A stretch of 64,000 nt of DNA from NCBI RefSeq assembly GCF_013128195.2, contig NZ_CP053452.2, positions 6,696,001 through 6,760,000 on the forward strand, in the 5' to 3' direction. Below are positions 1 through 64,000 of the stretch, one piece after another (within the stretch, counting starts at the first letter, position 1; each line of letters starts with the position of its first letter). This DNA is from Frigoriglobus tundricola (lineage in GTDB: Bacteria; Planctomycetota; Planctomycetia; Gemmatales; Gemmataceae). The translations under genes were made by a program, and so were the position numbers. The notes below the pieces were generated by a model. It saw only the letters and a list, made by a program, of their open reading frames with translations. It did not search any database and had not been told where the DNA came from.

Positions 1-111
1 TCGGTCATCGGTCACCCCTCGGGCATTCCCTTCCACAGTAACCCCGGCGTTCATCGGATTCTTTCTCCGGTGGTCTCACCCCGACCGACCTCCTTTTCCG
101 GCAGTCGTTCA

Positions 112-1488
112 TCACCCTAACAGCAGCGGGCGCGGCAGGAGCCGGTTACCGAACCAGCGCAACGTCCGGCTGACGTGATCCACGACCGAGAGCGTCTGGC
201 GGCGGCACGTCTCGAACACGGACATCAACACGCCCTGCGCTCGCGCGCCCGTGACGGTCCGGTTGCCGCCCCACACCTTCCGATTTACCACCGCCGGGCG
301 GATCGCCTGCTCGGCCTTCCAGTTCGTCGGCTCGATCCGCGGGTCGAACACGAACGCGAACCACTGCTCGAAGTGGTTCCACAGGTGCCTCGCCAGGGTC
401 GCGTACTCCGGCACCGCCCGCGGTCGCGTCACCAACTCCAGCAGGCGGTCGTCGAACTGCCCCCGGTGCGCGTCGAGTTGGTCGTCGGTCCACGTCCCCG
501 GCACATACCCGTTCCGCCAGTGGATCGCCTCGGTGAGCAGCGCAATCACCTGCCGTGGGAACCGCACGGCCCCGCGGGTGGCGCGCTCCAGCAACTCCCG
601 CGCGCGGCGGAGCACGTGGGCCAGGCACTGCTGGTGGATCGCCGCCTCGAACCGGTCGTACGAGGCGAACCCGTCGTGGCTCAGGATGCCGGACCAGTCC
701 GCCCCGATCACCCGCTCCAGGACGGCGGCACTGCGTTGGGAGTCGATACCGTAGGCGGTGGCCCGGTCACCGACCCACGCATGGAGCCAGGCGGGATGCC
801 CTCCGATCCGCCACCCCGTCTCGTCGGCCGCGATCTGCTCGGACGACCGCACCTCGTCGAGGATCAGTTGGTAGTCGGGTTCCAGTCGCGACGCTGTGCG
901 GAGGTCGATCTGGGCGCTGGCCCCGCGGGTCAGGGTGATGCCGAACAGGGTCCGGAACACCGACGCGACCTTGCCGTGCGACAGGCCCATCTGGGTGTGC
1001 AGGACCGCGGCCGCGGCCTGGGCGTCAGGGCCGATCTGGCTGGCAGCCGCGCCAAGGGCGTCGGACGTCTGGAGCGGATGCCGGCCCTGGGTCCGCTTCC
1101 CGCACGACTCGCAGTGACCGATGTGGACGCGGAACTTGCGGAGCAGCGGGGTGCGTGGGATCTCGGTCTGGAACTGCTCCGCCGTGCCGGTCTCGACCAG
1201 CCGGCCCCGGCAGTGCGGACAGGAGTCGGGGAGGTGCGCCTCGTGGCACTCCGCAACCTGATCGTGAGGCGGGGGCGGGCGGCGCCCGTGCTTGCCGTGG
1301 GCGTCGCCCGACTTGCGACCGGGTGTCTTCGGGTCGGGCTTGGGCGGACCCTTGCGGAACGGGGCGGCCTGTCGCTTGCCGGCGCGCACTGCCTCGTCGA
1401 GCCGCCGGGTCAACTCGGCGACCTGGGCTTCGAGTTCGGCGACACGCTGGAGGAGATCCCGACAGCCAGGACACGCGGGTTCGGCCAT
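112..1488 (-). CDS. IS66 family transposase (TnpC type)
   Basis: Transposase of an IS66-type insertion sequence. The 458-residue protein starts with a heptad-rich coiled coil (about residues 11-36), then a basic linker, a zinc-binding pair (CPHC at 90-93, CESC at 126-129), and a DDE core with D222 (ADETGW), D272 (HDGF) and E393 (NWKAEQAIR). The family normally travels with small tnpA and tnpB genes; neither is visible here, so this may be a single-ORF member or a solo copy running off the left edge. It cuts the distal end of the integron cassette array: the cassette gene at 1538-1738 has no attC after it. The remaining 111 bases to the left hold no recognisable gene. Confidence 0.9.
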   Translation of the reverse strand: MAEPACPGCRDLLQRVAELEAQVAELTRRLDEAVRAGKRQAAPFRKGPPKPDPKTPGRKSGDAHGKHGRRPPPPHDQVAECHEAHLPDSCPHCRGRLVETGTAEQFQTEIPRTPLLRKFRVHIGHCESCGKRTQGRHPLQTSDALGAAASQIGPDAQAAAAVLHTQMGLSHGKVASVFRTLFGITLTRGASAQIDLRTASRLEPDYQLILDEVRSSEQIAADETGWRIGGHPAWLHAWVGDRATAYGIDSQRSAAVLERVIGADWSGILSHDGFASYDRFEAAIHQQCLAHVLRRARELLERATRGAVRFPRQVIALLTEAIHWRNGYVPGTWTDDQLDAHRGQFDDRLLELVTRPRAVPEYATLARHLWNHFEQWFAFVFDPRIEPTNWKAEQAIRPAVVNRKVWGGNRTVTGARAQGVLMSVFETCRRQTLSVVDHVSRTLRWFGNRLLPRPLLLG

Positions 1489-1537
1489 GACGACATCGTA
1501 GTGACCGGGGCGTCGAGCAGTCCGAACGACGCGCTAA

Positions 1538-1738
1538 TCAAGTACCGATGAAGTACACTGGATCGGTGACGCCTAACTCAGTCAGTCGGGTGAGTCCAAC
1601 GGCACGAAGCCTCGGGAGATTCCAGAACTCCATGCTGGGGCCTTGAGTTCCGAACAGGAAATACGGGGCGTTCACCTCAATGGGTTTGTACGGGCTCTCC
1701 GTTTCGTCTCGATAGCCGATGCTGAGCGTTCGACTCAT
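1538..1738 (-). CDS. Truncated last cassette gene, unknown function
   Basis: A 66-residue open frame beginning MSRTLSIGYRDE. The ATG is preceded by the array-typical leader: attC core GTTCGGC, then AGAGGGC, then the start about 17 bases later. An in-frame GTG two codons upstream is an alternative. No attC follows, and the IS66 element begins within about 40 bp, so the C-terminus is probably lost. No family was recognised. The aromatic-rich middle (APYFLFGTQG) and the leucine-rich end are all that can be described. Confidence 0.5.
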   Translation of the reverse strand: MSRTLSIGYRDETESPYKPIEVNAPYFLFGTQGPSMEFWNLPRLRAVGLTRLTELGVTDPVYFIGT

Positions 1739-1765
1739 TGACACACTTCCGCTACGCCCTCTGGT

Positions 1766-1855
1766 GCCGAACGATGAAGCTCACCGGCCGCGCACGCCGC
1801 GATCGGTGCTGCAAACAACGCATGTGCAGCGGTCCGGTGCAGCGTGGGGTTCGGC
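1766..1855 (-). other. attC site A (90 bp)
   Basis: Integron cassette recombination site, read on the minus strand. R'' is GCCGAAC (1849-1855) and R' is GTTCGGC (1766-1772). The L boxes GCTGCACCGG and CCGGTGAGC pair with one unpaired G. It closes the cassette carrying the gene at 1863-2327 and is the last complete attC before the IS66 insertion. Confidence 0.85.
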
Positions 1856-1862
1856 CTCGGGC

Positions 1863-2327
1863 CTACGGGGCAGCCGGTACCGCGCGGCCCTCTTGATCAT
1901 GTCCCAGACAGAAACGTGCTTGCCCCCGCAGGAAGCCCACGCCGGTCGCCAGCTCGGTGAGGTCGCCGCGGTTCCGCGGATGCTCGAACCAACCGACTAC
2001 CCGCCCGCCTCGCACGAACACCACGAGGACAACCCCTTCGTTGCCCTCGATACTCGTCCGCTCCACCTCGTCCCAGCCGAACCCCAGCGTCTGGTTGACG
2101 TATTCGTGTGGGGTGTACGGATGGAAGAAGTACACTCGCTCCCAATCCGACGGGCCGAATTGGTCGAAGTCCACGACCGCCGGCGCGCTCTCCACCTGCG
2201 CCCCCACGCGCTGAGAGCGCAACTCTGCGATGGCGGCCGACCAAACAGCCGACCCGACCGCGTGTGCCAACCACATGAGGAGCGCCCCCATGAAAACCTC
2301 CAACAGACGGTGTGCGTTCCTTCGCAT
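1863..2327 (-). CDS. Cassette membrane-anchored hypothetical protein
   Basis: A 154-residue protein with an N-terminal hydrophobic segment (about residues 9-32, LLEVFMGALLMWLAHAVG) that should act as a signal anchor, followed by a soluble domain with WERVYFFHPYTPHEYVN and GWFEHPRNRG. The start is the ATG just after attC core GTTCGGC and a GAAGGGC ribosome site, which fixes it against longer frames running back into attC B. The stop lies 7 bp before attC A, as expected for a cassette gene. Family not recognised. Confidence 0.7.
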   Translation of the reverse strand: MRRNAHRLLEVFMGALLMWLAHAVGSAVWSAAIAELRSQRVGAQVESAPAVVDFDQFGPSDWERVYFFHPYTPHEYVNQTLGFGWDEVERTSIEGNEGVVLVVFVRGGRVVGWFEHPRNRGDLTELATGVGFLRGQARFCLGHDQEGRAVPAAP

Positions 2328-2344
2328 GCCGACGCCCTTCAACG

Positions 2345-2434
2345 GCCGAACGATCCAGCTCACCGGCCGCGCACGCCGCGACCGGAGCGGGAAACAACGC
2401 ATGTGCGGCGGTCCGGTGCAGCGCGGGGTTCGGC
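2345..2434 (-). other. attC site B (90 bp)
   Basis: R'' GCCGAAC (2428-2434), R' GTTCGGC (2345-2351), and the paired L boxes with the extra G. It closes the cassette carrying the gene at 2469-2945. Confidence 0.85.
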
Positions 2435-2468
2435 CCGGTGTGGAATACCGGGAAGCGACACTCCGCCG

Positions 2469-2945
2469 TCACTCCCACCACCCCGGTTCGGAGGGTTGGG
2501 AATGGCTGGGCCGCTCCGGGCGCTGCCGGCAGCTCTGGTCAATGTTGGGACTGGGCTCTTCCCCCAACCACTCCCCATCTTCGCCGTACAAGCACGCCGC
2601 GTATGAGCCGAAGAACTCGTCGTAGGTGCCGCCGTCCGTGGTGATCACACTGACATCCTGCAACGCAGCCAAGCGTTGCTGGAACGTACACAGCCTCGCT
2701 ACCGGGGCCAACTCGCGAGCGGCGGTGACGTACTCCAACAGTGCCCCTCGGACAGCTTGGTTCGCGTCGGCGGTACACAACCCGAACTCTTTAGGGAACT
2801 GGTATTCGGCCTCCGGCAAAAGGAACGTGCTGAAGACGGCGGCGGCCATCGCATCGCGGCATTCAGTGTCGTAAATCTCTCCATTGCGCGTGCCGATCGC
2901 TTGAAGGCGTTGGAGCAGTTGTAGCAGAAGTTCCTTCACGACCAC
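2469..2945 (-). CDS. Cassette hypothetical protein, probable GTG start
   Basis: A soluble protein of about 158 residues with a leucine-rich N-terminal helix (KELLLQLLQRLQAIG), a central alpha-helical part and a Ser/Pro-rich tail. No ATG lies between attC C and the conserved region. Two in-frame GTG codons (2945 and 2939) follow the GAGGG of the leader, so a GTG start is likely; I chose the upstream one. No family recognised. It is followed by attC B. Confidence 0.6.
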   Translation of the reverse strand: MVVKELLLQLLQRLQAIGTRNGEIYDTECRDAMAAAVFSTFLLPEAEYQFPKEFGLCTADANQAVRGALLEYVTAARELAPVARLCTFQQRLAALQDVSVITTDGGTYDEFFGSYAACLYGEDGEWLGEEPSPNIDQSCRQRPERPSHSQPSEPGWWE

Positions 2946-2958
2946 GCGCCCTCTTCTT

Positions 2959-3071
2959 GCCGAACGAATAAGCTCACCGGCCCGGCCGCGACTCCAGCGG
3001 CGACAACGACAAGCAGGCAAGCAACGAGAAACAAGTTACGTCGCCGGGTCCGGTGCAGCGGCGGGTTCGGC
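2959..3071 (-). other. attC site C (113 bp, long form)
   Basis: Same R and L boxes as the 90-bp sites but with a longer apical part. R'' is at 3065-3071 and R' at 2959-2965. The SUFU gene upstream reads through R'' and L'' and stops inside the site, at 3036. Confidence 0.85.
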
Positions 3072-3725
3072 GTCTTGGCGATCCAACTCGGTGACCATCA
3101 GGGGATTGCTCCGCCGATGCCCCTCGATGACCTGCTCGCACGTCGCCGCTTTGCTCTTGAGCCGCTCAAGTTCATTGGCAGTGATTCCGAACGCCTGGAT
3201 GAATTCGACGCGGCCGTGTGGAGTGTCGATCGGAGCCAGTGCCGGATCAAGCGCGAATGCCAGCCCGACGAGATCGGTGGGGTAGTCAACCCGGATAGGA
3301 CCGTTGGCCGGTATCCAGTGATACGGCTCGAACCAACGCCCGGACTTGAAGACGTACCGGGCGAGATTGTTGAGCAGGTTGAGTACCCAATTCGGCTCTT
3401 CGGTTGGGGGCAGTGGAGTGGCTAATCGGAACGTCATCTCGAAACCGAACTTGCTGCACTCCGCGCCCACGCTCTCTTCATCGTAGTAGAGCGATGAATA
3501 CCCATAAGTGCAGAAATGCAGATGAGGCTTCCCACCGCTCTCACACTCATAGGCGCTGATGCCATCAAGCGGGTCGGGACCACCAAGAATGTACTTGATG
3601 AGGCTGCCCCAGTGCCGCGGCTCCTGCTCTCCGTATACCTCTCGGAGTCGAGCATCGATGGCGTCCCAGCCGGGTGCGGCGTCGTCGCTTTCGCCATAAC
3701 GCCGCTTGTACTCGGCGATGTCCAT
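3036..3725 (-). CDS. SUFU (suppressor of fused) domain protein
   Basis: A 229-residue protein with the SUFU signature: DPLDGISAYE (51-60), PHLHFCTYGYSSLY (67-80) and the FGFEMTFRL strand (93-101). Bacterial SUFU proteins are known, from comparative genomics, as immunity proteins of polymorphic-toxin systems. No toxin gene is adjacent, so here it would be an orphan immunity gene carried by a cassette. The start is the ATG at 3725 after GGAAGGGC in the cassette leader. The last nine residues (EPAAAPDPAT) are encoded by attC C itself. Confidence 0.88.
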   Translation of the reverse strand: MDIAEYKRRYGESDDAAPGWDAIDARLREVYGEQEPRHWGSLIKYILGGPDPLDGISAYECESGGKPHLHFCTYGYSSLYYDEESVGAECSKFGFEMTFRLATPLPPTEEPNWVLNLLNNLARYVFKSGRWFEPYHWIPANGPIRVDYPTDLVGLAFALDPALAPIDTPHGRVEFIQAFGITANELERLKSKAATCEQVIEGHRRSNPLMVTELDRQDAEPAAAPDPAT

Positions 3726-3742
3726 CGGTATGCCCTTCCGCC

Positions 3743-3832
3743 GCCGAACGATGAAGCTCACCGGCCGCGGACGCCGCGATCCGGTCGGGAAACCAGCTAT
3801 GTGCCGCGGTCCGGTGCAGCGCCGGGTTCGGC
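3743..3832 (-). other. attC site D (90 bp)
   Basis: R'' GCCGAAC (3826-3832), R' GTTCGGC (3743-3749), L boxes as in the other sites. It separates the SUFU cassette from the cassette of the 3841-4314 gene. Confidence 0.85.
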
Positions 3833-3840
3833 CTCTGCGC

Positions 3841-4314
3841 TTACCAAGGGGCAATGAAGGCCCGCACCCATGACTGCTCGACCGGCTGGAACTGCCCCTC
3901 GAACCACTCCGGACCGAAGTCCGGCGGGGACGCTTCCTCCGAGGGCCAGCAGCCGGTGAACTCCCGCCGATACCCTGCGTCGAGCGCGGCCGCCCACTGC
4001 GACTCGGGGACGCGGACCATGTACATGGTGCCCGACACGAATGCGGCGAGCCGAGCGGACCCCGGATCGACCAACGCCGGTGTGACGCTCACGAGGACGC
4101 ATGCCGAATCGGGTAGCCCCTCGCCGAGCTTGTCCCAGACGCGGGAGATCACCTCCGGGTGGTGGCCGAGGCCGACCGCGATCGTCTCCTCATCACCGTA
4201 TCCGGCACGGATGAACTGCTCCGTACTCATCATGAGCGGCAGCGTGTCCACAACCCGTTGCCGAAGGAAGAGGGACACGCGGCGGGTCGCGTCATCGCCG
4301 AGCGCCAGTTCCAC
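3841..4314 (-). CDS. Cassette hypothetical protein, GTG start
   Basis: A 157-residue soluble protein. The GTG start at 4314 follows the leader AGAGGGC. Middle motifs include GYGDEETIAVGLGHHPE and a Trp/Phe-rich C-terminal stretch (DFGPEWFEGQF). No family recognised. The size, acidic character and single-gene cassette setting fit an immunity-type protein, but that is inference only. The stop is 8 bp before attC D. Confidence 0.65.
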   Translation of the reverse strand: MELALGDDATRRVSLFLRQRVVDTLPLMMSTEQFIRAGYGDEETIAVGLGHHPEVISRVWDKLGEGLPDSACVLVSVTPALVDPGSARLAAFVSGTMYMVRVPESQWAAALDAGYRREFTGCWPSEEASPPDFGPEWFEGQFQPVEQSWVRAFIAPW

Positions 4315-4330
4315 CCTGCAGCCCTCTGGT

Positions 4331-4443
4331 GCCGAACGAAATAGCTCACCGGCCCGGCCGCGACACTCGTGTGCGACAACGACGACCGGCGAGCAACGGG
4401 AAACAAGCTACGTGGCCGGGTCCGGTGCAGCGACGGGTTCGGC
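4331..4443 (-). other. attC site E (113 bp, long form)
   Basis: Long-form attC with R'' at 4437-4443 and R' at 4331-4337. The gene upstream terminates inside it, at 4408. Confidence 0.85.
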
Positions 4444-5112
4444 AGGCTTTGCTGCTCGTCGCAGCCGCTGCCTGATCTGCTTGGCAGCCGACTGCTCCAG
4501 CCCCGCCCAACTGCCCCGGAACGGCGGCACGCCCGCGACCACCGAAAGCGAGCCGGCGTCCCCGACGCCCCGGAGGGCGCAGACTGCGGATGCCCGCTGT
4601 ACCTCGGTCAGCTCCAGCGCCAGCAATCGGTGAAGAAACTCTCGTACCTGCTGCTCCACCGCCGGGGTGATGGCCGGCCTACCCTTGAACGATAGCAGGT
4701 GGTTCAACCCGTCAGCCAACCGAACGGCCAACCGCACGTCAGACGCGGGCCGTTCGACGACCGGACCGACGATGGCGAGGAGGGCGGACACGCTCTCCGG
4801 CGTCCGGACCTCCTCCAGCACGCCGATGCAGAACTCGTCTGCCCCACCCGCCTCTCCAGCCATCCGGACCAGACCCGCGTACCCGCCCTCAAGGAGCCGG
4901 CAGACGGTGTCCGCCCACCGGCCGAACGGGACGACGAGTTGGCGGCCCTCGCGGCCGGAGTCCGACCAGCCGTGTTCGCCCTTGAGGGTGCGGAGGAGCG
5001 CGGCGTCGGCCGCGTCGCCGATGGCGGCCACCTTCAGGAGGTGTTCCACCTCCAACGAGTTGTCCGCCGCCTTCCGCGACAGCGTCCGCCGCTGGGCCGC
5101 CGTCAACCCCAT
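4408..5112 (-). CDS. Cassette hypothetical protein, helical repeat-like
   Basis: A 234-residue protein, predominantly helical and Leu/Ala-rich, resembling HEAT-like repeat proteins in composition (for example VSALLAIVGPVVERPASDVRLAVRLADGL), though no family is assigned with confidence. The ATG at 5112 follows AAGAGGGC in the leader. The C-terminus AEPVAAPDPAT is encoded by attC E, as in the SUFU cassette. Confidence 0.68.
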   Translation of the reverse strand: MGLTAAQRRTLSRKAADNSLEVEHLLKVAAIGDAADAALLRTLKGEHGWSDSGREGRQLVVPFGRWADTVCRLLEGGYAGLVRMAGEAGGADEFCIGVLEEVRTPESVSALLAIVGPVVERPASDVRLAVRLADGLNHLLSFKGRPAITPAVEQQVREFLHRLLALELTEVQRASAVCALRGVGDAGSLSVVAGVPPFRGSWAGLEQSAAKQIRQRLRRAAKPAEPVAAPDPAT

Positions 5113-5130
5113 CCGCGAAGCCCTCTTGTG

Positions 5131-5220
5131 GCCGAACGAATAAGCTCACCGGCCGCGCACGCCGCGCTCGGTGCTAGAAACAACGCATGTGCGGCGGTCC
5201 GGTGCAGCGGCGGGTTCGGC
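5131..5220 (-). other. attC site F (90 bp)
   Basis: R'' GCCGAAC (5214-5220), R' GTTCGGC (5131-5137). It is the attC of gene-less cassette copy 1 and is nearly identical to attC J. Confidence 0.85.
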
Positions 5221-5549
5221 CTCCTCGCCGGCCGAGGCGGCTCTGCACCGCCCGCGCCACCGACGCGCATCCGCAGAGCGGGAGCGACACGCCCCGGTGC
5301 GTGCGGCCCACCGCAACGCTCAGTCGGGGCCGCGGGGGCACCGGCCACCTCCCCACCGACCCGCATCCGCTGTGCCCGTGGCACCCACGCGGCGCCGCGG
5401 AGCCGACGCGACGCGCCGAGGTGTGTGCGGCCGCCACATTTTCTCACCGGGCCGCGGGGTCCGCAACCCCCTCGTGCTCCGCGCCCGAGGCCACCGACGC
5501 GAGCGGGCCAGGGGTCTCCGCTCGGGGCGACGCGAAGGAGCTGTCCCCC
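5131..5549 (-). repeat. Gene-less integron cassette, copy 1 of 5
   Basis: A 419-bp unit comprising attC F plus about 330 bp without a credible gene. Inside it a block of about 75 bp is duplicated (5263-5338 and 5388-5459 share GTGYGTGCGGCC and GGGCCGCGGGG). It is almost identical to copy 4 (6968-7386), differing in a handful of bases around 5434-5446. Short minus-strand frames are very Arg/Pro-rich with low-complexity composition. Confidence 0.8.
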
Positions 5550-5639
5550 GCCGAACGTAAAAGCTCACCGGCCGCGCACAACGCGAGCGGTGCTGAAAAC
5601 AACCGATGTGCAGCGGTCCGGTGCAGCGTGTGGTTCGGC
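5550..5639 (-). other. attC site G (90 bp)
   Basis: R'' GCCGAAC (5633-5639), R' GTTCGGC (5550-5556). It closes the membrane-protein cassette 5665-6120. Confidence 0.85.
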
Positions 5640-5664
5640 TCGGCTGCCGTTGCGCCTGCCGACA

Positions 5665-6120
5665 TTACCCCCACAACATCGCAACAGTCGACAACAGGAA
5701 CAACAGCAGGCACAACTTAAAAAGCCAGACAATTGGGAATCGGAAGATGACTGGCCCGCTACGCTCCCATTCTGTGGGTGAAAGGAGTGTCTCGCGCTCA
5801 ATGACCCCCGTTGGCCACGCAACCACCGCCGCGCCCTCCGCGTCGTCGGTCGAGTCCGATAGGTAGTTGGGCAAGAACGAACCGGCCGCTGCCAGCGGGG
5901 CAAGCAGGATGATAGCCCACAGCATGTAGCCGTCGGAAGATAACTCAATATTCGCGACGACAGCTACAGCCAGTACGAAGGAGAAGCCGACCAACACTGG
6001 CGAGCGAAAAACGGCTCCAGCAAGAGCGAAGCCCACGATCCATACAGCCGAACATAAGAACATGCAGGCGAGGGTCTCGACAATCCCTCCCCACCCTGCG
6101 TGTCCAAAGAGCGGTGGCAT
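5665..6120 (-). CDS. Cassette integral membrane protein
   Basis: A 151-residue protein with about four hydrophobic segments: near the N-terminus (ETLACMFLCSAVWIVGFALAG), LVGFSFVLAVAVVAN, MLWAIILLAPLAAAG, and the C-terminal LFKLCLLLFLLSTVAMLWG. The start is well fixed: ATG at 6120, six bases after a perfect AGGAGG that directly follows attC core GTTCGGC. It lies between two copies of the gene-less cassette. Function unknown. Confidence 0.72.
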   Translation of the reverse strand: MPPLFGHAGWGGIVETLACMFLCSAVWIVGFALAGAVFRSPVLVGFSFVLAVAVVANIELSSDGYMLWAIILLAPLAAAGSFLPNYLSDSTDDAEGAAVVAWPTGVIERETLLSPTEWERSGPVIFRFPIVWLFKLCLLLFLLSTVAMLWG

Positions 6121-6131
6121 TAAGGCCTCCT

Positions 6132-6221
6132 GCCGAACGATGAAGCTCACCGGCCGCGCGCGCCACGATGGGTGCTCGAAACCACGCATGTGCAGCGGTC
6201 CGGTGCAGCGGCGGGTTCGGC
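6132..6221 (-). other. attC site H (90 bp)
   Basis: R'' GCCGAAC (6215-6221), R' GTTCGGC (6132-6138). attC of gene-less cassette copy 2. Confidence 0.85.
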
Positions 6222-6550
6222 CTCCTCGCCGGCCTCGGTGGTTCCGCACCGCCCGCGCCACCGTGGCGGATCGGCGGAGCGGATGCGACACGCCCCGGTG
6301 CGTGCGGCCCACCGCAACGCTCAGTCGGGGCCGCGGGGACGGCCGCCACCTCACCCCCGACCCGCATCCGCTGTGCCCGCGGCACCCACGCGGCGCCGCG
6401 GAGCCGACGCGATGCGCCGAGGTGTGTGCGGCCGCCGCATTCTCTGTCCGGGCCGCGGGGTCCGCAACCCCCTCGTGCTCCGCGCCCGAGGCCACCGACG
6501 CGAGCGGGCCAGGGGTCTCCGCTCGGGGCGACGCGGAGGAGCTGTCCCCC
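6132..6550 (-). repeat. Gene-less integron cassette, copy 2 of 5
   Basis: attC H plus a body homologous to copy 1, with scattered substitutions. It contains the same internal duplication and the same lack of a credible gene. Confidence 0.8.
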
Positions 6551-6640
6551 GCCGAACGATGGAGCTCACCGGCCGCGCACGCCGCGATGGGTGCGGGAAA
6601 CCACGCATGTGCAGCGGTCCGGTGCAGCGGCGGGTTCGGC
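6551..6640 (-). other. attC site I (90 bp)
   Basis: R'' GCCGAAC (6634-6640), R' GTTCGGC (6551-6557). attC of gene-less cassette copy 3. Confidence 0.85.
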
Positions 6641-6967
6641 CTCCTCGCCGGCCTCGGCGGTTCCGCACCGCCCGCGCCACCGACGCGCTCCGCGGGGCGG
6701 GAGCGACACGCCCCGGTGCGTGCGGCCCACCGCAACGCTCAGTCGGGGCCGCGGGGACGCCCGCCACCTCACCCCCGACCCGCATCCGCTGTGCCCGCGG
6801 CACACACGCGGCGCCGCGGAGCGGACGCGCCGCGCCGAGGTGTGTGCGGCCGCCGCATTCTCTGTCCGGGCCGCGGGGTCCGCAACCCCCTCGTGCTCCG
6901 CGCCCCGGGCCACCGACGCGGGCGGACCAGGGGCTTCGCTCGGGGTGGCGGGGAGGAGCTGTCCACC
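6551..6967 (-). repeat. Gene-less integron cassette, copy 3 of 5
   Basis: A 417-bp unit homologous to the other copies. It is the most diverged at its minus-strand 5' end (6900-6967). Confidence 0.8.
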
Positions 6968-7057
6968 GCCGAACGAATAAGCTCACCGGCCGCGCACGCC
7001 GCGCTCGGTGCTAGAAACAACGCATGTGCGGCGGTCCGGTGCAGCGGCGGGTTCGGC
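6968..7057 (-). other. attC site J (90 bp)
   Basis: R'' GCCGAAC (7051-7057), R' GTTCGGC (6968-6974). attC of gene-less cassette copy 4; matches attC F. Confidence 0.85.
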
Positions 7058-7386
7058 CTCCTCGCCGGCCGAGGCGGCTCTGCACCGCCCGCGCCACCGA
7101 CGCGCATCCGCAGAGCGGGAGCGACACGCCCCGGTGCGTGCGGCCCACCGCAACGCTCAGTCGGGGCCGCGGGGGCACCGGCCACCTCCCCACCGACCCG
7201 CATCCGCTGTGCCCGTGGCACCCACGCGGCGCCGCGGAGCCGACGCGACGCGCCGAGGTGTGTGCGGCCGCCGCATTCTCTGTCCGGGCCGCGGGGTCCG
7301 CAACCCCCTCGTGCTCCGCGCCCGAGGCCACCGACGCGAGCGGGCCAGGGGTCTCCGCTCGGGGCGACGCGAAGGAGCTGTCCCCC
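6968..7386 (-). repeat. Gene-less integron cassette, copy 4 of 5
   Basis: A 419-bp unit nearly identical to copy 1 (5131-5549), although two other copies and a gene cassette lie between them. That is the pattern expected from cassette excision and re-insertion rather than simple tandem duplication. Confidence 0.8.
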
Positions 7387-7476
7387 GCCGAACGATGAAG
7401 CTCACCGGCCGCGCACGCCGCGATGGGTGCGGGAAACAACCGATGTGCGGCGGTCCGGTGCAGCGGCGGGTTCGGC
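7387..7476 (-). other. attC site K (90 bp)
   Basis: R'' GCCGAAC (7470-7476), R' GTTCGGC (7387-7393). attC of gene-less cassette copy 5. Confidence 0.85.
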
Positions 7477-7806
7477 CTCCTCGCCGGCTTCGGCGGTTCC
7501 GCGCCGCCCGCGCCACCGACGCGCATCCGCGGAGCGGGAGCGACACGTCGCCGTGTGTGCGGCCCACCGCTTATCTCCATCGTGGCCGCGGGGACGCCCG
7601 CCACCTCACTCCCGACCCGCATCCGCTGTGCCCGCGGCACCCACGCGGTGTCGCGGAGCGGACGCGATGCGCCGAGGTGTGTGCGGCCGCCGCATTCTCG
7701 GTCCGGGCCGCGGGGTCCGCAACCCCCTCGTGCCCCGCGCCCCGGGCCACCGACGCGAGCGGGCCAGGGGTCTCCGCTCGGGGCGGCGCGGAGGAGCTGT
7801 GACACC
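7387..7806 (-). repeat. Gene-less integron cassette, copy 5 of 5
   Basis: A 420-bp unit, the copy closest to intI. It differs from the others near 7555-7580, where the CAACGCTCAGTC element is replaced. Confidence 0.8.
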
Positions 7807-7896
7807 GCCGAACGAAATAGCTCACCGGCCGCGCACGCTGCGATCCGGTCACCCAACTATGCAGGTGCTGCGGTTCGGTGCAGCGCCAGGTTTGGC
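7807..7896 (-). other. attC site L (90 bp, variant R'')
   Basis: R'' is GCCAAAC (7890-7896) rather than GCCGAAC, which fits the classical RYYYAAC consensus. R' is GTTCGGC (7807-7813). L boxes are less perfect than in the other sites. It closes the cassette of gene 7920-8363. Confidence 0.75.
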
Positions 7897-7919
7897 TCGT
7901 GGCATCGGCCGATTGTGGC

Positions 7920-8363
7920 TCAGCGCGCGAGCGCGAACCGCCACTCCTCCCAGATCGAGTCCGACCGGAAATGTATGCCCGATACGACACCGCCGGGTCC
8001 AAAGGTGACGATCAGATCACGACTATCGTCGTCATCGAAGTCCACCTCCGCCCACGCGACCTGGTCAGCCGGCGGGAAATCGGTGAAATCCCAGTCGAAG
8101 TAGTGGCCAAATTTGCGGCCGTCGTGCGTCCGCCCGTCCGCGTATAGTCGCGGGTTGTCCCAGCCCCGCTCCCGACTGAGGTACGCAGCACGAATCCGCG
8201 CCACGGCTTCCTCTTGTGACATGCCGACGCGGAGTTCGGCGCACACAACGCCCAGTGAGCCGGGCAACTCCGGCCGACGCGATCCGAGGATACCGACCGC
8301 GGCAATCATGGCCAACGCAGTAACCAACCAAGCCCTCGGACGCTCCCATACCGATTTGCGCAC
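7920..8363 (-). CDS. Cassette membrane-anchored protein, BamE/SmpA-like motif
   Basis: A 147-residue protein with an N-terminal membrane segment (LVTALAMIAAVGIL, about residues 13-26). An outer segment then contains LRVGMSQEEAVARIRAAY, similar to the helix pair at the start of BamE/SmpA-type domains, followed by a beta-rich part (DDDDSRDLIVTFGPGGVVSG). The GTG start at 8363 sits six bases after a perfect AGGAGG next to attC M. The BamE resemblance is short and only suggestive. Confidence 0.65.
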   Translation of the reverse strand: MRKSVWERPRAWLVTALAMIAAVGILGSRRPELPGSLGVVCAELRVGMSQEEAVARIRAAYLSRERGWDNPRLYADGRTHDGRKFGHYFDWDFTDFPPADQVAWAEVDFDDDDSRDLIVTFGPGGVVSGIHFRSDSIWEEWRFALAR

Positions 8364-8378
8364 GCACCACCTCCTGTG

Positions 8379-8468
8379 GCCGAACGATCAAGCTCACCGG
8401 CCGCGCCCCACGCGCTCGGTGCCACAAACAAGCTATGTGCGGCGGTCCGGTGCAGCGCCCGGTTCGGC
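8379..8468 (-). other. attC site M (90 bp), first cassette
   Basis: R'' GCCGAAC (8462-8468), R' GTTCGGC (8379-8385). It closes the cassette nearest attI. Confidence 0.85.
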
Positions 8469-8472
8469 GTGC

Positions 8473-9042
8473 TTAGGGACGAGGCTCCACATCGATCACA
8501 TGCCCCGCCGCAACCAACTCCTCGATCTGACTCAGGACGTACTCCCCAGCGGCATGGGCTCGGCCTCGGACCTCGTTGGAGCCGATGACCGCCGGCCGAT
8601 CTGCTGGCCCTACCGTGACCCAAGTTGCGACCGAAAGCGTCGTCTCCCTCCGCTTGCCGCCCCGCTCCGGGATGAGTCCGAAAGCCGGTTCGTTGGACAC
8701 CCGACAAGCAACCGTGGGCGTGACCCGCACCGGCACCTCAACGCCCATCATGGTCAGCGATTGCTTCGCTTCCTCTGGCGTCGCGCCCCACTCCGGCCCG
8801 CTGGTGCCAGTGAAGGGGCCGCGGAACACGACCGGGAGGCGAACCTCCTTCCCGCCCCACATGATCGACGGGCGGTGCTGCTCGGCCCAGGCGGGCGGTG
8901 CCTCGACAGATACCAAGAGGTAGGCATCTCGGACGGCGAGCGTCGGTCGGGTGTGCCGGGCGGATGCAATACACGCGTAGCTGATCGCACATGCAGCGAC
9001 GATCGACGCGAGCAGTGCCGGTAACCAACGAGAGCGTCGCAT
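8473..9042 (-). CDS. First cassette: exported hypothetical protein
   Basis: A 189-residue protein with an N-terminal signal or anchor segment (LPALLASIVAACAISYACIA, about residues 7-26) and a beta-rich remainder. No family recognised. The ATG at 9042 follows AGAGGC, 14 bases from the attI core, so this is the most recently integrated cassette if IntI inserts at attI as in other integrons. Longer frames running into attI were rejected because the leader spacing matches the other cassettes. Confidence 0.65.
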   Translation of the reverse strand: MRRSRWLPALLASIVAACAISYACIASARHTRPTLAVRDAYLLVSVEAPPAWAEQHRPSIMWGGKEVRLPVVFRGPFTGTSGPEWGATPEEAKQSLTMMGVEVPVRVTPTVACRVSNEPAFGLIPERGGKRRETTLSVATWVTVGPADRPAVIGSNEVRGRAHAAGEYVLSQIEELVAAGHVIDVEPRP

Positions 9043-9055
9043 GTCTGCCTCTGCC

Positions 9056-9190
9056 GCCGAACTCAGTATTAGCTCGCGAGGGCCGACCGCCGGCTCCTCG
9101 CGGGTTTGGCATGCTATCACCGGCCCTGGGCCGGTGATAGCATGCCAAACCCGCATCCTAACACGGTAACGGCCGCTGTGCGACCGCCGG
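9056..9190 (-). other. attI-like primary integration site
   Basis: The region between the intI stop codon and the first cassette. The cassette junction core GTTCGGC is at 9056-9062, preceded on the minus strand by an AATACTGA stretch. Similar GTATTRG-containing sequence flanks the cores at 13118 and 62595, which is why I call these attI rather than attC: there is no matching R''/L'' hairpin partner. It lies 3' of intI, the reverse of class 1 integrons. Confidence 0.7.
9100..9154. terminator. Perfect 27-bp inverted repeat inside attI region
   Basis: Arms 9100-9126 and 9128-9154 are perfectly complementary around a single central base. The arms are mixed in composition (GGTTTGGCATGCTATCACC) and are not followed by a T run. 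It could be a bidirectional terminator between intI and the array, or a structural part of attI. The sequence alone cannot decide. Confidence 0.5.
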
Positions 9191-10183
9191 TCACATCGCG
9201 TCCAGCGGGCTGGTCACCCCGCGCCCGCCTCGGTTCAGCACGTGCGTGTAGATCATCGTCGTCTCCACGCTCTCGTGCCCGAGTAGCTCCTGCACCGTGC
9301 GGATGTCCGTGCCCGCCTCGATCAGGTGCGTCGCGAAACTGTGACGCAGGGTGTGCGCGGTGGCCGGCTTCTTCACCCCCGCCGCACGCACCGCCGCCGT
9401 CACCGCCCGGCTCACCGCCGACTCGTGGTAGTGGTGCCGGCGCTCCGCCCCGGAGCGCGGGTCCACCGACCGCCGGGACGCCGGGAACACGTACTGCCAC
9501 GCCCATTCCGCCGCCGCCGCCGGGTACTTCACCGCCACCGCCGACGGCAGGTGCACCCGACCGAACCCGGCCGCCAGGTCCGCGGCGTGCAGCGCCCGCG
9601 CCGCGGCCAACTGGTCCCGGAGCGCCGGCGCCACCGCCGCCGGCAGCACCGTCACCCGGTCCTTGTTCCCCTTCCCCTCCCGGATCGTAATCTGGTTCAG
9701 CCCGAAGTCAATGTCTTTCACCCGCAACCGCAAACACTCCATCAGCCGCGCGCCCGTTCCGTACAGCGCCCGGCCGATCAACCCGTTCACCCCCTCCAGC
9801 CGCCCCAGCACCGCCCGCACCTCCTCGCGCGTCAGCACCACCGGCAGCCGCTTCGGCCGGTTCGCCCGGACCACCCGCAGTTGGTCCAGCGGGCGGTCCA
9901 GCACCGCGCCGTACAGGAACAGCAGCGCGCACAGCGCCTGGTTCTGCGTCGAGGCCGCCACGTTCCGCACCACCGCCAGGTGCGTCAGGAACGCGTTCAC
10001 CTCCCGCTCGGCCATAGAACTCGGGTGGCGGATGCCGTGGTACCGGATGAACCGCTCGGCCCACTCGGCGTACGCGTCCTCGGTGCGGATGCTGTAGTGC
10101 CGCACCCGGCACGCGTGGCGGAGCCGGTCGAGCAGCTTGGGCGGCGGGGGCGGCGGGAGCGGCGGGGGCGGCGGGAGCGACAT
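9191..10183 (-). CDS. intI: Integron integrase (tyrosine recombinase)
   Basis: Site-specific recombinase that inserts and excises gene cassettes by attI x attC and attC x attC recombination. The 330-residue protein has a proline-rich N-terminus (4-15), a SAM-like core-binding domain (about 16-105) and a tyrosine-recombinase catalytic domain. Catalytic residues visible are R146 (GTGARLME), the lysine of the EGKGNKDRV strand, H277/R280 ([11 protein letters not shown]), H303 ([10 protein letters not shown]) and nucleophile Y312 ([13 protein letters not shown]). The insertion [10 protein letters not shown]...WAWQYVFPA...DPRSG...RRHH (about 211-252) is the IntI-specific extra domain that contacts the attC extrahelical bases, and it separates this from phage or XerCD enzymes. 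It reads in the same direction as the cassettes. The frame is intact. Confidence 0.96.
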
Positions 10184-10299
10184 GCTGTGGCCCGGAATGG
10201 ATCTGGCAATATGTTCACGTGGATAAGATGCCAGTTGGCGCCCGGTGCGTCAAGATCCGACCGGTCGCACCCGCCGGTGCCGCTCGTCGGGTGCCCCAC

Positions 10300-10416
10300 G
10301 TGCAGAGTCGCACACAAAAATGTAACATATGTTTATATGCCAACGTTTTATGGTGTAATATATTTTGCGAATTGGATGTGCGGTACACTATGGGGCGACA
10401 CGGAGGAGCCGAAGAC
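10300..10416. promoter_or_regulatory. AT-rich divergent control region upstream of intI
   Basis: A sharply AT-rich stretch (10313-10380) in a GC-rich window, between intI on the minus strand and the small gene at 10417 on the plus strand. It holds an ATATG-rich palindromic patch (ACATATGT, 10325-10332). It also holds half-sites resembling the LexA-like operators at 19276-19337: CACAC/TGTAA around 10311-10325 and GTGTAA at 10353-10358. Promoter function is inferred from position and composition. Confidence 0.4.
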
Positions 10417-10644
10417 GTGACCCGATCCGTCCGGCGGACCTATCGCCTCTCGGCCAACGCCCTGTGTCACGACGTGTGGTTCAACCGCCGGGGCGAACTG
10501 GTCGTCGAACGGGAGGCCGCGCCGGCGCCGTCCGAGGCCGAATCGCTCCTGTACCGCCGGGCCGAGGCGCTCGTGGCCGAATGCGGCGGGGAAGGGTGCC
10601 CGATCGATTCATCGGACGTGCAGGTCGCCACGGACGCGCCGTGA
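10417..10644 (+). CDS. Small conserved-looking hypothetical protein
   Basis: A 75-residue protein. The GTG start at 10417 lies ten bases after GGAGG. The sequence starts TRSVRRTYRLSANALCHDVWFNRRGELVVER, has a negatively charged middle and two Cys residues near the end (ECGGEGCP). It is transcribed away from intI across the AT-rich region. It is not followed by an attC, so it is probably not a cassette gene. Function unknown. Confidence 0.55.
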   Translation: MTRSVRRTYRLSANALCHDVWFNRRGELVVEREAAPAPSEAESLLYRRAEALVAECGGEGCPIDSSDVQVATDAP

Positions 10645-10984
10645 TCTCGTGCCCGAACCCGGCACTCGGGTCGCGGGTCGGGCCGATCGAAAATCGGAAG
10701 CCAGAGGTGCGTAAAGTCGAAGACATGAACGGGCCGCGGACCCGCGCGAAGAACGGCGCGGCGCCGCGGGACGTGCCGGACCCGGCAGACCCGGCCCGCG
10801 GCACCGCGACTCCGGCGCCGGGGGCGAAACCGCATGTAACCGGGTGCAACGGTGGCGGGCGCCGCGAGCGGGCCGGGACCGGTCGGCGAGAGCCGGACCG
10901 AGAAATGGGCACCGTGTTGATCCGGCCCGCGATACCGGCGCTCACCGGCGCTCGCCGGCGCTCGCCGGCACTCAAGAGCCGCGT

Positions 10985-11203
10985 TCCGAGCGGCGTTACG
11001 GGACCCGGACCTCCCCAAGCGCGCCACCCGGAGGCGGCGTCCTGGGTCGTGTTGGCGAACCGCACCGGCTTGCCGCCCTTGAGGGGGTTCGGCACCCGCA
11101 CCGCCAGGGCGTACCGGCCGGCCTTCACCCCGCTCACGTCCAGGGTCTCGGCCCACACCCGCGGCTCCGCTCCGGGTAGCAGCCCGGTCAACTTCCCCGT
11201 GCC
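10985..11203 (-). pseudogene. 3' fragment of a DUF4832 gene copy
   Basis: About 70 codons homologous to the C-terminus of the intact gene at 13463-14836 (PRVWAETLDVSGVKAGRYALAVRVPNPLKGG). The upstream part is missing. The fragment stops exactly where attC N begins, at a GGCGAAC that in the intact gene continues as coding sequence (near 13670). The region 10645-10984 left of it holds no recognisable gene, only a short CTCGCCGG tandem repeat near 10940-10975. Confidence 0.75.
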
Positions 11204-11316
11204 GGCGAACGATGCAGCTCACCGGCCCGGCCGAGACACCAGTAGCACACACGGACGACCGGTGAGCAACGGGAAACAAGCTACGCGGCCGGGTCCGGTG
11301 CCGCGTGGGGTTCGGC
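11204..11316 (-). other. attC site N (113 bp), fused to pseudogene
   Basis: Long-form attC. R'' GCCGAAC is at 11310-11316. R' is GTTCGCC (11204-11210), contributed by the DUF4832 gene fragment rather than by a neighbouring cassette. The L boxes are intact. Confidence 0.8.
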
Positions 11317-11712
11317 GCGCCTTTGCGCCGACGGTGGCAACTCGGACCCGCAGAACCTCGTCCGACTCCAGTCCACCAAGATGCACACCGAGCCATCGCC
11401 GTCTCGGAAGCATCGTGACACAAACTGGGCGGAGAGAAATATGTCCGGGTGTTCGGTCAGGTACTCCCGCCAGTCCGCCTCCCAGTCGCCGAACCGCCAG
11501 GCGTCATCATTTGCCAGGAACCGTCCCCCGAATACGGTCGGGACGGAAGCGATACCGGGGGCAACGCCGAAGAAACTCGCTTCCCGTTGCTCGTCGGCCA
11601 ACTCCGCGACCAGTCGCTGGTTGGACAGCGTCAGGCCGGCCCACCATCGCCGCACCGCATCGCACGCCGCGTCGGGAACACCGTCGAGCAAGGAAGGTGG
11701 GAGTTCCTCCAA
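11281..11712 (-). CDS. Cassette hypothetical protein, probable TTG start
   Basis: A protein of about 143 residues. No ATG or GTG lies at the right place, but TTG at 11712 follows GGAGGGC with normal spacing, so a TTG start is proposed. The body is Trp/Phe-rich and acidic (RFGDWEADWREYLTEHPDIF, SVCILVDWSRTRFC). It ends AEPHAAPDPAA inside attC N. No family recognised; the composition resembles small immunity proteins. Confidence 0.55.
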   Translation of the reverse strand: MEELPPSLLDGVPDAACDAVRRWWAGLTLSNQRLVAELADEQREASFFGVAPGIASVPTVFGGRFLANDDAWRFGDWEADWREYLTEHPDIFLSAQFVSRCFRDGDGSVCILVDWSRTRFCGSELPPSAQRRAEPHAAPDPAA

Positions 11713-11741
11713 CTGCGCCCTCCACGGCTCGGGGTTTCCGC

Positions 11742-11831
11742 GCCGAGCGAAATAGCTCACCGGCCGCGCACGGAGCGACCGGTGAGGGAAACAACCGATT
11801 TGCCGTGGTCCGGTGCAGCGGCCTGTTCGGC
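11742..11831 (-). other. attC site O (90 bp, variant R')
   Basis: R'' GCCGAAC (11825-11831) and variant R' GCTCGGC (11742-11748), so the core GTT is changed to GCT. This should weaken recombination at this junction. Confidence 0.75.
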
Positions 11832-11885
11832 CTCTTGGCACCCCGTTAGTGACCACTCCTCGAATGGTGCGGCTGGAGTAAGAAC

Positions 11886-12347
11886 CTAGTCCTTATCTTT
11901 CGCGCGCTTGAATTTAGGTGATTTCACGTCTTTGCCTTGGACGAGAGACGTGAGCGACAGTTCCTCATTTGTGACTGCCACCTTCGATTTGAGCGTCCTC
12001 CTCTTCCCGTCCTCCTCGATCGTGAGTTCGATTTCCGTGTCCTTGACGAACGAGTATTTCCCCGTGACGCTGCTCCCCTTCTCCGAGCCGGGGACGCGGT
12101 TCTTGAGTTCGGGGATGTCGCCCTCCGTGTACGTGACCGTTCCGTCCTTCTTGAACTCAACGAATACCTTTCGAGTGAACACTTCGTCCTTCACCCCCTC
12201 GCGGTTGCTCTTGATCGTGAACGTCGATTCTCCCTGCCAACGGCCGAGGATCATCTCGGCGGGTTTGGGGTTTGGGTCGGCAGCTGCGAGGAGACATGAG
12301 GAAACGACGAACGTTACGCTGGAGAGAATGAAACGACTCAGGAACAT
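11886..12347 (-). CDS. Secreted lipocalin-like protein (TIGR03066-like)
   Basis: A 153-residue protein with a clear signal peptide (residues 1-25, FILSSVTFVVSSCLLAAA) and a beta-rich domain starting ILGRWQGESTFTIKS, with alternating KDGTVTYTEGD and KYSFVKDTEIELTIEEDGK strands. This pattern matches Gemmata paralogous families (TIGR03066/03067) of putative lipocalin-like fold. The start is the ATG at 12347 after GGAGG. It lies between attC P and attC O, but the distance to P (42 bp) is longer than in other cassettes. Confidence 0.7.
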   Translation of the reverse strand: MFLSRFILSSVTFVVSSCLLAAADPNPKPAEMILGRWQGESTFTIKSNREGVKDEVFTRKVFVEFKKDGTVTYTEGDIPELKNRVPGSEKGSSVTGKYSFVKDTEIELTIEEDGKRRTLKSKVAVTNEELSLTSLVQGKDVKSPKFKRAKDKD

Positions 12348-12389
12348 AGCGACCTCCACACTTGGACACTCATTACTCCGCCTTCTTGT

Positions 12390-12479
12390 ACCGAGCGAAA
12401 TAGCTCACCGGCCGCGCACGGAGCGACCGGTGCGGGAAACAATCTATGTGCGGCGGTCCGGTGCAGCGCGGGGTTCGGC
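12390..12479 (-). other. attC site P (90 bp, variant R')
   Basis: R'' GCCGAAC (12473-12479) and degenerate R' GCTCGGT (12390-12396). The upstream gene stops inside it, at 12444. Confidence 0.75.
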
Positions 12480-12785
12480 GTCTTGGCCACCCACCGGCAG
12501 CAACCCGTGGATGGCCCGCAGTTCGTGCCACGCTACCACCCGGACGGACTCCTCGTCGGTCACCAAGAAGCCGGGGGCGTACCCGAACCCCGATCCCGGC
12601 CGCGGCGGGTTGGTCGGCAGTCGCTCGGCCTCGTAGTCGAAGTACCAGCCCGCTGACACCCGTCGGCCCGGCGCCAGCCGCCACCTGTACCCCTTGACCG
12701 GAGGTATGCCGGCGATGTGATGCCGCGCAATGGCGAGTACCAACTCTGGAACTGGCGAGCCACCCATCCCATCTACCTCTGGCAC
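12444..12785 (-). CDS. Cassette hypothetical protein 2 of a two-gene cassette
   Basis: A soluble protein of about 113 residues. The start is GTG at 12785, with TTG at 12788 as an alternative. Central region: YRWRLAPGRRVSAGWYFDYEAERL. It begins within ten bases of the stop of the gene upstream, so both are probably translated from one cassette message. The C-terminus (AEPRAAPDRRT) is encoded by attC P. No family recognised. Confidence 0.6.
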   Translation of the reverse strand: MPEVDGMGGSPVPELVLAIARHHIAGIPPVKGYRWRLAPGRRVSAGWYFDYEAERLPTNPPRPGSGFGYAPGFLVTDEESVRVVAWHELRAIHGLLPVGGQDAEPRAAPDRRT

Positions 12786-12794
12786 CAAAGATTG

Positions 12795-13103
12795 TTATTC
12801 GGCGTCTGGCCCGCCCCGCAAAGACGCCACCGCTTCCAGCCACTCCGGGTTGGCAAGCGAGAGCGCGATCTGCCGCGGAAACCCCAGGTGCTTGTTGCTC
12901 CAACGATAGCCGCCCACGTCGGTGGCGTGAAGGTGGACGTGCCACGCTTGCGGATCGTATCCGAGATCGACTCCGGCGATGGGGACCAAGAACGCGTGCC
13001 CATGACGAATGCGGTCGGCGCGGGTCCATTCCCGGGGCATGCCCATCGGCAGCCATTGCCCGAGCAGAGCGTGCATCGCGCACTGTGCTGGCGTCAACCG
13101 CAC
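12795..13103 (-). CDS. Cassette hypothetical protein 1 of a two-gene cassette
   Basis: A 102-residue protein. The GTG start at 13103 lies just after GGCGAAGG in the leader next to the attI-like core at 13118. Distinctive segment: DPQAWHVHLHATDVGGYRWSNKHLGFPRQIAL. Being next to attI, it would be the first cassette of the second array. Function unknown. Confidence 0.62.
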   Translation of the reverse strand: MRLTPAQCAMHALLGQWLPMGMPREWTRADRIRHGHAFLVPIAGVDLGYDPQAWHVHLHATDVGGYRWSNKHLGFPRQIALSLANPEWLEAVASLRGGPDAE

Positions 13104-13117
13104 CCTTCGCCTCTCTC

Positions 13118-13150
13118 GCCGAACCTCGTATTGGTTCCCCGGGCCGTTCC
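13118..13150 (-). other. attI-like site of a second array
   Basis: Core GTTCGGC (13118-13124) flanked by CGTATTGGTT on the plus strand. It matches the flank of the proven attI position (GTATTAG at 9067-9073) and the one at 62605. No L-box hairpin partner is present, so it is not an attC. No intI is visible next to it. From 13151 to 13462 I see no gene, only a short minus-strand frame without a start. Confidence 0.5.
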
Positions 13151-13462
13151 GCGTTCATTTGCCTCGCGGGGCAACCGAACACGTGGGAGCGGACCGGAAA
13201 CCCTTCGTCATAACTCCCGCCAGGATAACCGATCCGGCAGAATGTTCAAGCACACATCGGTTCCGCGTTTATGTGCTTCGGGCGGCGAAGGTCCACGATT
13301 CTGTGAGGTTGCTCGGCCGCGACACCGGGTGCGGTCGGAGTTCCAGAAGGCGCTGTTCAGCTTCGAGGGGGGCCATGTCATCCCCCCAGGCGACATCACT
13401 CTGTCCGACGAGGTTGGGTCCGGCACCGCTCGCCGGCAGCGCGAGCCGCGTCCCGAGCGGCG

Positions 13463-14836
13463 TTACGGGACCCGGACCTCCCCGAGCGCGAGCCACCCGG
13501 CGGCGGCCTGGGTCGTGTTGGCGAACCGCACCGGCTTGCCGCCCTTGAGGGGGTTCGGCACCCGCACCGCCAGGGCGTACCGGCCGGCCCTCACCCCGCT
13601 CACGTCCAGGGTCTCGGCCCACACCCGCGGCTTCGCTCCGGGCAGCAGCCCGGTCAGCTTCCCCGTGCCGGCGAACGCCTTCACCGCCGCGCCGTCGGCC
13701 AGGAGCCCCCACTCCGGCTTCCAGTCGTAATAGAACGGGGCCACCCCGCGGTTCTCCAGCTCCAGGCGCACACTCAACTGGCCCTTCTGAACGTCCCCGA
13801 TCGTCACCGCCGGGGCGTGGAACTCGTACCCCATCCGCCGCACCTCCTCCTCGGCCCGGCGCACGCGCTCGGCGCCCTGCTTCTTCGCGAACATGCCGCT
13901 GTCCATCAGCCAGGTGACGTGGGTCGCCTCCACGCACGTGCGAAAGTTCTGGATCTGCACGTGGCCCGGTGCCCGATCGAACACCCGGCCCCAGGCCTCG
14001 GGGCGGATCTCCCCGCCGATGGGGCACGTCTTCCACTTGTTCTCGGCGTCCGGGCCGGCCGCCTTCAGGGCGGCCATGTAGAACCAGTCGTCCGCCCTGC
14101 GGCCGGTGTCCAACGTGGCCCAGGCGAACGAGTCGTCGTGGTAGCCGAACCGGCGGTCGGCGTTGGCGGCCCGCTTGTCGTCCTTGGCCCCCACCGGGTA
14201 CCGCAGCAGCACCGGCGTGACCTTGAACGCCGCTTCGTAAGCGTCCAGTACCTCGATCTGCACCGCCGTGCTGGCGAACAGCTCCTCACGCGGGTACGTG
14301 TGCCACTCGCCCCAGAGGCCGAGCAGCCCGGCCGTGACGAACCCGACCCGCGGGTCGCCGTCGTACCGCTTGCCGAGCGCGGCGATGAAGCCCGTCAGGG
14401 ACTTCCGCAGGTTCTTGTCCGCGTAGTCGGGGGTCTCGATGGCGCCGCCGTCGCTCTCGGCGGAGCGCCACTTCGTCACCTTGAGCCCGCCCTTGAGCAG
14501 GAAGGCGGGGACGGCGCCGGTCTTGTTGGGGTACTCCAGGAAGATGCGGAAGACGGCCTGGTGCCCGCGCCCGGCGATGTCGTCGAGGGCCCGGTCGAGG
14601 GGCCGCCAGTCGAACGCGTCGGCCCCCGTGACGAGGGCCGAGTACGGCAGGTAGGTGAACTCCAGGCTGTGCGGGAAGGCGGTCCGCACGTCGGCCTGGT
14701 AGGGCACCAGCCCTTTCAGCGGGTTGTCCACCGGGGCCGGGGCGTACTCGAGCGGCTGGCGCGGGTCGGCGGCCCCCGGCCCGGCCCCGACGGCCGCCAC
14801 GAGTGCCAGGGCCGCCACCGTGTACGTTCGGACCAT
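13463..14836 (-). CDS. DUF4832 domain, glycosidase-like secreted protein
   Basis: A 457-residue protein with a signal peptide (MVRTYTVAALALVAAVGAG), then a TIM-barrel-like region typical of DUF4874/DUF4832 proteins: NPLKGLVPY near the mature N-terminus, a WGEWHT motif (about residue 175) and a C-terminal beta-sandwich (from about residue 355). The family is associated with carbohydrate-active loci, but its reaction is not established. The ATG at 14836 follows GGAGGGGG. The gene sits between an attI-like region and a degenerate attC and has donated the 3' fragment found at 10985-11203. Confidence 0.8.
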   Translation of the reverse strand: MVRTYTVAALALVAAVGAGPGAADPRQPLEYAPAPVDNPLKGLVPYQADVRTAFPHSLEFTYLPYSALVTGADAFDWRPLDRALDDIAGRGHQAVFRIFLEYPNKTGAVPAFLLKGGLKVTKWRSAESDGGAIETPDYADKNLRKSLTGFIAALGKRYDGDPRVGFVTAGLLGLWGEWHTYPREELFASTAVQIEVLDAYEAAFKVTPVLLRYPVGAKDDKRAANADRRFGYHDDSFAWATLDTGRRADDWFYMAALKAAGPDAENKWKTCPIGGEIRPEAWGRVFDRAPGHVQIQNFRTCVEATHVTWLMDSGMFAKKQGAERVRRAEEEVRRMGYEFHAPAVTIGDVQKGQLSVRLELENRGVAPFYYDWKPEWGLLADGAAVKAFAGTGKLTGLLPGAKPRVWAETLDVSGVRAGRYALAVRVPNPLKGGKPVRFANTTQAAAGWLALGEVRVP

Positions 14837-14863
14837 CGCATCCCCCTCCCACACGTTCCGGGC

Positions 14864-14955
14864 GCCGAACGGAACCGGCCGCCGACCCGGCCTCCAGTCT
14901 GCACCACGTCTGTACGGCGAGCAACACGAAACGAGTCACGCGGCCGGGGCGGTCG
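14864..14955 (-). other. attC remnant Q (R' side only)
   Basis: It begins GCCGAAC and contains the GCAACACGAAAC and GCGGCCGGG segments typical of the apical part of long attC sites, but lacks L'' and R''. From 14956 to 15285 no gene is visible. Confidence 0.45.
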
Positions 14956-15285
14956 GTGTGGACATGCGAGTTCGAGGACGTCCAGGCGGCCGACGATGAA
15001 GAAGGGCCCGAGAAGCGGAAAATGGCGATCCCGGCTACTGCGGGCGAACGGGTGATTCGGGCGCCCGTCCTCAACCGCCCTGGCAAGGAGGGCCGGGAAC
15101 GGGTGGCCCTCATCTTGTCGCGTTGTTCGCACCGAGGGCGAGCCCGACGGTGGAGCAACTGCGCGACCGGCCCCGCAACCGGTGACGGCGACAGCCGGCC
15201 GGGTCCGGCCGGAACGGTCGGGGGCGCGGCGAAAACGCGCGCCGCCACGGGGCGGGGCGTGGCCGTGACCGCCGTCCCCTCGGCC

Positions 15286-18200
15286 TCACTTCCGCTCCCG
15301 CGGCGGCGGGGCGACCTCCGGTGGTGGGGGCGGCGTCCGGGCCTGGGCGAGGGCCTCCGTCACGTCGGCCCACAGTGCCAGCCACGCCCTCCGCTCGTCG
15401 GTCGGTAGCGCCCGCAACTGGGCCTCCTCCCGGACGGGCTTCAGGTCCGAGTCGTCCAGCCAGCGGGTCAGGCGGAACACCACCTCGCGTCGGTCGTCCC
15501 CGCTCGAGGAGCCGGCCCGTTTCTGCCAGGTGGCGAGATCGGCCCGGAGCCAGGCCCGGACCTTCTCCCGCAGGGCGGCCCGGTCGGACGGTTCGGCCGG
15601 GGCATCGGCCCCTTGGCCCCCGCCCGCGAGGGCGGCGTAGCACGCCGCGTCGTACCGGTTGGTGTTCAGCTTCGGGTCCCGCGCGCTCGCGCCCGCCGCG
15701 CGCCCGCCCGGGTCCGCGGCGAACGCCAGCTCGCACAGCCCGACGGCGGCGGCGTACCGCCGCTGGAACGGCTGATAGCACAGCGCGGCGAGATCCAGGG
15801 CCTCGGTCGGGGCGGCCGGCCGGTCGGTCCCGGCGAGGGCGCCCGGCAGCCGGGCCAGCAGGGGGCGCCGCCGCTCCACCCGCGCCAGGCCCCGGGCCGC
15901 GTTCTGATTCCTGGGGTTGATTCGGAGCGCCTCCTTGTACTCGGCCGCGGCGCCGTCCGGGTCGCCCGTCTCTTCCAGCCGCAGCCCCAGGTAGTAGTGG
16001 GCCACCGCGAATTGGGGGTCGCGCCGAACGGTCTCCCGCAAGGTGGCGATGGCCCCGTTCAGGTCCCCGAGGTCCTTGAGCGCAACGGCCAGATTGATCC
16101 GCGCGAAGCTGAGCCTCGGGTTGCGGGCGAGTGCGGCCCGGTACGCGGCCGCCGCGCCGGCCCGGTCCCCGTCCTGACTCAGCAGCCGGCCGAGGTCGTA
16201 AAAGGTATGGGAGTCGTTCGGGCGGAGGGCGATCGCGGCCCGTAAGCCGCCCAGCGCCTCCGCGAACGCCCGCGGTTCGCGGGTCTCGTTCCAGAGACTG
16301 CGCATGAAATCGCCATAGGACGACTGGAGCCGCGCGTTGCCGGGGTCGCGATCCCGGACGGCCCGGAAGACCGCGATCAGGGGCATTTCCGAGGAGGCGG
16401 TGGCCTTACCATAGGACGCGAAGACCTCCATCTTATCGGCGAGCGCGCCCAGAGTATCGGCGAGCAGGGCCACCGCGTCGCCCGGCAAGTCCTCGGTCGC
16501 CGCACGCTCGGCCAGGCGGTACAGTTCGGGCATCGCTTCCTGTCCCGCCCGGCCGCCGGACCACCAGAAGGGAAGGGCCGCCGCCCGGACGGCGCGGCGG
16601 AACGGGTCGTCGTCGCAGCCGTCAGCCACCGCCCGCCACAGCGGCAACTCGAGGCCGTCGTGCAGGCCGGCGCGCCGGGGCACGATGAGCACCTGGTCGA
16701 TCGTGGAGCGCGTGGCGGCCCGCACCCCCGGCCGCTCGGCCCGCAGCGCGGCCACCGCGCCCGTCACGGCGTCCGGCCCGGCCAGCCGCGCCGGCAGCCC
16801 CGCGGCCCCCAGCGCCGCCCGGAACGCCCGCACCCGTTTGGTGCCGTCGGGACTGCCGCCCACCTGCTCGAGCTGTTCCTCCAGCGCGCCGCCGCGAGCC
16901 CCGCCAGCAGCGCCGCGTCCCGCCGCGCCCGCTCCAGCCCCCGCCCGACCTCCGCCGCCCGCTCCGACACCCGGCCGGCCACCCCCGCGCTGCACGACCC
17001 GGCCACCGCCGCGGCCTGGGCCACCGCCCCCGCCGCCTGCTCCCACACCGCCACCGCCGAGTTCCCCTCCTCCGGGGTCGCGGGGTCCCGCGCGGCGGCC
17101 TGCGCCGCGAGCTGCTCCGCGCGGCCCAGCGCCACGTTGGCCGCGCCGTCCGCGTCGGTCCGGCGTTCGGCCGCCTGGGTCCGCACGGCCAGCCACCCGC
17201 CCCCGCCGACCACCAGGAGGCCCAGCACGCTCGCCGCCACCGCGAGCCGCGTCCGACGCTTCTGCCACTCGGCGCGGGCCTCGGCCGCGGCCCGCGCCCG
17301 GTCCAGCTCCGCCCGCCGGACCCGCTCGTCCGCCGCCGCCCGCAGGTCGGCCACCGCACGGGCCACCTCGCCCGCGTCGGCCGGGCGCCCCGCCTTGTCC
17401 GGGGCCAGGCACCGCTTGGCCAGGGCCACCAGCTCGGGGTCCGCGCCGCACGCGTCGAGCGCCCGAAGCAGCCGCCCACCTGGCCCCGGGCCGCCATCAC
17501 CCGGGTCCGCTCGGCACTGTCCGCGACGAACGGGGGCGGCCGGTCAGGACCGCCGCCAGGATGCCCCCGAGCCCGAACACGTCGCTCCGCCGGTCCACCT
17601 CGTGGACCGCCCCCAGGGCCTGCTCGGGGGGCATGTACGCCGGGGTCCCGAGCACCGCCCCGGCCTGGGTCAGCGGGTCGTCGGTGTCCCGCAGCGACTG
17701 GATCTCGGTGCCCCCGGCGGTGGCGCCCGGGTCGTCGCCCGGGTCGGAGCGGCCGCCGGCGAGCACCTTGGCCAGGCCCCAGTCCATCACCTGGACCTCG
17801 CCGTAGCTCCCGACCATGACGTTCGAGGGCTTCAGGTCGCGGTGGATGACGTGGTGGGCGTGGGCGTAGGCCACCGCCTGGCACACCCGCTCGAAGGCGG
17901 CCACGAACCGCCCGCGGTCGTGGGTGGGATCGGGACGGGACCGGAGCCGGTGTTCGAGGGTGTCGCCCTTGATGAGCTTCATCGCCAGAAACGGGCGCCC
18001 GTCCGGCAGCGTGCCAAGGTCGAAGACGGCCGGGACGTTCGGGTGCTGCAACTGCCCGGTGATGCGGGCCTCGTCGGCGAACCGGCGGGCGGTCCCGGAG
18101 GTCGGGGCGAACCGGTCCAGCAGCACCTTGACCGCCACCTCGCGGCCGAACGCGGCGTCGGTCGCGCGGTACACCGCACCCATGCCGCCGCGGGCGATCT

Positions 18201-18390
18201 CCTCCCCCAGTACGTATCGACCGGCGGCGGACGGCCGCGGGCCCGGGGCCGGGGCCGGGGCCGGGGCCGTGACCGTGGCGTCGGCATCCGAGTGGGTCAG
18301 AGCCGGACCGCCGGGCGAGGCCGGCTCGTGGGGCGCGAGCGCTGCGCGGCCGACGGGCGGAGCGGAGTGCGTCGGGTCGTGGGCGGCCAT
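15286..18390 (-). pseudogene. Ser/Thr protein kinase with TPR repeats, frameshifted
   Basis: Planctomycete-type receptor-like kinase. The kinase half (17497-18390, 297 codons from the ATG at 18390) has the glycine loop EEIARGGMGAVYRA, VAVKVLL, HRDLKPSN, DWG in place of DFG, and TPAYMPPEQA. A membrane segment (LAVAASVLGLLVVGGGGWLAV) and about four TPR units (for example AAAYRAALARNPRLSFARINLAVALKDLG) follow in other frames. The coding frame changes at least three times (near 17540, 17480 and 16900), always in GC-rich runs. Either the gene is dead or the assembly has indels; homology is continuous across the breaks. Ends RERK at 15286. Confidence 0.8.
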
Positions 18391-18675
18391 GCAATGGCTC
18401 CGGAGTAGAGTTACCGGGACCAGTATAACCGTCAACCGACGGTCAAAATAGCCGTCCGGGACATTTCCCGGCCGGCCAAGGGCAATGTTCACGAGTCGCG
18501 AGCCGGGGCCAAACGCTCGCCCGCGTCCGCAAGCCCACGGACGGGGGCGGTTGCGAACCCCGACGCACCATGAGTGGTCCGGTGGGTACGGGGAAGTTGA
18601 ACCGGTCGGTCCGGGCCGCGAGCCCTGACCGTGCGTTCGACCGGGGCGCGTCGCTCGGTCCCGCACGAGAAGCGG

Positions 18676-19266
18676 TCACACCTTGCGAACGACGCCGACC
18701 AGCACGCCGACGATGTACGCGTTCTCGTCGGGCTTCAGCCGCATCGCCTTCATGTCCCGGTTGCACGGGTACAGCCACACCTCGCCCTTGGCGCGCCGCA
18801 GCACCTTCAGCGTCAGCCCGCCGTCGATCGAGAACACCACCTTCGCCCCGCTCGGCGGCTCCGGGTCGCGCCGGACCAGCACGTAGTCGCCGTCCGCGAT
18901 CTGGGCCTCGATCATCGACTCCCCGTCGATCCGCATCATCACCAGACCGGGCTCGCCGAACTCCGCGTTGAAGTTGAACTGCCCCAGGTCCGAGAACGTC
19001 GGGAGCGGGGCGCCCGCCGCGCACACCCCCACAATGGGGATCGACGACACCGCCGACGTGTCGGCCGGCAGCACCCCGCGGTGCCCCTCCAACTGCCGCA
19101 CGTGGCCCTTCTCCTCCAGCGCCCGGACGTACTTCAGCGCGGCCGAGCGGTCGTACAGGTTCGCCACCACCGCGATCTCGTCCGGGTACACCGGCCGGTG
19201 CCGCTCCCGGTACAACCGGTGGATCACGTCGAGCACCTCGGACTGCCGGGACGTTAAACGTTCCAC
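18676..19266 (-). CDS. lexA: LexA-like repressor with S24 autopeptidase domain
   Basis: A 196-residue repressor with an N-terminal winged helix (RQSEVLDVIHRLYRERHRPVYP) and a C-terminal S24 self-cleavage domain: cleavage bond A84-G85 (CAAGAP), nucleophile S117 (DGESMIEAQIADGD) and general base K154 (LTLKVLRR). The GTG start at 19266 has a modest AAGG ribosome site. Two near-palindromic operators lie 9 and 55 bp upstream, so it should repress itself and perhaps the genes reading right from 19567. It is either a LexA paralogue or a prophage repressor of LexA type; the phage-like genes next door favour the second. The symbol reflects the family only. Confidence 0.85.
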   Translation of the reverse strand: MERLTSRQSEVLDVIHRLYRERHRPVYPDEIAVVANLYDRSAALKYVRALEEKGHVRQLEGHRGVLPADTSAVSSIPIVGVCAAGAPLPTFSDLGQFNFNAEFGEPGLVMMRIDGESMIEAQIADGDYVLVRRDPEPPSGAKVVFSIDGGLTLKVLRRAKGEVWLYPCNRDMKAMRLKPDENAYIVGVLVGVVRKV

Positions 19267-19275
19267 GTTCGCACC

Positions 19276-19291
19276 TTACACAAATGTGTAA
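19276..19291. promoter_or_regulatory. Operator 1 of LexA-like repressor
   Basis: TTACACAAATGTGTAA: perfect TTACAC half-sites around a 4-bp centre, 9 bp upstream of the repressor start. Confidence 0.7.
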
Positions 19292-19321
19292 ATCACGCGT
19301 TGACCCGTTTCACGAGTCATG

Positions 19322-19337
19322 TTACACCAAAGTGTAA
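19322..19337. promoter_or_regulatory. Operator 2 of LexA-like repressor
   Basis: TTACACCAAAGTGTAA, extended to GTTACAC/GTGTAAC. Its centre is 46 bp from operator 1. The pair brackets the likely divergent promoters. From 19339 to 19566 no gene is visible. Confidence 0.7.
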
Positions 19338-19566
19338 CACATGCGGGAGGGCGTTCAATGCGAGACGGCGGGTATTGGGAAGCCCCGGACGGGGGTGAGG
19401 GGCCATTGGGCCGGGGTGTCGGCCCGGGGGCGGCGCGGTCGGCTCGGCCGGGCTCGCCCGCGGCCCCGGGCTGGCATCAGCCGGGCGAACGGGTGCGCCA
19501 GGTGGCCCGGGGACCGGGCGGGCGCGAGTCCCAGAACCCCCGTGACCCCCGACACAGGAGACGGCT

Positions 19567-19800
19567 GTGGCTCCCACGGTGCAGACGGCCCCGAGCATTT
19601 CCTGCCGCTACGAGAACCCCGCCGGCCGGCGCGCGGCCCTCAGTTACGCCTGCCACCCCGGGGACCGGCACGTCGTCCGGTACGACGACCCGGACGGCGA
19701 GCGGTTGAAGTGGACTTATGAGAGCGTCGCCGGGGCCCGGGAGCGGTGGCGGATGCTGGTCCTCCGGCTGGAGATCGCGGGGTTCGTGAGGACCGAGTAG
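19567..19800 (+). CDS. Small early protein, unknown
   Basis: A 77-residue protein with a GTG start after AGGAGACGG. It contains CRYENPAGRRAALSYACHPGDRHVVRYDDPDGERLKW, a compact beta-like pattern, and ends in a helix. It is the first plus-strand gene beyond the repressor operators, so probably an early gene of the phage-like segment. Function unknown. Confidence 0.55.
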   Translation: MAPTVQTAPSISCRYENPAGRRAALSYACHPGDRHVVRYDDPDGERLKWTYESVAGARERWRMLVLRLEIAGFVRTE

Positions 19801-19950
19801 CAAATCGATGGGCCGGCGACCGCCGGCCGTCTCCAGGCGTTGTGTGGGCTCGAACTCCGCCTCATTGCCTCGCTGGTGATTCACCGGTTCCCCCAACGGG
19901 CCGCCCGTCGCGCGGCTCCCGATGAAGGACCGCGCGCACAGGAGCCCCAG

Positions 19951-20181
19951 ATGGCGAACCCGCATCGGCTGCTCGTTTCCGCCACGAAGCCCGAGCGCCC
20001 GCCCGGCGCGGGGGCGCGTGACTACCGGAGGTGCCTGGGGCCGATCGAGCCCGCGCACTGGATGCTCTCCGAAGACTTCGGCCACCGCATCTGCAAGCAC
20101 TGCGCCCGGCGGATCGCCGAGATGCGCCGGCACTACAGCCCCGTCGTGCTCCGGCCGGCGTGTGAGGCCGGGGACACGTGA
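19951..20181 (+). CDS. Small Cys-containing protein, possible zinc finger
   Basis: A 76-residue protein. ATG at 19951, six bases after AGGAG. Cysteines at CLGPIEPAHWM and ICKHCARR could form a small zinc site, as in many phage early proteins. It is downstream of the 19567 gene in the same direction. Function unknown. Confidence 0.55.
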   Translation: MANPHRLLVSATKPERPPGAGARDYRRCLGPIEPAHWMLSEDFGHRICKHCARRIAEMRRHYSPVVLRPACEAGDT

Positions 20182-20231
20182 TACCGCCTCGGACATGGTC
20201 GGGTGAGTGCGGTCTGTGTTCTGTGCTTGTG

Positions 20232-20304
20232 GCACAGGCTTTCGAGCCTGTGCTTCCAGGCACACAGGCTGGCAAGCCCGTGCCAAAAAATCCCGCGTCT
20301 GCGA
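20232..20304. repeat. Hairpin-rich intergenic repeat
   Basis: A 9-bp perfect stem with a TTCG loop (20232-20253, GCACAGGCT/AGCCTGTGC), then related CACAGGCT segments and a CGCGTCT/AGACGCG stem near 20290. Possibly a REP-like element or terminator. No gene in 20182-20433. Confidence 0.4.
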
Positions 20305-20433
20305 GACGCGGCACGAGGCCCCCCGACTGTGGGCCACACATACTCGATCACGAGAAGACACCCCCACCTGGCCGTGCGGCCACCAGGCGTGGGGACGTGA
20401 GGCCGCACCTGTGACCCCCTGTGGAGAGAACGC

Positions 20434-21069
20434 GTGAGCTGGACGATCCCGAAGAGCGGCGGTGGGAAGGCGGAAAAGGCCCCGGCGGGGAACCACCTGG
20501 CGATCCTGGTGGGGCTCATCGACATGGGGCGACAGTGGCAGGAGCCGTTCAACGCGACCAAGGACAAGGGCTACTGGGCGTGGCGCGCGTACTTCGTGTG
20601 GGAGCTGACCGAGGAGCGGATCGCCGGGACGGGCACGAACCACGTCATCGCCATCGACCTCTCGCACTCGACGAACGAGAAGTCGAAGCTCCGGAAGTGG
20701 GTGGAGGCGCGCACCGGGCGGCCCCTGGTCGAACCGTTCGATCCGACGACCGAACTGGGGCAGGCGTGCCTGCTCAACGTCGTGATGAAGGGCGATTACC
20801 CGAGGGTGGAGGGCATGGCGGCGCTGCCCAAGGGGTTCGCCGTACCCCGGCCCACGTACCCCGTTACGGCCGTTTCCCTCGCCGAGTTCCGGGCCGGTAC
20901 GCCGGTGCCCGAGTGGGTGCCGTACCTGTTCGGTTCGCCCCTGGAGGACCACATCCGGGCGTGCGAACAGATCGGCGGCCAGCGCCCCAGGTCGCGGAAA
21001 AAGGCCGAGCCGGCGTCCGTCGAAGGGGGCTATGAGGAGTACAGCGACGCGGCGGACGTGCCGTTCTGA
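20434..21069 (+). CDS. Phage replication-associated protein (NGO0469-like)
   Basis: A 211-residue protein matching the pattern of phage NGO0469-family replication proteins: an early LAILVGLIDMG strand, DLSHSTNEKSKLRKWVEARTGRPL, a LGQACLLNVVMKG core and an ALPKGFAVPRP loop. It ends in an acidic tail with a terminal DVPF, like the partner-binding tip of single-strand binding proteins. A role in binding phage DNA or recruiting replication proteins is inferred. It lies upstream of the primase-helicase, consistent with a replication module. Confidence 0.65.
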   Translation: MSWTIPKSGGGKAEKAPAGNHLAILVGLIDMGRQWQEPFNATKDKGYWAWRAYFVWELTEERIAGTGTNHVIAIDLSHSTNEKSKLRKWVEARTGRPLVEPFDPTTELGQACLLNVVMKGDYPRVEGMAALPKGFAVPRPTYPVTAVSLAEFRAGTPVPEWVPYLFGSPLEDHIRACEQIGGQRPRSRKKAEPASVEGGYEEYSDAADVPF

Positions 21070-21190
21070 GACGTGAACCCGCCCTTGATGCGGCATTTCT
21101 CGGGCGGGCGCGGCGCCGGCCGGGCCGGGGCCGCGCCCGCCCAAAACGTTGCCAACGCGCCGGTGGGTTCGCGTTCCAGGAGGTGCCCGC

Positions 21191-21727
21191 GTGAGTGACC
21201 GAGACGCCCTGCTCGCCGCGATCTGGGCCGCACCCGACGACGACCTCGCCCGCCACGTGTACGCCGAGTGGCTGGACGAGTTCGGGGCCACCGACCACGA
21301 CCGCGCCACCGCCGAGTTCGTTCGGCTGAGCTGCCCGATGCGCGCGCGGGTCGCCACCCGTATGCCGACGGCGGCGTACAAGTGGCTCGCGGACCCGCCC
21401 CTCACGGCCAACTGGAAGCGGCTGGTGCCCTCGGTGCTGGCGCTCCGGAACCCGGAGAGCCGGCTGCCGAGCGACTGGACGCGCACGGGGTGCCGTGTGA
21501 CCGCCCGGGTGCCGCTGGTTTCGACCCGGGGCACCTGGTTCCTCGGCCGCATGGAACTCGTGTTCCGCCGCGGGTTCGTGGTCGAAGCGTTCCTCAACCA
21601 CGTCGGCACCGCCCAGGTCATCTGGGCGGCCCTCCAGCGCGACCAGCCCCTCGCACGGATCTACTACCGCGTGGGGATCGGTCGGCGGATGGGGCTCCGC
21701 TCGTACCCGGAGGGGGCCGACGAGTGA
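21191..21727 (+). CDS. TIGR02996 domain protein
   Basis: A 178-residue protein. The N-terminus SDRDALLAAIWAAPDDDLARHVYAEWLDEFG is the TIGR02996 domain, largely restricted to Gemmata-like planctomycetes and normally found at protein N-termini. GTG start at 21191 after AGGAGG. The C-terminal part has no recognised domain. Its presence inside a phage-like module shows that module has been shaped in planctomycetes. Function unknown. Confidence 0.75.
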   Translation: MSDRDALLAAIWAAPDDDLARHVYAEWLDEFGATDHDRATAEFVRLSCPMRARVATRMPTAAYKWLADPPLTANWKRLVPSVLALRNPESRLPSDWTRTGCRVTARVPLVSTRGTWFLGRMELVFRRGFVVEAFLNHVGTAQVIWAALQRDQPLARIYYRVGIGRRMGLRSYPEGADE

Positions 21728-21766
21728 CGGCCCTGGCCCCTCGGGTCGGGCCGCGTGGCCCTTTCC

Positions 21767-21817
21767 ATCTCGTCCCGCCCCTGGGTCGCGCGGGGACGAG
21801 ACAAACGGGGACGAGAT
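21767..21817. repeat. 51-bp CTCGTCCC palindromic repeat, copy 1
   Basis: Imperfect palindrome with ATCTCGTCCC at one end and GGGACGAGAT at the other, and an inner CGAGAC copy. Same element at 23974, 24148, 25701 and 27321. It lies just before the primase-helicase gene. Confidence 0.65.
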
Positions 21818-21907
21818 GTGTGGGTGGTCGTCTTCGCCGGTGCCCGTTCACCGGTGCCCCGCTCACCCGGTTCCGTATGATCTCCAACTTTCTGAAGGAC
21901 GCATTCC

Positions 21908-24034
21908 GTGACACTGACCGAAGCCCTCCGCGCCGGCGACGTTCTCGCCGTGGCCCGGCACTACCGGAACGCCGGCCTGTCCGTGATCCCGGTGTGGGCG
22001 GACGGGAGCAAGGCGCCGCGGGTCGCCGCCTGGACCCGCTACGCCGACACCCCGCCCTCCGAGGCCGAGCTGGTGGAGTGGTTCGGCCGCGGACCGTCCG
22101 GCGGTCTGGGTGTGCCCGGCGGTCCCGCGTCGGGTAACCTCTCCGTCCTCGACTTCGAGACCGCCGAGATCTGGTCCGAGTGGCTCGCCCGTGTGCCCGC
22201 GAGTCTGCGCGAGCACGTTGAAGCGTGCCCGCTCGCCAGGACGCCGGGCGGCGGCGCCCATCTGTACGTCCGCCTCGATCACCCCACGAAGGGGGTGACG
22301 CTGGCCGAGCGCCCGGGCGGCACGGACGACCGCGGCCGGCCCCGGACCCGCACCCTGATCGAGACCCGCGCCCACGGCGGGCAGGTCCTCGCGCCGGGCT
22401 GCCCGCCGGAGTGCCACCCGCTGCGGAGGCCCTACACCTGGGAGCGCGCGGCGTGGGTGGACGGCGGGCCGAACCACGTGGTCCCGGTCGAGGTGTGGGT
22501 GGAGTGGCTCGAACTCGCCGCCGGGCTCACGCAGGTGGAGCGGAAGAGGGCCGAGCCGAAGCCCGACACCCGGCCGCGCGGCGCGAGTTCGGCCGACGAC
22601 CCGGGTACCGACTTCAACCACCGCGGCACCTGGGCGGAGACCGGCCTCTTCGCTGCCGGCTGGGAGCTGGCCCGCGATTACGGCGACGACCGCGGGCTCG
22701 TCCGCCGGCCCGGAAAGAAGGTGGGCGTGTCCGGCAGTCTGGGCGTGTGCAGCAGCGCCGCGAACCACTGGCCCCTGTTCCACTGTTTCACCAGTTCGGC
22801 CGCGCCGTTCGAGCCGGGGGGCAATTACGACCGGTTCGGGGTGTACACCCGCCTGGAGCACGGCGGCGACTTCAAGGCCGCGGCCCACGCGCTCCGCGAG
22901 CGGGGGTACGGCAAGCGGGACGCCCCGGACCCGCCCCTGACCTGGGGGGCGCCGCCCCCACCGGACGGCGCCACGGGCCGCGGGTTCAAGTGGGCCTCCG
23001 AGCTGACCGCGCCGGACCGGGCCGACGATTGGGTCTGGGAGGGCTACCTGCCGCGCGGCGCGGTGACTTTGCTCTCGGCCCTGTGGAAGGTGGGGAAGAC
23101 GACGCTGCTCGCGCACCTGCTCAAGGCGTGCGGGCAGGGGGGCACGTTTCTGGGGAAGCCGCTGAAGGCGTCCAAGGTGCTGTACATATCGGAGGAGGGC
23201 GAGCGCCACTGGGTGCGGCGCCGGGACGCTCTGGGCCTCACGAACAAGGTCGGGTTCTACGTCCAGCCGTTCCCCACGCGGCCGGCGCAGGCGGGGTGGC
23301 TGGCCTTCGTCGAGCAGCTCAAGCGGGACGTGGAGACCCACGGCTTCGACCTCGTGGTGTTCGACACCCTGGCGAAGCTGTGGCCGGTGCAGGAGGAGAA
23401 CGACGCCGGCGCCGTGGACGCGGCCCTGATGCCGCTGTGGCGCGTGGCCCGGGCCGGGGCCGGCATCCTGCTGATCCACCACCTGCGCAAGTCCGGCGGC
23501 CAGGAGTACACGGGCAGCCGAGGGTCCGGGGCGCTGTCGGCGTTCCCGGACATTCTGGTGGAGATGACCCGGTTCGACGCCAGTGACGCGAAGGACCGCA
23601 AGCGCGTGCTCCGGGCCAAGGGGCGCTACGAGGAGACGCCGGACGAGCTGGTGATCGAGCTGGTGGGCGGGGAATACGTCGCGGTGCCCGAGCTGTCGGT
23701 ATCGCCGCCGACCGATCCGGCCCTCATCTGGGCGCCGCCGGCCGAACGGGGCAGCGTCGCGAGCCGGGAGGAGCAGCGCATCGTGGACGTGCTGGGGACC
23801 TCGGCACAGGTCTGGCTCCAGGCGGAAGACATCCGCGCCGCGCTGCGGGCCAGGAACTGGGGCATGCGCAACGAGGACATCAGCACCCACCTCGCGAGCC
23901 TGTACAGTCGTCAGCAAGTTGTGATGCGGGGCCGGCTTAGGAGCAAGAACCAGCCCCGCGAGTACGCCCTGGCGTCTCGTTCCGCCCCTGGGTCGCGCGG
24001 GGGCGAGACAAACGGGGACGAGATGCCGACCTGA
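21908..24034 (+). CDS. PrimPol-helicase replication protein
   Basis: A 708-residue bifunctional replication protein. The N-terminus (1-200) is a Prim-Pol domain: early WARHYRNAGLSVIPVW-type strand, the metal-binding strand LSVLDFE (78-84), and the TPGGGAHLYVR motif (112-122). Middle and C-terminus hold a RecA/RepA-type ATPase with Walker A ALWKVGKTT (391-399), Walker B FDLVVFD (480-486) and a LLIHHLRKSGG sensor stretch. Such proteins prime and unwind DNA for phages, plasmids and phage satellites. GTG start at 21908. Its last 18 residues are encoded by repeat copy 2, so the repeat has altered the C-terminus. Confidence 0.85.
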   Translation: MTLTEALRAGDVLAVARHYRNAGLSVIPVWADGSKAPRVAAWTRYADTPPSEAELVEWFGRGPSGGLGVPGGPASGNLSVLDFETAEIWSEWLARVPASLREHVEACPLARTPGGGAHLYVRLDHPTKGVTLAERPGGTDDRGRPRTRTLIETRAHGGQVLAPGCPPECHPLRRPYTWERAAWVDGGPNHVVPVEVWVEWLELAAGLTQVERKRAEPKPDTRPRGASSADDPGTDFNHRGTWAETGLFAAGWELARDYGDDRGLVRRPGKKVGVSGSLGVCSSAANHWPLFHCFTSSAAPFEPGGNYDRFGVYTRLEHGGDFKAAAHALRERGYGKRDAPDPPLTWGAPPPPDGATGRGFKWASELTAPDRADDWVWEGYLPRGAVTLLSALWKVGKTTLLAHLLKACGQGGTFLGKPLKASKVLYISEEGERHWVRRRDALGLTNKVGFYVQPFPTRPAQAGWLAFVEQLKRDVETHGFDLVVFDTLAKLWPVQEENDAGAVDAALMPLWRVARAGAGILLIHHLRKSGGQEYTGSRGSGALSAFPDILVEMTRFDASDAKDRKRVLRAKGRYEETPDELVIELVGGEYVAVPELSVSPPTDPALIWAPPAERGSVASREEQRIVDVLGTSAQVWLQAEDIRAALRARNWGMRNEDISTHLASLYSRQQVVMRGRLRSKNQPREYALASRSAPGSRGGETNGDEMPT
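23974..24024. repeat. 51-bp palindromic repeat, copy 2 (inside CDS end)
   Basis: It overlaps the 3' end of the primase-helicase gene, which terminates ten bases later. Same orientation as copy 1. Confidence 0.65.
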
Positions 24035-24147
24035 CGGTAAGCGGGCGGTACATGGCCCGAAGCGGTCGGGGTTGACCAATCCTTGTCACCGGCCGGGGAA
24101 CCGGTCGCGTTATCCGCCGTGAGGCCGCCCGCCTGCGCCGCTGACAC

Positions 24148-24198
24148 ATCTCGTCCCCGTTGATCTCGTCCCCGCGTGACCCAGGGGCGGGACGAGAC
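24148..24198. repeat. 51-bp palindromic repeat, copy 3
   Basis: Inverted relative to copies 1 and 2, 124 bp after copy 2. It lies in the gap before the converging LRR gene. Confidence 0.65.
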
Positions 24199-24310
24199 GC
24201 GCCGAGAGCCCTGCCATGTGAGGAATAGACGGAACCCGCCGGCGCGCTCGAGGAATCCCTCTCGGTGCGGCCCCGAAAGCTCTCTACCGGAGGTCGGAAC
24301 CGATCGCTCG

Positions 24311-25564
24311 TCAGGGGTAGGAGATTTGGCACTTCGGCAAGGCTTTGCGCAACGCCGCCACGGCGCCCGGGGTCACTTGTGTGCCTTGCAGGTTGAGCGT
24401 GCCGAGCTTCTCGAGCGCGGCCAGTTCCTTCACGCCCGCGTTCGTCACCGCCGTGTTTCGCAGGTCGAGTTCGGTGAGCGCCTTCAGGGCGGCCAGGTGC
24501 TTCGCACCCGCGTTCGTTACCTTTGTGTCACTCAGCTTCAGCCGGGCCAGGTTCTGGAGCGGGGCCAGGTGCTTCAGGCCCGCGCCCGTCACCGCCGTGT
24601 TTCTCAGGTCGAGTGCGGTCAGGGTCTTGTGGACGGCCAGTTCCTTTAGGCCCGCGTCCGTCACCTTCGAGGCCTCCAGGTTGAGGTCGGTGAGGTTCGG
24701 GAGCGGGGCCAGCTCCTTCAGCCCCCTGTCCGTCACCGGCGTGAAGTCGAGGCCGAGCGAAGTGAGCTTCGGGAGCGCGGCCAGTTCCATTAGCCCCGCG
24801 TCCGTTACCGCCGTGTTTCTCAGGTCGAGTCGGGTGAGGTTCTGGAACGGGGCGAGGCCCCTCAGCCCCGCGTCCGTCACCTTCGCTTCGCTCAAGTTGA
24901 GGTGAGTTAATTTCGTGAGCGTGGTCAGGTTCCGCGCGCCCGCGCCCGTCACCGCCGTGCCACTCAGGCTGAGCCAACTGAGGTTCTCGAGTGGAGCCAG
25001 TTCCAGTAGCCCCGTGTCCGTGACTTTCGAGCCGGACAACCACAGCGTGTTCAGGTTCTTGAAGGCGGCCACTTGCTTCAGTCCCGCGTCCGTCACCGGC
25101 GCGTGATCCAGGTTGAGGTGGGTGAGCTGCGGGAGCGGGGCCAGGTCCTTTAGCCCCGCGCCGGTCACCTTCGTGGCGTACAGGCTCAGCTTGTTGAGGT
25201 TCTTGAGCGGGGCCAGGTGCTTCAGCCCCGCGTCCGTCACCTTCGTGCCGGACAGGTTGAGGTCGGTGAGGTTCCGGAACGGGTCCAGCTCCTTCAGTCC
25301 CGCGTCCGTCACCGCCGTGCTCTCCAGGTTGAGCCAGACGAGTTGCTTGAGTGGGGCCAGTTTCTTGAGCGCCGCGTCCGTCACCTGCGGGCTGGTCATT
25401 TCGACTCGGACGACTGGTTTCCCGGGCGCCCTTTCGTCTCGGTAGACCTTCCCGCCGAGCTTTTGCACGAACGCGGCGGCCTTGTCCTCGGCGTCGTCGG
25501 CGCGGACGGGCGAGCACAGGCACAGCCCCGGCAACGTCAGGGCGAGCGCGACCATCCTGAGCAT
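24311..25564 (-). CDS. Secreted leucine-rich repeat protein 1
   Basis: A 417-residue protein with a signal peptide (MLRMVALALTLPGLCLCSPVRA) followed by about 14 repeats of a 24-residue LRR unit (consensus VTDAGLKELAPLKNLTxLxLxxTx). The repeats form one unbroken solenoid to the C-terminus, and no other domain is seen. The ATG at 25564 follows GGGAGAAG. It is paralogous to the next gene, with a near-identical signal peptide and upstream region. Role unknown; planctomycete LRR proteins of this type are abundant and mostly uncharacterised. It runs against the phage-like genes, suggesting later insertion. Confidence 0.85.
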   Translation of the reverse strand: MLRMVALALTLPGLCLCSPVRADDAEDKAAAFVQKLGGKVYRDERAPGKPVVRVEMTSPQVTDAALKKLAPLKQLVWLNLESTAVTDAGLKELDPFRNLTDLNLSGTKVTDAGLKHLAPLKNLNKLSLYATKVTGAGLKDLAPLPQLTHLNLDHAPVTDAGLKQVAAFKNLNTLWLSGSKVTDTGLLELAPLENLSWLSLSGTAVTGAGARNLTTLTKLTHLNLSEAKVTDAGLRGLAPFQNLTRLDLRNTAVTDAGLMELAALPKLTSLGLDFTPVTDRGLKELAPLPNLTDLNLEASKVTDAGLKELAVHKTLTALDLRNTAVTGAGLKHLAPLQNLARLKLSDTKVTNAGAKHLAALKALTELDLRNTAVTNAGVKELAALEKLGTLNLQGTQVTPGAVAALRKALPKCQISYP

Positions 25565-25760
25565 CACTTCTCCCGCTGTGCGGCGGAATAACGGATCGTG
25601 CGACGATGTTACCCGGCGGTGCGCGCCGGAGCAACGGACAACGCGAAGCGAGACCATTGCCCCGAGCGCGGGGATCGGCCGAGCGAGCGGCGCACGGCAC
25701 ATCTCGTCCCCGTTGATCTCGTCCCCGCCCGACCCAGGGGCGGGACGAGACGCGCCACAG
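25565..25760. repeat. Duplicated upstream region of LRR gene 1
   Basis: About 195 bp nearly identical to 27186-27380 upstream of LRR gene 2, including the ribosome site, a probable promoter and the 51-bp repeat (copy 4 at 25701-25751). The next 100 bp is more diverged. Confidence 0.7.
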
Positions 25761-25862
25761 GCCCCTGCCATGAGCCGAATAGGCGGAACCCGGCCGCGCA
25801 TTCGAGCCTACCTCGATGCGGACCCGAAGTTCCACCCCGGAGCGGCGGAAACGCCCGGTCGG

Positions 25863-27185
25863 TCAGGGGCCATAAATCTGGCACTTCAGCAGGGCTTTTT
25901 GCAGCTCCGCCACGCCGTCTTTGGTCACCTGCGTGCCGCTCAGGTTGAGCGCGGTGAGTTTCTGGAGTGTGGCCAGTTCCTTCAACCCCCCGTTCGTCAC
26001 CGGCGTCTCGCTCAGGTTGAGCCCGGTGAGGTTCTTGAGTGCGGCCACATCCTTGAGCCCCGCGTCCGTCACCTGTGTGCGACCAAGGTTGAGTGCGGCG
26101 AGGCTCTTGAGTGGAGCCAGTTCATTCGGTCCCGCGTCCGTCACCGGCGTGCCGTTCAGTCGGAGCGTGGTGAGGTTCTTCAGCGGGGCCAGTTCCTTCA
26201 GCCCCGCGTCCGTCACCTTGGTGAAGCCGAGGTCGAGTGAGGTCAGGTTCTGAAGTGGGGCCAGGTCCCTCAGCCCCGCGTCCGTCACCCTGGTGAAGCC
26301 GAGGTCGAGTGAGGTCAGGTTCTGGAGTGCGGCCAGATCCTTCAACCCCGCATCCGTCACCTCCGCGCTGTTCAGGTTGAGTGCGGTGAGTCTCTGGAGT
26401 GGGGCCAGGTTCTTCAACCCCGCACCCGTCACCTTCGTGCCGCTCAGGTCGAGCGCGGTGAGTTTCTGAAGTGTGGCCAGTTCCTTCAGCCCCGCGTCCG
26501 TTACCTTCGTGCTCAGGCTGAGTGTGGTGAGGTTTTTAAGTATAGCCAGTTCCTTCAGTCCCGCGTCCGTCACCTCCGTGCGGTTCAGGTCGAGTGCGGT
26601 GAGGTTCTTGAGGGGGACCAGTTCCTTCAGTCCCGCGTCCGTCACCGGCGTGCCGCTCAGGCGGAGCGTGGTGAGGTTTTTGAGTGCAGCCAGTTCCTTC
26701 AGTCCCGCGTCCGTTACCCTCGTGCGGCTCAGGTCGAGTGCGGTGAGGTTCTTGAGCGGGACCAGTTCCTTCAGCCCCGCGTCCGTCACCGCTGTGCGAT
26801 ACAGGCTGAGCGAGGTGAGGGCCTTGAGGGGGGCCAGTTCCTTCAACCCCGCGTCAGTCACTGGCGTGTCGAACAATGTGAGTGCGGTGAGGTTCTTCAG
26901 CGGGGCCAGGTTCTTCAGCCCTGCGTCCGTCACCTTCGTGTCGAGTAGGGTGAGTTTGTTGAGGTTCTTCAGCGGGGCCAGGTCTTTCAGCACCGCGTCC
27001 GTCACCTTCGTGTTGAATAGGATGACGGCGACGACCGGTTTCCCGGGTGCCCTCTCGTCGCGGGTGACCTTCCCGCCGAGCTTTTGCACGAACGCGGCGG
27101 CCTTGTCCTCGGCGTCGTCGGCGCGGACGGGCGAGCACAGGCACAGCCCCGGCAACGTCAGAGCGAGCGCAACCATCCTGAGCAT
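25863..27185 (-). CDS. Secreted leucine-rich repeat protein 2
   Basis: A 440-residue paralogue of the 24311-25564 gene. It has the same signal peptide and N-terminal FVQKLGGK block, then about 15 LRR units of 24 residues (one unit shortened near 26505-26520). The ATG at 27185 uses the same GGGAGAAG leader. The tandem arrangement and duplicated upstream DNA point to a recent gene duplication, with repeats diverging afterwards. Confidence 0.85.
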   Translation of the reverse strand: MLRMVALALTLPGLCLCSPVRADDAEDKAAAFVQKLGGKVTRDERAPGKPVVAVILFNTKVTDAVLKDLAPLKNLNKLTLLDTKVTDAGLKNLAPLKNLTALTLFDTPVTDAGLKELAPLKALTSLSLYRTAVTDAGLKELVPLKNLTALDLSRTRVTDAGLKELAALKNLTTLRLSGTPVTDAGLKELVPLKNLTALDLNRTEVTDAGLKELAILKNLTTLSLSTKVTDAGLKELATLQKLTALDLSGTKVTGAGLKNLAPLQRLTALNLNSAEVTDAGLKDLAALQNLTSLDLGFTRVTDAGLRDLAPLQNLTSLDLGFTKVTDAGLKELAPLKNLTTLRLNGTPVTDAGPNELAPLKSLAALNLGRTQVTDAGLKDVAALKNLTGLNLSETPVTNGGLKELATLQKLTALNLSGTQVTKDGVAELQKALLKCQIYGP

Positions 27186-27320
27186 CACTTCTCCCGCTGT
27201 GCGGCGGAATAACGGATCGTGCGACGATGTTACCCGGCGGTGCGCGCCGGAGCAACGGACAACGCGAAGCGAGACCATTGCTCCGGCGCGGGGATCGGCC
27301 GAGCGAGTGGCGCACGGCAC

Positions 27321-27371
27321 ATCTCGTCCCCGTTGATCTCGTCCCCGCCCGACCCAGGGGCGGGACGAGAC
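27321..27371. repeat. 51-bp palindromic repeat, copy 5
   Basis: Same orientation as copies 3 and 4. It lies between LRR gene 2 and the divergent ParB-like gene. Confidence 0.65.
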
Positions 27372-27469
27372 GCGCCGGAGGCCCCTGCCATTAGCCGAAT
27401 AGGCGGCAAGCCGCCCGCGCATTCGAGGCTCCCTCTCAATGCGGACCCGAAGTTCCACCCCGAGGACCG

Positions 27470-28162
27470 ATGGCGCGCACGGAGACCCCCACGGTGACGG
27501 TCGGCGGGCTGGTGTACCGGCTCCCGCACCTGGACCTGTTCCGCCCCCTCACCACCCCCGAACGGGACCGCCTCAAGGCGTCCGTCGCCGAACACGGCGT
27601 GCTGCACGCCGTCGTCACCTACGACTCGCACACCTTCGGCAAGCGGTGCGTCATCGACGGCGCCAACCGCCTCATGATCTGCCACGAACTCGAAAAGTTC
27701 GCCCCGGTCAAGCACCGCGGCGAGCTGACCGACGACACCGCCCGCGAACTCGCCGTCGCGTCCAACGTGGACCGGCGGCACCTCTCGGTGAAGCTCCAAA
27801 TGGAGGTCCGCGCCGAGCGCGTCGAACGCGTGAAAGAGGCCAAACGCGCCGGCGCCAGCCTCCGGCAGATCGCCCAGGCCGAGGGCGTCAGCCACGTTCA
27901 GATCCGCCGCGATCTGGGGGGCGAAGGTGTTACCCCCGTAACACCCGAACCGGCCCCCGAGCCGACCGACCCTCTCACCGCCGCCCGGACCAGCCTGGAC
28001 CGCCTCCGGGCGGCGCTGGACGCGCTCACGGGCTCCGATTTGGCCCCGCACCTGCTCCGGCTCATCCGCCGACACGAAGTGGAACCGGCCGGGCTCGTGG
28101 CGAAGCTGGAAGCGGTCCTGGCGGACCTGGAAGCCGAACGCGTGTGCGGGTTCGAGGTGTGA
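27470..28162 (+). CDS. ParB-like nuclease-domain protein
   Basis: A 230-residue protein. The N-terminal ParB/Sulfiredoxin-like domain shows SVAEHGVLHAVVTYDS, then the VIDGANRLMICHE motif (the GxxR-type box has NR). A helix-turn-helix follows (GASLRQIAQAEGVSHVQIRRDLG, about residues 127-149), and then a helical C-terminus. Phage ParB-like proteins of this size occur upstream of terminase genes and may act in packaging or transcription. Its immediate neighbours here are the terminase genes. Confidence 0.78.
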   Translation: MARTETPTVTVGGLVYRLPHLDLFRPLTTPERDRLKASVAEHGVLHAVVTYDSHTFGKRCVIDGANRLMICHELEKFAPVKHRGELTDDTARELAVASNVDRRHLSVKLQMEVRAERVERVKEAKRAGASLRQIAQAEGVSHVQIRRDLGGEGVTPVTPEPAPEPTDPLTAARTSLDRLRAALDALTGSDLAPHLLRLIRRHEVEPAGLVAKLEAVLADLEAERVCGFEV

Positions 28163-28320
28163 AGCCGAAGAACCCACCCCCACCCCCTCCCTGAAGGGAG
28201 GGGAGCCAGACCTTCGGAGTTCCGCCGCTTGGAGGATCTGAGGAGGCGTTGCGCGCGTTCACCCTCCTCCCTTCAGGCAGGGGGGCCGGGGGGAGGCTTT
28301 TCCCTTCACCCCGAGTACCC

Positions 28321-28803
28321 ATGACTCCCAAACAGCAACGCTTCGTGGACGAATACCTGATCGACCTGAACGCCACCCAGGCGGCGATCCGGGCCGGGTA
28401 CAGCGCGCGGTCGGCTAAGGGTCACACGCACCGACTGTTGCAGGATCCCGAGATCCGCAACGCCATCGACGCGGCCCAGGCCGCGCGCCGCAAGCGCACG
28501 GAACTGACGGCCGATTGGGTGGTGGAGCGGCTGCGGATCGAGGCCGAGCGCACCGGCGAGGGCTCGTCCCACTCGGCGCGTGTGGCGGCGCTCGGGTGGG
28601 CCATGAAGCTGCTCGGGCTGTGCAAGGAAGACGCCCCGCACCCCGACCACCCCCCCATCGACCTCTCCAAACTGACCGACGAGCAGAAACGTGCCACCCT
28701 TGCCGCCCTCCGATCCGCAATGGGCCGCCCCGACCCCAGCCGCCCTGTCGGCGCTCGAGACGGCGCTGACGCGCTGGGAGGCGGGCCAGCTCCGCCCGGC
28801 TGA
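28321..28803 (+). CDS. Phage terminase small subunit
   Basis: A 160-residue protein with the Terminase_2 signature at the start: TPKQQRFVDEYLIDLNATQAAIRAGYSARSA, a DNA-binding helix-turn-helix that recognises phage DNA for packaging. The ATG at 28321 opens the gene. Its 3' end overlaps the large subunit gene by 113 bp in another frame, so the C-terminal Gly/Pro-rich tail may not be conserved. Between 28163 and 28320 a CCCTCCC/GGGAGGG stem (near 28183-28202) may act as a terminator. Confidence 0.85.
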   Translation: MTPKQQRFVDEYLIDLNATQAAIRAGYSARSAKGHTHRLLQDPEIRNAIDAAQAARRKRTELTADWVVERLRIEAERTGEGSSHSARVAALGWAMKLLGLCKEDAPHPDHPPIDLSKLTDEQKRATLAALRSAMGRPDPSRPVGARDGADALGGGPAPPG

Positions 28804-30232
28804 CTGGAACCGCGAATACCTGCCCCACTACTTCGGCCAGTTCCCGCGCGCGGACTTCCACCACCACTTCGACGCCGACCTGCACGCCCTGCACGCCACG
28901 CGGGCGGTCCGGCGCTCGTACATCGCCCCGCGCGGCGGGGCCAAGTCCACCTGGAACACGCTGGCCTATCCGCTCCGCGCCGCCCTGGAGGGCTGGGAGC
29001 CGTACACCCTCATCCTGTCCGACTCGTCCGACCAGGCCGACCAGCACCTCGGCCACATCCGCCGGGAAATCGAAGAGAACGACCTCATCCGCGGCGTGTA
29101 CGATTCGGCCGGCACCGGCTTCATGTGGCGCGGCAACCGGATCGTCCTGCGGAACGGCGCGATCATCGAGGCGCTGGGCACGGGGAAGAAGATCCGCGGC
29201 CGGCGGAACCGGGCGGCGCGGCCGTCGCTGATCGTGCTGGACGATATCCAGAGCAACGCCGACGTGGCCTCCCCCACGCTCCGCGAGCGGGCCTGGAGCT
29301 GGGGGACGCGCGAGGTGATCCCGGCCGGCGACGAGCGGACCAACTTCCTGGCGGTGGGCAGCGCGATCCACCGCGACGCGGTCTCGGTGCGGATCGGCCA
29401 GCTCGCGGGCTGGACGGCGCGGACGTTCCGGGCCGTCCACCAGTGGCCGGAACGCATGGACCTGTGGCAGGAGTTCGAGCGGCGCGCGGCCAACCTCGCC
29501 GACGACAACCGGGGCGCCACGGCGAAGCAGTTCTACCACGACCACCGGGCGGACATGGACCGGGGCGCCGTGACGTACTGGCCGGAGCGCTGGCCGCTGG
29601 TGGAGCTGATGCTGCTGCGTGCCACGGTGGGCGCGTCGGCGTTCGAGAGCGAGTACCAGGGGGTGCCGGGCTCCGTGGAGGGTGCGGAGTGGCCGGCGGA
29701 GCTGTTCCAGCGCCCCGACCTCTGGTTCGACGAATGGCCCTCGGACATCGTGACGAAGGTGCAGAGCCTGGACCCGTCCAAGGGGGCGTCGGACACCAGC
29801 GATTACCAGGCCCATGTGCTGCTGGCGCTGTCGCGGTTCGGCACGTTGTATGTGGATTGTGAGTTGCGCCGGGAGCCCGGCTGGGTGGAGCGGGCGGTGG
29901 AGCTGGCGTCCGTGTTCCGGCCCAACGTGCTGGTGGCCGAGGCGAACAACACGATGGGGCTCCTGGTGCCCGAGTTGCAACGTTTGTTGCGGGAGCGTCA
30001 GGTTCAGGGCCGGGGGTTCGACCTGCGCTGGGTGGAGCGGATCCACACGGCGCCGAAGCTGGTGCGCATCCGGGCCATCACGCCGTACCTGAGCGCCCGG
30101 AACATCCGGTTCCGGAACACCCCGGGCGGCCGGCTCCTGGTGGACCAGCTCAGGGACGTGCCCCACGGCGACTACGACGACGGCGCGGACGCCCTGGCGA
30201 CAGCGGTTCTCCAGTTGCAGGGCATGGTGTGA
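28691..30232 (+). CDS. Phage terminase large subunit
   Basis: A 513-residue packaging motor and nuclease. The ATPase has Walker A YIAPRGGAKST (78-88) and Walker B LIVLDDIQ (180-187). The C-terminal RNase H-like nuclease has acidic residues in SLDPSKG and in DYDDGADALATAV near the end. GTG start at 28691, inside the small subunit gene, suggesting coupled translation. No portal or capsid gene follows, so the packaging module stands alone. The next 279 bp contain no gene. Confidence 0.88.
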   Translation: MPPLPPSDPQWAAPTPAALSALETALTRWEAGQLRPADWNREYLPHYFGQFPRADFHHHFDADLHALHATRAVRRSYIAPRGGAKSTWNTLAYPLRAALEGWEPYTLILSDSSDQADQHLGHIRREIEENDLIRGVYDSAGTGFMWRGNRIVLRNGAIIEALGTGKKIRGRRNRAARPSLIVLDDIQSNADVASPTLRERAWSWGTREVIPAGDERTNFLAVGSAIHRDAVSVRIGQLAGWTARTFRAVHQWPERMDLWQEFERRAANLADDNRGATAKQFYHDHRADMDRGAVTYWPERWPLVELMLLRATVGASAFESEYQGVPGSVEGAEWPAELFQRPDLWFDEWPSDIVTKVQSLDPSKGASDTSDYQAHVLLALSRFGTLYVDCELRREPGWVERAVELASVFRPNVLVAEANNTMGLLVPELQRLLRERQVQGRGFDLRWVERIHTAPKLVRIRAITPYLSARNIRFRNTPGGRLLVDQLRDVPHGDYDDGADALATAVLQLQGMV

Positions 30233-30511
30233 GGGGCGCGGACGTCATTCCCTGGGGCCGCGGCGTCGCGCTTGCTCTTGGCGAAGAAGCGGGCGAGACG
30301 CCCGCGGTCCCGGGGCTCCGCAGAATGTGATGTGCGGTTCTGCAAGGCTAGCGGCGCACGCGGCAGCCGCGCAGGCCCGGGGTGCCCTCGAGCTCCCTCG
30401 ACCGCGACCTACGAGGACGGCGTGGTCTCTTCCGCAGCACGGTTCGCCATCCACGACGTACCGCCCCCCGCCAGCTCCCGCTTTCGAAATCGAACCACGA
30501 GTGGCGGGGTT

Positions 30512-31102
30512 CTAGACGTTGCCACCCGGTCGGTTTTGGTTCTGGAATTGGCTATCGTTCCGGAAGGGAACCCCGGATACCGTTTCCACGATCAACTGAC
30601 AGATCGGCGCGCCCGGGTACAGTGAGATGTTACACGGACCGAGGTTGATCAGTTCCAGCGTGATCGCCCCGGAGAAGCCGGCATGAATCGTTGGGGCCGT
30701 GAAGTGTACGAGGAGCCCGCACCGCGCGTAGGAACTTTTCCCCTCCACACGGGCGGCGAGCGACTGACCGTCCGCGATTATTGGAAGTGTGACTTTTTCG
30801 AGTGTCCGACCGAGGACCAGTCGATTCGGTCGGAGGACGAAGGGCTGCCCGCTGCTAATCGTTTGGCTCTCAGACATCGGCCCGAACAGTCGGGCGAAGC
30901 CGCCGCGGGACAGGTTGATGTCGAGCGGCAAGCCCTCTTTGAAATACGAAATCTGATCCCCGAGCCGCAAGTCCACCGACGTGGTTTGATAGGGGCAATC
31001 TTCTCCCGCAGTCCCCGTCGGCTGACGGGGAGTCGGTTCGGGGTCGATCACGAGCCGCTTTTCGTCAATGGCCTGTTGAATATGGACGTTTGACAGGATC
31101 AT
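30512..31102 (-). CDS. dcd: dCTP deaminase (Dcd family)
   Basis: Converts dCTP to dUTP (or, in bifunctional members, to dUMP). The 196-residue protein has the trimeric dUTPase-like fold signatures RVEGKSSYARCGLLVH (118-133) and HAGFSGAITLELINLGP (140-156), with E150 at the catalytic glutamate position, and a GAPICQLI strand. Length is normal for the family. Its ATG overlaps the stop of the small gene upstream (ATGA, 31099-31102), so the two are translationally coupled. It may serve phage nucleotide metabolism or, as known for some Dcd proteins, anti-phage nucleotide depletion. Context does not decide. Confidence 0.88.
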   Translation of the reverse strand: MILSNVHIQQAIDEKRLVIDPEPTPRQPTGTAGEDCPYQTTSVDLRLGDQISYFKEGLPLDINLSRGGFARLFGPMSESQTISSGQPFVLRPNRLVLGRTLEKVTLPIIADGQSLAARVEGKSSYARCGLLVHFTAPTIHAGFSGAITLELINLGPCNISLYPGAPICQLIVETVSGVPFRNDSQFQNQNRPGGNV

Positions 31103-31374
31103 GTGGTCAGATCCGCCTCCCGTACGGTCACAATATCCTGATTCGAGGAGGGCAGCACGGCGAACAGCGTCCCGTTCCGACGGACCAGCGTCACCCGCAC
31201 CTTACCCGTTTGCCCCGGCTGTCCCTGGATGGCAGAGTTCGAGACGAACACGGACTTCTGCTTCTCCCCTTCTGCGGGGTAGGTGACGGCCAACTCGTCG
31301 CTGAACATTCCCTTATCGATGCGGCACACCAGCCACCGCATTTCGGCGTCAGCGGGCGTGGTCACATTCGGCAT
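31099..31374 (-). CDS. Small protein coupled to dCTP deaminase
   Basis: A 91-residue protein. ATG at 31374 after GGAGG. Beta-rich, with WLVCRIDKGMFSDELAVTYPAEG and GKVRVTLVRRNGTLFAVLPSS. No family recognised. The four-base overlap with dcd makes it a likely functional partner. The 31375-31836 stretch upstream has no gene; it contains a GCGGCGCACGCGGCAGCCGC motif (about 31761) that also occurs near 30350. Confidence 0.6.
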   Translation of the reverse strand: MPNVTTPADAEMRWLVCRIDKGMFSDELAVTYPAEGEKQKSVFVSNSAIQGQPGQTGKVRVTLVRRNGTLFAVLPSSNQDIVTVREADLTT

Positions 31375-31836
31375 GACGGTTTCCTCCGGTCCTGCGATCG
31401 GCGTCGGACTATCCGAAACAGATCAGCAGGTCAACCTGAACCTTCTCCTCTCATGATAATCCTCCTGAACGGTCGGGTCAGGTCAGTTGTCGCCTGGTTG
31501 AACAGAACCTGGCATCCGCTCCGAATCAGAAGTCGTTCACCCGCAACAGATGACCCTGGCGATGTCCACACAGCGTACCACTGTCTGATGGGCGGCACGC
31601 CACCCGCTGTCAGGGCCGGACCCACGGTACGGGCCACAACCCCGTTCTCCGCAGCGCCGCGTGCCGGGCTCGGTGCGGTGCCGTGAGCGTCCGTCACGGT
31701 CGCGCGTAGCTCGTCACGTGAGGCCCGACGGCGGATGGCGATGCGGTTCTACAACCCCCAGCGGCGCACGCGGCAGCCGCGTAGGCCAGGGGGCCGGGCC
31801 GCGTCGCCGGGCCCCCTCGACCGCTACCTCCGTCGC

Positions 31837-33214
31837 TCACTTCGCGGCCTTGGCCTTCCAGAGCAGCAGGGTCGATTCGACCCAAAGCCGGTGCCGCGTT
31901 AGGGCGGCAAGGGTCAAGACGTTGACCGGGGATGCTCGTGGGTCTCTGCTCTCTTTGACAGTTTGTCGGACCAGATTTTCGTTGAATTTTGTACTGATCA
32001 GCAGCTCCTCGAGCCAGGGAATCCGCTTGTCGACCTCGTTCGGCCACAACTCGGTCAACGCACCGATTAATTCCGTCTGACACTGGATCTGCTCCCGGTA
32101 GTACGTGTCGTTCTTGTACGCGAAACTCATTAGCCTCGCGAGCAACAAGCCGTACTGGTTGATGCGTGCCTTGAGGAGTCGCTGAGCCGTGGCGTCCGTA
32201 TCCGCGACGGCAATGGGCTTCTTCCCCGATATGAGTGGGCACGCCTCGGCGAGATTGTCGTCGGGGGCTTTGAGGTTCGGGAACGCGGTCGGCACCGGGC
32301 TGCCGAGTTCTTTCGGCGTCCAGTCGCCTTCGATCGGTTTTTCCTTGGCGGGCGGCTCGTTCCGAGCGACCACGGGTACGGCTGCCGGCGCGTCGGTTCG
32401 CCCGGCGGGGGGACCTCCGGTGCCGAGGGCGAGAGCCACACCGGTGCCTACCGCGCCTGCAGAGATGACCCACACGGCGACATATTTCCAGGCTGTCACG
32501 TTCACGGCGAGCGCTCCTTCGGCAAGGGTAACGACCGCCGGGGGGGCGGCCCTTGTGGTCAGGGACAGGGCGTTGGGTATGAGACGGGCCGGGCACACCG
32601 CGGCCGGTAGCGCGGCGGCCGATGGGCGCCAGGCCGCGCGCGCGAGCGCACGCGGAGCTGGCGCGGGCGCGGCTGAGCGCCCGGACACGGTGCCGACGGG
32701 CCACCCGAGCGCTTTCGCGGCGTCGGCGTGGGTCAGCCCTTCGAGGTCGCACAGCACCACCGGCAGGCGCTCGCGTTCCGGCAGCCGCGCCAGCTCTTCG
32801 TGGAGGGCACGTGCGAGCGCGTCACGGTCCGTATCGGGCGGTTCTGCACTCGGAGCCGGAGCGAAGCTGAGCTGGTCCGGCGGGGCCGTGCTGGCGCGCC
32901 GCGAGCCGGCGGAGGTGCAGCGCCGCATGAGCCGCGACCCGGTGCAGCCACGCGCCGACACAGCGGGCGCGGACCTGTCCGGCGCCGCGGATGAGTGCCA
33001 GGAACGCGGCCTGGAACGCGTCTTCCGCGTCGGCCTCGCACCGCGACAGCCGGCGGCACGCGGCCCACACCGCGTCCGCGTGCCGGCGCACCAGCAGTTC
33101 CAGCGCGCTCAGGTCGTTCGCGGTTGCGAACCGGCGCAGCAACTCGGCGTCCGGTACGTGGTCCGTTTCGGACGGCACCGAGGCGAGCAAGCGGGACAGC
33201 AGGCGGCGCGACAT
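31837..33214 (-). pseudogene. ECF sigma factor with C-terminal domain, frameshifted
   Basis: Sigma-70 region 2 is visible at the start (33214 downward: DLSALELLVRRHADAVWAACRR, DAEDAFQAAFLALI). Region 4 follows in another frame (LPERERLPVVLCDLEGLTHADAAKALGWPVGTVSGR), then a membrane segment (YVAVWVISAGAVGTGVALALG) and a domain of about 200 residues of unknown type. At least one frame change separates regions 2 and 4 (near 32880). A short segment near 32640-32690 reads better in a third frame. Probably inactive unless these are assembly errors. The next 310 bp (33215-33524) hold no gene. Confidence 0.75.
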
Positions 33215-33524
33215 GGCGGCTCGGTCGGGAGGGCGAACGCGGTTCAGGGGTACTGATGCGCCGGCCGCTCCGAGTCATACACGATTTCGCGCATTTTATT
33301 TCGGCGGGCACATTTCGCACGCCGATCGGTACCCCGCGCGGAAGCCCAACACGCGCGCCGTAGAGAGAGAACGCGGCCGATCGACCGCCGACAGGAGGTG
33401 TGGGGCGCGTCATCCCGACCCGCGCGGCGCGCACGCCGAAGGCGAGCGGGTGGCGTGGGACGGGTGAACGGCACGAACGGCTGTGGCCAGCCTGATGCCG
33501 CGATCGCTGAGGTTGGCTCGGCGC

Positions 33525-34559
33525 TCAGATCGACGGGGCCGCACCGGCCAGGCGGAGCAGCGCGGCTGTCAATTCGTCCCAGTTGCCGTGCCGGTGCAAC
33601 AGGGCGTCGGGTGGAACCGCGTTCCAAGGGTGTGCCAGCACGAACGAATGAACCCCCGCGAGAGCGAACGCTTCCGCCTGCGCACGGTCGTCTTCGACCG
33701 CGGCGAAGAACCGCCCGAGCGACAGATGCTTCTCGCCGTGGTTGAGGAAGTGCAAGCGGTGCCGCGGGAAGGCGTGTTCTACTAACCAGCGAACGGTCGT
33801 TGCGCGCGCCTGCGGGAGCCGAGCGGTCACGATGTGCAGGTCGAACACCGCGCCGAGTAGCTCCAGGTGGGCCTGGACGCCCGGGTACGGGGACACCGCC
33901 ATCAGCCGTTCCGGCGTCGAAAACGAGTCGTGGACCGCACCCCATTCGGCCCGGGAAATCGACTCGCCCCCAGCGTCCTGGCACTCGTAGTAGTTGAACT
34001 GAAGGATGTGCGGGTAGTCGAGGTTCACCCGCCCCCGGGTCTGGTCGCGAATGACCTGACGCATCACCGGATCGGAATCGGCCAGCACGTTGTCGAGGTC
34101 GAGCGCGAGCCGCGGTTTCGGCGGGGCCGCCGTGGACGCGGCCGGGGACCGGCCGCCGAGCACAAACGGCCGGGGGAGCAGGTCCGCCACGGTCAGGTCG
34201 TCGCCGCCGTCGATGTACACGGGCACGTCGGGGGCGGCGAACTCGGCGAGCACCTGGCGGCACGCGCCACAGCACATGCGCCACTCGGGCGGGGCGTCGG
34301 CCGGCGTGTCCGGGCACGCCACCGCGAGCGCCTGGACCCGGCGGCACCCCGCCGCAACGCCCGAGAACAGCGCCGCCCGTTCGGCGCAAACCGTCAAGCC
34401 GTACGACGCGTTCTCGATGTTACAACCGGTAAACATCTGGCCGTCGATCAGCGCCGCCGCGCCGACACGGAAGCGCGAGTACGGGCAGTACGCCACTGTC
34501 GCCGCCGCGCGGGCCAGGTGCAGGAGTTGGGCGCGTGTGGCCGGGGGGATGGGAAGCAC
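33525..34559 (-). CDS. Cytidine deaminase fused to HAD 5'-nucleotidase domain
   Basis: A 344-residue fusion. The N-terminal cytidine deaminase (1-135) has the zinc site C58-A-E60 (TVCAERAA) and C97/C100 (CCGAC), with substrate loop CNIENASYG (46-54). The C-terminal HAD domain (148-344) has LALDLDNVLAD (D154, D156), HIVTAR (242-247) and the acidic AAVEDD, as in 5'(3')-deoxyribonucleotidases. It could deaminate (deoxy)cytidine and dephosphorylate nucleotides in one polypeptide. The GTG start at 34559 lies five bases after GGAG. Third gene of a tight operon behind the patatin-GAF gene. I know of no standard pathway enzyme with this architecture. Confidence 0.82.
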   Translation of the reverse strand: MLPIPPATRAQLLHLARAAATVAYCPYSRFRVGAAALIDGQMFTGCNIENASYGLTVCAERAALFSGVAAGCRRVQALAVACPDTPADAPPEWRMCCGACRQVLAEFAAPDVPVYIDGGDDLTVADLLPRPFVLGGRSPAASTAAPPKPRLALDLDNVLADSDPVMRQVIRDQTRGRVNLDYPHILQFNYYECQDAGGESISRAEWGAVHDSFSTPERLMAVSPYPGVQAHLELLGAVFDLHIVTARLPQARATTVRWLVEHAFPRHRLHFLNHGEKHLSLGRFFAAVEDDRAQAEAFALAGVHSFVLAHPWNAVPPDALLHRHGNWDELTAALLRLAGAAPSI

Positions 34560-34588
34560 AGGCGCTCCGGGTTGACCCTTCAGGGCCG

Positions 34589-34792
34589 CTACTGAGCTTT
34601 GGTTTCGCCATCCGGGCGGCTGGTCTTGTGCCACGCGAACAGGCTGAGGAGTTGGCCATAAACGGCCGGATTGTAGTCGTACTCGAACGAGGGCTCGGCG
34701 GCACGATCGGGTGCCGTACCGCCGGGAGCCGCTGCCGTTGAGCACGCCGGTTCGGCGGATGACGGACGGGGCGGTTGTTGGTCATTCGGCAT
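34589..34792 (-). CDS. Small linker gene in patatin operon
   Basis: A 67-residue protein. Its ATG overlaps the end of the patatin-GAF gene by 11 bp. The N-terminal half is disordered and Pro/Ala-rich; the C-terminal half has FEYDYNPAVYGQLLSLFAWHK. No family recognised. Tight overlap upstream and a 29-bp gap downstream support co-expression. Confidence 0.6.
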   Translation of the reverse strand: MPNDQQPPRPSSAEPACSTAAAPGGTAPDRAAEPSFEYDYNPAVYGQLLSLFAWHKTSRPDGETKAQ

Positions 34793-36869
34793 AGGGCACC
34801 TTCGTGGGAGAGGGGAACTGTTCCGAGAATAGGGCGCCGATTCGAAAAGCACAACTTCGCATTATAGAGACGAGCGCGCGGACGCGGATGTCCGTTCGGT
34901 GCGATTTGGGGTCCTCGTCGAGCCCGACCGCCGCATAGTCCCAGCCCGCATCGAGGTTGAGAACAGCAAATACGGCGCCATCGAGTTCATGCGCATCGGT
35001 ATCACTCGGTTCGACCAGGCCCTCGAGCGCGACGGCATAGTCCCGACCGCGAATCTGATCAATCGGCTTGGCGTCGAGGCGCCCCGGAAGGACGGCCTCC
35101 GGATCGAAGACCGGAACGCTGAGGAGCCAGGTGCGGTCCGTCCGAATCCGCGCCTGCGTCGGCCGGTCGAAGCCGAAATGCTCCCCGGGCGCGGCGGCGG
35201 GGACGCGCATCTTTTGAGAGAACTGCTGCATGTTCAGTAACAGCGGCCGTCGTGTCGAGTAGCACAAGCCGCTGAGGCCGTGCCGCAGGTTCAGGCGCAA
35301 CTCGCGATCGGTGTTGGCCTCGGCTGGCGGGGTGGCCGGTCCCGGTGCGCCCATGTTGGCCCGGTAGACGAGTAGCATGTCCGTGCCCTGGGGGACGAAC
35401 ACATTGGCCCGGAACTTCGGGTCGGTGCCCGGCCTTCCCGGATCGGGGGGGAACACGGCGCGCGCGAGCGCGAGGGCGTCGTTCAAAATCGTCTCGATCG
35501 GGTCCGCCGGGGGCAGATGGAAGCGGTACCGGGCGAGCGCCGCCCGGCCGGAAACGTGCCCCTGGTCGAACATGGTGCGAACGATGTGGGGGCGCAGCGC
35601 GCCCACGCTCAACACGCCGTCCGGTCCCCCGGTCTGGGCCGAGTCGGTCGCCACCGGAATGGACCGGGGCACGAACTCGGTGAGCCGGTCCTCCAGCTCA
35701 CTGCGGGCGAGCCCCTTGAGCAGATCGAGCATGGCGCGGATGAAGGTGCCCGGGTGGCTCCGCTCCCCGGCGGCCGGACGGTTCTGCCGGGCGCTCGAGA
35801 GCCGCAGGCCGACGTGGACCCACGGGCGCATCATGATGACGGTGTACGCCGGGTTGTTGGGCACCGCGGTCGTCGCCAACCAGCGGCGGAACCGGGTCCC
35901 GAAAACGAAGGCGGGGAAGTTGGCGATGACCCCGCCGTCCACGTAGCTCCGCTCGCCGCCGGCCGGCCCCGGGACCGCGGTGGGCGCCGCCGGGTCCAGT
36001 TCGTACGCGTCGTGGTCCACCGGGGTGAAGAACCCCGGGAACCCGGCCGAGGCCCGCACCGCCGTTACGACCGGCCAGTCGAGGTACCGCGTTTCGACCG
36101 AGTTGATCAGCTCCAGGCGCCGCGTGGTCACTTCCGTCACAGAGAGAAAGAGCGGCGGCAAGTACGGACGCGCTTCCGGCTGCCCCCCCGGCACCCGGCC
36201 CTCGTTCTGCACCCGCCGGAAGTCGCGGAACGTGAGCCACCGCCCGGTCGGGTTCGAGCGGCCGGCCGCGTCGAGACGGGGCGGGGGGAGCAGGTGACTG
36301 TTATGAGTGAGGAGTTTCGACCGGCGGAGCAGCAGGTCCAGGAAGTCCTGGAGCGCCTCGCCGGTGAAGACGCCTCTCCGTTCCCAGGCCCACCGCGCGC
36401 GCGCGAGATCCCGGCGGAGGTGGGGCTTCACCTTGAGAAACACGTCGGCGAACGGAACCCAGAACAGCAGCTTGCGCCCGATCCAGCCGGACCGCCCGAT
36501 CCGTTCCAGGTCTTCGACACCGTCCAACACTTCCTGCCCGGAGTTCCGCAGGTTGACGGCGGTTTCCTTCGCATCCTCGGGGCCGATCGGGGTACCGTCC
36601 GGACCCTCCTCAAATCCGACCAGGCCCAGAAGCCCCTGGAACTGGCCCGCCTTGTCGAGAAATGCGTCGCGCACCTCCGCGGGTGTGAGTCCCGCCCAGT
36701 ACAAAGTGGCGACGATCGCGCCGGCCGACGTACCGGCCAGGGATATCGGGAGAAAGCCTTCCATATGCACGGCGTGGAGTTGGCCCAGCAGAGTGAGCCC
36801 GTAGACACCGCCCCCCTGGATCGTAATGCACGCAAGTTTGTCAAATTCAAGCGAGGTGGGATCGGTCAT
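34782..36869 (-). CDS. Patatin-like phospholipase with C-terminal GAF-like domain
   Basis: A 695-residue protein. The N-terminal patatin fold (about 10-330) has the oxyanion loop QGGGVYG (18-24), nucleophile S48 in GTSAG and catalytic D311 in DGG, predicting a lipid acyl hydrolase. The last 190 residues (LRLNLRHGLSGLCYSTRRP, RTDRTWLLSVPVFDP, GAVFAVLNLDAGWDY) look like a GAF sensor domain. Patatin effectors gated by a sensor are known from CBASS anti-phage systems, but no nucleotide cyclase is nearby. The ATG at 36869 has a weak AAGAAG site. It heads an operon with the deaminase-nucleotidase gene. Confidence 0.85.
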   Translation of the reverse strand: MTDPTSLEFDKLACITIQGGGVYGLTLLGQLHAVHMEGFLPISLAGTSAGAIVATLYWAGLTPAEVRDAFLDKAGQFQGLLGLVGFEEGPDGTPIGPEDAKETAVNLRNSGQEVLDGVEDLERIGRSGWIGRKLLFWVPFADVFLKVKPHLRRDLARARWAWERRGVFTGEALQDFLDLLLRRSKLLTHNSHLLPPPRLDAAGRSNPTGRWLTFRDFRRVQNEGRVPGGQPEARPYLPPLFLSVTEVTTRRLELINSVETRYLDWPVVTAVRASAGFPGFFTPVDHDAYELDPAAPTAVPGPAGGERSYVDGGVIANFPAFVFGTRFRRWLATTAVPNNPAYTVIMMRPWVHVGLRLSSARQNRPAAGERSHPGTFIRAMLDLLKGLARSELEDRLTEFVPRSIPVATDSAQTGGPDGVLSVGALRPHIVRTMFDQGHVSGRAALARYRFHLPPADPIETILNDALALARAVFPPDPGRPGTDPKFRANVFVPQGTDMLLVYRANMGAPGPATPPAEANTDRELRLNLRHGLSGLCYSTRRPLLLNMQQFSQKMRVPAAAPGEHFGFDRPTQARIRTDRTWLLSVPVFDPEAVLPGRLDAKPIDQIRGRDYAVALEGLVEPSDTDAHELDGAVFAVLNLDAGWDYAAVGLDEDPKSHRTDIRVRALVSIMRSCAFRIGALFSEQFPSPTKVPYAE

Positions 36870-37033
36870 AGCTTCTTGGTTGTGTGCCGAGTGTGGTACG
36901 CTACCTGAACAAACATCGCCCCCAGTGTGGTGACTTCTTTGTAGGGCTGCAAACAAATACCGCACGCAACGTCTGCGGACGGTTGCGGTGCCGCGGGCAT
37001 CATCCCCTTCGCCCCCGCATCCCCCCGGCAGTC

Positions 37034-37432
37034 TCAGCTTACCGTCGGCGCGTCCCGACCCGCGCGGCGGGCGGCCTGGTACGCCCCCACCCACGGCGAC
37101 ATCAGCCCGATCGCGAGCGCCAGGCCGATGACCACGACCCCGATACACAGGGCCACCAGCCCGGGGTGCGCCGTCACCGCCGGGACGGCCACCGCCAGGA
37201 CGACCGTCAGCGCGACGCCGAGTAACAGCAGCCCGGTCATGAGCTGCCGCGCCCACGCGGCCCCGTCCCATATCTGCCACAGGAGCCAGCCGGTCAGCAG
37301 CACCCGACCGATCTGCGCACCCTTGAACCGACCGGCCTGGAGGCTCAGCACCGCCATTGCCCCCTCGCTCACGACGAAGAAGAGCACGAGCGCGATCAGG
37401 ACCCACTGCCCCCGCCGAGCCTTGCCGTCCAT
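37034..37432 (-). CDS. Small integral membrane protein
   Basis: A 132-residue protein with about four hydrophobic segments (WVLIALVLFFVVSEGAMAVL, VLLTGWLLWQIW, LMTGLLLLGVALTVVLAVAV, LVALCIGVVVIGLALAIGLM). The ATG at 37432 follows an AAGGTGAACGC leader. Common in planctomycete genomes but uncharacterised. Stands alone between the patatin operon and a divergent sigma gene. Confidence 0.7.
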   Translation of the reverse strand: MDGKARRGQWVLIALVLFFVVSEGAMAVLSLQAGRFKGAQIGRVLLTGWLLWQIWDGAAWARQLMTGLLLLGVALTVVLAVAVPAVTAHPGLVALCIGVVVIGLALAIGLMSPWVGAYQAARRAGRDAPTVS

Positions 37433-37606
37433 GCGTTCACCTTGCGAAACGAAGAGGCCCCACCGGCGCACGCGCCGGGCGGTTGTGTACGCCATCGCCG
37501 CCCGGCGTGCAACGGGAAACCGGGCCGGGAGCGGGGGCCGGCGCCGGGCCGGATGTTTTCGCGAATTCCCATACGCGCGGACCCGGGTGCGGACATGATT
37601 ACGGGT

Positions 37607-39124
37607 ATGAACCGTCTGTTCGTGCTCGCCCGCGGCGGGCTCGCCGATGCCCCCGACTCCCACCTGCTCGCCCGGTTCCACGCCGCGCGGGACGACGCGG
37701 CGCTGGCCGAACTGGTCCGCCGGTACGGCGGCCTCGTGTGGCAGGTGTGCCGCCGGGCGCTGCCCGAACACGCCGACGCCGAGGACGCCTTCCAGGCCAC
37801 GTTCCTGGTGCTCGTCGGCCGGTGCGCCCGGCTCCGGACCCACCCGGCCGTTGGCGCCTGGCTGCACCGCACGGCCGTACTCACGGCCCGGAACCTGCGG
37901 CGCGCGAACCGCCGGCGCGCCAGACTGGCCGGGCGCCCGGGTGCCGACGTCCCCGTCACGGACCCGGCCGCGGACCGAACGGACGCCCGGCTCGACCTCG
38001 ACGGGGCGCTGGCCGCGCTCCCGGACCGGTTCCGGGCGCCCGTGATCCTGTGCCACCTCCAGGGGCTCACCCGGCGCGAGGCGGCCGCCCGGCTCGGGTG
38101 GCCCGAGGGCACGCTCTCGGCCGTTCTGGCCGAGGCGCTGCGGGAGCTCCGGACCCGGCTCGGCGGCCGGGACCCGGCCGCGGTGCTGGCCGCGGGGGGG
38201 GCGGCGCTCGTGCCGTCGGGGCTGCTCGCGGCCACGGTCCGGCTGGCCCAGGTCGTTGCGATTTCGAACCCGATCGCCGCCGGCGCGCGCCCGGCCGTCG
38301 CGGCGCTCACACGGGAGGGCCTTCGCATGGTGTCGGTTCCGAGAGCGGTCCTGTTCGCGGCCGCGGCTCTGATGTGCGGACTCGCCCTGGCCACGGTCCG
38401 CGCGGGCGGGGGGGCGCCCGCGCCCGCCCCGCCCGGGAACCCGATCGGGGCCGCACCGGCGGGGCAACCGGCCGACCCGAAGGCCGCCGCCGGGCCGCGG
38501 CCCGGGGACGACGACCTCAAGGACCTCGTGCCGGTCCACGTCACGGGCACCGTCAAGGACGGGGACGGCAACCCGATCGCCGGCGCCCGGGTCGTGAAGA
38601 ACGGGACGATCGGGTTCGCCGCCACGTTCGGCGGCACCGAGTTCGGCGGCGGTGCGGTCGCCGGGGCGAACGGCGCTTACAAGCTCGGGTTCAAAACGAA
38701 GCCGGGGACCACGGTGGTCGTCACCGCGATCGGCGCGGAGGCGGACGGGTACGTCGCCCACCGCGAGAACTTCGGGTACGACGAGTTGAAGACGGCACCG
38801 GACAAGCCGGGGCGCTGGGACTTCGTACTGGCGAAGGGCGAGGTGATCGCCGGCCGGGTGGCGCCGCCGGACGACGAGGCCCACGTACTGATCCTGGTCC
38901 GCGGCCCGTCGTTCACCGACCGGTTCATCACGGGAAAGGGCGGGACGTTCCGGTTCTGGGTGTCGAAGGGGACCTACACGGTGACGGCCGTGGTCCAGAC
39001 CGGAACGGCGGTCCGGAACCCGACGCTCCCCGATACGTTACGGGAGGGGCTGGTGATCAAGCGGGCCGCGACCGCCGAGCGGGTGAAGTCGGGGACCGAG
39101 AACCTGGTGCTGAAGGCCCCGTGA
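37607..39124 (+). CDS. ECF sigma factor with extracytoplasmic C-terminal domain
   Basis: A protein of about 505 residues. Region 2 (DDAALAELVRRYGGLVWQVCRR, DAEDAFQATFLVLVGRC) and region 4 (LPDRFRAPVILCHLQGLTRREAAARLGWPEGTLSA) form a planctomycete-type ECF sigma factor. A membrane segment (VLFAAAALMCGLALATV) follows, then a beta-sandwich domain with a carboxypeptidase-regulatory-like start (VTGTVKDGDGNPIAGARVV). This layout suggests a sigma factor tethered to the membrane and controlled by an outer domain. An in-frame ATG at 37595 is an alternative start; neither has a strong ribosome site. Frame intact. Confidence 0.85.
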   Translation: MNRLFVLARGGLADAPDSHLLARFHAARDDAALAELVRRYGGLVWQVCRRALPEHADAEDAFQATFLVLVGRCARLRTHPAVGAWLHRTAVLTARNLRRANRRRARLAGRPGADVPVTDPAADRTDARLDLDGALAALPDRFRAPVILCHLQGLTRREAAARLGWPEGTLSAVLAEALRELRTRLGGRDPAAVLAAGGAALVPSGLLAATVRLAQVVAISNPIAAGARPAVAALTREGLRMVSVPRAVLFAAAALMCGLALATVRAGGGAPAPAPPGNPIGAAPAGQPADPKAAAGPRPGDDDLKDLVPVHVTGTVKDGDGNPIAGARVVKNGTIGFAATFGGTEFGGGAVAGANGAYKLGFKTKPGTTVVVTAIGAEADGYVAHRENFGYDELKTAPDKPGRWDFVLAKGEVIAGRVAPPDDEAHVLILVRGPSFTDRFITGKGGTFRFWVSKGTYTVTAVVQTGTAVRNPTLPDTLREGLVIKRAATAERVKSGTENLVLKAP

Positions 39125-39196
39125 GAGCGGCCGTGCGCGCGGCCCGGCCGCGCACGCGGACGGCGCGCGCCGTGAACCGGGGCCGGCGCCCCCGCG

Positions 39197-39664
39197 TCAC
39201 TCCTTGACCCGCTTGAGCGTCCAGACCATGCCCCGCTCCAGCGACTTGTCGAAGCCCGTCGGGCGGTTCTTGCCGTCGCCGGGCAGCGCGTGGGCGAGCT
39301 GGAGCGTGTCGCCGTCGATGCGGTACACGCCCTCCAGCGTCCGGTCGGGCTTGCCCGGGCGCTTCTCCACCAGATCGACGCACCGGGGATCGGTGGCCGG
39401 GTCGAGCGCGGCGATGCGGTACGCCTCGCTGCGAGACCCGGCCGACATCGTCAGCTCGGTGCCCTTGAATTCGAAGTACACCTCCTTGTCCACATCGCCC
39501 TCCTGACCGCCCGAGGCGACCTTGACCAGCTTCCACTTGCCGTCGAGTTTCGTCAGTTCCTTCTTCGCGTCGGCGGAAAGTTCCTTGTCCTTCGGCGCGG
39601 GCTTGGGGTCGTCCGCCACCGCGACGGAGCCGAGCAGCATCAGCAACGGGAGGCACAGGCGCAT
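39197..39664 (-). CDS. TIGR03067 secreted lipocalin-like protein
   Basis: A 155-residue protein with a signal peptide (MRLCLPLLMLLGSVAVA) and a TIGR03067 domain: LDGKWKLVKVASGGQE, YRIAALDPATDPRCVDL and GVYRIDGDTLQLAHA. The domain is widespread in planctomycetes, and its ligand is unknown. It is next to attC R but faces the same way with no attC after it, so it is probably not a cassette gene. Confidence 0.8.
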   Translation of the reverse strand: MRLCLPLLMLLGSVAVADDPKPAPKDKELSADAKKELTKLDGKWKLVKVASGGQEGDVDKEVYFEFKGTELTMSAGSRSEAYRIAALDPATDPRCVDLVEKRPGKPDRTLEGVYRIDGDTLQLAHALPGDGKNRPTGFDKSLERGMVWTLKRVKE

Positions 39665-39748
39665 ACGTCACGTCATGGGCAAGAGGGGCGGGTACCGGGC
39701 GACGCGGATATGACGCCTGCGGGCCGAACGAGTTTCGCGGATTCGGCC

Positions 39749-39851
39749 GCCGAACGATGGCGCTCACCGGCGCGATGGCCGCTGGGCGTTCGGACGACCG
39801 GTGAGCAACGGGAAGCAACTACGCGGCCGGGTCCGGTGCCGTGGGTGCGGC
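39749..39851 (-). other. attC site R (103 bp)
   Basis: R' GTTCGGC (39749-39755), variant R'' GCCGCAC (39845-39851), with L boxes CACCGG/CCGGTG. The split gene upstream ends inside it, at 39819. Closely related to attC T. Confidence 0.75.
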
Positions 39852-40296
39852 GTCCGGGTTGTGCGCGACGTCCGGAACCTGCGCCGGGGACAGCCGGAAG
39901 AACTCGACCCCGGCCAAGCGGCCCCGCCCCCAGCACACGACGCACCAGTCGGACGCGCCCGACGCGGCGACCAGCCGCACCCGGCCGACCGCGCCACCGG
40001 CGAGCCGGGCCCGCACGCGGCCCAGCAGGCCCGGGGCGGCCAACTGGCGGGCCGCGGCCGTCAGCCCCGCGCCCGCTTCGTCCGACGGCGGGAGCAGCCC
40101 GGTACCGCGTGCCCCCTACGATGTACGAGAGCGTATCATCGCACACCGCGTTGGTGCGCCACGGGTGGAAATGGACCGACGCGGCCCCGTCCCGCACGGC
40201 CATCGCCAGGACCTCGGGCCACGTGACCCAGAACCGGAGCCGGTCGGCGTACAGGTCGGCGACGAACGCCGGGTCGTTGAACCGCGCGTCGCAGTA

Positions 40297-41461
40297 TTAC
40301 CCCGGCAAATAATTTTATCATTAACCTGATGCGCAATAGTTTACTTTTGGATGGAGGAAGTAGCTCATCACATGTTTGGGTAGCATCAGGAGCTTGTGCA
40401 TGAAGCGTTGGATTCGCGAGCGCAGGGTTTTGCTCGTGTCGGGCAAGCCGGCGTCATGCACCTGCCCCTTCAGGTCGTTGTTGAGATACTCGTCGGGGTT
40501 CAATTCGGGACTGTACCGGGGCAGATAAAACACGGCGAGCCGATCCTCATGCTGTTGGACCCAAGCGACGACCGCATCCTTGGCGTGGGCGGGCAAGTTG
40601 TCCACGATCACGAAGATCGTACCCGGCACGGTCGTCAGCAACTGCTTCAGGAACGTGATGAACCGCTCGGCCGTCATCGTGCCGGAATACGTCAGGAACC
40701 GCACATCGCCCGTGTTACTGATCCCGGAGACCATGTTCATCCGGATGTGCGGATCGGGAACCTCGATCGTCGCCCGTTGGCCCTCGCGGGCGTACCCGTA
40801 ACCGGGATACGCGTCGGCGGCCGTCCCGGTCTCATCGCACCAGAACATGGTGGCCCGTTCCGCCCGAGCCAGCTTTTCAATGGCCGGATACGTCTGCTCG
40901 AGCCACTCACGCACCTCGTCGGGATCTTGCTTGCGGGCGTGGCGGGACGGCTTCTTGGCCGTATAGCCCCAGCGCCGCAAGTATTCCCCCACGGTGCGAA
41001 TCGGCACCCGGAGCCCGTACTCGTTGAGGATCAGGTCGCGAACCGCGCGACGGTTCCACACGGGCGCGGCGATCCCCAGATCCGACGGGCTCTTGGTGTC
41101 GAGCAGTAGTTGCAGGTGGGCCCCTTGCTCGTCGGAGAGGGTGCGCCCGGTTCCCACCGGTCGCCCGGTGCGCTCCTGGGGCAGGGCCTGCAGCCCACCC
41201 GCCGTGTAGGCCGTCCACCAGCGCGACACGGTTTCACCCGCGACACCCAGCAACCGGGCCACATCGGCTTGCGAGAACCCGGACTCGATCCCGTGCAACG
41301 CGCGCAGGCGCAACGCCTGCAGGACTTCGTCGGACAGCCCACGAGAATCCGGCAATGTGATCGCCATGACGCAGCCGCTCAGCGGACGATGGTGAGACCG
41401 ATCGGGGCCACTACGAGGCCCCTTTTATGTTACACCTTGAGCAACTTCCTTGCCGAGGTAA
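40297..41461 (-). mobile_element. IS630-family element, copy 1 (1165 bp)
   Basis: Ends TTACCCCGGCAAAT and, inverted, TTACCTCGGCAAGG, flanked by duplicated TA (40295-40296, 41462-41463), the Tc1/IS630 hallmark. Carries one intact transposase gene. It shares sequence and ends with the copy at 47377-48540, in opposite orientation. Confidence 0.9.
40321..41367 (-). CDS. IS630 family transposase, intact
   Basis: A 348-residue transposase. N-terminal helix-turn-helix (GFSQADVARLLGVAGETVSRWW, about 31-52). The DDE core has ETGTAADAYPG preceded by WCD, then IFVIVDN, then the third acidic residue in YSPELNPDEYLNND. ATG at 41367. The frame is complete, so this is the likely active source for the damaged copy at 47471-48516. 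Confidence 0.9.
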   Translation of the reverse strand: MAITLPDSRGLSDEVLQALRLRALHGIESGFSQADVARLLGVAGETVSRWWTAYTAGGLQALPQERTGRPVGTGRTLSDEQGAHLQLLLDTKSPSDLGIAAPVWNRRAVRDLILNEYGLRVPIRTVGEYLRRWGYTAKKPSRHARKQDPDEVREWLEQTYPAIEKLARAERATMFWCDETGTAADAYPGYGYAREGQRATIEVPDPHIRMNMVSGISNTGDVRFLTYSGTMTAERFITFLKQLLTTVPGTIFVIVDNLPAHAKDAVVAWVQQHEDRLAVFYLPRYSPELNPDEYLNNDLKGQVHDAGLPDTSKTLRSRIQRFMHKLLMLPKHVMSYFLHPKVNYCASG

Positions 41462-41518
41462 TAGTACCCGAGTTCCGGCAGGTACAGGACCGCTTCCGCC
41501 ATCGGTGCGCCCTCTGTG

Positions 41519-41625
41519 GCCGAACGAATAAACTCAGTAGCGGCGGGGCCGAGCGAGCGATGGTCACGCACCCGCACGCGGCCCCGCCGTCTGCTACGGT
41601 GCCTGGGGCGGCGTCTGGGCAGCAG
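41519..41625 (-). other. attC site S (degenerate)
   Basis: R' GTTCGGC at 41519-41525 and a CGGCGGGGCCG/CGGCCCCGCCG stem (41540-41590), but no clear R''. It follows the TIGR03067 gene at 41630. Confidence 0.5.
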
Positions 41626-41629
41626 CGCC

Positions 41630-42169
41630 CTACTTCTTGGCCGCCACCCGCTTGTAGGTCGTAATGATGACCGGCTGCCCTTTCTTGGTTACGAACTCTT
41701 CCGGCCGGCACACGCTCGCTCCGTCCCCATTCATGCACATCTTCAAGCTGTCACCGTCGAGGGTGTAGATGCCGCGGAACGTCAGCTTGCCGTCGTCGGA
41801 GTAGACGGTGATCTGTTTCGGGTCCCGGGTCTCATCCAGCTTGAACCGGGAGGACTTGACCCCCCCGACCTGGCCCTGACGATCGCCCGTGAAGACCGTA
41901 TCCGTTTCGAAGGTCGCCTTCCACTCGGCCGGCCGGTCCTCGCGCCTGATCACCTTGACCCCCAGGTCGAGCGAGACGAGTTGCCAGTTGCCTTGAATCT
42001 TGTCCTTGTCGGATCCGCCCGGCTGTCCCGCGCCGACGTTCGCGCTCCGGCCCTTCTTCTCGGGCACGGGCAGTTGGCCCGCGACCGGGGGCGGGAACGT
42101 GGCGACACCGGCGATGCAGCACGAGACGAACAGAACCGCCGTCGAGTTCCCGAGGTTGAACGTGGTCAT
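41630..42169 (-). CDS. TIGR03067 secreted protein
   Basis: A 179-residue protein with a signal peptide (LGNSTAVLFVSCCIAGVATF) and a TIGR03067 domain: IQGNWQLVSLDLG, KLDETRDPKQITVYSDD, GIYTLDGDSLKMCMN and RPEEF. Its stop lies a few bases before the degenerate attC S, so it may be a cassette gene, although no integron-type leader is seen before the ATG. Function unknown beyond the lipocalin-like fold proposal. Confidence 0.78.
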   Translation of the reverse strand: MTTFNLGNSTAVLFVSCCIAGVATFPPPVAGQLPVPEKKGRSANVGAGQPGGSDKDKIQGNWQLVSLDLGVKVIRREDRPAEWKATFETDTVFTGDRQGQVGGVKSSRFKLDETRDPKQITVYSDDGKLTFRGIYTLDGDSLKMCMNGDGASVCRPEEFVTKKGQPVIITTYKRVAAKK

Positions 42170-42697
42170 GGCCGACGGACCCTTCCGTGAGAGGGTGAGA
42201 AATTAGGCGGTGCATCGCAGGCACCGGATGCCACAGGATTTGCTCGACCAGCCGTCCGTGAGGCCGCAAGTTTTTTTGGCCCGCTTGACTGTACAACGAA
42301 CAGTCCCGATTCAGACAGGCGAATTCTGACCAATTACGCTCGCCAGTATTTCGCATCTTACCTCGCCTGGGTGCACTATCACCTTAGCAAATCGGCACTT
42401 CCGGCGGAAGGGAAAGAAAATGGTCGCCAGATCTTGTCGATTTTCCAGATTGTACTTGCACTGAGGTAATCACGTCGTTTATATTACCACAACAGTTAGC
42501 TTTTTGGCGTCTTTCAGTTTCGCCCATGCCCACCCGTCCCTCTCTCGTGTTCCTGATGAGCGCTGACACCGTACCAAGTACGGCACAGCGGCCTGATGGG
42601 AGCGGAATGGCGCAAGAGTGTCGCGTTCCGTTCTGAGAGAGGCTCGGGGCGCGAGTCCCGGCCTGCTCACCAAAATCCATTACGCGGAGGAGAGATC
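42170..42697. other. Gene-free AT-richer stretch
   Basis: 528 bp with no supported gene. Base composition falls toward that of the beta-helix gene that follows, with AT patches at 42265-42275, 42405-42420 and 42470-42500 that could hold its promoter. Marks the left edge of probably foreign DNA. Confidence 0.5.
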
Positions 42698-43939
42698 ATG
42701 AGCGTTACGCAGTACGCGACCGTTACCGATGCCCAGGCGGCAACCATTCCGTCTGCCATTACTGCATTACAAACATTTGGGTATTCGTCTGTAGACCCGG
42801 ATGGGGCTGGGTTTTACACAAGATCCAGTTCGCCGGGGGTGGGCAGCTTCCAATCGGCAGATGGCGCTTATTGGGTGTTGCAAGAGAGCGCGCTTACCCC
42901 GTTGCATTTTGGCGCGAAATACGATGGGAGCAACCAGGCGACCGCAATGCAAGCCTGGATTAATGCTGGCCTTTCAACGGGGAAGCCGCTTTATCTACCA
43001 CCTCATACGTTTTCTATCGGTTCGGCGTTGCAAGTGAGCGGCACGGCTCCGCTGACTATACGCGGAGCGGGTATTTTTCAAGGCTCACAGATTCAGCTAT
43101 TAAGCCAAACGCAAGATGGTATTGATTTTAGTGGCAGTGGTAGATATGGGCTGTATGACTTTACGATAAATAGTGCAGCAAATCCAACGGGCGGTGCAAA
43201 TTTAAATTTTCAGGGGCAAACAAATAACACCGTCGGCACAATTATCAGCAGGGTGTCCATGTTTACCGCCAATGTGGGTATCGCCAGCACCGGCATGTCA
43301 GCGTTTCTGTTCGACAATCTTGACTTGTCGGCCACTAGTATATGCGCGTCTCTGCGGGACCCCGGCGACAGCCTCATTCAAGGTGGACATTATACGCCGG
43401 TCGGGGCGAACGCTGGGGGGTTATTTATTAATGGCAATTGTGGCGGCTTAAAGATTTTGGCTCCAAAGGTCAATGCGGGCGCTGCTTATCAATACGCGAT
43501 AAGCATGCAGTTGCAAACCGCCGATGGCGACATCCAGGTTATAGGTGGCTCTTATGAGGGGTGGACCGGGGTGGGTATTGTTATCGACACGGTTGCCAAT
43601 GTCAGCTTTAGCAACATCTCAATTTCTGGCGCGCAAATCGCAGGTAACGGCGCCGGTGGCCGCGCCATTTATTTTCCAAATTCGGCCCATCAAGCCGGCA
43701 TTACTGGCAAGGTGACGATACAAAACAATATCCTGCAATCTGCACTTGGCGTCGCTGTAGATGGCCTAAATAACTGGCAAATCAAGGATAACTTAATGCA
43801 GGAATCTGGCTCAGTGATTTATATCGGTCCCAATTGCCTAAATGGCGAAGTGACCGGCAATAGGCTCGCCAATAATGGTGCGATCCAAAACAACGCGGGC
43901 GGCAATGTTTACATAGGCAAAAATCCTGGTTATAATTAG
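42698..43939 (+). CDS. Right-handed beta-helix (pectate lyase-like) protein, foreign composition
   Basis: A 413-residue protein. ATG at 42698 after GGAGGAGAG. The N-terminal part (1-70) with VSVTQYATVTDAQAATIPSA is followed by repeating short strands rich in Asn, Gly and Ile (ISRVSMFTANVGI, VTIQNNILQSALGVAV, GEVTGNRLANNGAI) typical of a parallel beta-helix, as in pectate lyases and phage tailspikes. No signal peptide. GC content and codon use are clearly lower than in the rest of the window (many TTT, ATT and AAT codons), pointing to recent transfer, possibly from a proteobacterial phage. Probable polysaccharide binding or cleavage. Confidence 0.75.
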   Translation: MSVTQYATVTDAQAATIPSAITALQTFGYSSVDPDGAGFYTRSSSPGVGSFQSADGAYWVLQESALTPLHFGAKYDGSNQATAMQAWINAGLSTGKPLYLPPHTFSIGSALQVSGTAPLTIRGAGIFQGSQIQLLSQTQDGIDFSGSGRYGLYDFTINSAANPTGGANLNFQGQTNNTVGTIISRVSMFTANVGIASTGMSAFLFDNLDLSATSICASLRDPGDSLIQGGHYTPVGANAGGLFINGNCGGLKILAPKVNAGAAYQYAISMQLQTADGDIQVIGGSYEGWTGVGIVIDTVANVSFSNISISGAQIAGNGAGGRAIYFPNSAHQAGITGKVTIQNNILQSALGVAVDGLNNWQIKDNLMQESGSVIYIGPNCLNGEVTGNRLANNGAIQNNAGGNVYIGKNPGYN

Positions 43940-44269
43940 TTTCGCCTGCGGCTTGCCTCTGAAAACAACGGTTTAGTTTTTTTGCTGCGGCCTCAACTCG
44001 CGCATTCCCCACGCCCGCCCGGAGCGCGCCGGCGAGTGGGTGGAGCGGGATCGCGACGGTTGCCGGGTAGCAAGCCACGCGTAGGACCGGAGCAGCGAAT
44101 GCCGCCGGCCGCACAGCTCGTTCCGGCAACGAGCCGATCCGGCGCCCTCGATTTGGCTCGAGGATGCCGGATCGATCCGTGAGAGGCAACAGCGGCTCGA
44201 CGCACGCGAGCCAGCCGCGCGCTCCGTGACAAACTCGCGGACCCCCTCTCCGGTCGCCTACGGCCACTA
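43940..44269. other. Gene-free stretch after beta-helix gene
   Basis: 330 bp with no supported gene. A T-run just after the stop codon (43975-43983) could be part of a terminator. The right end abuts the IS630 element at 44270. Confidence 0.4.
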
Positions 44270-45653
44270 GATCACGTTGGCTGAATTCGGCTGCCACCAA
44301 GGCAGAGGGTTTCCTGGTGTCACACGTTGAGCGGGCGGCCGGTGTACGTCCACTTGTAGGGCTTGGCTCGCGTCCGGTTGTGGTACGCGATGTACGCCAG
44401 GATCTTCTCCCGCAGGTCCGCCACCGATCGGAAGTTCCCACGGCGCACCACACGCCTCGCCAACACGCTGAACCAGATCTCCACTTGGTTCAGCCACGAC
44501 GTGTGCTTGGGCACATACACGAACCGCACCCGATGACGGGGGTCCGTCAGGAACGCCTTCCGCGTCGCGACCGACTTCAGCACCCCGCTCTTCCCCTTCT
44601 GGCCCAGCGACTCGGCCGCCACCCCGCACAGCGACGCCACCCACAGCACCAACGTCGCCGAGGTGTGCGTCGTCAGGTTGTCCGCCACGAAGATCCAACC
44701 CGCCTGCGGGTCCGTCGCCACCGTTCGCTCAATGTGGGTGGCGAAGTCCTTCTCGCCCCGCGTCGCCTGAACCGTCGGGGCGATCACCTGACCCGTTGCG
44801 ACCTCGAAGTTCCCGATCAAGCACTGCGTCCCATGCCGCTTGTACTCGAACTCAACTTTCTCGACCTGACCCGGCCGCATCGGCTTGGTCGGGGCGATCC
44901 GCTCCTTCGCCTGGACCCCCGTCATCTCGTCCACGCACACCGTGTGAACCCCGCTCTTCAACCCCGTTGGAGCAGCTTGGTAGCAGTCGCACACGTCCCG
45001 GACTTGTTGGGCGAATGCCTCGGGATCCTTGGGGTTCGCGTTCAGCCAATACCGACTCCGATGGGGCTGGAGTTCGGCACTTTTAAAAGGCGTCCGACGT
45101 GGCGGACGGAGATCGAGGGGACGATCCGGCGTGCCACCACTTCCTCGGCCAACGCGGTCGGGGTCCAGTGCGTCACGGGTCGGCCCGAATCCTCCGGCGG
45201 CTCACAGGCGACGGCGATGATCCGGGCGATCTGGTCGGGAGCAAAAGTCCCCGGACAACCGGACCTGGGGTTATCACTCAGGACATCTTCGATTGCCCTC
45301 TCCAGGGTCGAGAGACCTTCGAGGCACTCGATGCGAACCAGGGTGTCGAAGGCGGCCGCCCAACGTCGTCGCCAAATCCCGACGGCGTGCCGCTCGCACC
45401 CGAGGTGGTTGGCGATCGGTCCGTTCTGCAGGCGGTCGAAGGCGAGCAAGATGATCTCGGCTCGCTGGGCCAACCCCCGCGGGCAGGAGCGAGACCGAAC
45501 CCACCGTTGGAGGATCTCTTGCTGCCGCTCGGTGATGACCACCTTGGCTGCCTTCCCTGGCATGACCGGCTCCGCTCGGGTGTCAATCTGGGATACCCCG
45601 CGAGGGTGACGAAATTCCCGTCGTGATGGAAGGCCAATTCAGCCAGCGTGATC
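44270..45653 (-). mobile_element. IS630-family element with frameshifted transposase
   Basis: Inverted ends GATCACGTTGGCTGAATT (left) and GATCACGCTGGCTGAATT (inverted right), flanked by TA at 44268-44269 and 45654-45655 within CTAG. About 1.38 kb. Unrelated in sequence to the 40297 and 59935 elements. Confidence 0.85.
44320..45563 (-). CDS. IS630 transposase, two frames joined by -1 frameshift
   Basis: Frame A (45042-45563, ATG at 45563) holds the helix-turn-helix half ([37 protein letters not shown]). Frame B (ending 44320) holds the DDE half: [18 protein letters not shown] and [16 protein letters not shown] canonical slippery heptamer T TTA AAA (minus strand, 45081-45087) lies where the homologous reading passes from A to B by -1. 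Programmed frameshifting is known in IS630-type elements, so this is probably functional rather than a mutation. Confidence 0.82.
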
Positions 45654-45655
45654 TA

Positions 45656-45969
45656 GCTAGAAAGCACCTTGCTCGGACCATCTGGTCGTGGAAGCGTTGG
45701 GCGTGCGCCCCGGCCTTGTGCGCGAATCGCAGGACGGTGTTGAGGGCGACCCCTACCGCTGTCACCATTGACACGGATTCGCGAAGCCGAACTATCGGAA
45801 TCCAAAGCGAACTCGTTCGGAACCGACGGCCCTCTCCGCATCGGGTCAAGGGATTCGGGTGGGAACCGGCTTCCGACGCCTCCTGGGCATCCGGCTGCAA
45901 CCGGAAGGCTCCCAAGGATTTACAACCGGGATCGCGGAACGAAGCTGTGTCAATAGTGAAGGCGGTAGG
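45656..45969. other. Gene-free stretch
   Basis: 314 bp with no supported gene. It ends at a lone R''-like GTTCGGC (45970-45976) that is all that remains of the attC expected after the 45986-46408 gene. Confidence 0.5.
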
Positions 45970-45985
45970 GTTCGGCCCGCCGCGC

Positions 45986-46408
45986 TCAGATGGACGACGA
46001 GTCGGTGTTGCGGAACACCTCGAACGCTGCCCACCGCCGCGGCTCGCACTTGAGCCACACCTCCAGCCCGAGGTAGTCGTCGTCGCGGGGCACGCCCGCC
46101 TTCGGCCGCTCCAGGCAGTGACACCGGACGCTGATTTGGACCCACGCCGGGTCGCGGTGGGCGATGTACGACTCGGACCCGATGTAGTACGCCCCGGTCA
46201 TGCGGAGCCGATCCGGGAAGCTCTCGCCTTCTCCGTACAGCCCCGGCGTGTTGAGGTATTGCTCCACCTCGCGATGAACCATCCGCAGCAGCTTGTCCCG
46301 GTGCCGCTGGATGGCCGCGTACTCGGCGACCGTGATCCCGGCGGTGCTCAGGTCCGGTTGCGTCGCCCATTCGGGCGGCTCGATCCGTGTCAGCCGGAAC
46401 TTCGCCAC
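45986..46408 (-). CDS. Cassette hypothetical protein
   Basis: A 140-residue soluble protein. The GTG start at 46408 follows AAAGGGC in the cassette leader. Segments: GITVAEYAAIQRHRDKLLRM, GAYYIGSESYIAHRDPAWV and DDYLGLEVWLKCEP. No family recognised. It is a cassette gene by its leader next to attC T; its own attC is reduced to an R'' stub at 45970. Confidence 0.65.
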   Translation of the reverse strand: MAKFRLTRIEPPEWATQPDLSTAGITVAEYAAIQRHRDKLLRMVHREVEQYLNTPGLYGEGESFPDRLRMTGAYYIGSESYIAHRDPAWVQISVRCHCLERPKAGVPRDDDYLGLEVWLKCEPRRWAAFEVFRNTDSSSI

Positions 46409-46424
46409 CGCTGCGCCCTTTCGT

Positions 46425-46532
46425 GCCGACCGCTCCCGTTCACCGCCCCGGCCGCGACAACAGTGTGCGACCCCGGAACCGGTGAGCAACGGGAAGCAAC
46501 TACGCGGCCGGGTCCGGTGCCGTGGGTGCGGC
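46425..46532 (-). other. attC site T (108 bp)
   Basis: Degenerate R' GGTCGGC (46425-46431), R'' GCCGCAC (46526-46532). Related to attC R. The upstream gene terminates inside it. Confidence 0.7.
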
Positions 46533-47015
46533 GTCCGGGTTGTGCGCGACGTCCGGAACCTGCGCCGGGGACAGCCGGAAGAACTCGACCCCGGCCAAGC
46601 GGCCCCGCCCCCAGCACACGACGCACCAGTCGGACGCGCCCGACGCGGCGACCAGCCGCACCCGGCCGACCGCGCCACCGGCGAGCCGGGCCCGCACGCG
46701 GCCCAGCAGGCCCGGGGCGGCCAACTGGCGGGCCGCGGCCGCCAGCCCCGCGCCCGCTTCGTCCGACGGCGGGAGCAGCCCGTACCGCGTGCCCCCTACG
46801 ATGTACGAGAGCGTATCATCGCACACCGCGTTGGTGCGCCACGGGTGGAAATGGACCGACGCGGCCCCGTCCCGCACGGCCATCGCCAGGACCTCGGGCC
46901 ACGTGACCCAGAACCGGAGCCGGTCGGCGTACAGGTCGGCGACGAACGCCGGGTCGTTGAACCGCGCGTCGCAGTAGTACCCGAGTTCCGGCAGGTACAG
47001 GACCGCTTCCGCCAT
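46500..47015 (-). CDS. Cassette hypothetical protein, intact copy
   Basis: A 171-residue protein starting MAEAVLYLPELGYYCDARFND. The ATG at 47015 follows AGAGGGC next to attC U. Two-part structure: an N-terminal region with WPEVLAMAVRDGAASVHFHPW and a C-terminal beta-rich region (RVRLVAASGASDWCVVCWGRGRL). The last residues (APTAPDPAA) come from attC T. A second copy at 39819-41502 is disrupted. Family not recognised. Confidence 0.7.
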   Translation of the reverse strand: MAEAVLYLPELGYYCDARFNDPAFVADLYADRLRFWVTWPEVLAMAVRDGAASVHFHPWRTNAVCDDTLSYIVGGTRYGLLPPSDEAGAGLAAAARQLAAPGLLGRVRARLAGGAVGRVRLVAASGASDWCVVCWGRGRLAGVEFFRLSPAQVPDVAHNPDAAPTAPDPAA

Positions 47016-47031
47016 CGGTGCGCCCTCTGTG

Positions 47032-47142
47032 GCCGAACGGAAGCGCTCACCGGCCGCGACGCGGCACTAGTCGCGCACACGGTACCCGGGAGCAACACGA
47101 AACGAGCTACGCGGCCGGGTCCGGTGCCGCGCCGGGTGCGGC
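47032..47142 (-). other. attC site U (111 bp)
   Basis: R' GTTCGGC (47032-47038), R'' GCCGCAC (47136-47142), L boxes CACCGG/CCGGTGAGC. Closes the CdiI-like cassette. Confidence 0.75.
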
Positions 47143-47376
47143 GGCCTGTGTGGCGGCGACCGCGACCGCCAACTCGCCATCGTAGAACTCGGAGTCGTCC
47201 GGTTGCCCGAGAACCAGGCGCCGACGGGCCTCGGCGAGTACCGGTTCCACCGCGATCCGTTGCCGCAGGAACAGCGCCAACCCGGCGTCCGGCAGCTCCG
47301 CAACGGGAACGGACCAGAGGTCGCGCACGCGCTCGACCAGACCCGACTGCCAATCGGGATCGATCCACGGCCCATA

Positions 47377-48540
47377 TTACCTCGGCAAGGAAGTTGCTCA
47401 AGGTGTAACATAAAAGGGGCCTCGTAGTGGCCCCGATCGGTCTCACCATCGTCCGCTGAGCGGCTGCGTCATGGCGATCACATTGCCGGATTCTCGTGGG
47501 CTGTCCGACGAAGTCCTGCAGGCGTTGCGCCTGCGCGCGTTGCACGGGATCGAGTCCGGGTTCTCGCAAGCCGATGTGGCCCGGTTGCTGGGTGTCGCGG
47601 GTGAAACCGTGTCGCGCTGGTGGACGGCCTACACGGCGGGTGGGCTGCAGGCCCTGCCCCAGGAGCGCACCGGGCGACCGGTGGGAACCGGGCGCACCCT
47701 CTCCGACGAGCAAGGGGCCCACCTGCAACTACTGCTCGACACCAAGAGCCCGTCGGATCTGGGGATCGCCGCGCCCGTGTGGAACCGTCGCGCGGTTCGC
47801 GACCTGATCCTCAACGAGTACGGGCTCCGGGTGCCGATTCGCACCGTGGGGGAATACTTGCGCGCGCTGGGGCTATACGGCCAAGAAGCCGTCCCGCCAC
47901 GCCCGCAAGCAAGATCCCGACGAGGTGCGTGAGTGGCTCGAGCAGACGTATCCGGCCATTGAAAAGCTGGCTCGGGCGGAACGGGCCACCATGTTCTGGT
48001 GCGATGAGACCGGGACGGCCGCCGACGCGTATCCCGGTTACGGGTACGCCCGCGAGGGCCAACGGGCGACGATCGAGGTTCCCGATCCACATCCGGATGA
48101 ACATGGTCTCCGGGATCAGTAACACGGGCGATGTGCGGTTCCTGACGTATTCCGGCACGATGACGGCCGAGCGGTTCATCACGTTCCTGAAGCAGTTGCT
48201 GACGACCGTGCCGGGTACGATCTTCGTGATCGTGGACAACTTGCCCGCCCACGCCAAGGATGCGGTCGTCGCTTGGGTCCAACAGCATGAGGATCGGCTC
48301 GCCGTGTTTTATCTGCCCCGGTACAGTCCCGAATTGAACCCCGACGAGTATCTCAACAACGACCTGAAGGGGCAGGTGCATGACGCCGGCTTGCCCGACA
48401 CGAGCAAAACCCTGCGCTCGCGAATCCAACGCTTCATGCACAAGCTCCTGATGCTACCCAAACATGTGATGAGCTACTTCCTCCATCCAAAAGTAAACTA
48501 TTGCGCATCAGGTTAATGATAAAATTATTTGCCGGGGTAA
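47377..48540 (+). mobile_element. IS630-family element, copy 2 (1164 bp)
   Basis: Same ends as copy 1 (TTACCTCGGCAAGG; inverted TTACCCCGGCAAAT), flanked by TA at 47375-47376 and 48541-48542. Opposite orientation to copy 1, with two indels in the transposase gene. Confidence 0.9.
47471..48516 (+). pseudogene. IS630 transposase with two indels
   Basis: Compared with the intact copy at 40321-41367, one base is inserted near 47862 (CTTGCGCGCG for CTTGCGGCG) and two bases are missing near 48089 (GATCCACATC for GATCCGCACATC). The helix-turn-helix and DDE halves are thus out of frame; the net effect is loss of function. Confidence 0.88.
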
Positions 48541-48580
48541 TAGATGTCGGCGGCTGTCACCTGCTTCTCGCCTCCCCGTC

Positions 48581-48655
48581 GCCGAACGTAACAGCTCAGT
48601 ACACACCCGGCCAAAGACGGTCGGTGAGCGACAGCCGGGATCGGCGGGGTTCGGT
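48581..48655 (-). other. attC-like remnant V (75 bp)
   Basis: R' GTTCGGC (48581-48587), R'' ACCGAAC (48649-48655), with a partial CAGCTCA L' box and a shortened apex. The IS66 transposase gene begins 12 bp to the right. Confidence 0.5.
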
Positions 48656-48666
48656 GTGGGATGGGC

Positions 48667-50223
48667 TTACGCGACGAGGAGTCGGGATTGTTGACGCTTC
48701 GCCCACACGTCGGGCAGAAGAGGTGCGAGTTGGTCCGCCGTCGGCTTCTCGCCCAACGCATGAAGGGCCGGAAGAACCTCACGCAGGTATGCCGTCGCAT
48801 CGAGACCCAAGTGCCGACACGTGCCCACCACCGAGAAGTGAACCGCGGCGTGCGCACCGGCCTTCGCACTGCCCACGAACTTCCAATTGCTCCGACCCAC
48901 GGCGATCAGCCGGAGCGTTCGCTCGCTCAGGTTATTATCGATCGAGAGTCGCCCGTCCTCGGTGTACCGGACGAACGCGGCCCAGTGATTCGCCACGTAC
49001 CGGATCGCGGCCCCCAGGGCCGACTTGGGCAACGCCGTCCCGAGTGCCGCGTCGAGCCACGCCTTCAGGTCGTTCAGGATCGGGAGCGCCCTTGCTTGCC
49101 GCGTCGCGCGACGGGCGACGATGTGCTCCGGTGAGTCCGGCGCCGGAAGCGTGTGCTCGATGTGGTACAACCGGTTGATGCGTTCGACCGCCTTGGCCCC
49201 GGGGTCCCCGGCGCCGAGGAACTTGCGGCGCGCGTGGGACCAACAGGCGACGTGCTTGGCTCCGGCGGCGAACAGGCCGTTGTACTGTGCGAGGCAATCG
49301 GCATGCACGTGGCCCCGGAAGCCGCCTAAGAACTGGTCCGGTCCGCTCGCGGCGTCGTAACCGGTCGTGAAGTGGAACGCCGTGTACGGGGCCGTCGGAT
49401 CTCCGATCCCCACCCAGAAGTGGCCGTGCGGCATCGTTCGCTCACCGGGCTGGGCGAACCGCGAGCGGGTGTCATCGGACCAGAGGACCGGACACGTGCG
49501 CACCCGCTCGAGCATCAACTGGTACAGCGACGTCAGTAACACCGCGGACTGTTTCACCCAATCGCCCAAGGTACTCTCGGACACCGTCACCCCCGCGCGC
49601 CCGATCCGGGCGACTTGGCGGTGCAGCGGCAGGTGGTCGAGGAACTTCCCGACGAGAACCTCGGCCAACAAGCCCGGACCACACAGTCCCTTGTCGATCG
49701 GTCCGACGGTACTCGGCGTGGCGGTCCGGATCCGGTCCTCGGCCCGGACCGTCGGGGGCACTGTTGGCACGCGTACGTCTTGCGGATCGTGCGCCGCACG
49801 AAGTACGGGGTCGGGTCGCAATCGAGTTGCTCGGTCTGGGTCTGGCCGATGCACACGCGGTCGCCACCACAGCCCGAGCAGCGGCGCTCGTCGGGGGTCA
49901 GATCGAGGACCGTGTCGCGGCGTTCGAGGTGCGCCGGGAGTGGCGAACGGCCGTGGTCGTGGCGCCGCTTCGCGGGTCCGTCGCCGGGGACCTTCGGTGG
50001 CTTCGGTGTGCGTTCGGACCGCCGGCCGAACCGGTGCGTCGTGGCCCGGTCCAACTTCGCCTTCAAGGCCGCGACCTCGGCACGCGAGGTCGTCGATGGT
50101 CCGTTGGAACTGCTCGGCCTGGCGTTGGAGCTGCGTGCGGAGGTCGGCGTTTTCGGCCTGGAGGGCACGCACCATCCCTTGGAGGGTCAGCACGTCGGTC
50201 GGCAGCGGGGCGTCGGAGTCCAT
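48667..50223 (-). pseudogene. IS66 transposase TnpC with internal frame disturbance
   Basis: A 518-codon open frame whose ends match TnpC: N-terminal MDSDAPLPTDVLTLQGMVRALQ coiled coil, then from about residue 165 STVGPIDKGLCGPGLLAEV, WSDDTRSRF, HADCLAQYNGLF, WSHARRKF and DNNLSERTLR. Residues about 45-165 make no sense. The correct zinc-binding segment (LDLTPDERRCSGCGGDRVC, YACQQCP) reads in another frame between about 49740 and 50090. Two compensating shifts therefore replace the zinc domain. Probably inactive. Confidence 0.8.
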
Positions 50224-50236
50224 GCCGAAAGATGGG

Positions 50237-50614
50237 TCAGGACGTGCGGGTGCGCAAGTCGGATTCGGACGCTTTCGGGCGACAATAACGGGTGAAACGT
50301 TTGGCCGACGAGTAGTCGATGCCGTCGAGGATCATGGCGAACTCGGTGGCGGTGAGTTCGAGTTTGCGGTCGGTCGGGGTGGGGAAGTGGTACCGCCCGC
50401 GCTCGAGTCGCTGGCACCACAAGCAGAGCCCGTGGCGGGTCCAGTACAGGGCCTTGAGCCGGTTGGCCGAGCGATTGGTGAAAATGAACAGATGCCCGCT
50501 CAAGGGATCGGCCTGAAGCGTGGATTGGACGTGGCGGTACAGGCCGTCGAACCCGAGGCGCAGATCGACGGCCCCGCCGTACCAGAGCTGGGTGGTGGGT
50601 GGAATGCTCAGCAC
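50237..50614 (-). CDS. tnpB: IS66 accessory protein TnpB (Orf2)
   Basis: A 125-residue protein. GTG start at 50614, overlapping tnpA by seven bases. Typical TnpB core: YGGAVDLRLGFDGLYRHVQ, PLSGHLFIFTNRSANRLKALYW and FAMILDGIDYSSAKRF. Required with TnpA and TnpC for IS66 movement; the catalytic details are not established. The family identification is secure. Confidence 0.9.
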   Translation of the reverse strand: MLSIPPTTQLWYGGAVDLRLGFDGLYRHVQSTLQADPLSGHLFIFTNRSANRLKALYWTRHGLCLWCQRLERGRYHFPTPTDRKLELTATEFAMILDGIDYSSAKRFTRYCRPKASESDLRTRTS

Positions 50615-50955
50615 GGGCGCCCCTCCACCGCATGCACGAGGGCGGCGATGACCTCCGGTCGGGCATCGACCGGGAACCGCAGGACGGTTCCCGACGGGAA
50701 CACCACCTCGATCGGCGGTCCGGCGGGCGACGGGGTCAGGCGGATGGGGACGAGCGTCGGAGTGACCGGTACGGGTGATGGGGCGTGGTCCGCGAGGGTT
50801 CGCCGCCACACATAAAAGGACGGCGGTGAGACGCCCTCGGCGGCACAGAACTGAGCGATCGTCTGCCCCGACCGGCGGAACCGTTCGAGTCGTTCGGCCC
50901 ACCGGCGACGGGTGGCGGCCGGGTCACGGCGAGAGGCAGCAGGGACAGCAGGCAC
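50608..50955 (-). CDS. tnpA: IS66 accessory protein TnpA (Orf1)
   Basis: A 115-residue protein with an N-terminal helix-turn-helix (ERLERFRRSGQTIAQFCAAEGVSPPSFYVWRR), the IS3/IS66 OrfA DNA-binding type. First gene of the tnpA-tnpB-tnpC unit. The element's right end (near 51000) has displaced part of attC W. Confidence 0.9.
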   Translation of the reverse strand: MPAVPAASRRDPAATRRRWAERLERFRRSGQTIAQFCAAEGVSPPSFYVWRRTLADHAPSPVPVTPTLVPIRLTPSPAGPPIEVVFPSGTVLRFPVDARPEVIAALVHAVEGRPC

Positions 50956-51020
50956 AGCGGCATCCTCCAGGGAAAACGGATGCCATCGAACTTACCTTAC
51001 CTGTCAATGACGCCGTTCGC

Positions 51021-51134
51021 CGGTCGTGTACACAGCTCACCGCGCCGGCCGCGACCCCAGTAACGCACACGGGAGACCGGTGAGCAACACGAAACAGACT
51101 ACGCGGTCGGGGCCGGTGCCGCGGCGGGTCCGGT
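51021..51134 (-). other. attC remnant W
   Basis: L' side CAGCTCACC (51032-51040), the apical GCAACACGAAAC segment and L'' CCGGTGCCGC remain. R' is destroyed by the IS66 end and R'' has become ACCGGAC (51128-51134). Confidence 0.55.
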
Positions 51135-51168
51135 CGGGTCCGCCGTTCCCATCCGGGTCGCGGGCGGC

Positions 51169-51411
51169 TCACCGGGGCTGGAGCGTGCCGCTTACGCCCA
51201 GGCCCATAGCGGCCTCCAGATCCTTATACGCCCGGTCCAACGTGGCCTCCTTCTGACGCGCGCGCACGATGGCCGGGGCGAGCACCGCGAACGTGGCGAA
51301 GAGCAGGGCCGCCGCGACGCCGAGGGCGGCGTAGTGGCGTCGGCTCCAACCGCGCTTGCCGCGCAAGGGGTCGGGCTGCTCCCAGTCACTGTTCCATTTC
51401 GGTAACGTCAT
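51169..51411 (-). CDS. Cassette small membrane protein
   Basis: An 80-residue protein. ATG at 51411 after AAGAGGGC in a cassette leader. Basic N-terminus (LRGKRGWSRRHY), one membrane helix (ALGVAAALLFATFAVLAPAIV) and a short helical tail. Lies between attC remnants X and W. Function unknown. Confidence 0.65.
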   Translation of the reverse strand: MTLPKWNSDWEQPDPLRGKRGWSRRHYAALGVAAALLFATFAVLAPAIVRARQKEATLDRAYKDLEAAMGLGVSGTLQPR

Positions 51412-51431
51412 CACGGCCCCGGCCCTCTTGT

Positions 51432-51540
51432 TCCGAACGAATCCGCTCACCGGCCCGACTACGACTCCAGTGTGCGCAGCGGACGAGCGGCGAGCAACGG
51501 GAAACAAGTTACGTGGCCGGACCCGGTGCAGCGCGAGGTA
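51432..51540 (-). other. attC remnant X, cut by IS66 fragment
   Basis: R' GTTCGGA (51432-51438), L' CGCTCACCGG and L'' CCCGGTGCAGCG are kept, but R'' is replaced at 51540 by the tnpB fragment of another IS66 copy. Confidence 0.6.
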
Positions 51541-51541
51541 G

Positions 51542-51709
51542 CGCCTGGAAGCCGGGCGTTACCACTTCCCTGAAGCCACCGCCACCGGGATCGAACCGAC
51601 CGCCGCCCAGTTTGCCATGATCCCCGACGGCATCGACGTGTCCCGGGTCCGACGGTTCAAGCGCTATTCCCCTCCTGCCCCGACGAGTTCGCGCTGCCCT
51701 TCCACGTGA
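51542..51709 (+). pseudogene. tnpB 3' fragment of a second IS66 copy
   Basis: 56 codons homologous to the end of TnpB (RLEAGRYHFPE, AAQFAMIPDGIDVSRVRRFKRY). The 5' part is missing: the fragment starts abruptly at the attC X breakpoint. Confidence 0.75.
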
Positions 51710-51725
51710 GCGGTGTTCAAAGGGC

Positions 51726-53305
51726 ATGGGTGCCACAACACTTGCTCCCGACGCGCCGCTGCCGACCGATGCCCCCACGCTCCGGGCGATGGGCCGTGAA
51801 CTGCTCACGGAACTCCAGAAGTTGCGCGCCGAGAGCGCCGAACTCAAAACCAAACTCGACGCCGCCCTTAAGCACCGGTTCGGGCGTCGAAGCGAGCGTC
51901 GCACACCACCGCCTGTGCCCACCACCGAGAAGCCACCGCCCAAGCGCGATGACCACGGCCGTTCGCCGTTGCCCGAGCACCTCGAACGTCGCGAGATCGT
52001 TCACGACCTGACCGAGGCGGAGCGGTTGTGTCCGTGTTGCGGACGGTCGCGGGCGTGCATCGGGGAGCAGAGCGCCGAACAACGGGACCTGGAACCGGCC
52101 CAGTTCATCGTCCTCCGCACGATCAAGAGGAGCTACGCCTGTCGGCACTGCGACCCCGAGGTCGTGCCGGCGGAGCAACGCATCCAGACCGCTGGCCCCG
52201 CGCAGGTTGGTCCGATTGCCAAGGGGTTGTGCGGCCCGGGCCTGTTGGCGCACGCCGTCACCGCCAAGTTCGCCGCTCACACGCCCGTGCATCGACTCGC
52301 CGGTCAACTGGCGAGGTCGGGCGTGACGATCGCGTCCTCGACGCTGGGTGACTGGCTGTTCCGGGCGTCCGAGTTGTTGACGCCGCTGTACGAATTGATG
52401 CACACGCGAGTGCTCCCGTCGCGGGTGATTCACGGAGACGACACGGGCGTGAAGTTGCGAGCGCCCGGTTCCACGCGCACGACGAAGGCACACCTGTGGG
52501 CTTACATCGGCGACGCCGATTACCCGTACGTGCTGTTCGACTTCACGAAGGGCTACACGGCCGACGGGCCGACCCGATTCCTCAAGGTTACAAGGGCTAC
52601 TTCCAGGCGGACGCACTGGCCCAGTACGAAAGAGCTGTATGGCGAAGACAAGGTGAAGCACGCGTGCTGTTCGGCTCACGCGCGACGCAAGTTCGTGGCC
52701 GCCAGCGACGCCGGTGACGAGCGAGCCGCAAAGGCGCTGGAGTTGTCGGCAAGTTGTACGCTGTCGAGCGGGCGCTGCCGCCGCTGTTGCCGCCGTCGGA
52801 CGGCCCGGTGGCTAGGGAGCAGCGCCGTCAACGCGAGGAGCAACGGCGCATATTGCGACAACGCGATGCCGAGCCCGTGTGGGACGACCTGTCGAAGTGG
52901 CTTGCGGAACAGAAGTCGGGTGCGCTGCCGAAGTCGACGCTGGGGACGGCCGTCGGGCATGCCTCGAACAACTGGGTCGCGTTGAAGCGATACCTGGATC
53001 AGGGGTTTCTGGCCCTGGACAACAACCTCTCCGAGCGAACGCTTCGGGCCATCGCCCTCGGTCGCAACAACTGGGGCCTGATCGGGAGCGGGGCGGGCGG
53101 GCAGACGGCGGCGGTCCTCTACTCCATCGTGGGAACGTGCAACCACGTGGGGATCGATCCGTTCGCTTACCTGCGTGAGGCGTTGCCCGGTTTGTTCACG
53201 CCGGGCGAGGAACCGACCGCCGAGCAACTGAGCGACTGGCTGCCGGACCGCTGGTTGCTGAACCGTAGACCGGACCCTACCGTTCCCGACGCGACCGCGC
53301 CGTAA
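51726..53305 (+). pseudogene. IS66 TnpC, frameshifted
   Basis: N-terminal coiled coil (LLTELQKLRAESAELKTKLDAAL), zinc pairs CPCC and CRHC, and the DDE region start HGDDTGVKLRAPG are in frame from 51726. Near 52590-52620 a short segment reads correctly only in another frame (GYKGYFQADALAQYE). Near 52750 the frame shifts for good, and the end (LSKWLAEQKSGALPKSTLG, DNNLSERTLRAIALGRNNW) lies in the frame ending at 53305. Inactive copy in opposite orientation to the 48667-50955 element. Confidence 0.85.
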
Positions 53306-53432
53306 AAGCCGCGCCGCGGAACACACGGCCCGGCGGCTGATCCGGAGCGATCAGCGGGGCAATTCCGTTTACCCGACGCGGGTGTGGTTCCCCGGACCAG
53401 ATCAGTTCATTGCCTGCTGCCGGTCCAACCGC

Positions 53433-54356
53433 TCACTTGCGTTCCGTGCCGCCGGCCTCAGCCTCTCGAACCGGGAGGTCGACCTCGCTGGGGCTTACAC
53501 GGCCCTCTTTCCAGGAATCGAAGGACAGCCGAACCTTCGCTTTCCCCGAGCCGACGCCGTCGGGTACCGACAGGTTCCCCCGGAACGCAGCCCCGCACCG
53601 GTACCCATTCAGAGTGTACGTTTTCTTCACCGGCGGGTCCGTTCCGACCGCCGCGGGATACTCGACCTCGACGACCGGACGGACCCCGTCCGGGAACAGA
53701 CAGGCCTTCTCGTCGCAGGTTCGGACCACCACCCAGCAGCCGTGTTTCTCGCTCAGCGTCCCGACGTTGGCGATGAACTCCGGTGGGCCTTTGCCCTTGC
53801 GCAGGAACGCGCTCTCCGGCAGCTTCCAGTTGATCGTCATCGGCGCGATCGTCAGCGGGCCGTGGAAGTGGGCGAGCATGGCCGTTTTCGGCGAATCCGA
53901 CAACTCGACGATGTCGCAGTACTGCTGGTACTCGACTCCGCCCTTGATGGAAACGTACGCCATGAGACCGGGCGGCGTTCCTTTCTTCTTGCGCTCATCT
54001 CGCACCTTCGGCGTGTAGAACGAGTAGTCGGTTTGGACGCGGTCGATGACGTACCTCGTTTTCCCGTCCGGGTCCCGGAGTTCGATCGACTTGCAATCGG
54101 CTTCCTTGGCGAACCGGTTGTGCTCCGCGGTCAGATCGCCGTCGCCGTTGCGGTCGATGTACAGGGCCTCGCCGTCCAGCACGACCCACACACGCAGCCG
54201 CGCCTCGGGCCCGAACACCAAGAGCGCGTACTGCGGGTTTTTCGTCTTGTAGGCCGGCTCTTTGACGAGCCGGCGCTCGACCTTGTCGTAGTCGATCGCC
54301 TCGGCACGGCCCGCAGCCGCAAGAGCCAACCCGCACACGATCACGACCCCGCGCAT
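53433..54356 (-). CDS. Exported EF-hand-like hypothetical protein
   Basis: A 307-residue protein with a signal peptide (MRGVVIVCGLALAAAGRAEA). An EF-hand-type calcium loop DRNGDGDLTAEH (about residues 68-79) is followed by a beta-rich domain (VQTDYSFYTPKVRDERKKKG, GLMAYVSIKGGVEYQQ). Planctomycete secreted proteins with this loop pattern are common, but the function is unknown. ATG at 54356; longer frames upstream lack a leader. Confidence 0.72.
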   Translation of the reverse strand: MRGVVIVCGLALAAAGRAEAIDYDKVERRLVKEPAYKTKNPQYALLVFGPEARLRVWVVLDGEALYIDRNGDGDLTAEHNRFAKEADCKSIELRDPDGKTRYVIDRVQTDYSFYTPKVRDERKKKGTPPGLMAYVSIKGGVEYQQYCDIVELSDSPKTAMLAHFHGPLTIAPMTINWKLPESAFLRKGKGPPEFIANVGTLSEKHGCWVVVRTCDEKACLFPDGVRPVVEVEYPAAVGTDPPVKKTYTLNGYRCGAAFRGNLSVPDGVGSGKAKVRLSFDSWKEGRVSPSEVDLPVREAEAGGTERK

Positions 54357-54543
54357 AACCGTTCCCCCAACGGTCCCAGGGTGGGTGCTTCCCGCCCGAC
54401 ACCCAATCACGACGCCAGCCGGTCCCAGACGTTTCACCCCACATACCAAACGGAAAAAAGCTGGTCGAAGTCCGTGTCCCGACTCACCATCGTGAACGGC
54501 TGGGCGTGCCAGGTATGTGGCATCCTTCGCAGAAGGTTGGGGT

Positions 54544-54573
54544 GTGACTGACGATACGACACTCGTCAGTCAC
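54544..54573. terminator. 11-bp perfect hairpin
   Basis: GTGACTGACGA and TCGTCAGTCAC around an 8-base loop, between the 3' end of the sigma-WD40 gene and the exported-protein gene. No T run follows, so terminator function is tentative. Confidence 0.4.
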
Positions 54574-54647
54574 GTGGTCCCACGGGCGCGAACCAGTCAC
54601 GTGATCCGCCGGGTGGTTACACAGCATCCTTCCCCTGCGTCCGGTTC

Positions 54648-56603
54648 TTACTCCTCCTTGTCCAGAGACCACACGTTCACCGTCTTGTCGCCCGAAGCGC
54701 TGGCCAGGCGTTTGCCGTCGGGACTGAAGCAGACGCTCCGCACAAGACCGGTGTGCCCCTTGAGGGTGAGGAGTTCCCGTCCCTTCACCGCATCCCACAC
54801 CTTCACGGTCTGATCCCAACTGGCGGTGATGATCCGTTTGCCGTCGGGACTGAAGCAGGCACTGCTGACTGGCCCGGAGTGCCCTTTGAGTGCCAGGAGT
54901 TCTTCCCCTTTCTCCGCGTCCCAGACCCGAACCGTTTGATCCTCCAGGCCGGCGCTAGCCAGGCGCTTGCCGTCGGGACTGAAGCAGACACTCAAGACCT
55001 CACCGGTGTGCCCCTTGAGGGCGAGGAGTTCCTGCCCCTTCTCCGCGTCCCACACCTTGATCTCCGCTGGGACGCTGCGACCGAATCGACTCCACGGGTA
55101 GACACTCGCGATCCGTCTGCCGTTGGGGCTGAAGCAGACGCTGCCGGTCGGCCTCACGTCCGCCTTGAGGGTGAGGAGTTCCTGCCCCTTCCCCGCGTCC
55201 CACACCTTCACGTGCTCAAGGCTTATCGTGGCGATTCGTTTGCCGTCCGGGCGGAAGCAGACGCTGCCGGTCGATTGGGTCTGCCCCTTGAGCGTGAAGA
55301 GCTCATGCCCCTTCTCCGCGTCCCAGACCCGAACCGTTTCATCCTCGAACGCGCCGGCTGTGGCGATTCGTTTGCCGTCGGGGCTGAAGCAGACGCCATG
55401 CACCATGCCGGTGTGCCCCTTCAGGGCGAGAATCTCGGTCCCATTCTCCGCGTCCCACACCTTGACCTCGCCCGGACCTGGTGGGTCCCCCCCGGCCCCG
55501 CCAGCTACACCGGCCCCCCCCCGAGGCAATGCCCCGCCACCCGTGAGGATGCGTTTGCCGTCGGGGCTGAAGCAGACGCTCCACACCTCACCGGTATGTC
55601 CCTTGAGGGTGAGCGGTTCCGGTTTCTCGGCCCGCTTCGGTTCCTCGGCCCGCGCGGAAGCCCTTTCCGGCATGGGGAACGATCCCACCGGGAGGGCCGG
55701 ACCGTCCTCCGGCTGAACTTCCGCCTGCGCCGCGGGGGCGGCGAAGAAATGTCCGCCGACCGCCGCCGTCGCCAGGGTGAGTACGATCAGCGCGCCGGCG
55801 ACGACCCCGATTCTCGTTACGGACATGGTTATCAGCACTCCTTCCGTCAGAACGGTGACCTCGGCCGACGCGGCCAGCGCCAGGGGCTTCCCGTTTACCA
55901 CCGCGAGCGCCGCGGCGACCGTCGAATCCACGCAGGTCGGGGGCGTTGCGGTCGCAGCCAGGCTATCGGATGCCATGACGGCGGGCAGCGCCGCGGACCA
56001 GGCGATACCCCGACCCTTCAGCCGGCTGCCCAGAGCCCCGCGCGCCTGCTCAAGTCGCCGCCGGAGGGTGCTCTTGCTCCACCCGAGTTGATCGGCCGCC
56101 TCGTCCTGCGTTCGGCCTTCCAGGTAGCACAACACCAGCGGTAGCCGCAACCTGTCCGGCAAGCGACTCAGTTCATCATCCAGGGCCGAACGGACCTCGC
56201 CCCACGTCAGATCGTCCGGCGACACCGCCTCGGGCCGGGCGGCACCGGCTTCCCGGCGCTGGCGGGCCGCGGCGCGGGCCCTGGCTTTGCGGGAGACGCG
56301 GAGGGCCACCCCGTGAAGCCAACCGGCCAGCGAGTTGCGTTTGCGCACCGTGTGGAGTTCCTGAGCGAGTACCAGAAAGGTGGCCTGGAAGGCGTCCTCG
56401 GCGTCTTGTGGGTGTCGCAGCACGCGGCGGCAGACGTGGTAAACCATCGCCCCGTGGCGGAGCACGATGGTCAGGAGGGCCGACTCGTCACGGGTGGCAA
56501 GCACCCGCTCGACGAGCCGGCGGTCGGACTCGGCGCCGAGAAGTTCGGCCGCCATGCCGCGCGTCAGACGTTGAAGAAAGTCGCCCACACCTGCCGTGGC
56601 CAT
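54648..56603 (-). CDS. ECF sigma factor fused to a seven-bladed WD40 propeller
   Basis: A 651-residue protein. Sigma region 2 (RLVERVLATRDESALLTIVLRHG, DAEDAFQATFLVLAQ) and region 4 (LPDRLRLPLVLCYLEGRTQDEAADQLGWSKSTLRRRL) are followed by a membrane segment (RIGVVAGALIVLTLATAAVGG, about 265-285) and seven WD40 repeats (first LTLKGHTGEVWSVCFSPDGK, last VNVWSLD), enough for one closed propeller. Known in planctomycetes as an ECF group with C-terminal extension, in which the propeller may act as an outer-side sensor or anti-sigma surrogate. Frame intact. ATG at 56603. Confidence 0.9.
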   Translation of the reverse strand: MATAGVGDFLQRLTRGMAAELLGAESDRRLVERVLATRDESALLTIVLRHGAMVYHVCRRVLRHPQDAEDAFQATFLVLAQELHTVRKRNSLAGWLHGVALRVSRKARARAAARQRREAGAARPEAVSPDDLTWGEVRSALDDELSRLPDRLRLPLVLCYLEGRTQDEAADQLGWSKSTLRRRLEQARGALGSRLKGRGIAWSAALPAVMASDSLAATATPPTCVDSTVAAALAVVNGKPLALAASAEVTVLTEGVLITMSVTRIGVVAGALIVLTLATAAVGGHFFAAPAAQAEVQPEDGPALPVGSFPMPERASARAEEPKRAEKPEPLTLKGHTGEVWSVCFSPDGKRILTGGGALPRGGAGVAGGAGGDPPGPGEVKVWDAENGTEILALKGHTGMVHGVCFSPDGKRIATAGAFEDETVRVWDAEKGHELFTLKGQTQSTGSVCFRPDGKRIATISLEHVKVWDAGKGQELLTLKADVRPTGSVCFSPNGRRIASVYPWSRFGRSVPAEIKVWDAEKGQELLALKGHTGEVLSVCFSPDGKRLASAGLEDQTVRVWDAEKGEELLALKGHSGPVSSACFSPDGKRIITASWDQTVKVWDAVKGRELLTLKGHTGLVRSVCFSPDGKRLASASGDKTVNVWSLDKEE

Positions 56604-56743
56604 CGGTGGACACTCCCGCGAGGATCAGCCCTCCGTATGGTAGTGCCCGCAGGAAGTGAAAAGTGTTCACCTTTACTCAGGCGGTGTTCGATGATGGCCA
56701 GTTCGATACAGCGATGCACGGAGTGCCATCGCGCCGACGCTCA

Positions 56744-57304
56744 TTACCCAAGACAAATCAATTTGCCCCTGACGTGATCTGCCGGGCGGTTACGCCCCAC
56801 CCGCACCCACATCAACCCCCACGCCGCCTCGTGCGTTACGCCGGCCAGCCCCCGCCACGGCACCTCCGCGACGAAAACTTGGCCCAACTCTGCCGGCTTG
56901 TGGTGGCCCTCTCGCCAGAAGGAGAACGGCAAGAACGCTGTGCCGCCCTCGCGGAACAGGTGCATTCGCACGTTGTCAGCGGTCGGCCCCCAATCCATGA
57001 ACCGGTAGCCCGGGTACTCGCCGTTGTCGGTCTCGGCATCGGCACAGAGTCGGCGGTGATTGTCGGCGGGTGATAACTCTGGGTCGGGCCGTCCGGTCCG
57101 GCGATACTGCGGTCCGCGGAGAAGGAAACGGACCGAGCGCTCCAGCGTCCCGGCGAAGTGCGGGATGTAAGTGTGATTGTCGTCACACGTCAGCCAGCAG
57201 TCGGCCGCCCACACATCGACTTCGCAGAATGAGTCGTTCTCGCCAGAGAACTGGCCGAGCGCGATTGCGAACCGCGATTGGTCTCCGAACCACCGCTTGC
57301 CCAC
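56744..57304 (-). CDS. Cassette protein, Imm42-like immunity family
   Basis: A 186-residue protein. GTG start at 57304 after AAGAGGGC in the leader beside attC Y. The N-terminus KRWFGDQSRFAIALGQFSGEND matches the IFGDxxRFAI opening of Imm42 immunity proteins of polymorphic-toxin systems. The rest includes VDVWAADCWLTCDDN and VFVAEVPWRGLAGVTHEAAWG. The assignment rests mainly on the N-terminal pattern. No attC is found after its stop; the sigma-WD40 region follows. Confidence 0.6.
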   Translation of the reverse strand: MGKRWFGDQSRFAIALGQFSGENDSFCEVDVWAADCWLTCDDNHTYIPHFAGTLERSVRFLLRGPQYRRTGRPDPELSPADNHRRLCADAETDNGEYPGYRFMDWGPTADNVRMHLFREGGTAFLPFSFWREGHHKPAELGQVFVAEVPWRGLAGVTHEAAWGLMWVRVGRNRPADHVRGKLICLG

Positions 57305-57321
57305 CCGTGTGCCCTCTTGTT

Positions 57322-57411
57322 GTCGAACGTAAAAGCCCACCGGCCGCGCGCGCCGCGGGACGGTCACCGAAGTACGCATGTGTAGCGGACCGGTGCGGCG
57401 TGAGGTTCGGC
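57322..57411 (-). other. attC site Y (90 bp)
   Basis: R' GTTCGAC (57322-57328), R'' GCCGAAC (57405-57411), L boxes close to consensus. Closes the cassette that holds the IS-split DUF6882 gene. Confidence 0.75.
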
Positions 57412-57793
57412 CCGATGCTACCCGTCCTTCACTGAACGACCAACCCAAGTCGTACCGTACCAAACGCGGACATCGCAGAGAGTCAGTCGAGCGCTGGCAG
57501 GAGCGGCGTGACTTCAGCGGGAATGGGTGTGGTAACATCGCCGACAAGGGCCTTGAACTTGATCATGCGCCCCTGCTTATCGAACGCGATCCGTAGGACC
57601 GGGGTACTTGCTTCGAGTACGAGGAAAACATGGGCCTGTTCCTGAATGTTGAGGCCAAGAACATTCAAGTACTCACGGACGGCGATCCGGTGATCCATAA
57701 TCGGGATGGTGCTCACCCCCCTCGGGATGACAACCGCCGCGCGTTTTAAAGGGGGAATGCCGATGGTCCGCATCTCGGGCCAGTCGACAAGAA

Positions 57794-59272
57794 CTGTACT
57801 TTCCGCGAACTTATGGTCAGTTGGCGTGGATCGCGGGGTTGGGAGTAGACGAGTGCCGGTCCGTCCGGGAGGATGGCGTTACCACACGACCTCCCACCCC
57901 GAACGGACGCGGCCATGCCATCGTCGCATACCCCGGCCCCTCGATGCCCGTGGTTTTCCGTGCTCGCCAAGGCCCTGGACCCGCGGTCCGGGCGGCGGCT
58001 CGCGGCCCTGTACCTGGGTCTCATCTTGGCCGGCGGGCGGAAGACGCTCAGCCGTTGGATTCGGGCCGCCGGGCTGTCGAACCAATACCGCCGGTGTTAC
58101 GCCACGGCGGCCGCCGTCGGCCGCCGCACCGAGGGTGTCGCCACGCGCCTGCTGGTGCAGGTGGTCAAGCCCTTGGTGGGGGGCGCGCCCCGGCTGGTCT
58201 TGGCCCTCGACGACACCCCGACGGAGCGGCACGGGCCGAAGGTTCAAGGGGCCGGGGTGCATCACAACCCGACCCCGGGGCCGGCCGGGAGCCCGTTCGT
58301 GTACGGGCATGTGTGGGTGGTTCTCGGGTTGTTGGTTACCCACCCGCTCGGGGGCCTGATCGCCTTGCCCCTGTTGGCTCGGCTGTACATCCGCAAAAAG
58401 GACCTCGGGGCCATCCCCGCGCCGGACCGGCCCGAGTTCGCGACCAAGTTGGAGATGGCCGTGGCGCTGGTGCGGTGGGCCCACGGGTGGCTCAAGATGT
58501 GGGCCAAGCCGGTGTGGGTGGTGGCCGACGGGGCGTACGCCAAGGCCCCGGTGCTCAAGCCCCTGCTCGCGTTGGGAGTGACGATGGTGAGTCGGCTCCG
58601 CAAGGACGCGGCCCTGTGCTCGGTGCCCGAGCCGGAGCCGAAGCGGCGCGGGCCCCGGCGCGTGTACGGGACGCAGCGGGTCTCGCTGGCCAAGCGGGCC
58701 GGCCAGAAGGGCGGGTGGGCCACCGGCACGTTTACCCTGTACGGGAAAGCGGTGGAGAAGAGGTACAAGACGTTCGAGGCCACGTGGCGCCCCGCCGGGG
58801 GCCCGATCCGGGTCGTGCTGGTGGACGAGCCCAAGGGATGGGTCGCGTTCTTCTGCACCGACACCACCGCGACCGTGGCCGACATCCTGAGCCTCGTCGC
58901 CGACCGGTTCAGCCTGGAAACCTGTTTTCGGGATCTCAAACAGGTCGTTGGCGCCGGGCACCAGCAGGTGCGTGGGGTGGCGTCGAACGTGGGGTGCTTT
59001 CACCTGTGTGCATGGGCGTTCACAATGACCGAAGCGTGGGCCTGGGACCGGAAGGCCGAGGACCTGGTGGCCCATCGGGCCGCGTCCCCGTGGGACGATC
59101 CCGAGCGGCGCCCGAGCCACGCGGACAAGCGCCGGGCGTGGCAGCGGGAGTTGCTGGCCGAGGAAATTCAGGCCGTTGTGGGTGAGCACCACGACCCGGT
59201 GCAAATTCACAACCTCGCACGGCGGTGCCTCGACCTCGCCGCGTAAACGCTATAATTTCGCGGAAAGTACAG
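57794..59272 (+). mobile_element. IS4-superfamily (IS701-like) element
   Basis: Inverted ends CTGTACTTTCCGCGAA with one mismatch in the next five bases, and a 6-bp target duplication CAAGAA (57788-57793, 59273-59278). 1479 bp with a single transposase gene. Confidence 0.88.
57873..59246 (+). CDS. IS701-like DDE transposase
   Basis: A 457-residue transposase with D113 in LALDDTPTERHG, the second Asp in VVADGAYAKAP, and the YREK-like glutamate in SLETCFRDLKQVVGAGHQQVR. ATG at 57873. IS701-type enzymes belong to the IS4 clan; the DDTPT box supports this subgroup. Frame intact, and the clean inverted ends and target duplication indicate recent movement. Confidence 0.85.
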   Translation: MALPHDLPPRTDAAMPSSHTPAPRCPWFSVLAKALDPRSGRRLAALYLGLILAGGRKTLSRWIRAAGLSNQYRRCYATAAAVGRRTEGVATRLLVQVVKPLVGGAPRLVLALDDTPTERHGPKVQGAGVHHNPTPGPAGSPFVYGHVWVVLGLLVTHPLGGLIALPLLARLYIRKKDLGAIPAPDRPEFATKLEMAVALVRWAHGWLKMWAKPVWVVADGAYAKAPVLKPLLALGVTMVSRLRKDAALCSVPEPEPKRRGPRRVYGTQRVSLAKRAGQKGGWATGTFTLYGKAVEKRYKTFEATWRPAGGPIRVVLVDEPKGWVAFFCTDTTATVADILSLVADRFSLETCFRDLKQVVGAGHQQVRGVASNVGCFHLCAWAFTMTEAWAWDRKAEDLVAHRAASPWDDPERRPSHADKRRAWQRELLAEEIQAVVGEHHDPVQIHNLARRCLDLAA

Positions 59273-59934
59273 CAAGAAGGAAAGCTATCCCACCATCGTA
59301 TGGGGCCGCGAAGTAGGCGTCAGCCGTGCCGATGCCCACTGCGACCAACGCGAAGAAGTGGCCAGTAAGCCCGTTCAGTGGCTGCTCTGCCGTGGTCAAT
59401 TCTGGGATCGAATGCTTCTCCCCGTATTTTCGCATCCGATTGGCCGACTTGAGGAGCTTCGAGGGGATGCCACTATCCTTGTTGCCCCAAGCCCACAGCC
59501 ACGACGAACTCTTTGTCGCTTGCGTGCCGAGGACTTGGATCGGCCACGACTGTTCACCAACATCCTGCTGAAGTTTGATAATCAGTTTGCCTTCGGAGAG
59601 ATCAACGCTCCACTGTTCGTTATGAAACGAGGTGTCGAATAAGAACTGCCTTTCCAAGGCCGCGAGGACCGACCGCCGGTAAAGCGTGAGCAATGGCTCG
59701 CTCACTCTCGGTAAGATAACCATTTTGCTTCCCCGTGAACGGGTGCCAAACCGGTTCGCGTTGCTGTTTAACTCGCCCGAATAGACAGCGGTGTCCACTC
59801 TCGGGCGGGGGTGTTCCACGTCCAGACGATGCTCCCACTCCCTGACTCGGCCGGGAATGTAACGTACATACGGAACTGAGTCGGTAGCCACGGCGAAATG
59901 CCGGTTCGGGCATGGTACTTAAATTCCACAACTA

Positions 59935-61098
59935 GTGTCCTGAGTCGAAAATTCGGTAGATAACCTTGCGCCGGGTCTCCTGGGCCGGTAGGGTAGGGCA
60001 AAGGAGACCCTAATGGCGCGCCCCAAACCAGCCCTCATTCTGTCCGATGACGAGCGCCAGAAGCTCACCACCTGGGCCAACCGGCCCAAGAGCACCCAAC
60101 GACTCGCGCTCCGCGCGCGGATCGTCCTGGCCTGTGCCGACGAGACCAGCAACAAGGCCGTCGCCTCCCAACTCGGGGTCTGTGCGGCCACCGTGGGCAC
60201 CTGGCGGAACCGGTTCGTCGCCCAGCGACTCGACGGCCTGGTCGATGAGCCCCGGCCCGGCGCCCCGCGCACGGTCACGGATGCCGACGTCGAGCGGGTG
60301 GTCACCGCCACCCTGGAGACCAAGCCCAAAGCCGCCACCCACTGGAGCACCCGGGGCATGGCCCAGGCCACCGGGATGTCGCAATCGACCATCAGTCGGA
60401 TCTGGCGCACGTTCGAGCTGAAGCCGCACCGGGCCGACACGTTCAAGCTGTCCACCGACCCGTACTTCGTGGAGAAGGTCCGGGACGTGGTCGGGTTGTA
60501 CCTGGCCCCACCGGACCGGGCCATCGTCCTGTCGGTGGACGAGAAGAGCCAGGTCCAGGCGCTGGACCGCACCCAGCCCGTCCTGCCGATGACCCCGGCC
60601 CAGGTCGAGCGGGGCACCCACGACTACGTGCGGCACGGCACCACGTCGCTGTTCGCGGCCCTGGACGTGGCCACCGGGAAGGTGATCGGGACGTGCCACC
60701 GGCGGCACCGGCACCAGGAGTTCCTGAAGTTCCTCGACCACGTGGATGCCACCCTACCCCGGGAACCGGGCGTGAGCGTGCACATCGTGTTGGACAACTA
60801 TGCGACCCACAAGACGCCGGCCGTCAAGCGCTGGTTCGTGCGGCACCCCGAGTACCACCTGCACTTCATCCCGACCAGCAGCTCGTGGCTCAACCAGGTC
60901 GAGCGGTTCTTCGCCGAGATCACGGAGAAGCGGATCCGCCGCGGGGTGTTCAAAAGTGTCCACGCCCTCGAGCAGGCGATCACCGAGTACCTGGCCGAAC
61001 ACAATGCCGACCCGAAGCCGTTCGCCTGGGTCGCCGACGCCGATTCCATCCTCGACCGCATCAAGAGGGTTTGCGAACGGACTTCCGACTCAGGACAC
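59935..61098 (+). mobile_element. IS630-family element, third type (1164 bp)
   Basis: Inverted ends GTGTCCTGAGTCG, flanked by TA at 59933-59934 and 61099-61100. Not related to the other two IS630 types in this window beyond family level. Confidence 0.9.
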
Positions 61099-61101
61099 TA
61101 G
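60013..61101 (+). CDS. IS630 family transposase, intact
   Basis: A 362-residue transposase. Helix-turn-helix parts ([22 protein letters not shown] and the [13 protein letters not shown] region). The DDE core has [24 protein letters not shown] and [16 protein letters not shown]. The TAG stop (61099-61101) is built from the target-site TA plus the next G, so the element relies on its target duplication to end the frame. ATG at 60013. Confidence 0.92.
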
Positions 61102-61289
61102 GCAGAGCGTGGGCACACTTCCTGCTCCCCAAAACATCGGACCAGAAGCGAGATCTCGTAGCGATGTCTCCTCTAATGACCGTCGGATTTTCGTTTCAGG
61201 AAGCGGTACCATATTGGGGTTCTCGCACCATCTACGCTCAAGAGTGCCTTTCCAGGTTTTTGGGAGGACGTGACCAGCAGCTGGCATAA

Positions 61290-61418
61290 TCAAGAAACTC
61301 CATCAACACGTCGGAGCGCCATTTGAATGATCTTCCGTACGCTCACGGTTCTGACGTTAAATGCGCCCCGAAGGACACGGCGAGCTTCGCGGACATCTCG
61401 GACGCTCGCATGAGTCAT
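61290..61418 (-). CDS. Possible short leader-proximal ORF
   Basis: 42 codons from ATG 61418 (MTHASVRDVREARRVLRG) to a stop overlapping the TTG just upstream of the split gene. Weak evidence: it follows the cassette leader but with unusual spacing, and the frame has no recognised homologue. It could be a degraded gene or untranslated leader. Confidence 0.25.
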   Translation of the reverse strand: MTHASVRDVREARRVLRGAFNVRTVSVRKIIQMALRRVDGVS

Positions 61419-61446
61419 TCCATCTCGATCACGCCGCCCTCTTGTG

Positions 61447-61536
61447 GCCGAACGAAACAGGTCTTCGGCCGCGCACTCAGCGACACGGTCACCGAACAAC
61501 CGATGTGCAGCGGTCCGGTGCCGCGCCGGGTTAAGC
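61447..61536 (-). other. attC site Z (90 bp, canonical R'')
   Basis: R'' is GCTTAAC (61530-61536), a perfect RYYYAAC; R' is GTTCGGC (61447-61453). The R'' does not pair with this R' but pairs exactly with GTTAAGC at the other end of the same cassette (62041-62047). Confidence 0.8.
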
Positions 61537-62028
61537 GATTTTGCCGCCGTGCGATTGGATGCGGGCCAGTATGTACTCCCGCAACTCCGGCTGCAACCCT
61601 TCGACGGGAAGTGTCGAATAGCCCCAGCCGTGTGTGCCGAAGAACAGGAGCCACACCTTGGGGAAGCACCATACGGCCGACACGCTCTTCCAGTGGAGCT
61701 CGACCGCGCCCAGGTCCGAGCGCGTGGCGAACGACTCGTCGCCGAAGCTCCACCGCACGGTCGGGTCACTCATTGCTCTGAACTTGGCGACGGACGCGCG
61801 GGTATAAGCCCAGCCGACCGCAATCACCAGCAGCGCCAAGCCCGAGCCGAGTGCGGCCAGAGCCGCCGCGTACCGCCAGTCCACGCCCAGTCCCAGGCAG
61901 GCCACCAACGCGCCCACCACAGCGACGCTGGCAACGATCAAGTCGCGGCGGGCGAAGCGCACAAGGAAGCACCAAGCCGCATCCCTGACCAGCCGCTCCG
62001 AGTATCGAACAACGACCTCAGTAGCCAT
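61531..62028 (-). CDS. Cassette YcxB-like membrane protein
   Basis: A 165-residue protein with two hydrophobic segments (DLIVASVAVVGALVACLGLG and AAALAALGSGLALLVIAVGWA). The C-terminal domain FGDESFATRSDLGAVELHWKSVSAVWCFPKVWLLFFG follows the YcxB-like pattern (sensor-like PH fold after two helices). ATG at 62028 after AAGAGGA beside attC AA. The stop lies inside R'' of attC Z. Confidence 0.75.
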   Translation of the reverse strand: MATEVVVRYSERLVRDAAWCFLVRFARRDLIVASVAVVGALVACLGLGVDWRYAAALAALGSGLALLVIAVGWAYTRASVAKFRAMSDPTVRWSFGDESFATRSDLGAVELHWKSVSAVWCFPKVWLLFFGTHGWGYSTLPVEGLQPELREYILARIQSHGGKIA

Positions 62029-62040
62029 GAGTCCTCTTAC

Positions 62041-62116
62041 GCTTAACAACTAACTCACCGGCCGCGCACACCGCGACCGGTGCGGGAAACAAGCCATGTG
62101 CCGCGTGGGGTTCGGC
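62041..62116 (-). other. attC site AA (76 bp, L'' deleted)
   Basis: R' GTTAAGC (62041-62047), R'' GCCGAAC (62110-62116). The L' side and apex are normal, but about 14 bases including L'' are missing, so this site should no longer recombine. Confidence 0.7.
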
Positions 62117-62132
62117 CTCCACGTTCCTCCCG

Positions 62133-62231
62133 ACCTAACACCACGTCCACCAGCCCGCAACCGCGCATGGGCGCCGGAGCGCGCCGAGAAACATATTACT
62201 CGGCCGGGTTCGCGACAGCGCCGGTGTCGGC
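62133..62231 (-). other. Degenerate attC BB
   Basis: R''-like GCCGACA (62225-62231), an apical GAAACATATTAC segment as in long attC sites, and a possible R' at ACCTAAC (62133-62139). The gene at 62196 stops inside it. Confidence 0.45.
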
Positions 62232-62573
62232 CTCTTGCTCAGACCGGCGAGCCGACTCCCATGCCCGCCTCCAGCCGCGCCCACCGAACCATCCATCGAT
62301 CCAGAACCCGACCCATGCCCCGAACCCGACCATCGCCCCGCTGAGGCCTAACACAGAGGCCCCAAGCCAAGCTTCGTCGTCCCCGCCAGGAGACGCCCCT
62401 CCGGAGCCGAACTTAACCGCCACGAACAGCGCGATAGCCGCCGTGCAAGCGCCGACCATCACCCCGCCCTGGCCCCGGGCTCGAGCCGCTCGCGTTTCGA
62501 AGGGGGCGGGTGGCGCGGTGCCGGTCTCTTCAGCGAGCGGCGGGGATTGGCGCGGAGGGAGCGGAAGAAACAT
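62196..62573 (-). CDS. Cassette membrane protein
   Basis: A 125-residue protein with a Pro/Ala-rich N-terminus, two membrane segments (GVMVGACTAAIALFVAVKFG and LGASVLGLSGAMVGFGAWVGFWI) and a basic tail (GRGWRRAWESARRSE). ATG at 62573 after AAGGGAG, directly following the attI-like core at 62595. It is therefore the first cassette of the decayed integron. Function unknown. Confidence 0.65.
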   Translation of the reverse strand: MFLPLPPRQSPPLAEETGTAPPAPFETRAARARGQGGVMVGACTAAIALFVAVKFGSGGASPGGDDEAWLGASVLGLSGAMVGFGAWVGFWIDGWFGGRGWRRAWESARRSEQEADTGAVANPAE

Positions 62574-62594
62574 CGCGAGCCGCTCCCTTCTGTG

Positions 62595-62625
62595 GCCCAA
62601 AAACGTATTGGTTTGCCTCGGCCGG
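62595..62625 (-). other. attI-like site of decayed integron
   Basis: Core-like TTTGGGC (62595-62601) flanked by CGTATTGG (62604-62611), as at 13118 and similar to 9067. It lies between an intI remnant and a cassette gene, the same order as 9056-10183. Confidence 0.55.
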
Positions 62626-62784
62626 CAAACTCACGCGGGCGACAGGCCGGGCCACCCGCGAGCGAACTTCCGACAGCATAACCACTCCCACGCGAGACTC
62701 AAGCGCGAAGCGGTTCCTCGTTCGTTCGCCGGGGCGGCAACGTTCCCCGACCCGGCTCGTCTGCCGGCGCATCACCCGCACCAC

Positions 62785-62902
62785 GGTTCCCGGCGTCCTG
62801 GGGGCTCTGCACCCCGCGCCCGCCCCGACCCAGAACATGGGTGTGAATCATCGTCGTCTCCAGACGCGCGTGCCCCAGGCGCTCCCGTACGGCTCGGATG
62901 AC
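62785..62902 (-). pseudogene. intI: Remnant of a second intI
   Basis: About 39 codons matching the C-terminus of Int[21 protein letters not shown] and [18 protein letters not shown] against [36 protein letters not shown] in the intact gene. The catalytic tyrosine is replaced by histidine (MIHTHV). The upstream nine tenths of the gene are absent. From 62903 to 63073 no gene is seen. Confidence 0.85.
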
Positions 62903-63073
62903 CGGCTGCGATGAGGGTAACCCGCGCTGAGACAGATTTTGGCGTCAGAGTTCGGACGCGAGAGAATGGGAGCCGTCGACGTGGTTCGGTCAAGCGTTGA
63001 AACGACGCTCACGAACCGAGCGGAGCGGGCGGGACCGTAGTCGTGAGCGGATGGAGTGATACGGGATCGTCTT

Positions 63074-63204
63074 GATCGGTACCCCTGGGACCGCGGGCGT
63101 CCCGCCCGCTTGCTACGCCCACGAAATCGCGCCGGCGCGCCTCGTATCGCGAATTGATCCGCAACGCAGCGGGCGGGACGCCCGCGGTCCCAGGGGTACC
63201 GATC
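63074..63204. repeat. Long inverted repeat, 37-bp perfect arms
   Basis: Arms 63074-63110 and 63168-63204 are perfectly complementary (GATCGGTACCCCTGGGACCG and onward), separated by 57 bp. Possibly a miniature mobile element or strong hairpin. No gene in 63205-63434. Confidence 0.6.
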
Positions 63205-63434
63205 CACACGACTTGGTATGAGTCCCCCACTTCGTGACCACGGTCGGGCTTCGATCCAGAGCCCAGCAGCGCAGCCGCGGCGTAACGCCGCAGTCAACGC
63301 TAACTCGGACCGACGGCCCCCGGTGCGGGACCGTTACTGTACCCGAACCGATTACGTGTGCCGGAAGGCGGGTCGCCCCGCGGTGGGGCCGATGGGCGGA
63401 CGCGGCGGGCAGAGCCCCCGCGCCGGTCCGGGCC

Positions 63435-64000
63435 TCACTTCTCGATCTTGCACCCGGGGAGCGCCTTCTTCAGTTCCTCGATGCAGGTATCGGTCACCGC
63501 CGTTTCGAACAGCGACAGCCGGGTGAGGGCCTTGAGCGCGCCGAGCTGCTTCACCCCCGCGTCCGTCACCGGCACCCCGCGCAGCCCGAGCCGGGTGAGC
63601 TTCTTCAGCGCCAACAGCTCCTTCAGCCCGGCGTCCGTCACCTTCGTGTTGTTCAACTCCAGGAACGTCAGCCCCGCGAGCGCGGTCAGGTCCTTGACCC
63701 CGGCATCCGTCACCTGCGTGCCGTTGAGGTGGAGGGTGGTCAGGTTCTTGAACGCGACCAGCTCCTTCAGTGCCGCGTCCGTTACCGGCGTGAAGGCCAG
63801 ACCCAGGACCGTGAGCTTTTCGAGCGCGGTGAGCTTCTTGACCCCCGCGTCCGTCACCTGGGTTCCGCCCACGCGCAGCACGGTGAGGTCCTTGAAGAGG
63901 ACCAGCGTCTCGGCCCCGGCGTCCGTCACCCGCGTGACGCCCAGGTCCAGCACCTTCAGGCCCTTCAGGGCGGTCAGGTCGCGCAGGCCCGCGTCCGACA
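63435..64000 (-). CDS. Leucine-rich repeat protein, runs off the window
   Basis: C-terminal part (at least 188 residues) of an LRR protein with 24-residue units VTDAGVKxLxALxxLTxLxL, at least seven visible, ending KALPGCKIEK. Same repeat class as the pair at 24311-27185, including the closing KALPxCxI cap, so it belongs to the same paralogous family. The start lies beyond the right edge. Confidence 0.85.
   Translation of the reverse strand, partial: SDAGLRDLTALKGLKVLDLGVTRVTDAGAETLVLFKDLTVLRVGGTQVTDAGVKKLTALEKLTVLGLAFTPVTDAALKELVAFKNLTTLHLNGTQVTDAGVKDLTALAGLTFLELNNTKVTDAGLKELLALKKLTRLGLRGVPVTDAGVKQLGALKALTRLSLFETAVTDTCIEELKKALPGCKIEK

What the first reader, a model, noticed from the sequence alone, without database searches (positions are those of the whole stretch)
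11198..11316. Integron-type recombination inside a host gene
The DUF4832 fragment (10985-11203) is identical in layout to the intact gene up to GGCGAAC and then continues as attC N. The breakpoint is exactly at the GAAC/GTTC core where IntI cuts. This looks like IntI recombination at a secondary GTT site in a coding gene, which also created a gene duplication.
Basis: partly seen in the sequence, partly recalled or inferred. Interest (0 to 1): 0.65.

Follow-up and report, generated by a model that had tools for sequence, protein, structure and literature searches.

The report
Integron scar in duplicated gene fragment
In a planctomycete bacterium, the last site of a small integron array is joined, at the letters where the integron enzyme cuts, to the tail of a broken second copy of a nearby gene; this is most likely an old off-target cut by that enzyme, a known kind of event seen here in nature.

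Summary
A decayed 3' piece of the DUF4832 gene (10959-11211) matches the intact gene's tail (13427-13677, 93.7%). It stops at minus-strand C|GTTCGCC, where attC N (11204-11316) ends. The array's top strand is the MINUS strand (fold geometry and cassette gene direction agree), so the joint is at R' (G^TT), the end IntI cuts, not at R''. A full-length intI lies about 1 kb away.

Best reading: IntI recombined attC N with a GTT (attG-like) site inside DUF4832. Context: 127 attC-like sites in about 20 places but one complete intI, and four other array-end attCs joined to unrelated DNA right after GTT, one at the stop codon of a methionine aminopeptidase gene. Against: a shared CGTTCG also permits microhomology joining; the junction count is retrospective, with exceptions; no empty site was found.

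"Which also created a gene duplication" is not shown. No single IntI event gives the present layout: either a copied 2,466-bp circle was reinserted and later trimmed, or a pre-existing second copy was cut by an attC x attG deletion. Off-target IntI recombination is published, so this is a natural member of a known kind.

The parts
11204..11316 (-). attC N, last attC of a three-cassette block; R' is G|TTCGCC (11210-11204), cut point between 11210 and 11209
   Evidence: R1 62.8 bits (N was in the build set); DNA fold of + strand z -2.71, 1 of 200 shuffles as good; alignment A1
10959..11211 (-). 3' fragment of the DUF4832 gene, pseudogene: about 60 codons in frame, then frameshifted before the old stop
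   Evidence: alignment, translations, most differences derived on the fragment side
13463..14854 (-). intact DUF4832 gene, 463 aa; the counterpart of the junction is CGTTCGCC at 13677-13670
   Evidence: PF16116 34.1 bits against cut-off 29.2; full-length homologues at 61-73% identity in the family
11742..11831 (-). attC of the second cassette of the block
   Evidence: R1 88.9 bits (build set)
12390..12479 (-). attC of the first cassette of the block
   Evidence: R1 98.9 bits (build set)
11886..12359 (-). cassette gene with an apparent signal peptide (by eye), 5' of attC 11742-11831: fixes array direction
   Evidence: ORF scan; no Pfam match
13118..13311 (-). attI/Pc-like leader that heads the block; ends GAGG|TTCGGC
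   Evidence: model R2: 10 matches in own genome at E<=0.01, six of them the build sequences
9191..10183 (-). intI, full-length integron integrase, same strand as the cassettes
   Evidence: TIGR02249 449.7-449.9 bits; Pfam; 2A3V 305.8 bits
1766..8468 (-). cassette array downstream of intI on the same strand, 13 attC sites in the window
   Evidence: R1 hits

Best explanation
The junction is a scar of an off-target IntI reaction: the R' end of attC N recombined with a G|TTCGCC site inside the DUF4832 coding strand (an attG-like secondary target). Shown: the sequence join, its place at G|TT of R', the orientation, and a full-length intI nearby. Inferred: that IntI made it, and the history. Two histories fit about equally. 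(a) IntI paired the gene's GTT with attC N, 2,466 bp apart in direct orientation, and a semi-conservatively copied circle [TTCGCC, gene tail, leader, three cassettes, attC N] was reinserted behind attC N, leaving the first gene whole; most of the second unit was later lost from 10959 on. (b) A second full DUF4832 copy once lay between attC N and intI, and an attC N x attG deletion removed its 5' part. The remnant then decayed as a pseudogene.
For: Joint at G|TT of R' in the independently established array orientation. The sequence follows the attC up to CGTTCG and the gene from CGTTCG on. IntI is full length and IntI4-like. Own genome: 127 attC-like matches at E<=0.1 in about 20 separate places with one complete intI, so attC blocks away from intI are common here. 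Among 115 attC with a scoreable 3' end (of 127; 6 not held, 6 with a weak L box), 10 have at most 2 of 4 consensus bases after the core, and 6 of the 10 still carry GTT. Four of those six are array-end sites followed by DNA that does not look like a cassette (1774414, 2467871, 2564588, 5535715). At 5535715 the join is at the stop codon of a type I methionyl aminopeptidase gene. The used gene site is joint third of 1,385 positions for R' likeness. Semi-conservative copy-and-paste by IntI is described in PMC8024014 (passages read).
Against: The 6-bp overlap CGTTCG also permits microhomology or slippage joining; 28 of 1,113 runs of at least 6 bp would hit an attC-like core. Four of the ten divergent attC ends do not keep GTT (1433380, 4576068, 8037635, 8374328); 1433380 abuts a repeated IS-like element and two are weak hits. 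Calling four junctions unrelated DNA is a judgement by eye. None of the 14 other attC blocks compared shows a flank duplication with the break at an attC end. PMC10127599 (passages) reports an attC x oriT deletion that also arose without the integrase, so attC sites can break by other means. The other end of the fragment (10959/13427) is not an att site; it lies in a short GCCGGCGAGC repeat.
Confidence: 0.68

Rival explanations
1. Microhomology-mediated or replication-slippage joining without IntI: the attC hairpin base stalled or broke DNA, and CGTTCG in R' paired with CGTTCG in the gene.
For: Six shared bases at the joint and three CGTTCG sites in the gene; attC N folds well as single-stranded DNA; an integrase-independent attC deletion is reported in PMC10127599 (passages), though its break was in the terminal loop.
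Against: At most 28 of 1,113 runs of at least 6 bp would place the joint on an attC-like core; four other array ends carry GTT followed by unrelated sequence.
Confidence: 0.2
2. Plain cassette insertion: a block of three cassettes with its leader entered the GTT site of a second DUF4832 copy, whose 5' part was later lost.
For: Both block ends have G|TT: left GAGG|TTCGGC, right G|TTCGCC.
Against: No 5' piece of a second copy was found in the genome (whose only second own-genome match is the 3' piece); the left flank is the attI-like leader, not gene sequence.
Confidence: 0.08
3. Assembly artefact: the fragment is a false duplication.
For: None seen; reads were not available.
Against: The copies differ by substitutions and indels spread over 250 bases and have different flanks; the contig is 9.83 Mb long.
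Confidence: 0.02

Closest known systems
attG recombination (Loot et al. 2024, Nat Microbiol; paper not held, recalled, and as described in passages of PMC12444791 and PMC12901181)
   Same: attC end joined to non-att DNA at G|TT; IntI as the likely agent; many genomic targets
   Different: there, cassettes insert into E. coli sites in experiments; here a natural planctomycete scar with only the right half of the target kept, beside an intact copy of the gene
Off-target IntI1 inversions on plasmid R388 (PMC10127599, passages read)
   Same: secondary GTT sites inside genes are cut and genes are disrupted
   Different: those were inversions between two GTT sites; here an attC with a GTT in direct orientation
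CALIN, clusters of attC without integrase (PMC12444791, passages)
   Same: three cassettes with attC and no intI inside the block
   Different: intI lies about 1 kb downstream of the block, and the block has its own attI-like leader
Inverted-intI integrons of Treponema (PMC3607928, passages)
   Different: here a further block lies upstream of intI as well

Membership tests
attC site (N) | R''/R' cores of inverted GTT type | tested here: met
   GCCGAAC ... GTTCGCC, alignment A1
attC site (N) | bottom-strand hairpin with extrahelical bases in the L'' half | tested here: met
   + strand fold shows the T bulge and further unpaired bases six pairs on; the second base is C rather than the usual G (the usual base is recalled), and N has a mismatch near the base of its L box
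integron | integron integrase gene | tested here: met
   TIGR02249 over cut-off
integron | attI recombined by this IntI | not testable with these tools
   candidate attI sites seen after intI and in leaders; no activity test
attG-type off-target recombination | junction at G|TT between attC R' and non-att DNA | tested here: met
attG-type off-target recombination | IntI dependence | not testable with these tools
   needs a recombination assay
attG-type off-target recombination | empty target site in a relative | tested here: inconclusive
   18 congeners lack the gene at E<=1e-60; the region upstream of intI has no match in the 20 relatives' loci fetched apart from attC-like repeats
CALIN | two or more attC without a proximal intI | tested here: not met
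   the window block lies about 1 kb upstream of intI

The most novel reading that the evidence does not exclude
The junction has made intI itself cassette-like cargo: intI now lies between two attC sites in direct repeat (attC N upstream, 8379-8468 downstream), in a unit that opens with TTCGCC and the gene tail. IntI could then excise and carry its own gene, so off-target attC x attG events would be a way for chromosomal integrases to move. A second family genome (L155) also has an attC about 140 bp upstream of intI and more downstream, all on one strand.
Probability: 0.1. Interest if true: 0.65.

Novelty: new member of a known kind. Interest (0 to 1): 0.42.

Why it matters
As far as the passages read here show, off-target IntI activity is documented mainly in laboratory plasmids and E. 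coli. A genome with one full-length intI, over a hundred dispersed attC-like sites and several GTT joints to unrelated DNA would be a natural record of that activity, and the pair of intact and cut DUF4832 copies gives an exact target to test.

Tried and rejected
Reading the array on the + strand was considered and rejected: it would put the joint at R'', which IntI does not cut; folds, L-box lengths and cassette genes all favour the minus strand. An Rfam scan of the window gave no family at gathering thresholds and ARAGORN no tRNA. A search for the region upstream of intI in 20 relatives' loci found only attC-like matches. Own-genome searches with 10184-11000 and 12480-13463 found no ancestral flank for either copy, but led to the leader. 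A scan for gene-tail duplications between the two flanks of array blocks listed 16 blocks and compared 15, the window included (L170 was skipped because its right flank is in another locus; L166, L167, L168, L171 and L178 were not in the list). Only the DUF4832 case had a break at an attC end; L176, L177, L180, L182 and L184 gave other short or diverged repeats. The microhomology count used a block in which the last seven bases of attC N were set to the consensus R', and it counted chance core look-alikes, so it is an upper bound. Literature: six searches on integrons and one on attC with pseudogenes listed no report that by its title or abstract start describes this locus or planctomycete attG scars; most subscription papers are not in that library, so this is no proof of absence from print.

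Full report
What was claimed.

What is there. The window is positions 6,696,001-6,760,000 of the larger contig of a 9.86-Mb, two-contig genome. A full-length integron integrase gene lies at 9191-10183, minus strand: TIGR02249 449.7 bits against a cut-off of 265; in the same search all 14 control genomes ring but none passes the cut-off; 305.8 bits to the solved IntI4 2A3V. Model R1, built from 20 window attC sites, finds 25 sites in the window at E below 0.001, all on the minus strand, 20 of them the build set. Thirteen lie left of intI (1766-8468), three right of it (11204-12479), and nine further right (39749-62116).

Direction of the array. On the minus strand the sites read R''-L''-...-L'-R', with L'' one base longer than L'. 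The + strand of attC N and of 4331-4443 folds with a T bulge, six pairs and a further bulge in the L'' half, the layout recalled for attC bottom strands; the second base is C here rather than the usual G. Clear cassette genes are on the minus strand. So R', the cleaved end, is the low-coordinate end. In 20 relatives' intI loci, 13 have an attC at E<=0.01; in 12 of the 13 these include sites downstream of intI on its own strand, as in Treponema (PMC3607928, passages); L163 is the exception with the classical divergent layout. Only L155 has same-strand attC upstream of intI too at that threshold (L154 has one weak match there, E 0.029).

The joint. 10959-11211 aligns with 13427-13677 (93.7%) and includes 36 bases beyond the intact gene's stop. 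The match ends at minus-strand C-G|T-T-C-G-C-C. The attC consensus is CGTTCGGC, so the crossover lies somewhere in six shared bases and G|TT is inside. The fragment keeps the gene's frame for about 60 codons, then indels shift it and it misses the old stop. Against six homologues most differences are derived on the fragment side, with two sites where the intact gene looks derived: the copies have evolved apart as gene and pseudogene. There is no third copy. The gene is accessory: 11 of 95 family genomes, own included, carry it at E<=1e-60, and none of 18 congeners does.

Is it IntI? For: the joint is at R' in the independently established orientation; the gene site is joint third of 1,385 positions for likeness to R'; joining by any run of at least 6 bp would hit an attC-like core in at most 28 of 1,113 cases. 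In the genome, 127 attC-like matches at E<=0.1 lie in about 20 places. Of 115 with a scoreable end, 93 carry GTT; of the 10 with at most two of four consensus bases after the core, 6 carry GTT, and four of these are array ends followed by DNA without a cassette start: 1774414, 2467871, 2564588, 5535715. The 5535715 joint is at the stop codon of a type I methionyl aminopeptidase gene (TIGR00500, 255.9 bits against 171.35; ORF L176 3862-4722). attC N itself has three of four consensus bases and is not among the ten. Against: the four that lack GTT (1433380, 4576068, 8037635, 8374328); the retrospective choice of this test; the six-base overlap; and a published attC deletion independent of the integrase (PMC10127599, passages).

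History. One event cannot give an intact gene plus a 3' remnant with another 3' flank. Either a circle of 2,466 bp, copied from the gene's GTT to attC N, was reinserted behind attC N and then mostly lost, or an older full second copy was cut by an attC N x attG deletion. IntI copy-and-paste is described in PMC8024014 (passages). The data do not choose. The far end, 10959/13427, lies in a GCCGGCGAGC repeat and is no att site. None of the 14 other blocks compared shows a like duplication at an attC end.

A by-product. The block next to DUF4832 is headed by a 194-base leader (13118-13311) ending in G|TTCGGC, with a promoter-like TTGAAC/TATCCT pair (judged by eye). Model R2, built from six such leaders, finds 10 matches in the genome at E<=0.01: the six build sequences and four more. 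One of the four, at window 62604-62762, lies just after an intI relic (62792-62899, 72% over 36 residues), where attI belongs. So attI-like leaders without intI head several dispersed blocks. How they spread is unexplained.

Verdict. It is a natural member of the known class of off-target IntI products.

Noticed in passing
13118-13311 minus; own genome C1 4575169, 4575397, 4916118, 5755331, 8800060, 6758604, and weaker 5757807, 2457535, 8355553: A ~195-bp attI/Pc-like leader heads several dispersed attC blocks that have no intI (model R2).
   Followed up: partly
own genome contig C1, about 20 places: 127 attC-like matches at E<=0.1 scattered over the chromosome with only one complete intI.
   Followed up: partly
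62792-62899 minus: Relic of a second intI (36 C-terminal residues, 72% identical to the intact one), followed by a diverged leader.
   Followed up: partly
L155 9004-9096 and 9235-10194: In another family genome intI begins about 140 bp after an attC, with attC sites on both sides on one strand.
   Followed up: partly
L163 535-2761: This intI locus has the classical divergent layout, unlike the other 12 family loci with attC hits.
   Followed up: no
39797-41545 and 46478-47058: The same cassette twice, about 99% identical over 506 bases; one copy is split by a 1.17-kb IS-like element with an apparent 8-bp target repeat, and the attC sites of the two copies differ in their 3' halves.
   Followed up: no
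5131-7896: Five similar cassettes of about 418 bp, four in tandem, without a clear ORF; related copies lie in the array at 2.46 Mb.
   Followed up: no
24278-27062 and 63471-63986: Repeats with a 72-base period, 24 and 4 register copies.
   Followed up: no
L176 4716-4824: A lone attC joined at the stop codon of a methionyl aminopeptidase gene on the other strand.
   Followed up: partly

Follow-up and report, generated by a model that had tools for sequence, protein, structure and literature searches.

A YcxB-like gene cassette in Frigoriglobus tundricola whose own two ends are complementary, as an excised circle would predict

An integrase-mediated circular cassette intermediate is well established for integrons. 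A cassette's own attC is defined in this circular form (PMC2674596), and crossover occurs between the G and the TT of the site (PMC3518468). Most classical cassettes have 9 to 11 consecutive complementary nucleotides (PMC2727003). Planctomycete integrons and a matching attC model are already on record, as are inverted integrases (PMC2426708, PMC8352920). The inverted integrases were noted as an IntI subclade (PMC8352920), and an atypical integrase orientation was described in Treponema (PMC3607928). Our literature search found no article combining Gemmata, integron, and attC.

The window analyzed here is a stretch of 64,000 nt from Frigoriglobus tundricola (GCF_013128195.2, NZ_CP053452.2, positions 6,696,001 to 6,760,000, forward strand). 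Toward its left end is an integron with these parts:

9191 to 10183, minus strand: intact integron integrase IntI, 330 aa (TIGR02249, 449.9 bits against a cut-off of 265, full-length match 1-315)
9056 to 9062, minus strand: attI-like core GTTCGGC (putative), downstream of intI at the start of the intact array
1766 to 8468, minus strand: 13 well-preserved attC sites, arrayed downstream of intI and extending left beyond the window

The IntI reading frame contains no stops. All 13 attC sites beside it lie on the minus strand and score 59 to 113 bits with a covariance model. The putative attI-like core was recognized by aligning GTTCGGC in the intI 3' flanks of this genome, of an integrase remnant, and of a congener. 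This arrangement resembles the sedentary chromosomal integrons with an inverted integrase, such as that of Treponema (PMC3607928, PMC8352920): a TIGR02249 IntI is oriented as its cassettes are, a putative attI-like core and then the cassettes follow the 3' end of intI, and the attC sites have paired arms. It differs from them in its Gemmataceae host, in its near-invariant GTTCGGC/GCCGAAC boxes, which depart from GTTRRRY at position 4, and in the dispersal of attC over more than 10 genome sites. The same inverted platform, with intI in the orientation of its cassettes, was seen in the relatives checked (loci L036, L037, and L045).

A second cassette region lies at the right end of the window. 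Its features are as follows:

61453 to 62046, minus strand: YcxB-like gene cassette of 594 bp (ACID definition), beginning with TTAAGC and ending with the last G ahead of the next cassette
61531 to 62028, minus strand: open reading frame of the cassette, 165 aa, with hydrophobic stretches and then a C-terminal YcxB-like region
62041 to 62047, minus strand: start box GTTAAGC, the R' of the upstream attC
61530 to 61536, minus strand: R'' box GCTTAAC of the cassette's own attC, the exact reverse complement of the start box
61447 to 61453, minus strand: R' box GTTCGGC, all of which except the first G is part of the next (downstream) cassette
61447 to 61536, minus strand: attC of the YcxB-like cassette in its linear form, 90 nt, 85.7 bits with covariance model R1, which includes this site among its 11 training sequences
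62041 to 62116, minus strand: upstream attC, 76 nt, R'' GCCGAAC, 36.7 bits (E of 1e-6), outside the training set
57322 to 57411, minus strand: next recognizable attC downstream, 86.6 bits, in the training set

The cassette limits were set by the G^TT cut sites in the R' boxes of both flanking attC sites. Read on the minus strand, the order is TTAAGC, AGAGG, ATG, 165 codons, GCT TAA C, the attC, and G. The ATG (at 62028) lies 12 nt after TTAAGC, AGAGG is a ribosome-binding motif, and the TAA stop codon lies within the R'' box. A sense gene near the cassette start is the ordinary layout of a cassette. Like YcxB proteins (PF14317), the product has hydrophobic stretches followed by a C-terminal region that covers most of the YcxB model. 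However, its match (E of 0.0042, 17.2 bits) is below the Pfam gathering cut-off of 23.3 bits, and we therefore call it YcxB-like only.

Model R1 was built from 11 local attC sites. Across these, 96% of arm cells are paired, compared with 25 to 36% when the L'' and L' arms are slid against each other. Extrahelical bases are defined as lying on the R''-L'' arm (PMC2727003). Unpaired extra stem bases are on that arm in the minus reading alone, and this holds for the attC of the YcxB-like cassette. Together with the covariance scores, this places the canonical attC strand on the minus strand. Therefore, the R'' and R' labels in a first-pass annotation of this DNA were mirrored; what it had said about complementarity is symmetric and survives. 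A plus-strand reading was rejected. It scored far lower (20.8 versus 110.1 bits on the minus strand for the site at 7387 to 7476), and it put the extrahelical bases on the wrong arm.

Minimum-free-energy folding of the isolated 90-nt strand gave no clean attC hairpin (z of 0.35 for the linear plus strand). The attC of the YcxB-like cassette had a folding energy of -18.6 kcal/mol in its circular form and -16.7 kcal/mol in its linear form. Folding energy was excluded as evidence, since the signal from freely folded single sites was not strong. Rfam and tRNA scans found no matches. Genome-wide, attC sites fall into two size classes of about 90 and about 113 nt; the larger class has an extended inner stem and, it seems, just one extrahelical base.

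The boxes at the two ends of the YcxB-like cassette match each other better than they match their neighbors. On the plus strand, GTTAAGC is at 61530 to 61536 and GCTTAAC is at 62041 to 62047, and their attC partners are GCCGAAC (61447 to 61453) and GTTCGGC (62110 to 62116), respectively. Each linear site pairs at 5 of 7 positions, leaving 2 mismatches with its linear neighbor, whereas the cassette's own start box and own R'' are exact reverse complements (7 of 7). The first-pass annotation had noticed that GCTTAAC mismatches the adjoining GTTCGGC yet complements GTTAAGC at the far end, and both coordinates and sequence agree. It had also proposed that circularizing the cassette would make a perfect attC. 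Excision in silico did so: it produced a circle site of GCTTAAC/GTTAAGC and an empty site of GCCGAAC/GTTCGGC, both complementary at 7 of 7 positions. The base just beyond each box is complementary as well, which extends the own-end pairing to 8 bp. As in classical 59-base elements (PMC2674596), the R'' corresponds to the opening bases of the cassette it belongs to and not to those of the neighbor.

This covariation is what recombination through a circle would leave behind, and we infer such recombination as the origin of the pattern. In the excised circle, the attC would have read GCTTAAC...GTTAAGC, its two boxes pairing perfectly. The integron integrase would have cut its R' between G and TT, and the circle would have been joined to a resident site with the box GTTCGGC. 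After insertion, the cassette would have kept its own TTAAGC at the start, with the resident TTCGGC at the opposite end. We consider it very probable that the YcxB-like element is a gene cassette of an integron and was at one time an excised circle. The covariation would be inherited evidence of past circularity, the circle itself being deduced from sequence. The idea that covarying own ends are the signature of a circular intermediate gains support from this pairing pattern and from the integron parts present, namely an IntI whose score far exceeds the TIGR02249 cut-off, a putative attI-like core, attC sites that have both paired arms and extrahelical bases, and a cassette gene in sense orientation.

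How rare the compensated pair is bears on whether it might have arisen by chance. A motif-based scan of this genome and its congeners and relatives yielded 454 attC-like sites with an intact AAC..GTT. The R'' was GCCGAAC in 440 of these and the R' was GTTCGGC in 432, although the R' was picked from four offsets by its closeness to the consensus, which biases that count toward the consensus. GCTTAAC and GTTAAGC occurred once each, at the two ends of the same YcxB-like cassette. Both ends had the consensus boxes GTTCGGC/GCCGAAC in 391 of the 408 cassettes with intact ends, and the YcxB-like cassette had the sole compensated nonconsensus pair. When cassette ends were permuted, the P values were 0.0021 (this pair) and 0.0094 (any compensated variant), treating the 408 cassettes as independent although they are not fully so.

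By chance, the pattern would be two independent double mutations of resident boxes that happened to be complementary. Variant boxes are not rare (14 R'' and 22 R' among the 454 sites), and the compensated pair is a single event. All other variants are uncompensated and mostly single-base changes, which suggests that mutation after insertion is common. However, the permutation probabilities, the additional complementary base beyond the boxes, and the general occurrence of own-end pairing (see below) argue against an accident, which we regard as highly improbable.

Templated repair or gene conversion between inverted copies after insertion, with no circle, would also make the two boxes agree. 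In favor, the boxes form an inverted repeat within a single cassette, with a spacing of about 500 bp. However, the easiest target would be the nearby partner within the same attC, and those pairs are the ones that mismatch. Furthermore, the known integrase reaction accounts for both ends without extra steps. Conversion is therefore an exceedingly improbable source of the pattern.

Covariation at the level of the boxes is visible in one cassette only, because nearly all boxes in this system are identical. This contrasts with classical cassettes, as does the extension of pairing beyond the boxes by only about 1 nt. Because the boxes are almost fixed, we examined the base just outside them in 192 cassette families, with each blastn cluster contributing a single cassette. 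In 37% of families, the base preceding R'' is complementary to the one that follows the start box of that same cassette, compared with 25.4 ± 2.9% when shuffled; 1 of 5,000 shuffles reached 37%. Pairing with the next cassette was 25%. The signal is confined to own ends and is one base deep. We also applied a separate heuristic attC finder to integrase-flanking loci of other bacteria, mostly proteobacteria, which gave 31 to 46 cassettes. Own ends were perfect in 41 to 52%, compared with 18 to 22% for the linear site and 22 to 28% when shuffled. Own-end pairing thus generalizes across Gemmata arrays and to independent integrons.

The mechanism itself is known, and the YcxB-like cassette is a sound new instance of it in a large, little-described integron system. 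Covariation provides a sequence-only test that separates a working integron from a passive repeat, and it also fixes cassette boundaries.

The start box GTTAAGC fits the GTTRRRY consensus, which has a purine at position 4, whereas the resident GTTCGGC does not. A consensus-type box amid off-consensus resident boxes may be the mark of an immigrant. The cassette might have been imported from a lineage with GTTRRRY-type boxes and captured by a Gemmata integrase, which would refine the past-circle explanation and is not exclusive of it. Resident-type boxes are near-invariant across Gemmataceae sites, and GCTTAAC with a Gemmata-type L'' was found at this site alone in 95 family genomes; both are in favor. 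However, the remainder of the attC is of the Gemmata type, so the donor would need to be a close relative with altered boxes, and no such donor is among the genomes searched. We regard import as possible but doubtful. Tentatively, Gemmataceae boxes could have drifted to a private, near-fixed GTTCGGC, in which case the YcxB-like cassette would be a consensus-box immigrant that records both a transfer across lineages and the tolerance of the integrase for a different box; this scenario is likewise on the unlikely side.

The YcxB-like gene is single copy in its own genome. No close relative of its protein was found in viral contigs, genome contigs, plasmids, or the 95 family and 392 phylum genomes searched. 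Homologues elsewhere are distant (26 to 34% identical), and no attC was evident when their flanks were read by eye.

The cassette seems to be part of a second platform, now decayed, at the window's right end, in which it is preceded by these features:

62789 to 62902, minus strand: C-terminal fragment of a second integron integrase (TIGR02249 positions 278-313, 36.6 bits), with a translation of 38 letters
62196 to 62600, minus strand: open reading frame of 134 aa with hydrophobic stretches, in the first cassette of the dead platform

The order is the integrase fragment, the 134-aa cassette, the 76-nt attC, the YcxB-like cassette, and last a stretch interrupted by transposases. The 134-aa frame matched nothing in NCBIfam and nothing significantly in Pfam. 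Compared with the 90-nt sites (alignment A2), the upstream attC is short of about 13 bp, which are missing on its L'' side between two GTGC repeats. Given this shortened L'' and an adjacent integrase reduced to a fragment, the cassette would by now be largely frozen and is probably immobile. The intact IntI is in the same window, 52 kb away, and could still act on it in trans.

Downstream of the YcxB-like cassette, an IS630-like element (59932 to 61101) with 34-nt imperfect terminal repeats and a DDE_3 transposase (60013 to 61101) is inserted in the cassette region. A DUF6882 gene between two transposases (59250 to 59891, minus strand) is probably cassette cargo.

The covariation is also an anchor point for a large system of integrons among Gemmata-type planctomycetes. 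A genome-wide covariance scan found at least 98 attC-like matches at an E of ≤0.001 (about 100 sites) in more than 10 clusters; 150 candidates were scored, so 98 is a lower bound. An integron integrase scored over the cut-off in 35 of the 95 family genomes. In the regions examined in relatives, most of the 395 further matches came from one congener (G011, 9.0 Mb; loci L044 to L054). This congener carries several hundred attC sites, grouped into at least five clusters, on a single chromosome together with one integrase, and it would rank among very large integron systems. One blastn-linked family makes up 142 of the 408 cassettes (window 1766 to 8468 and loci L015, L016, and L044 to L054). Its members are commonly about 330 to 358 bp. 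Two translated examples had no obvious cassette gene and contained internal repeat-like stretches. This family looks ORF-less and is repeated through the arrays of at least two species.
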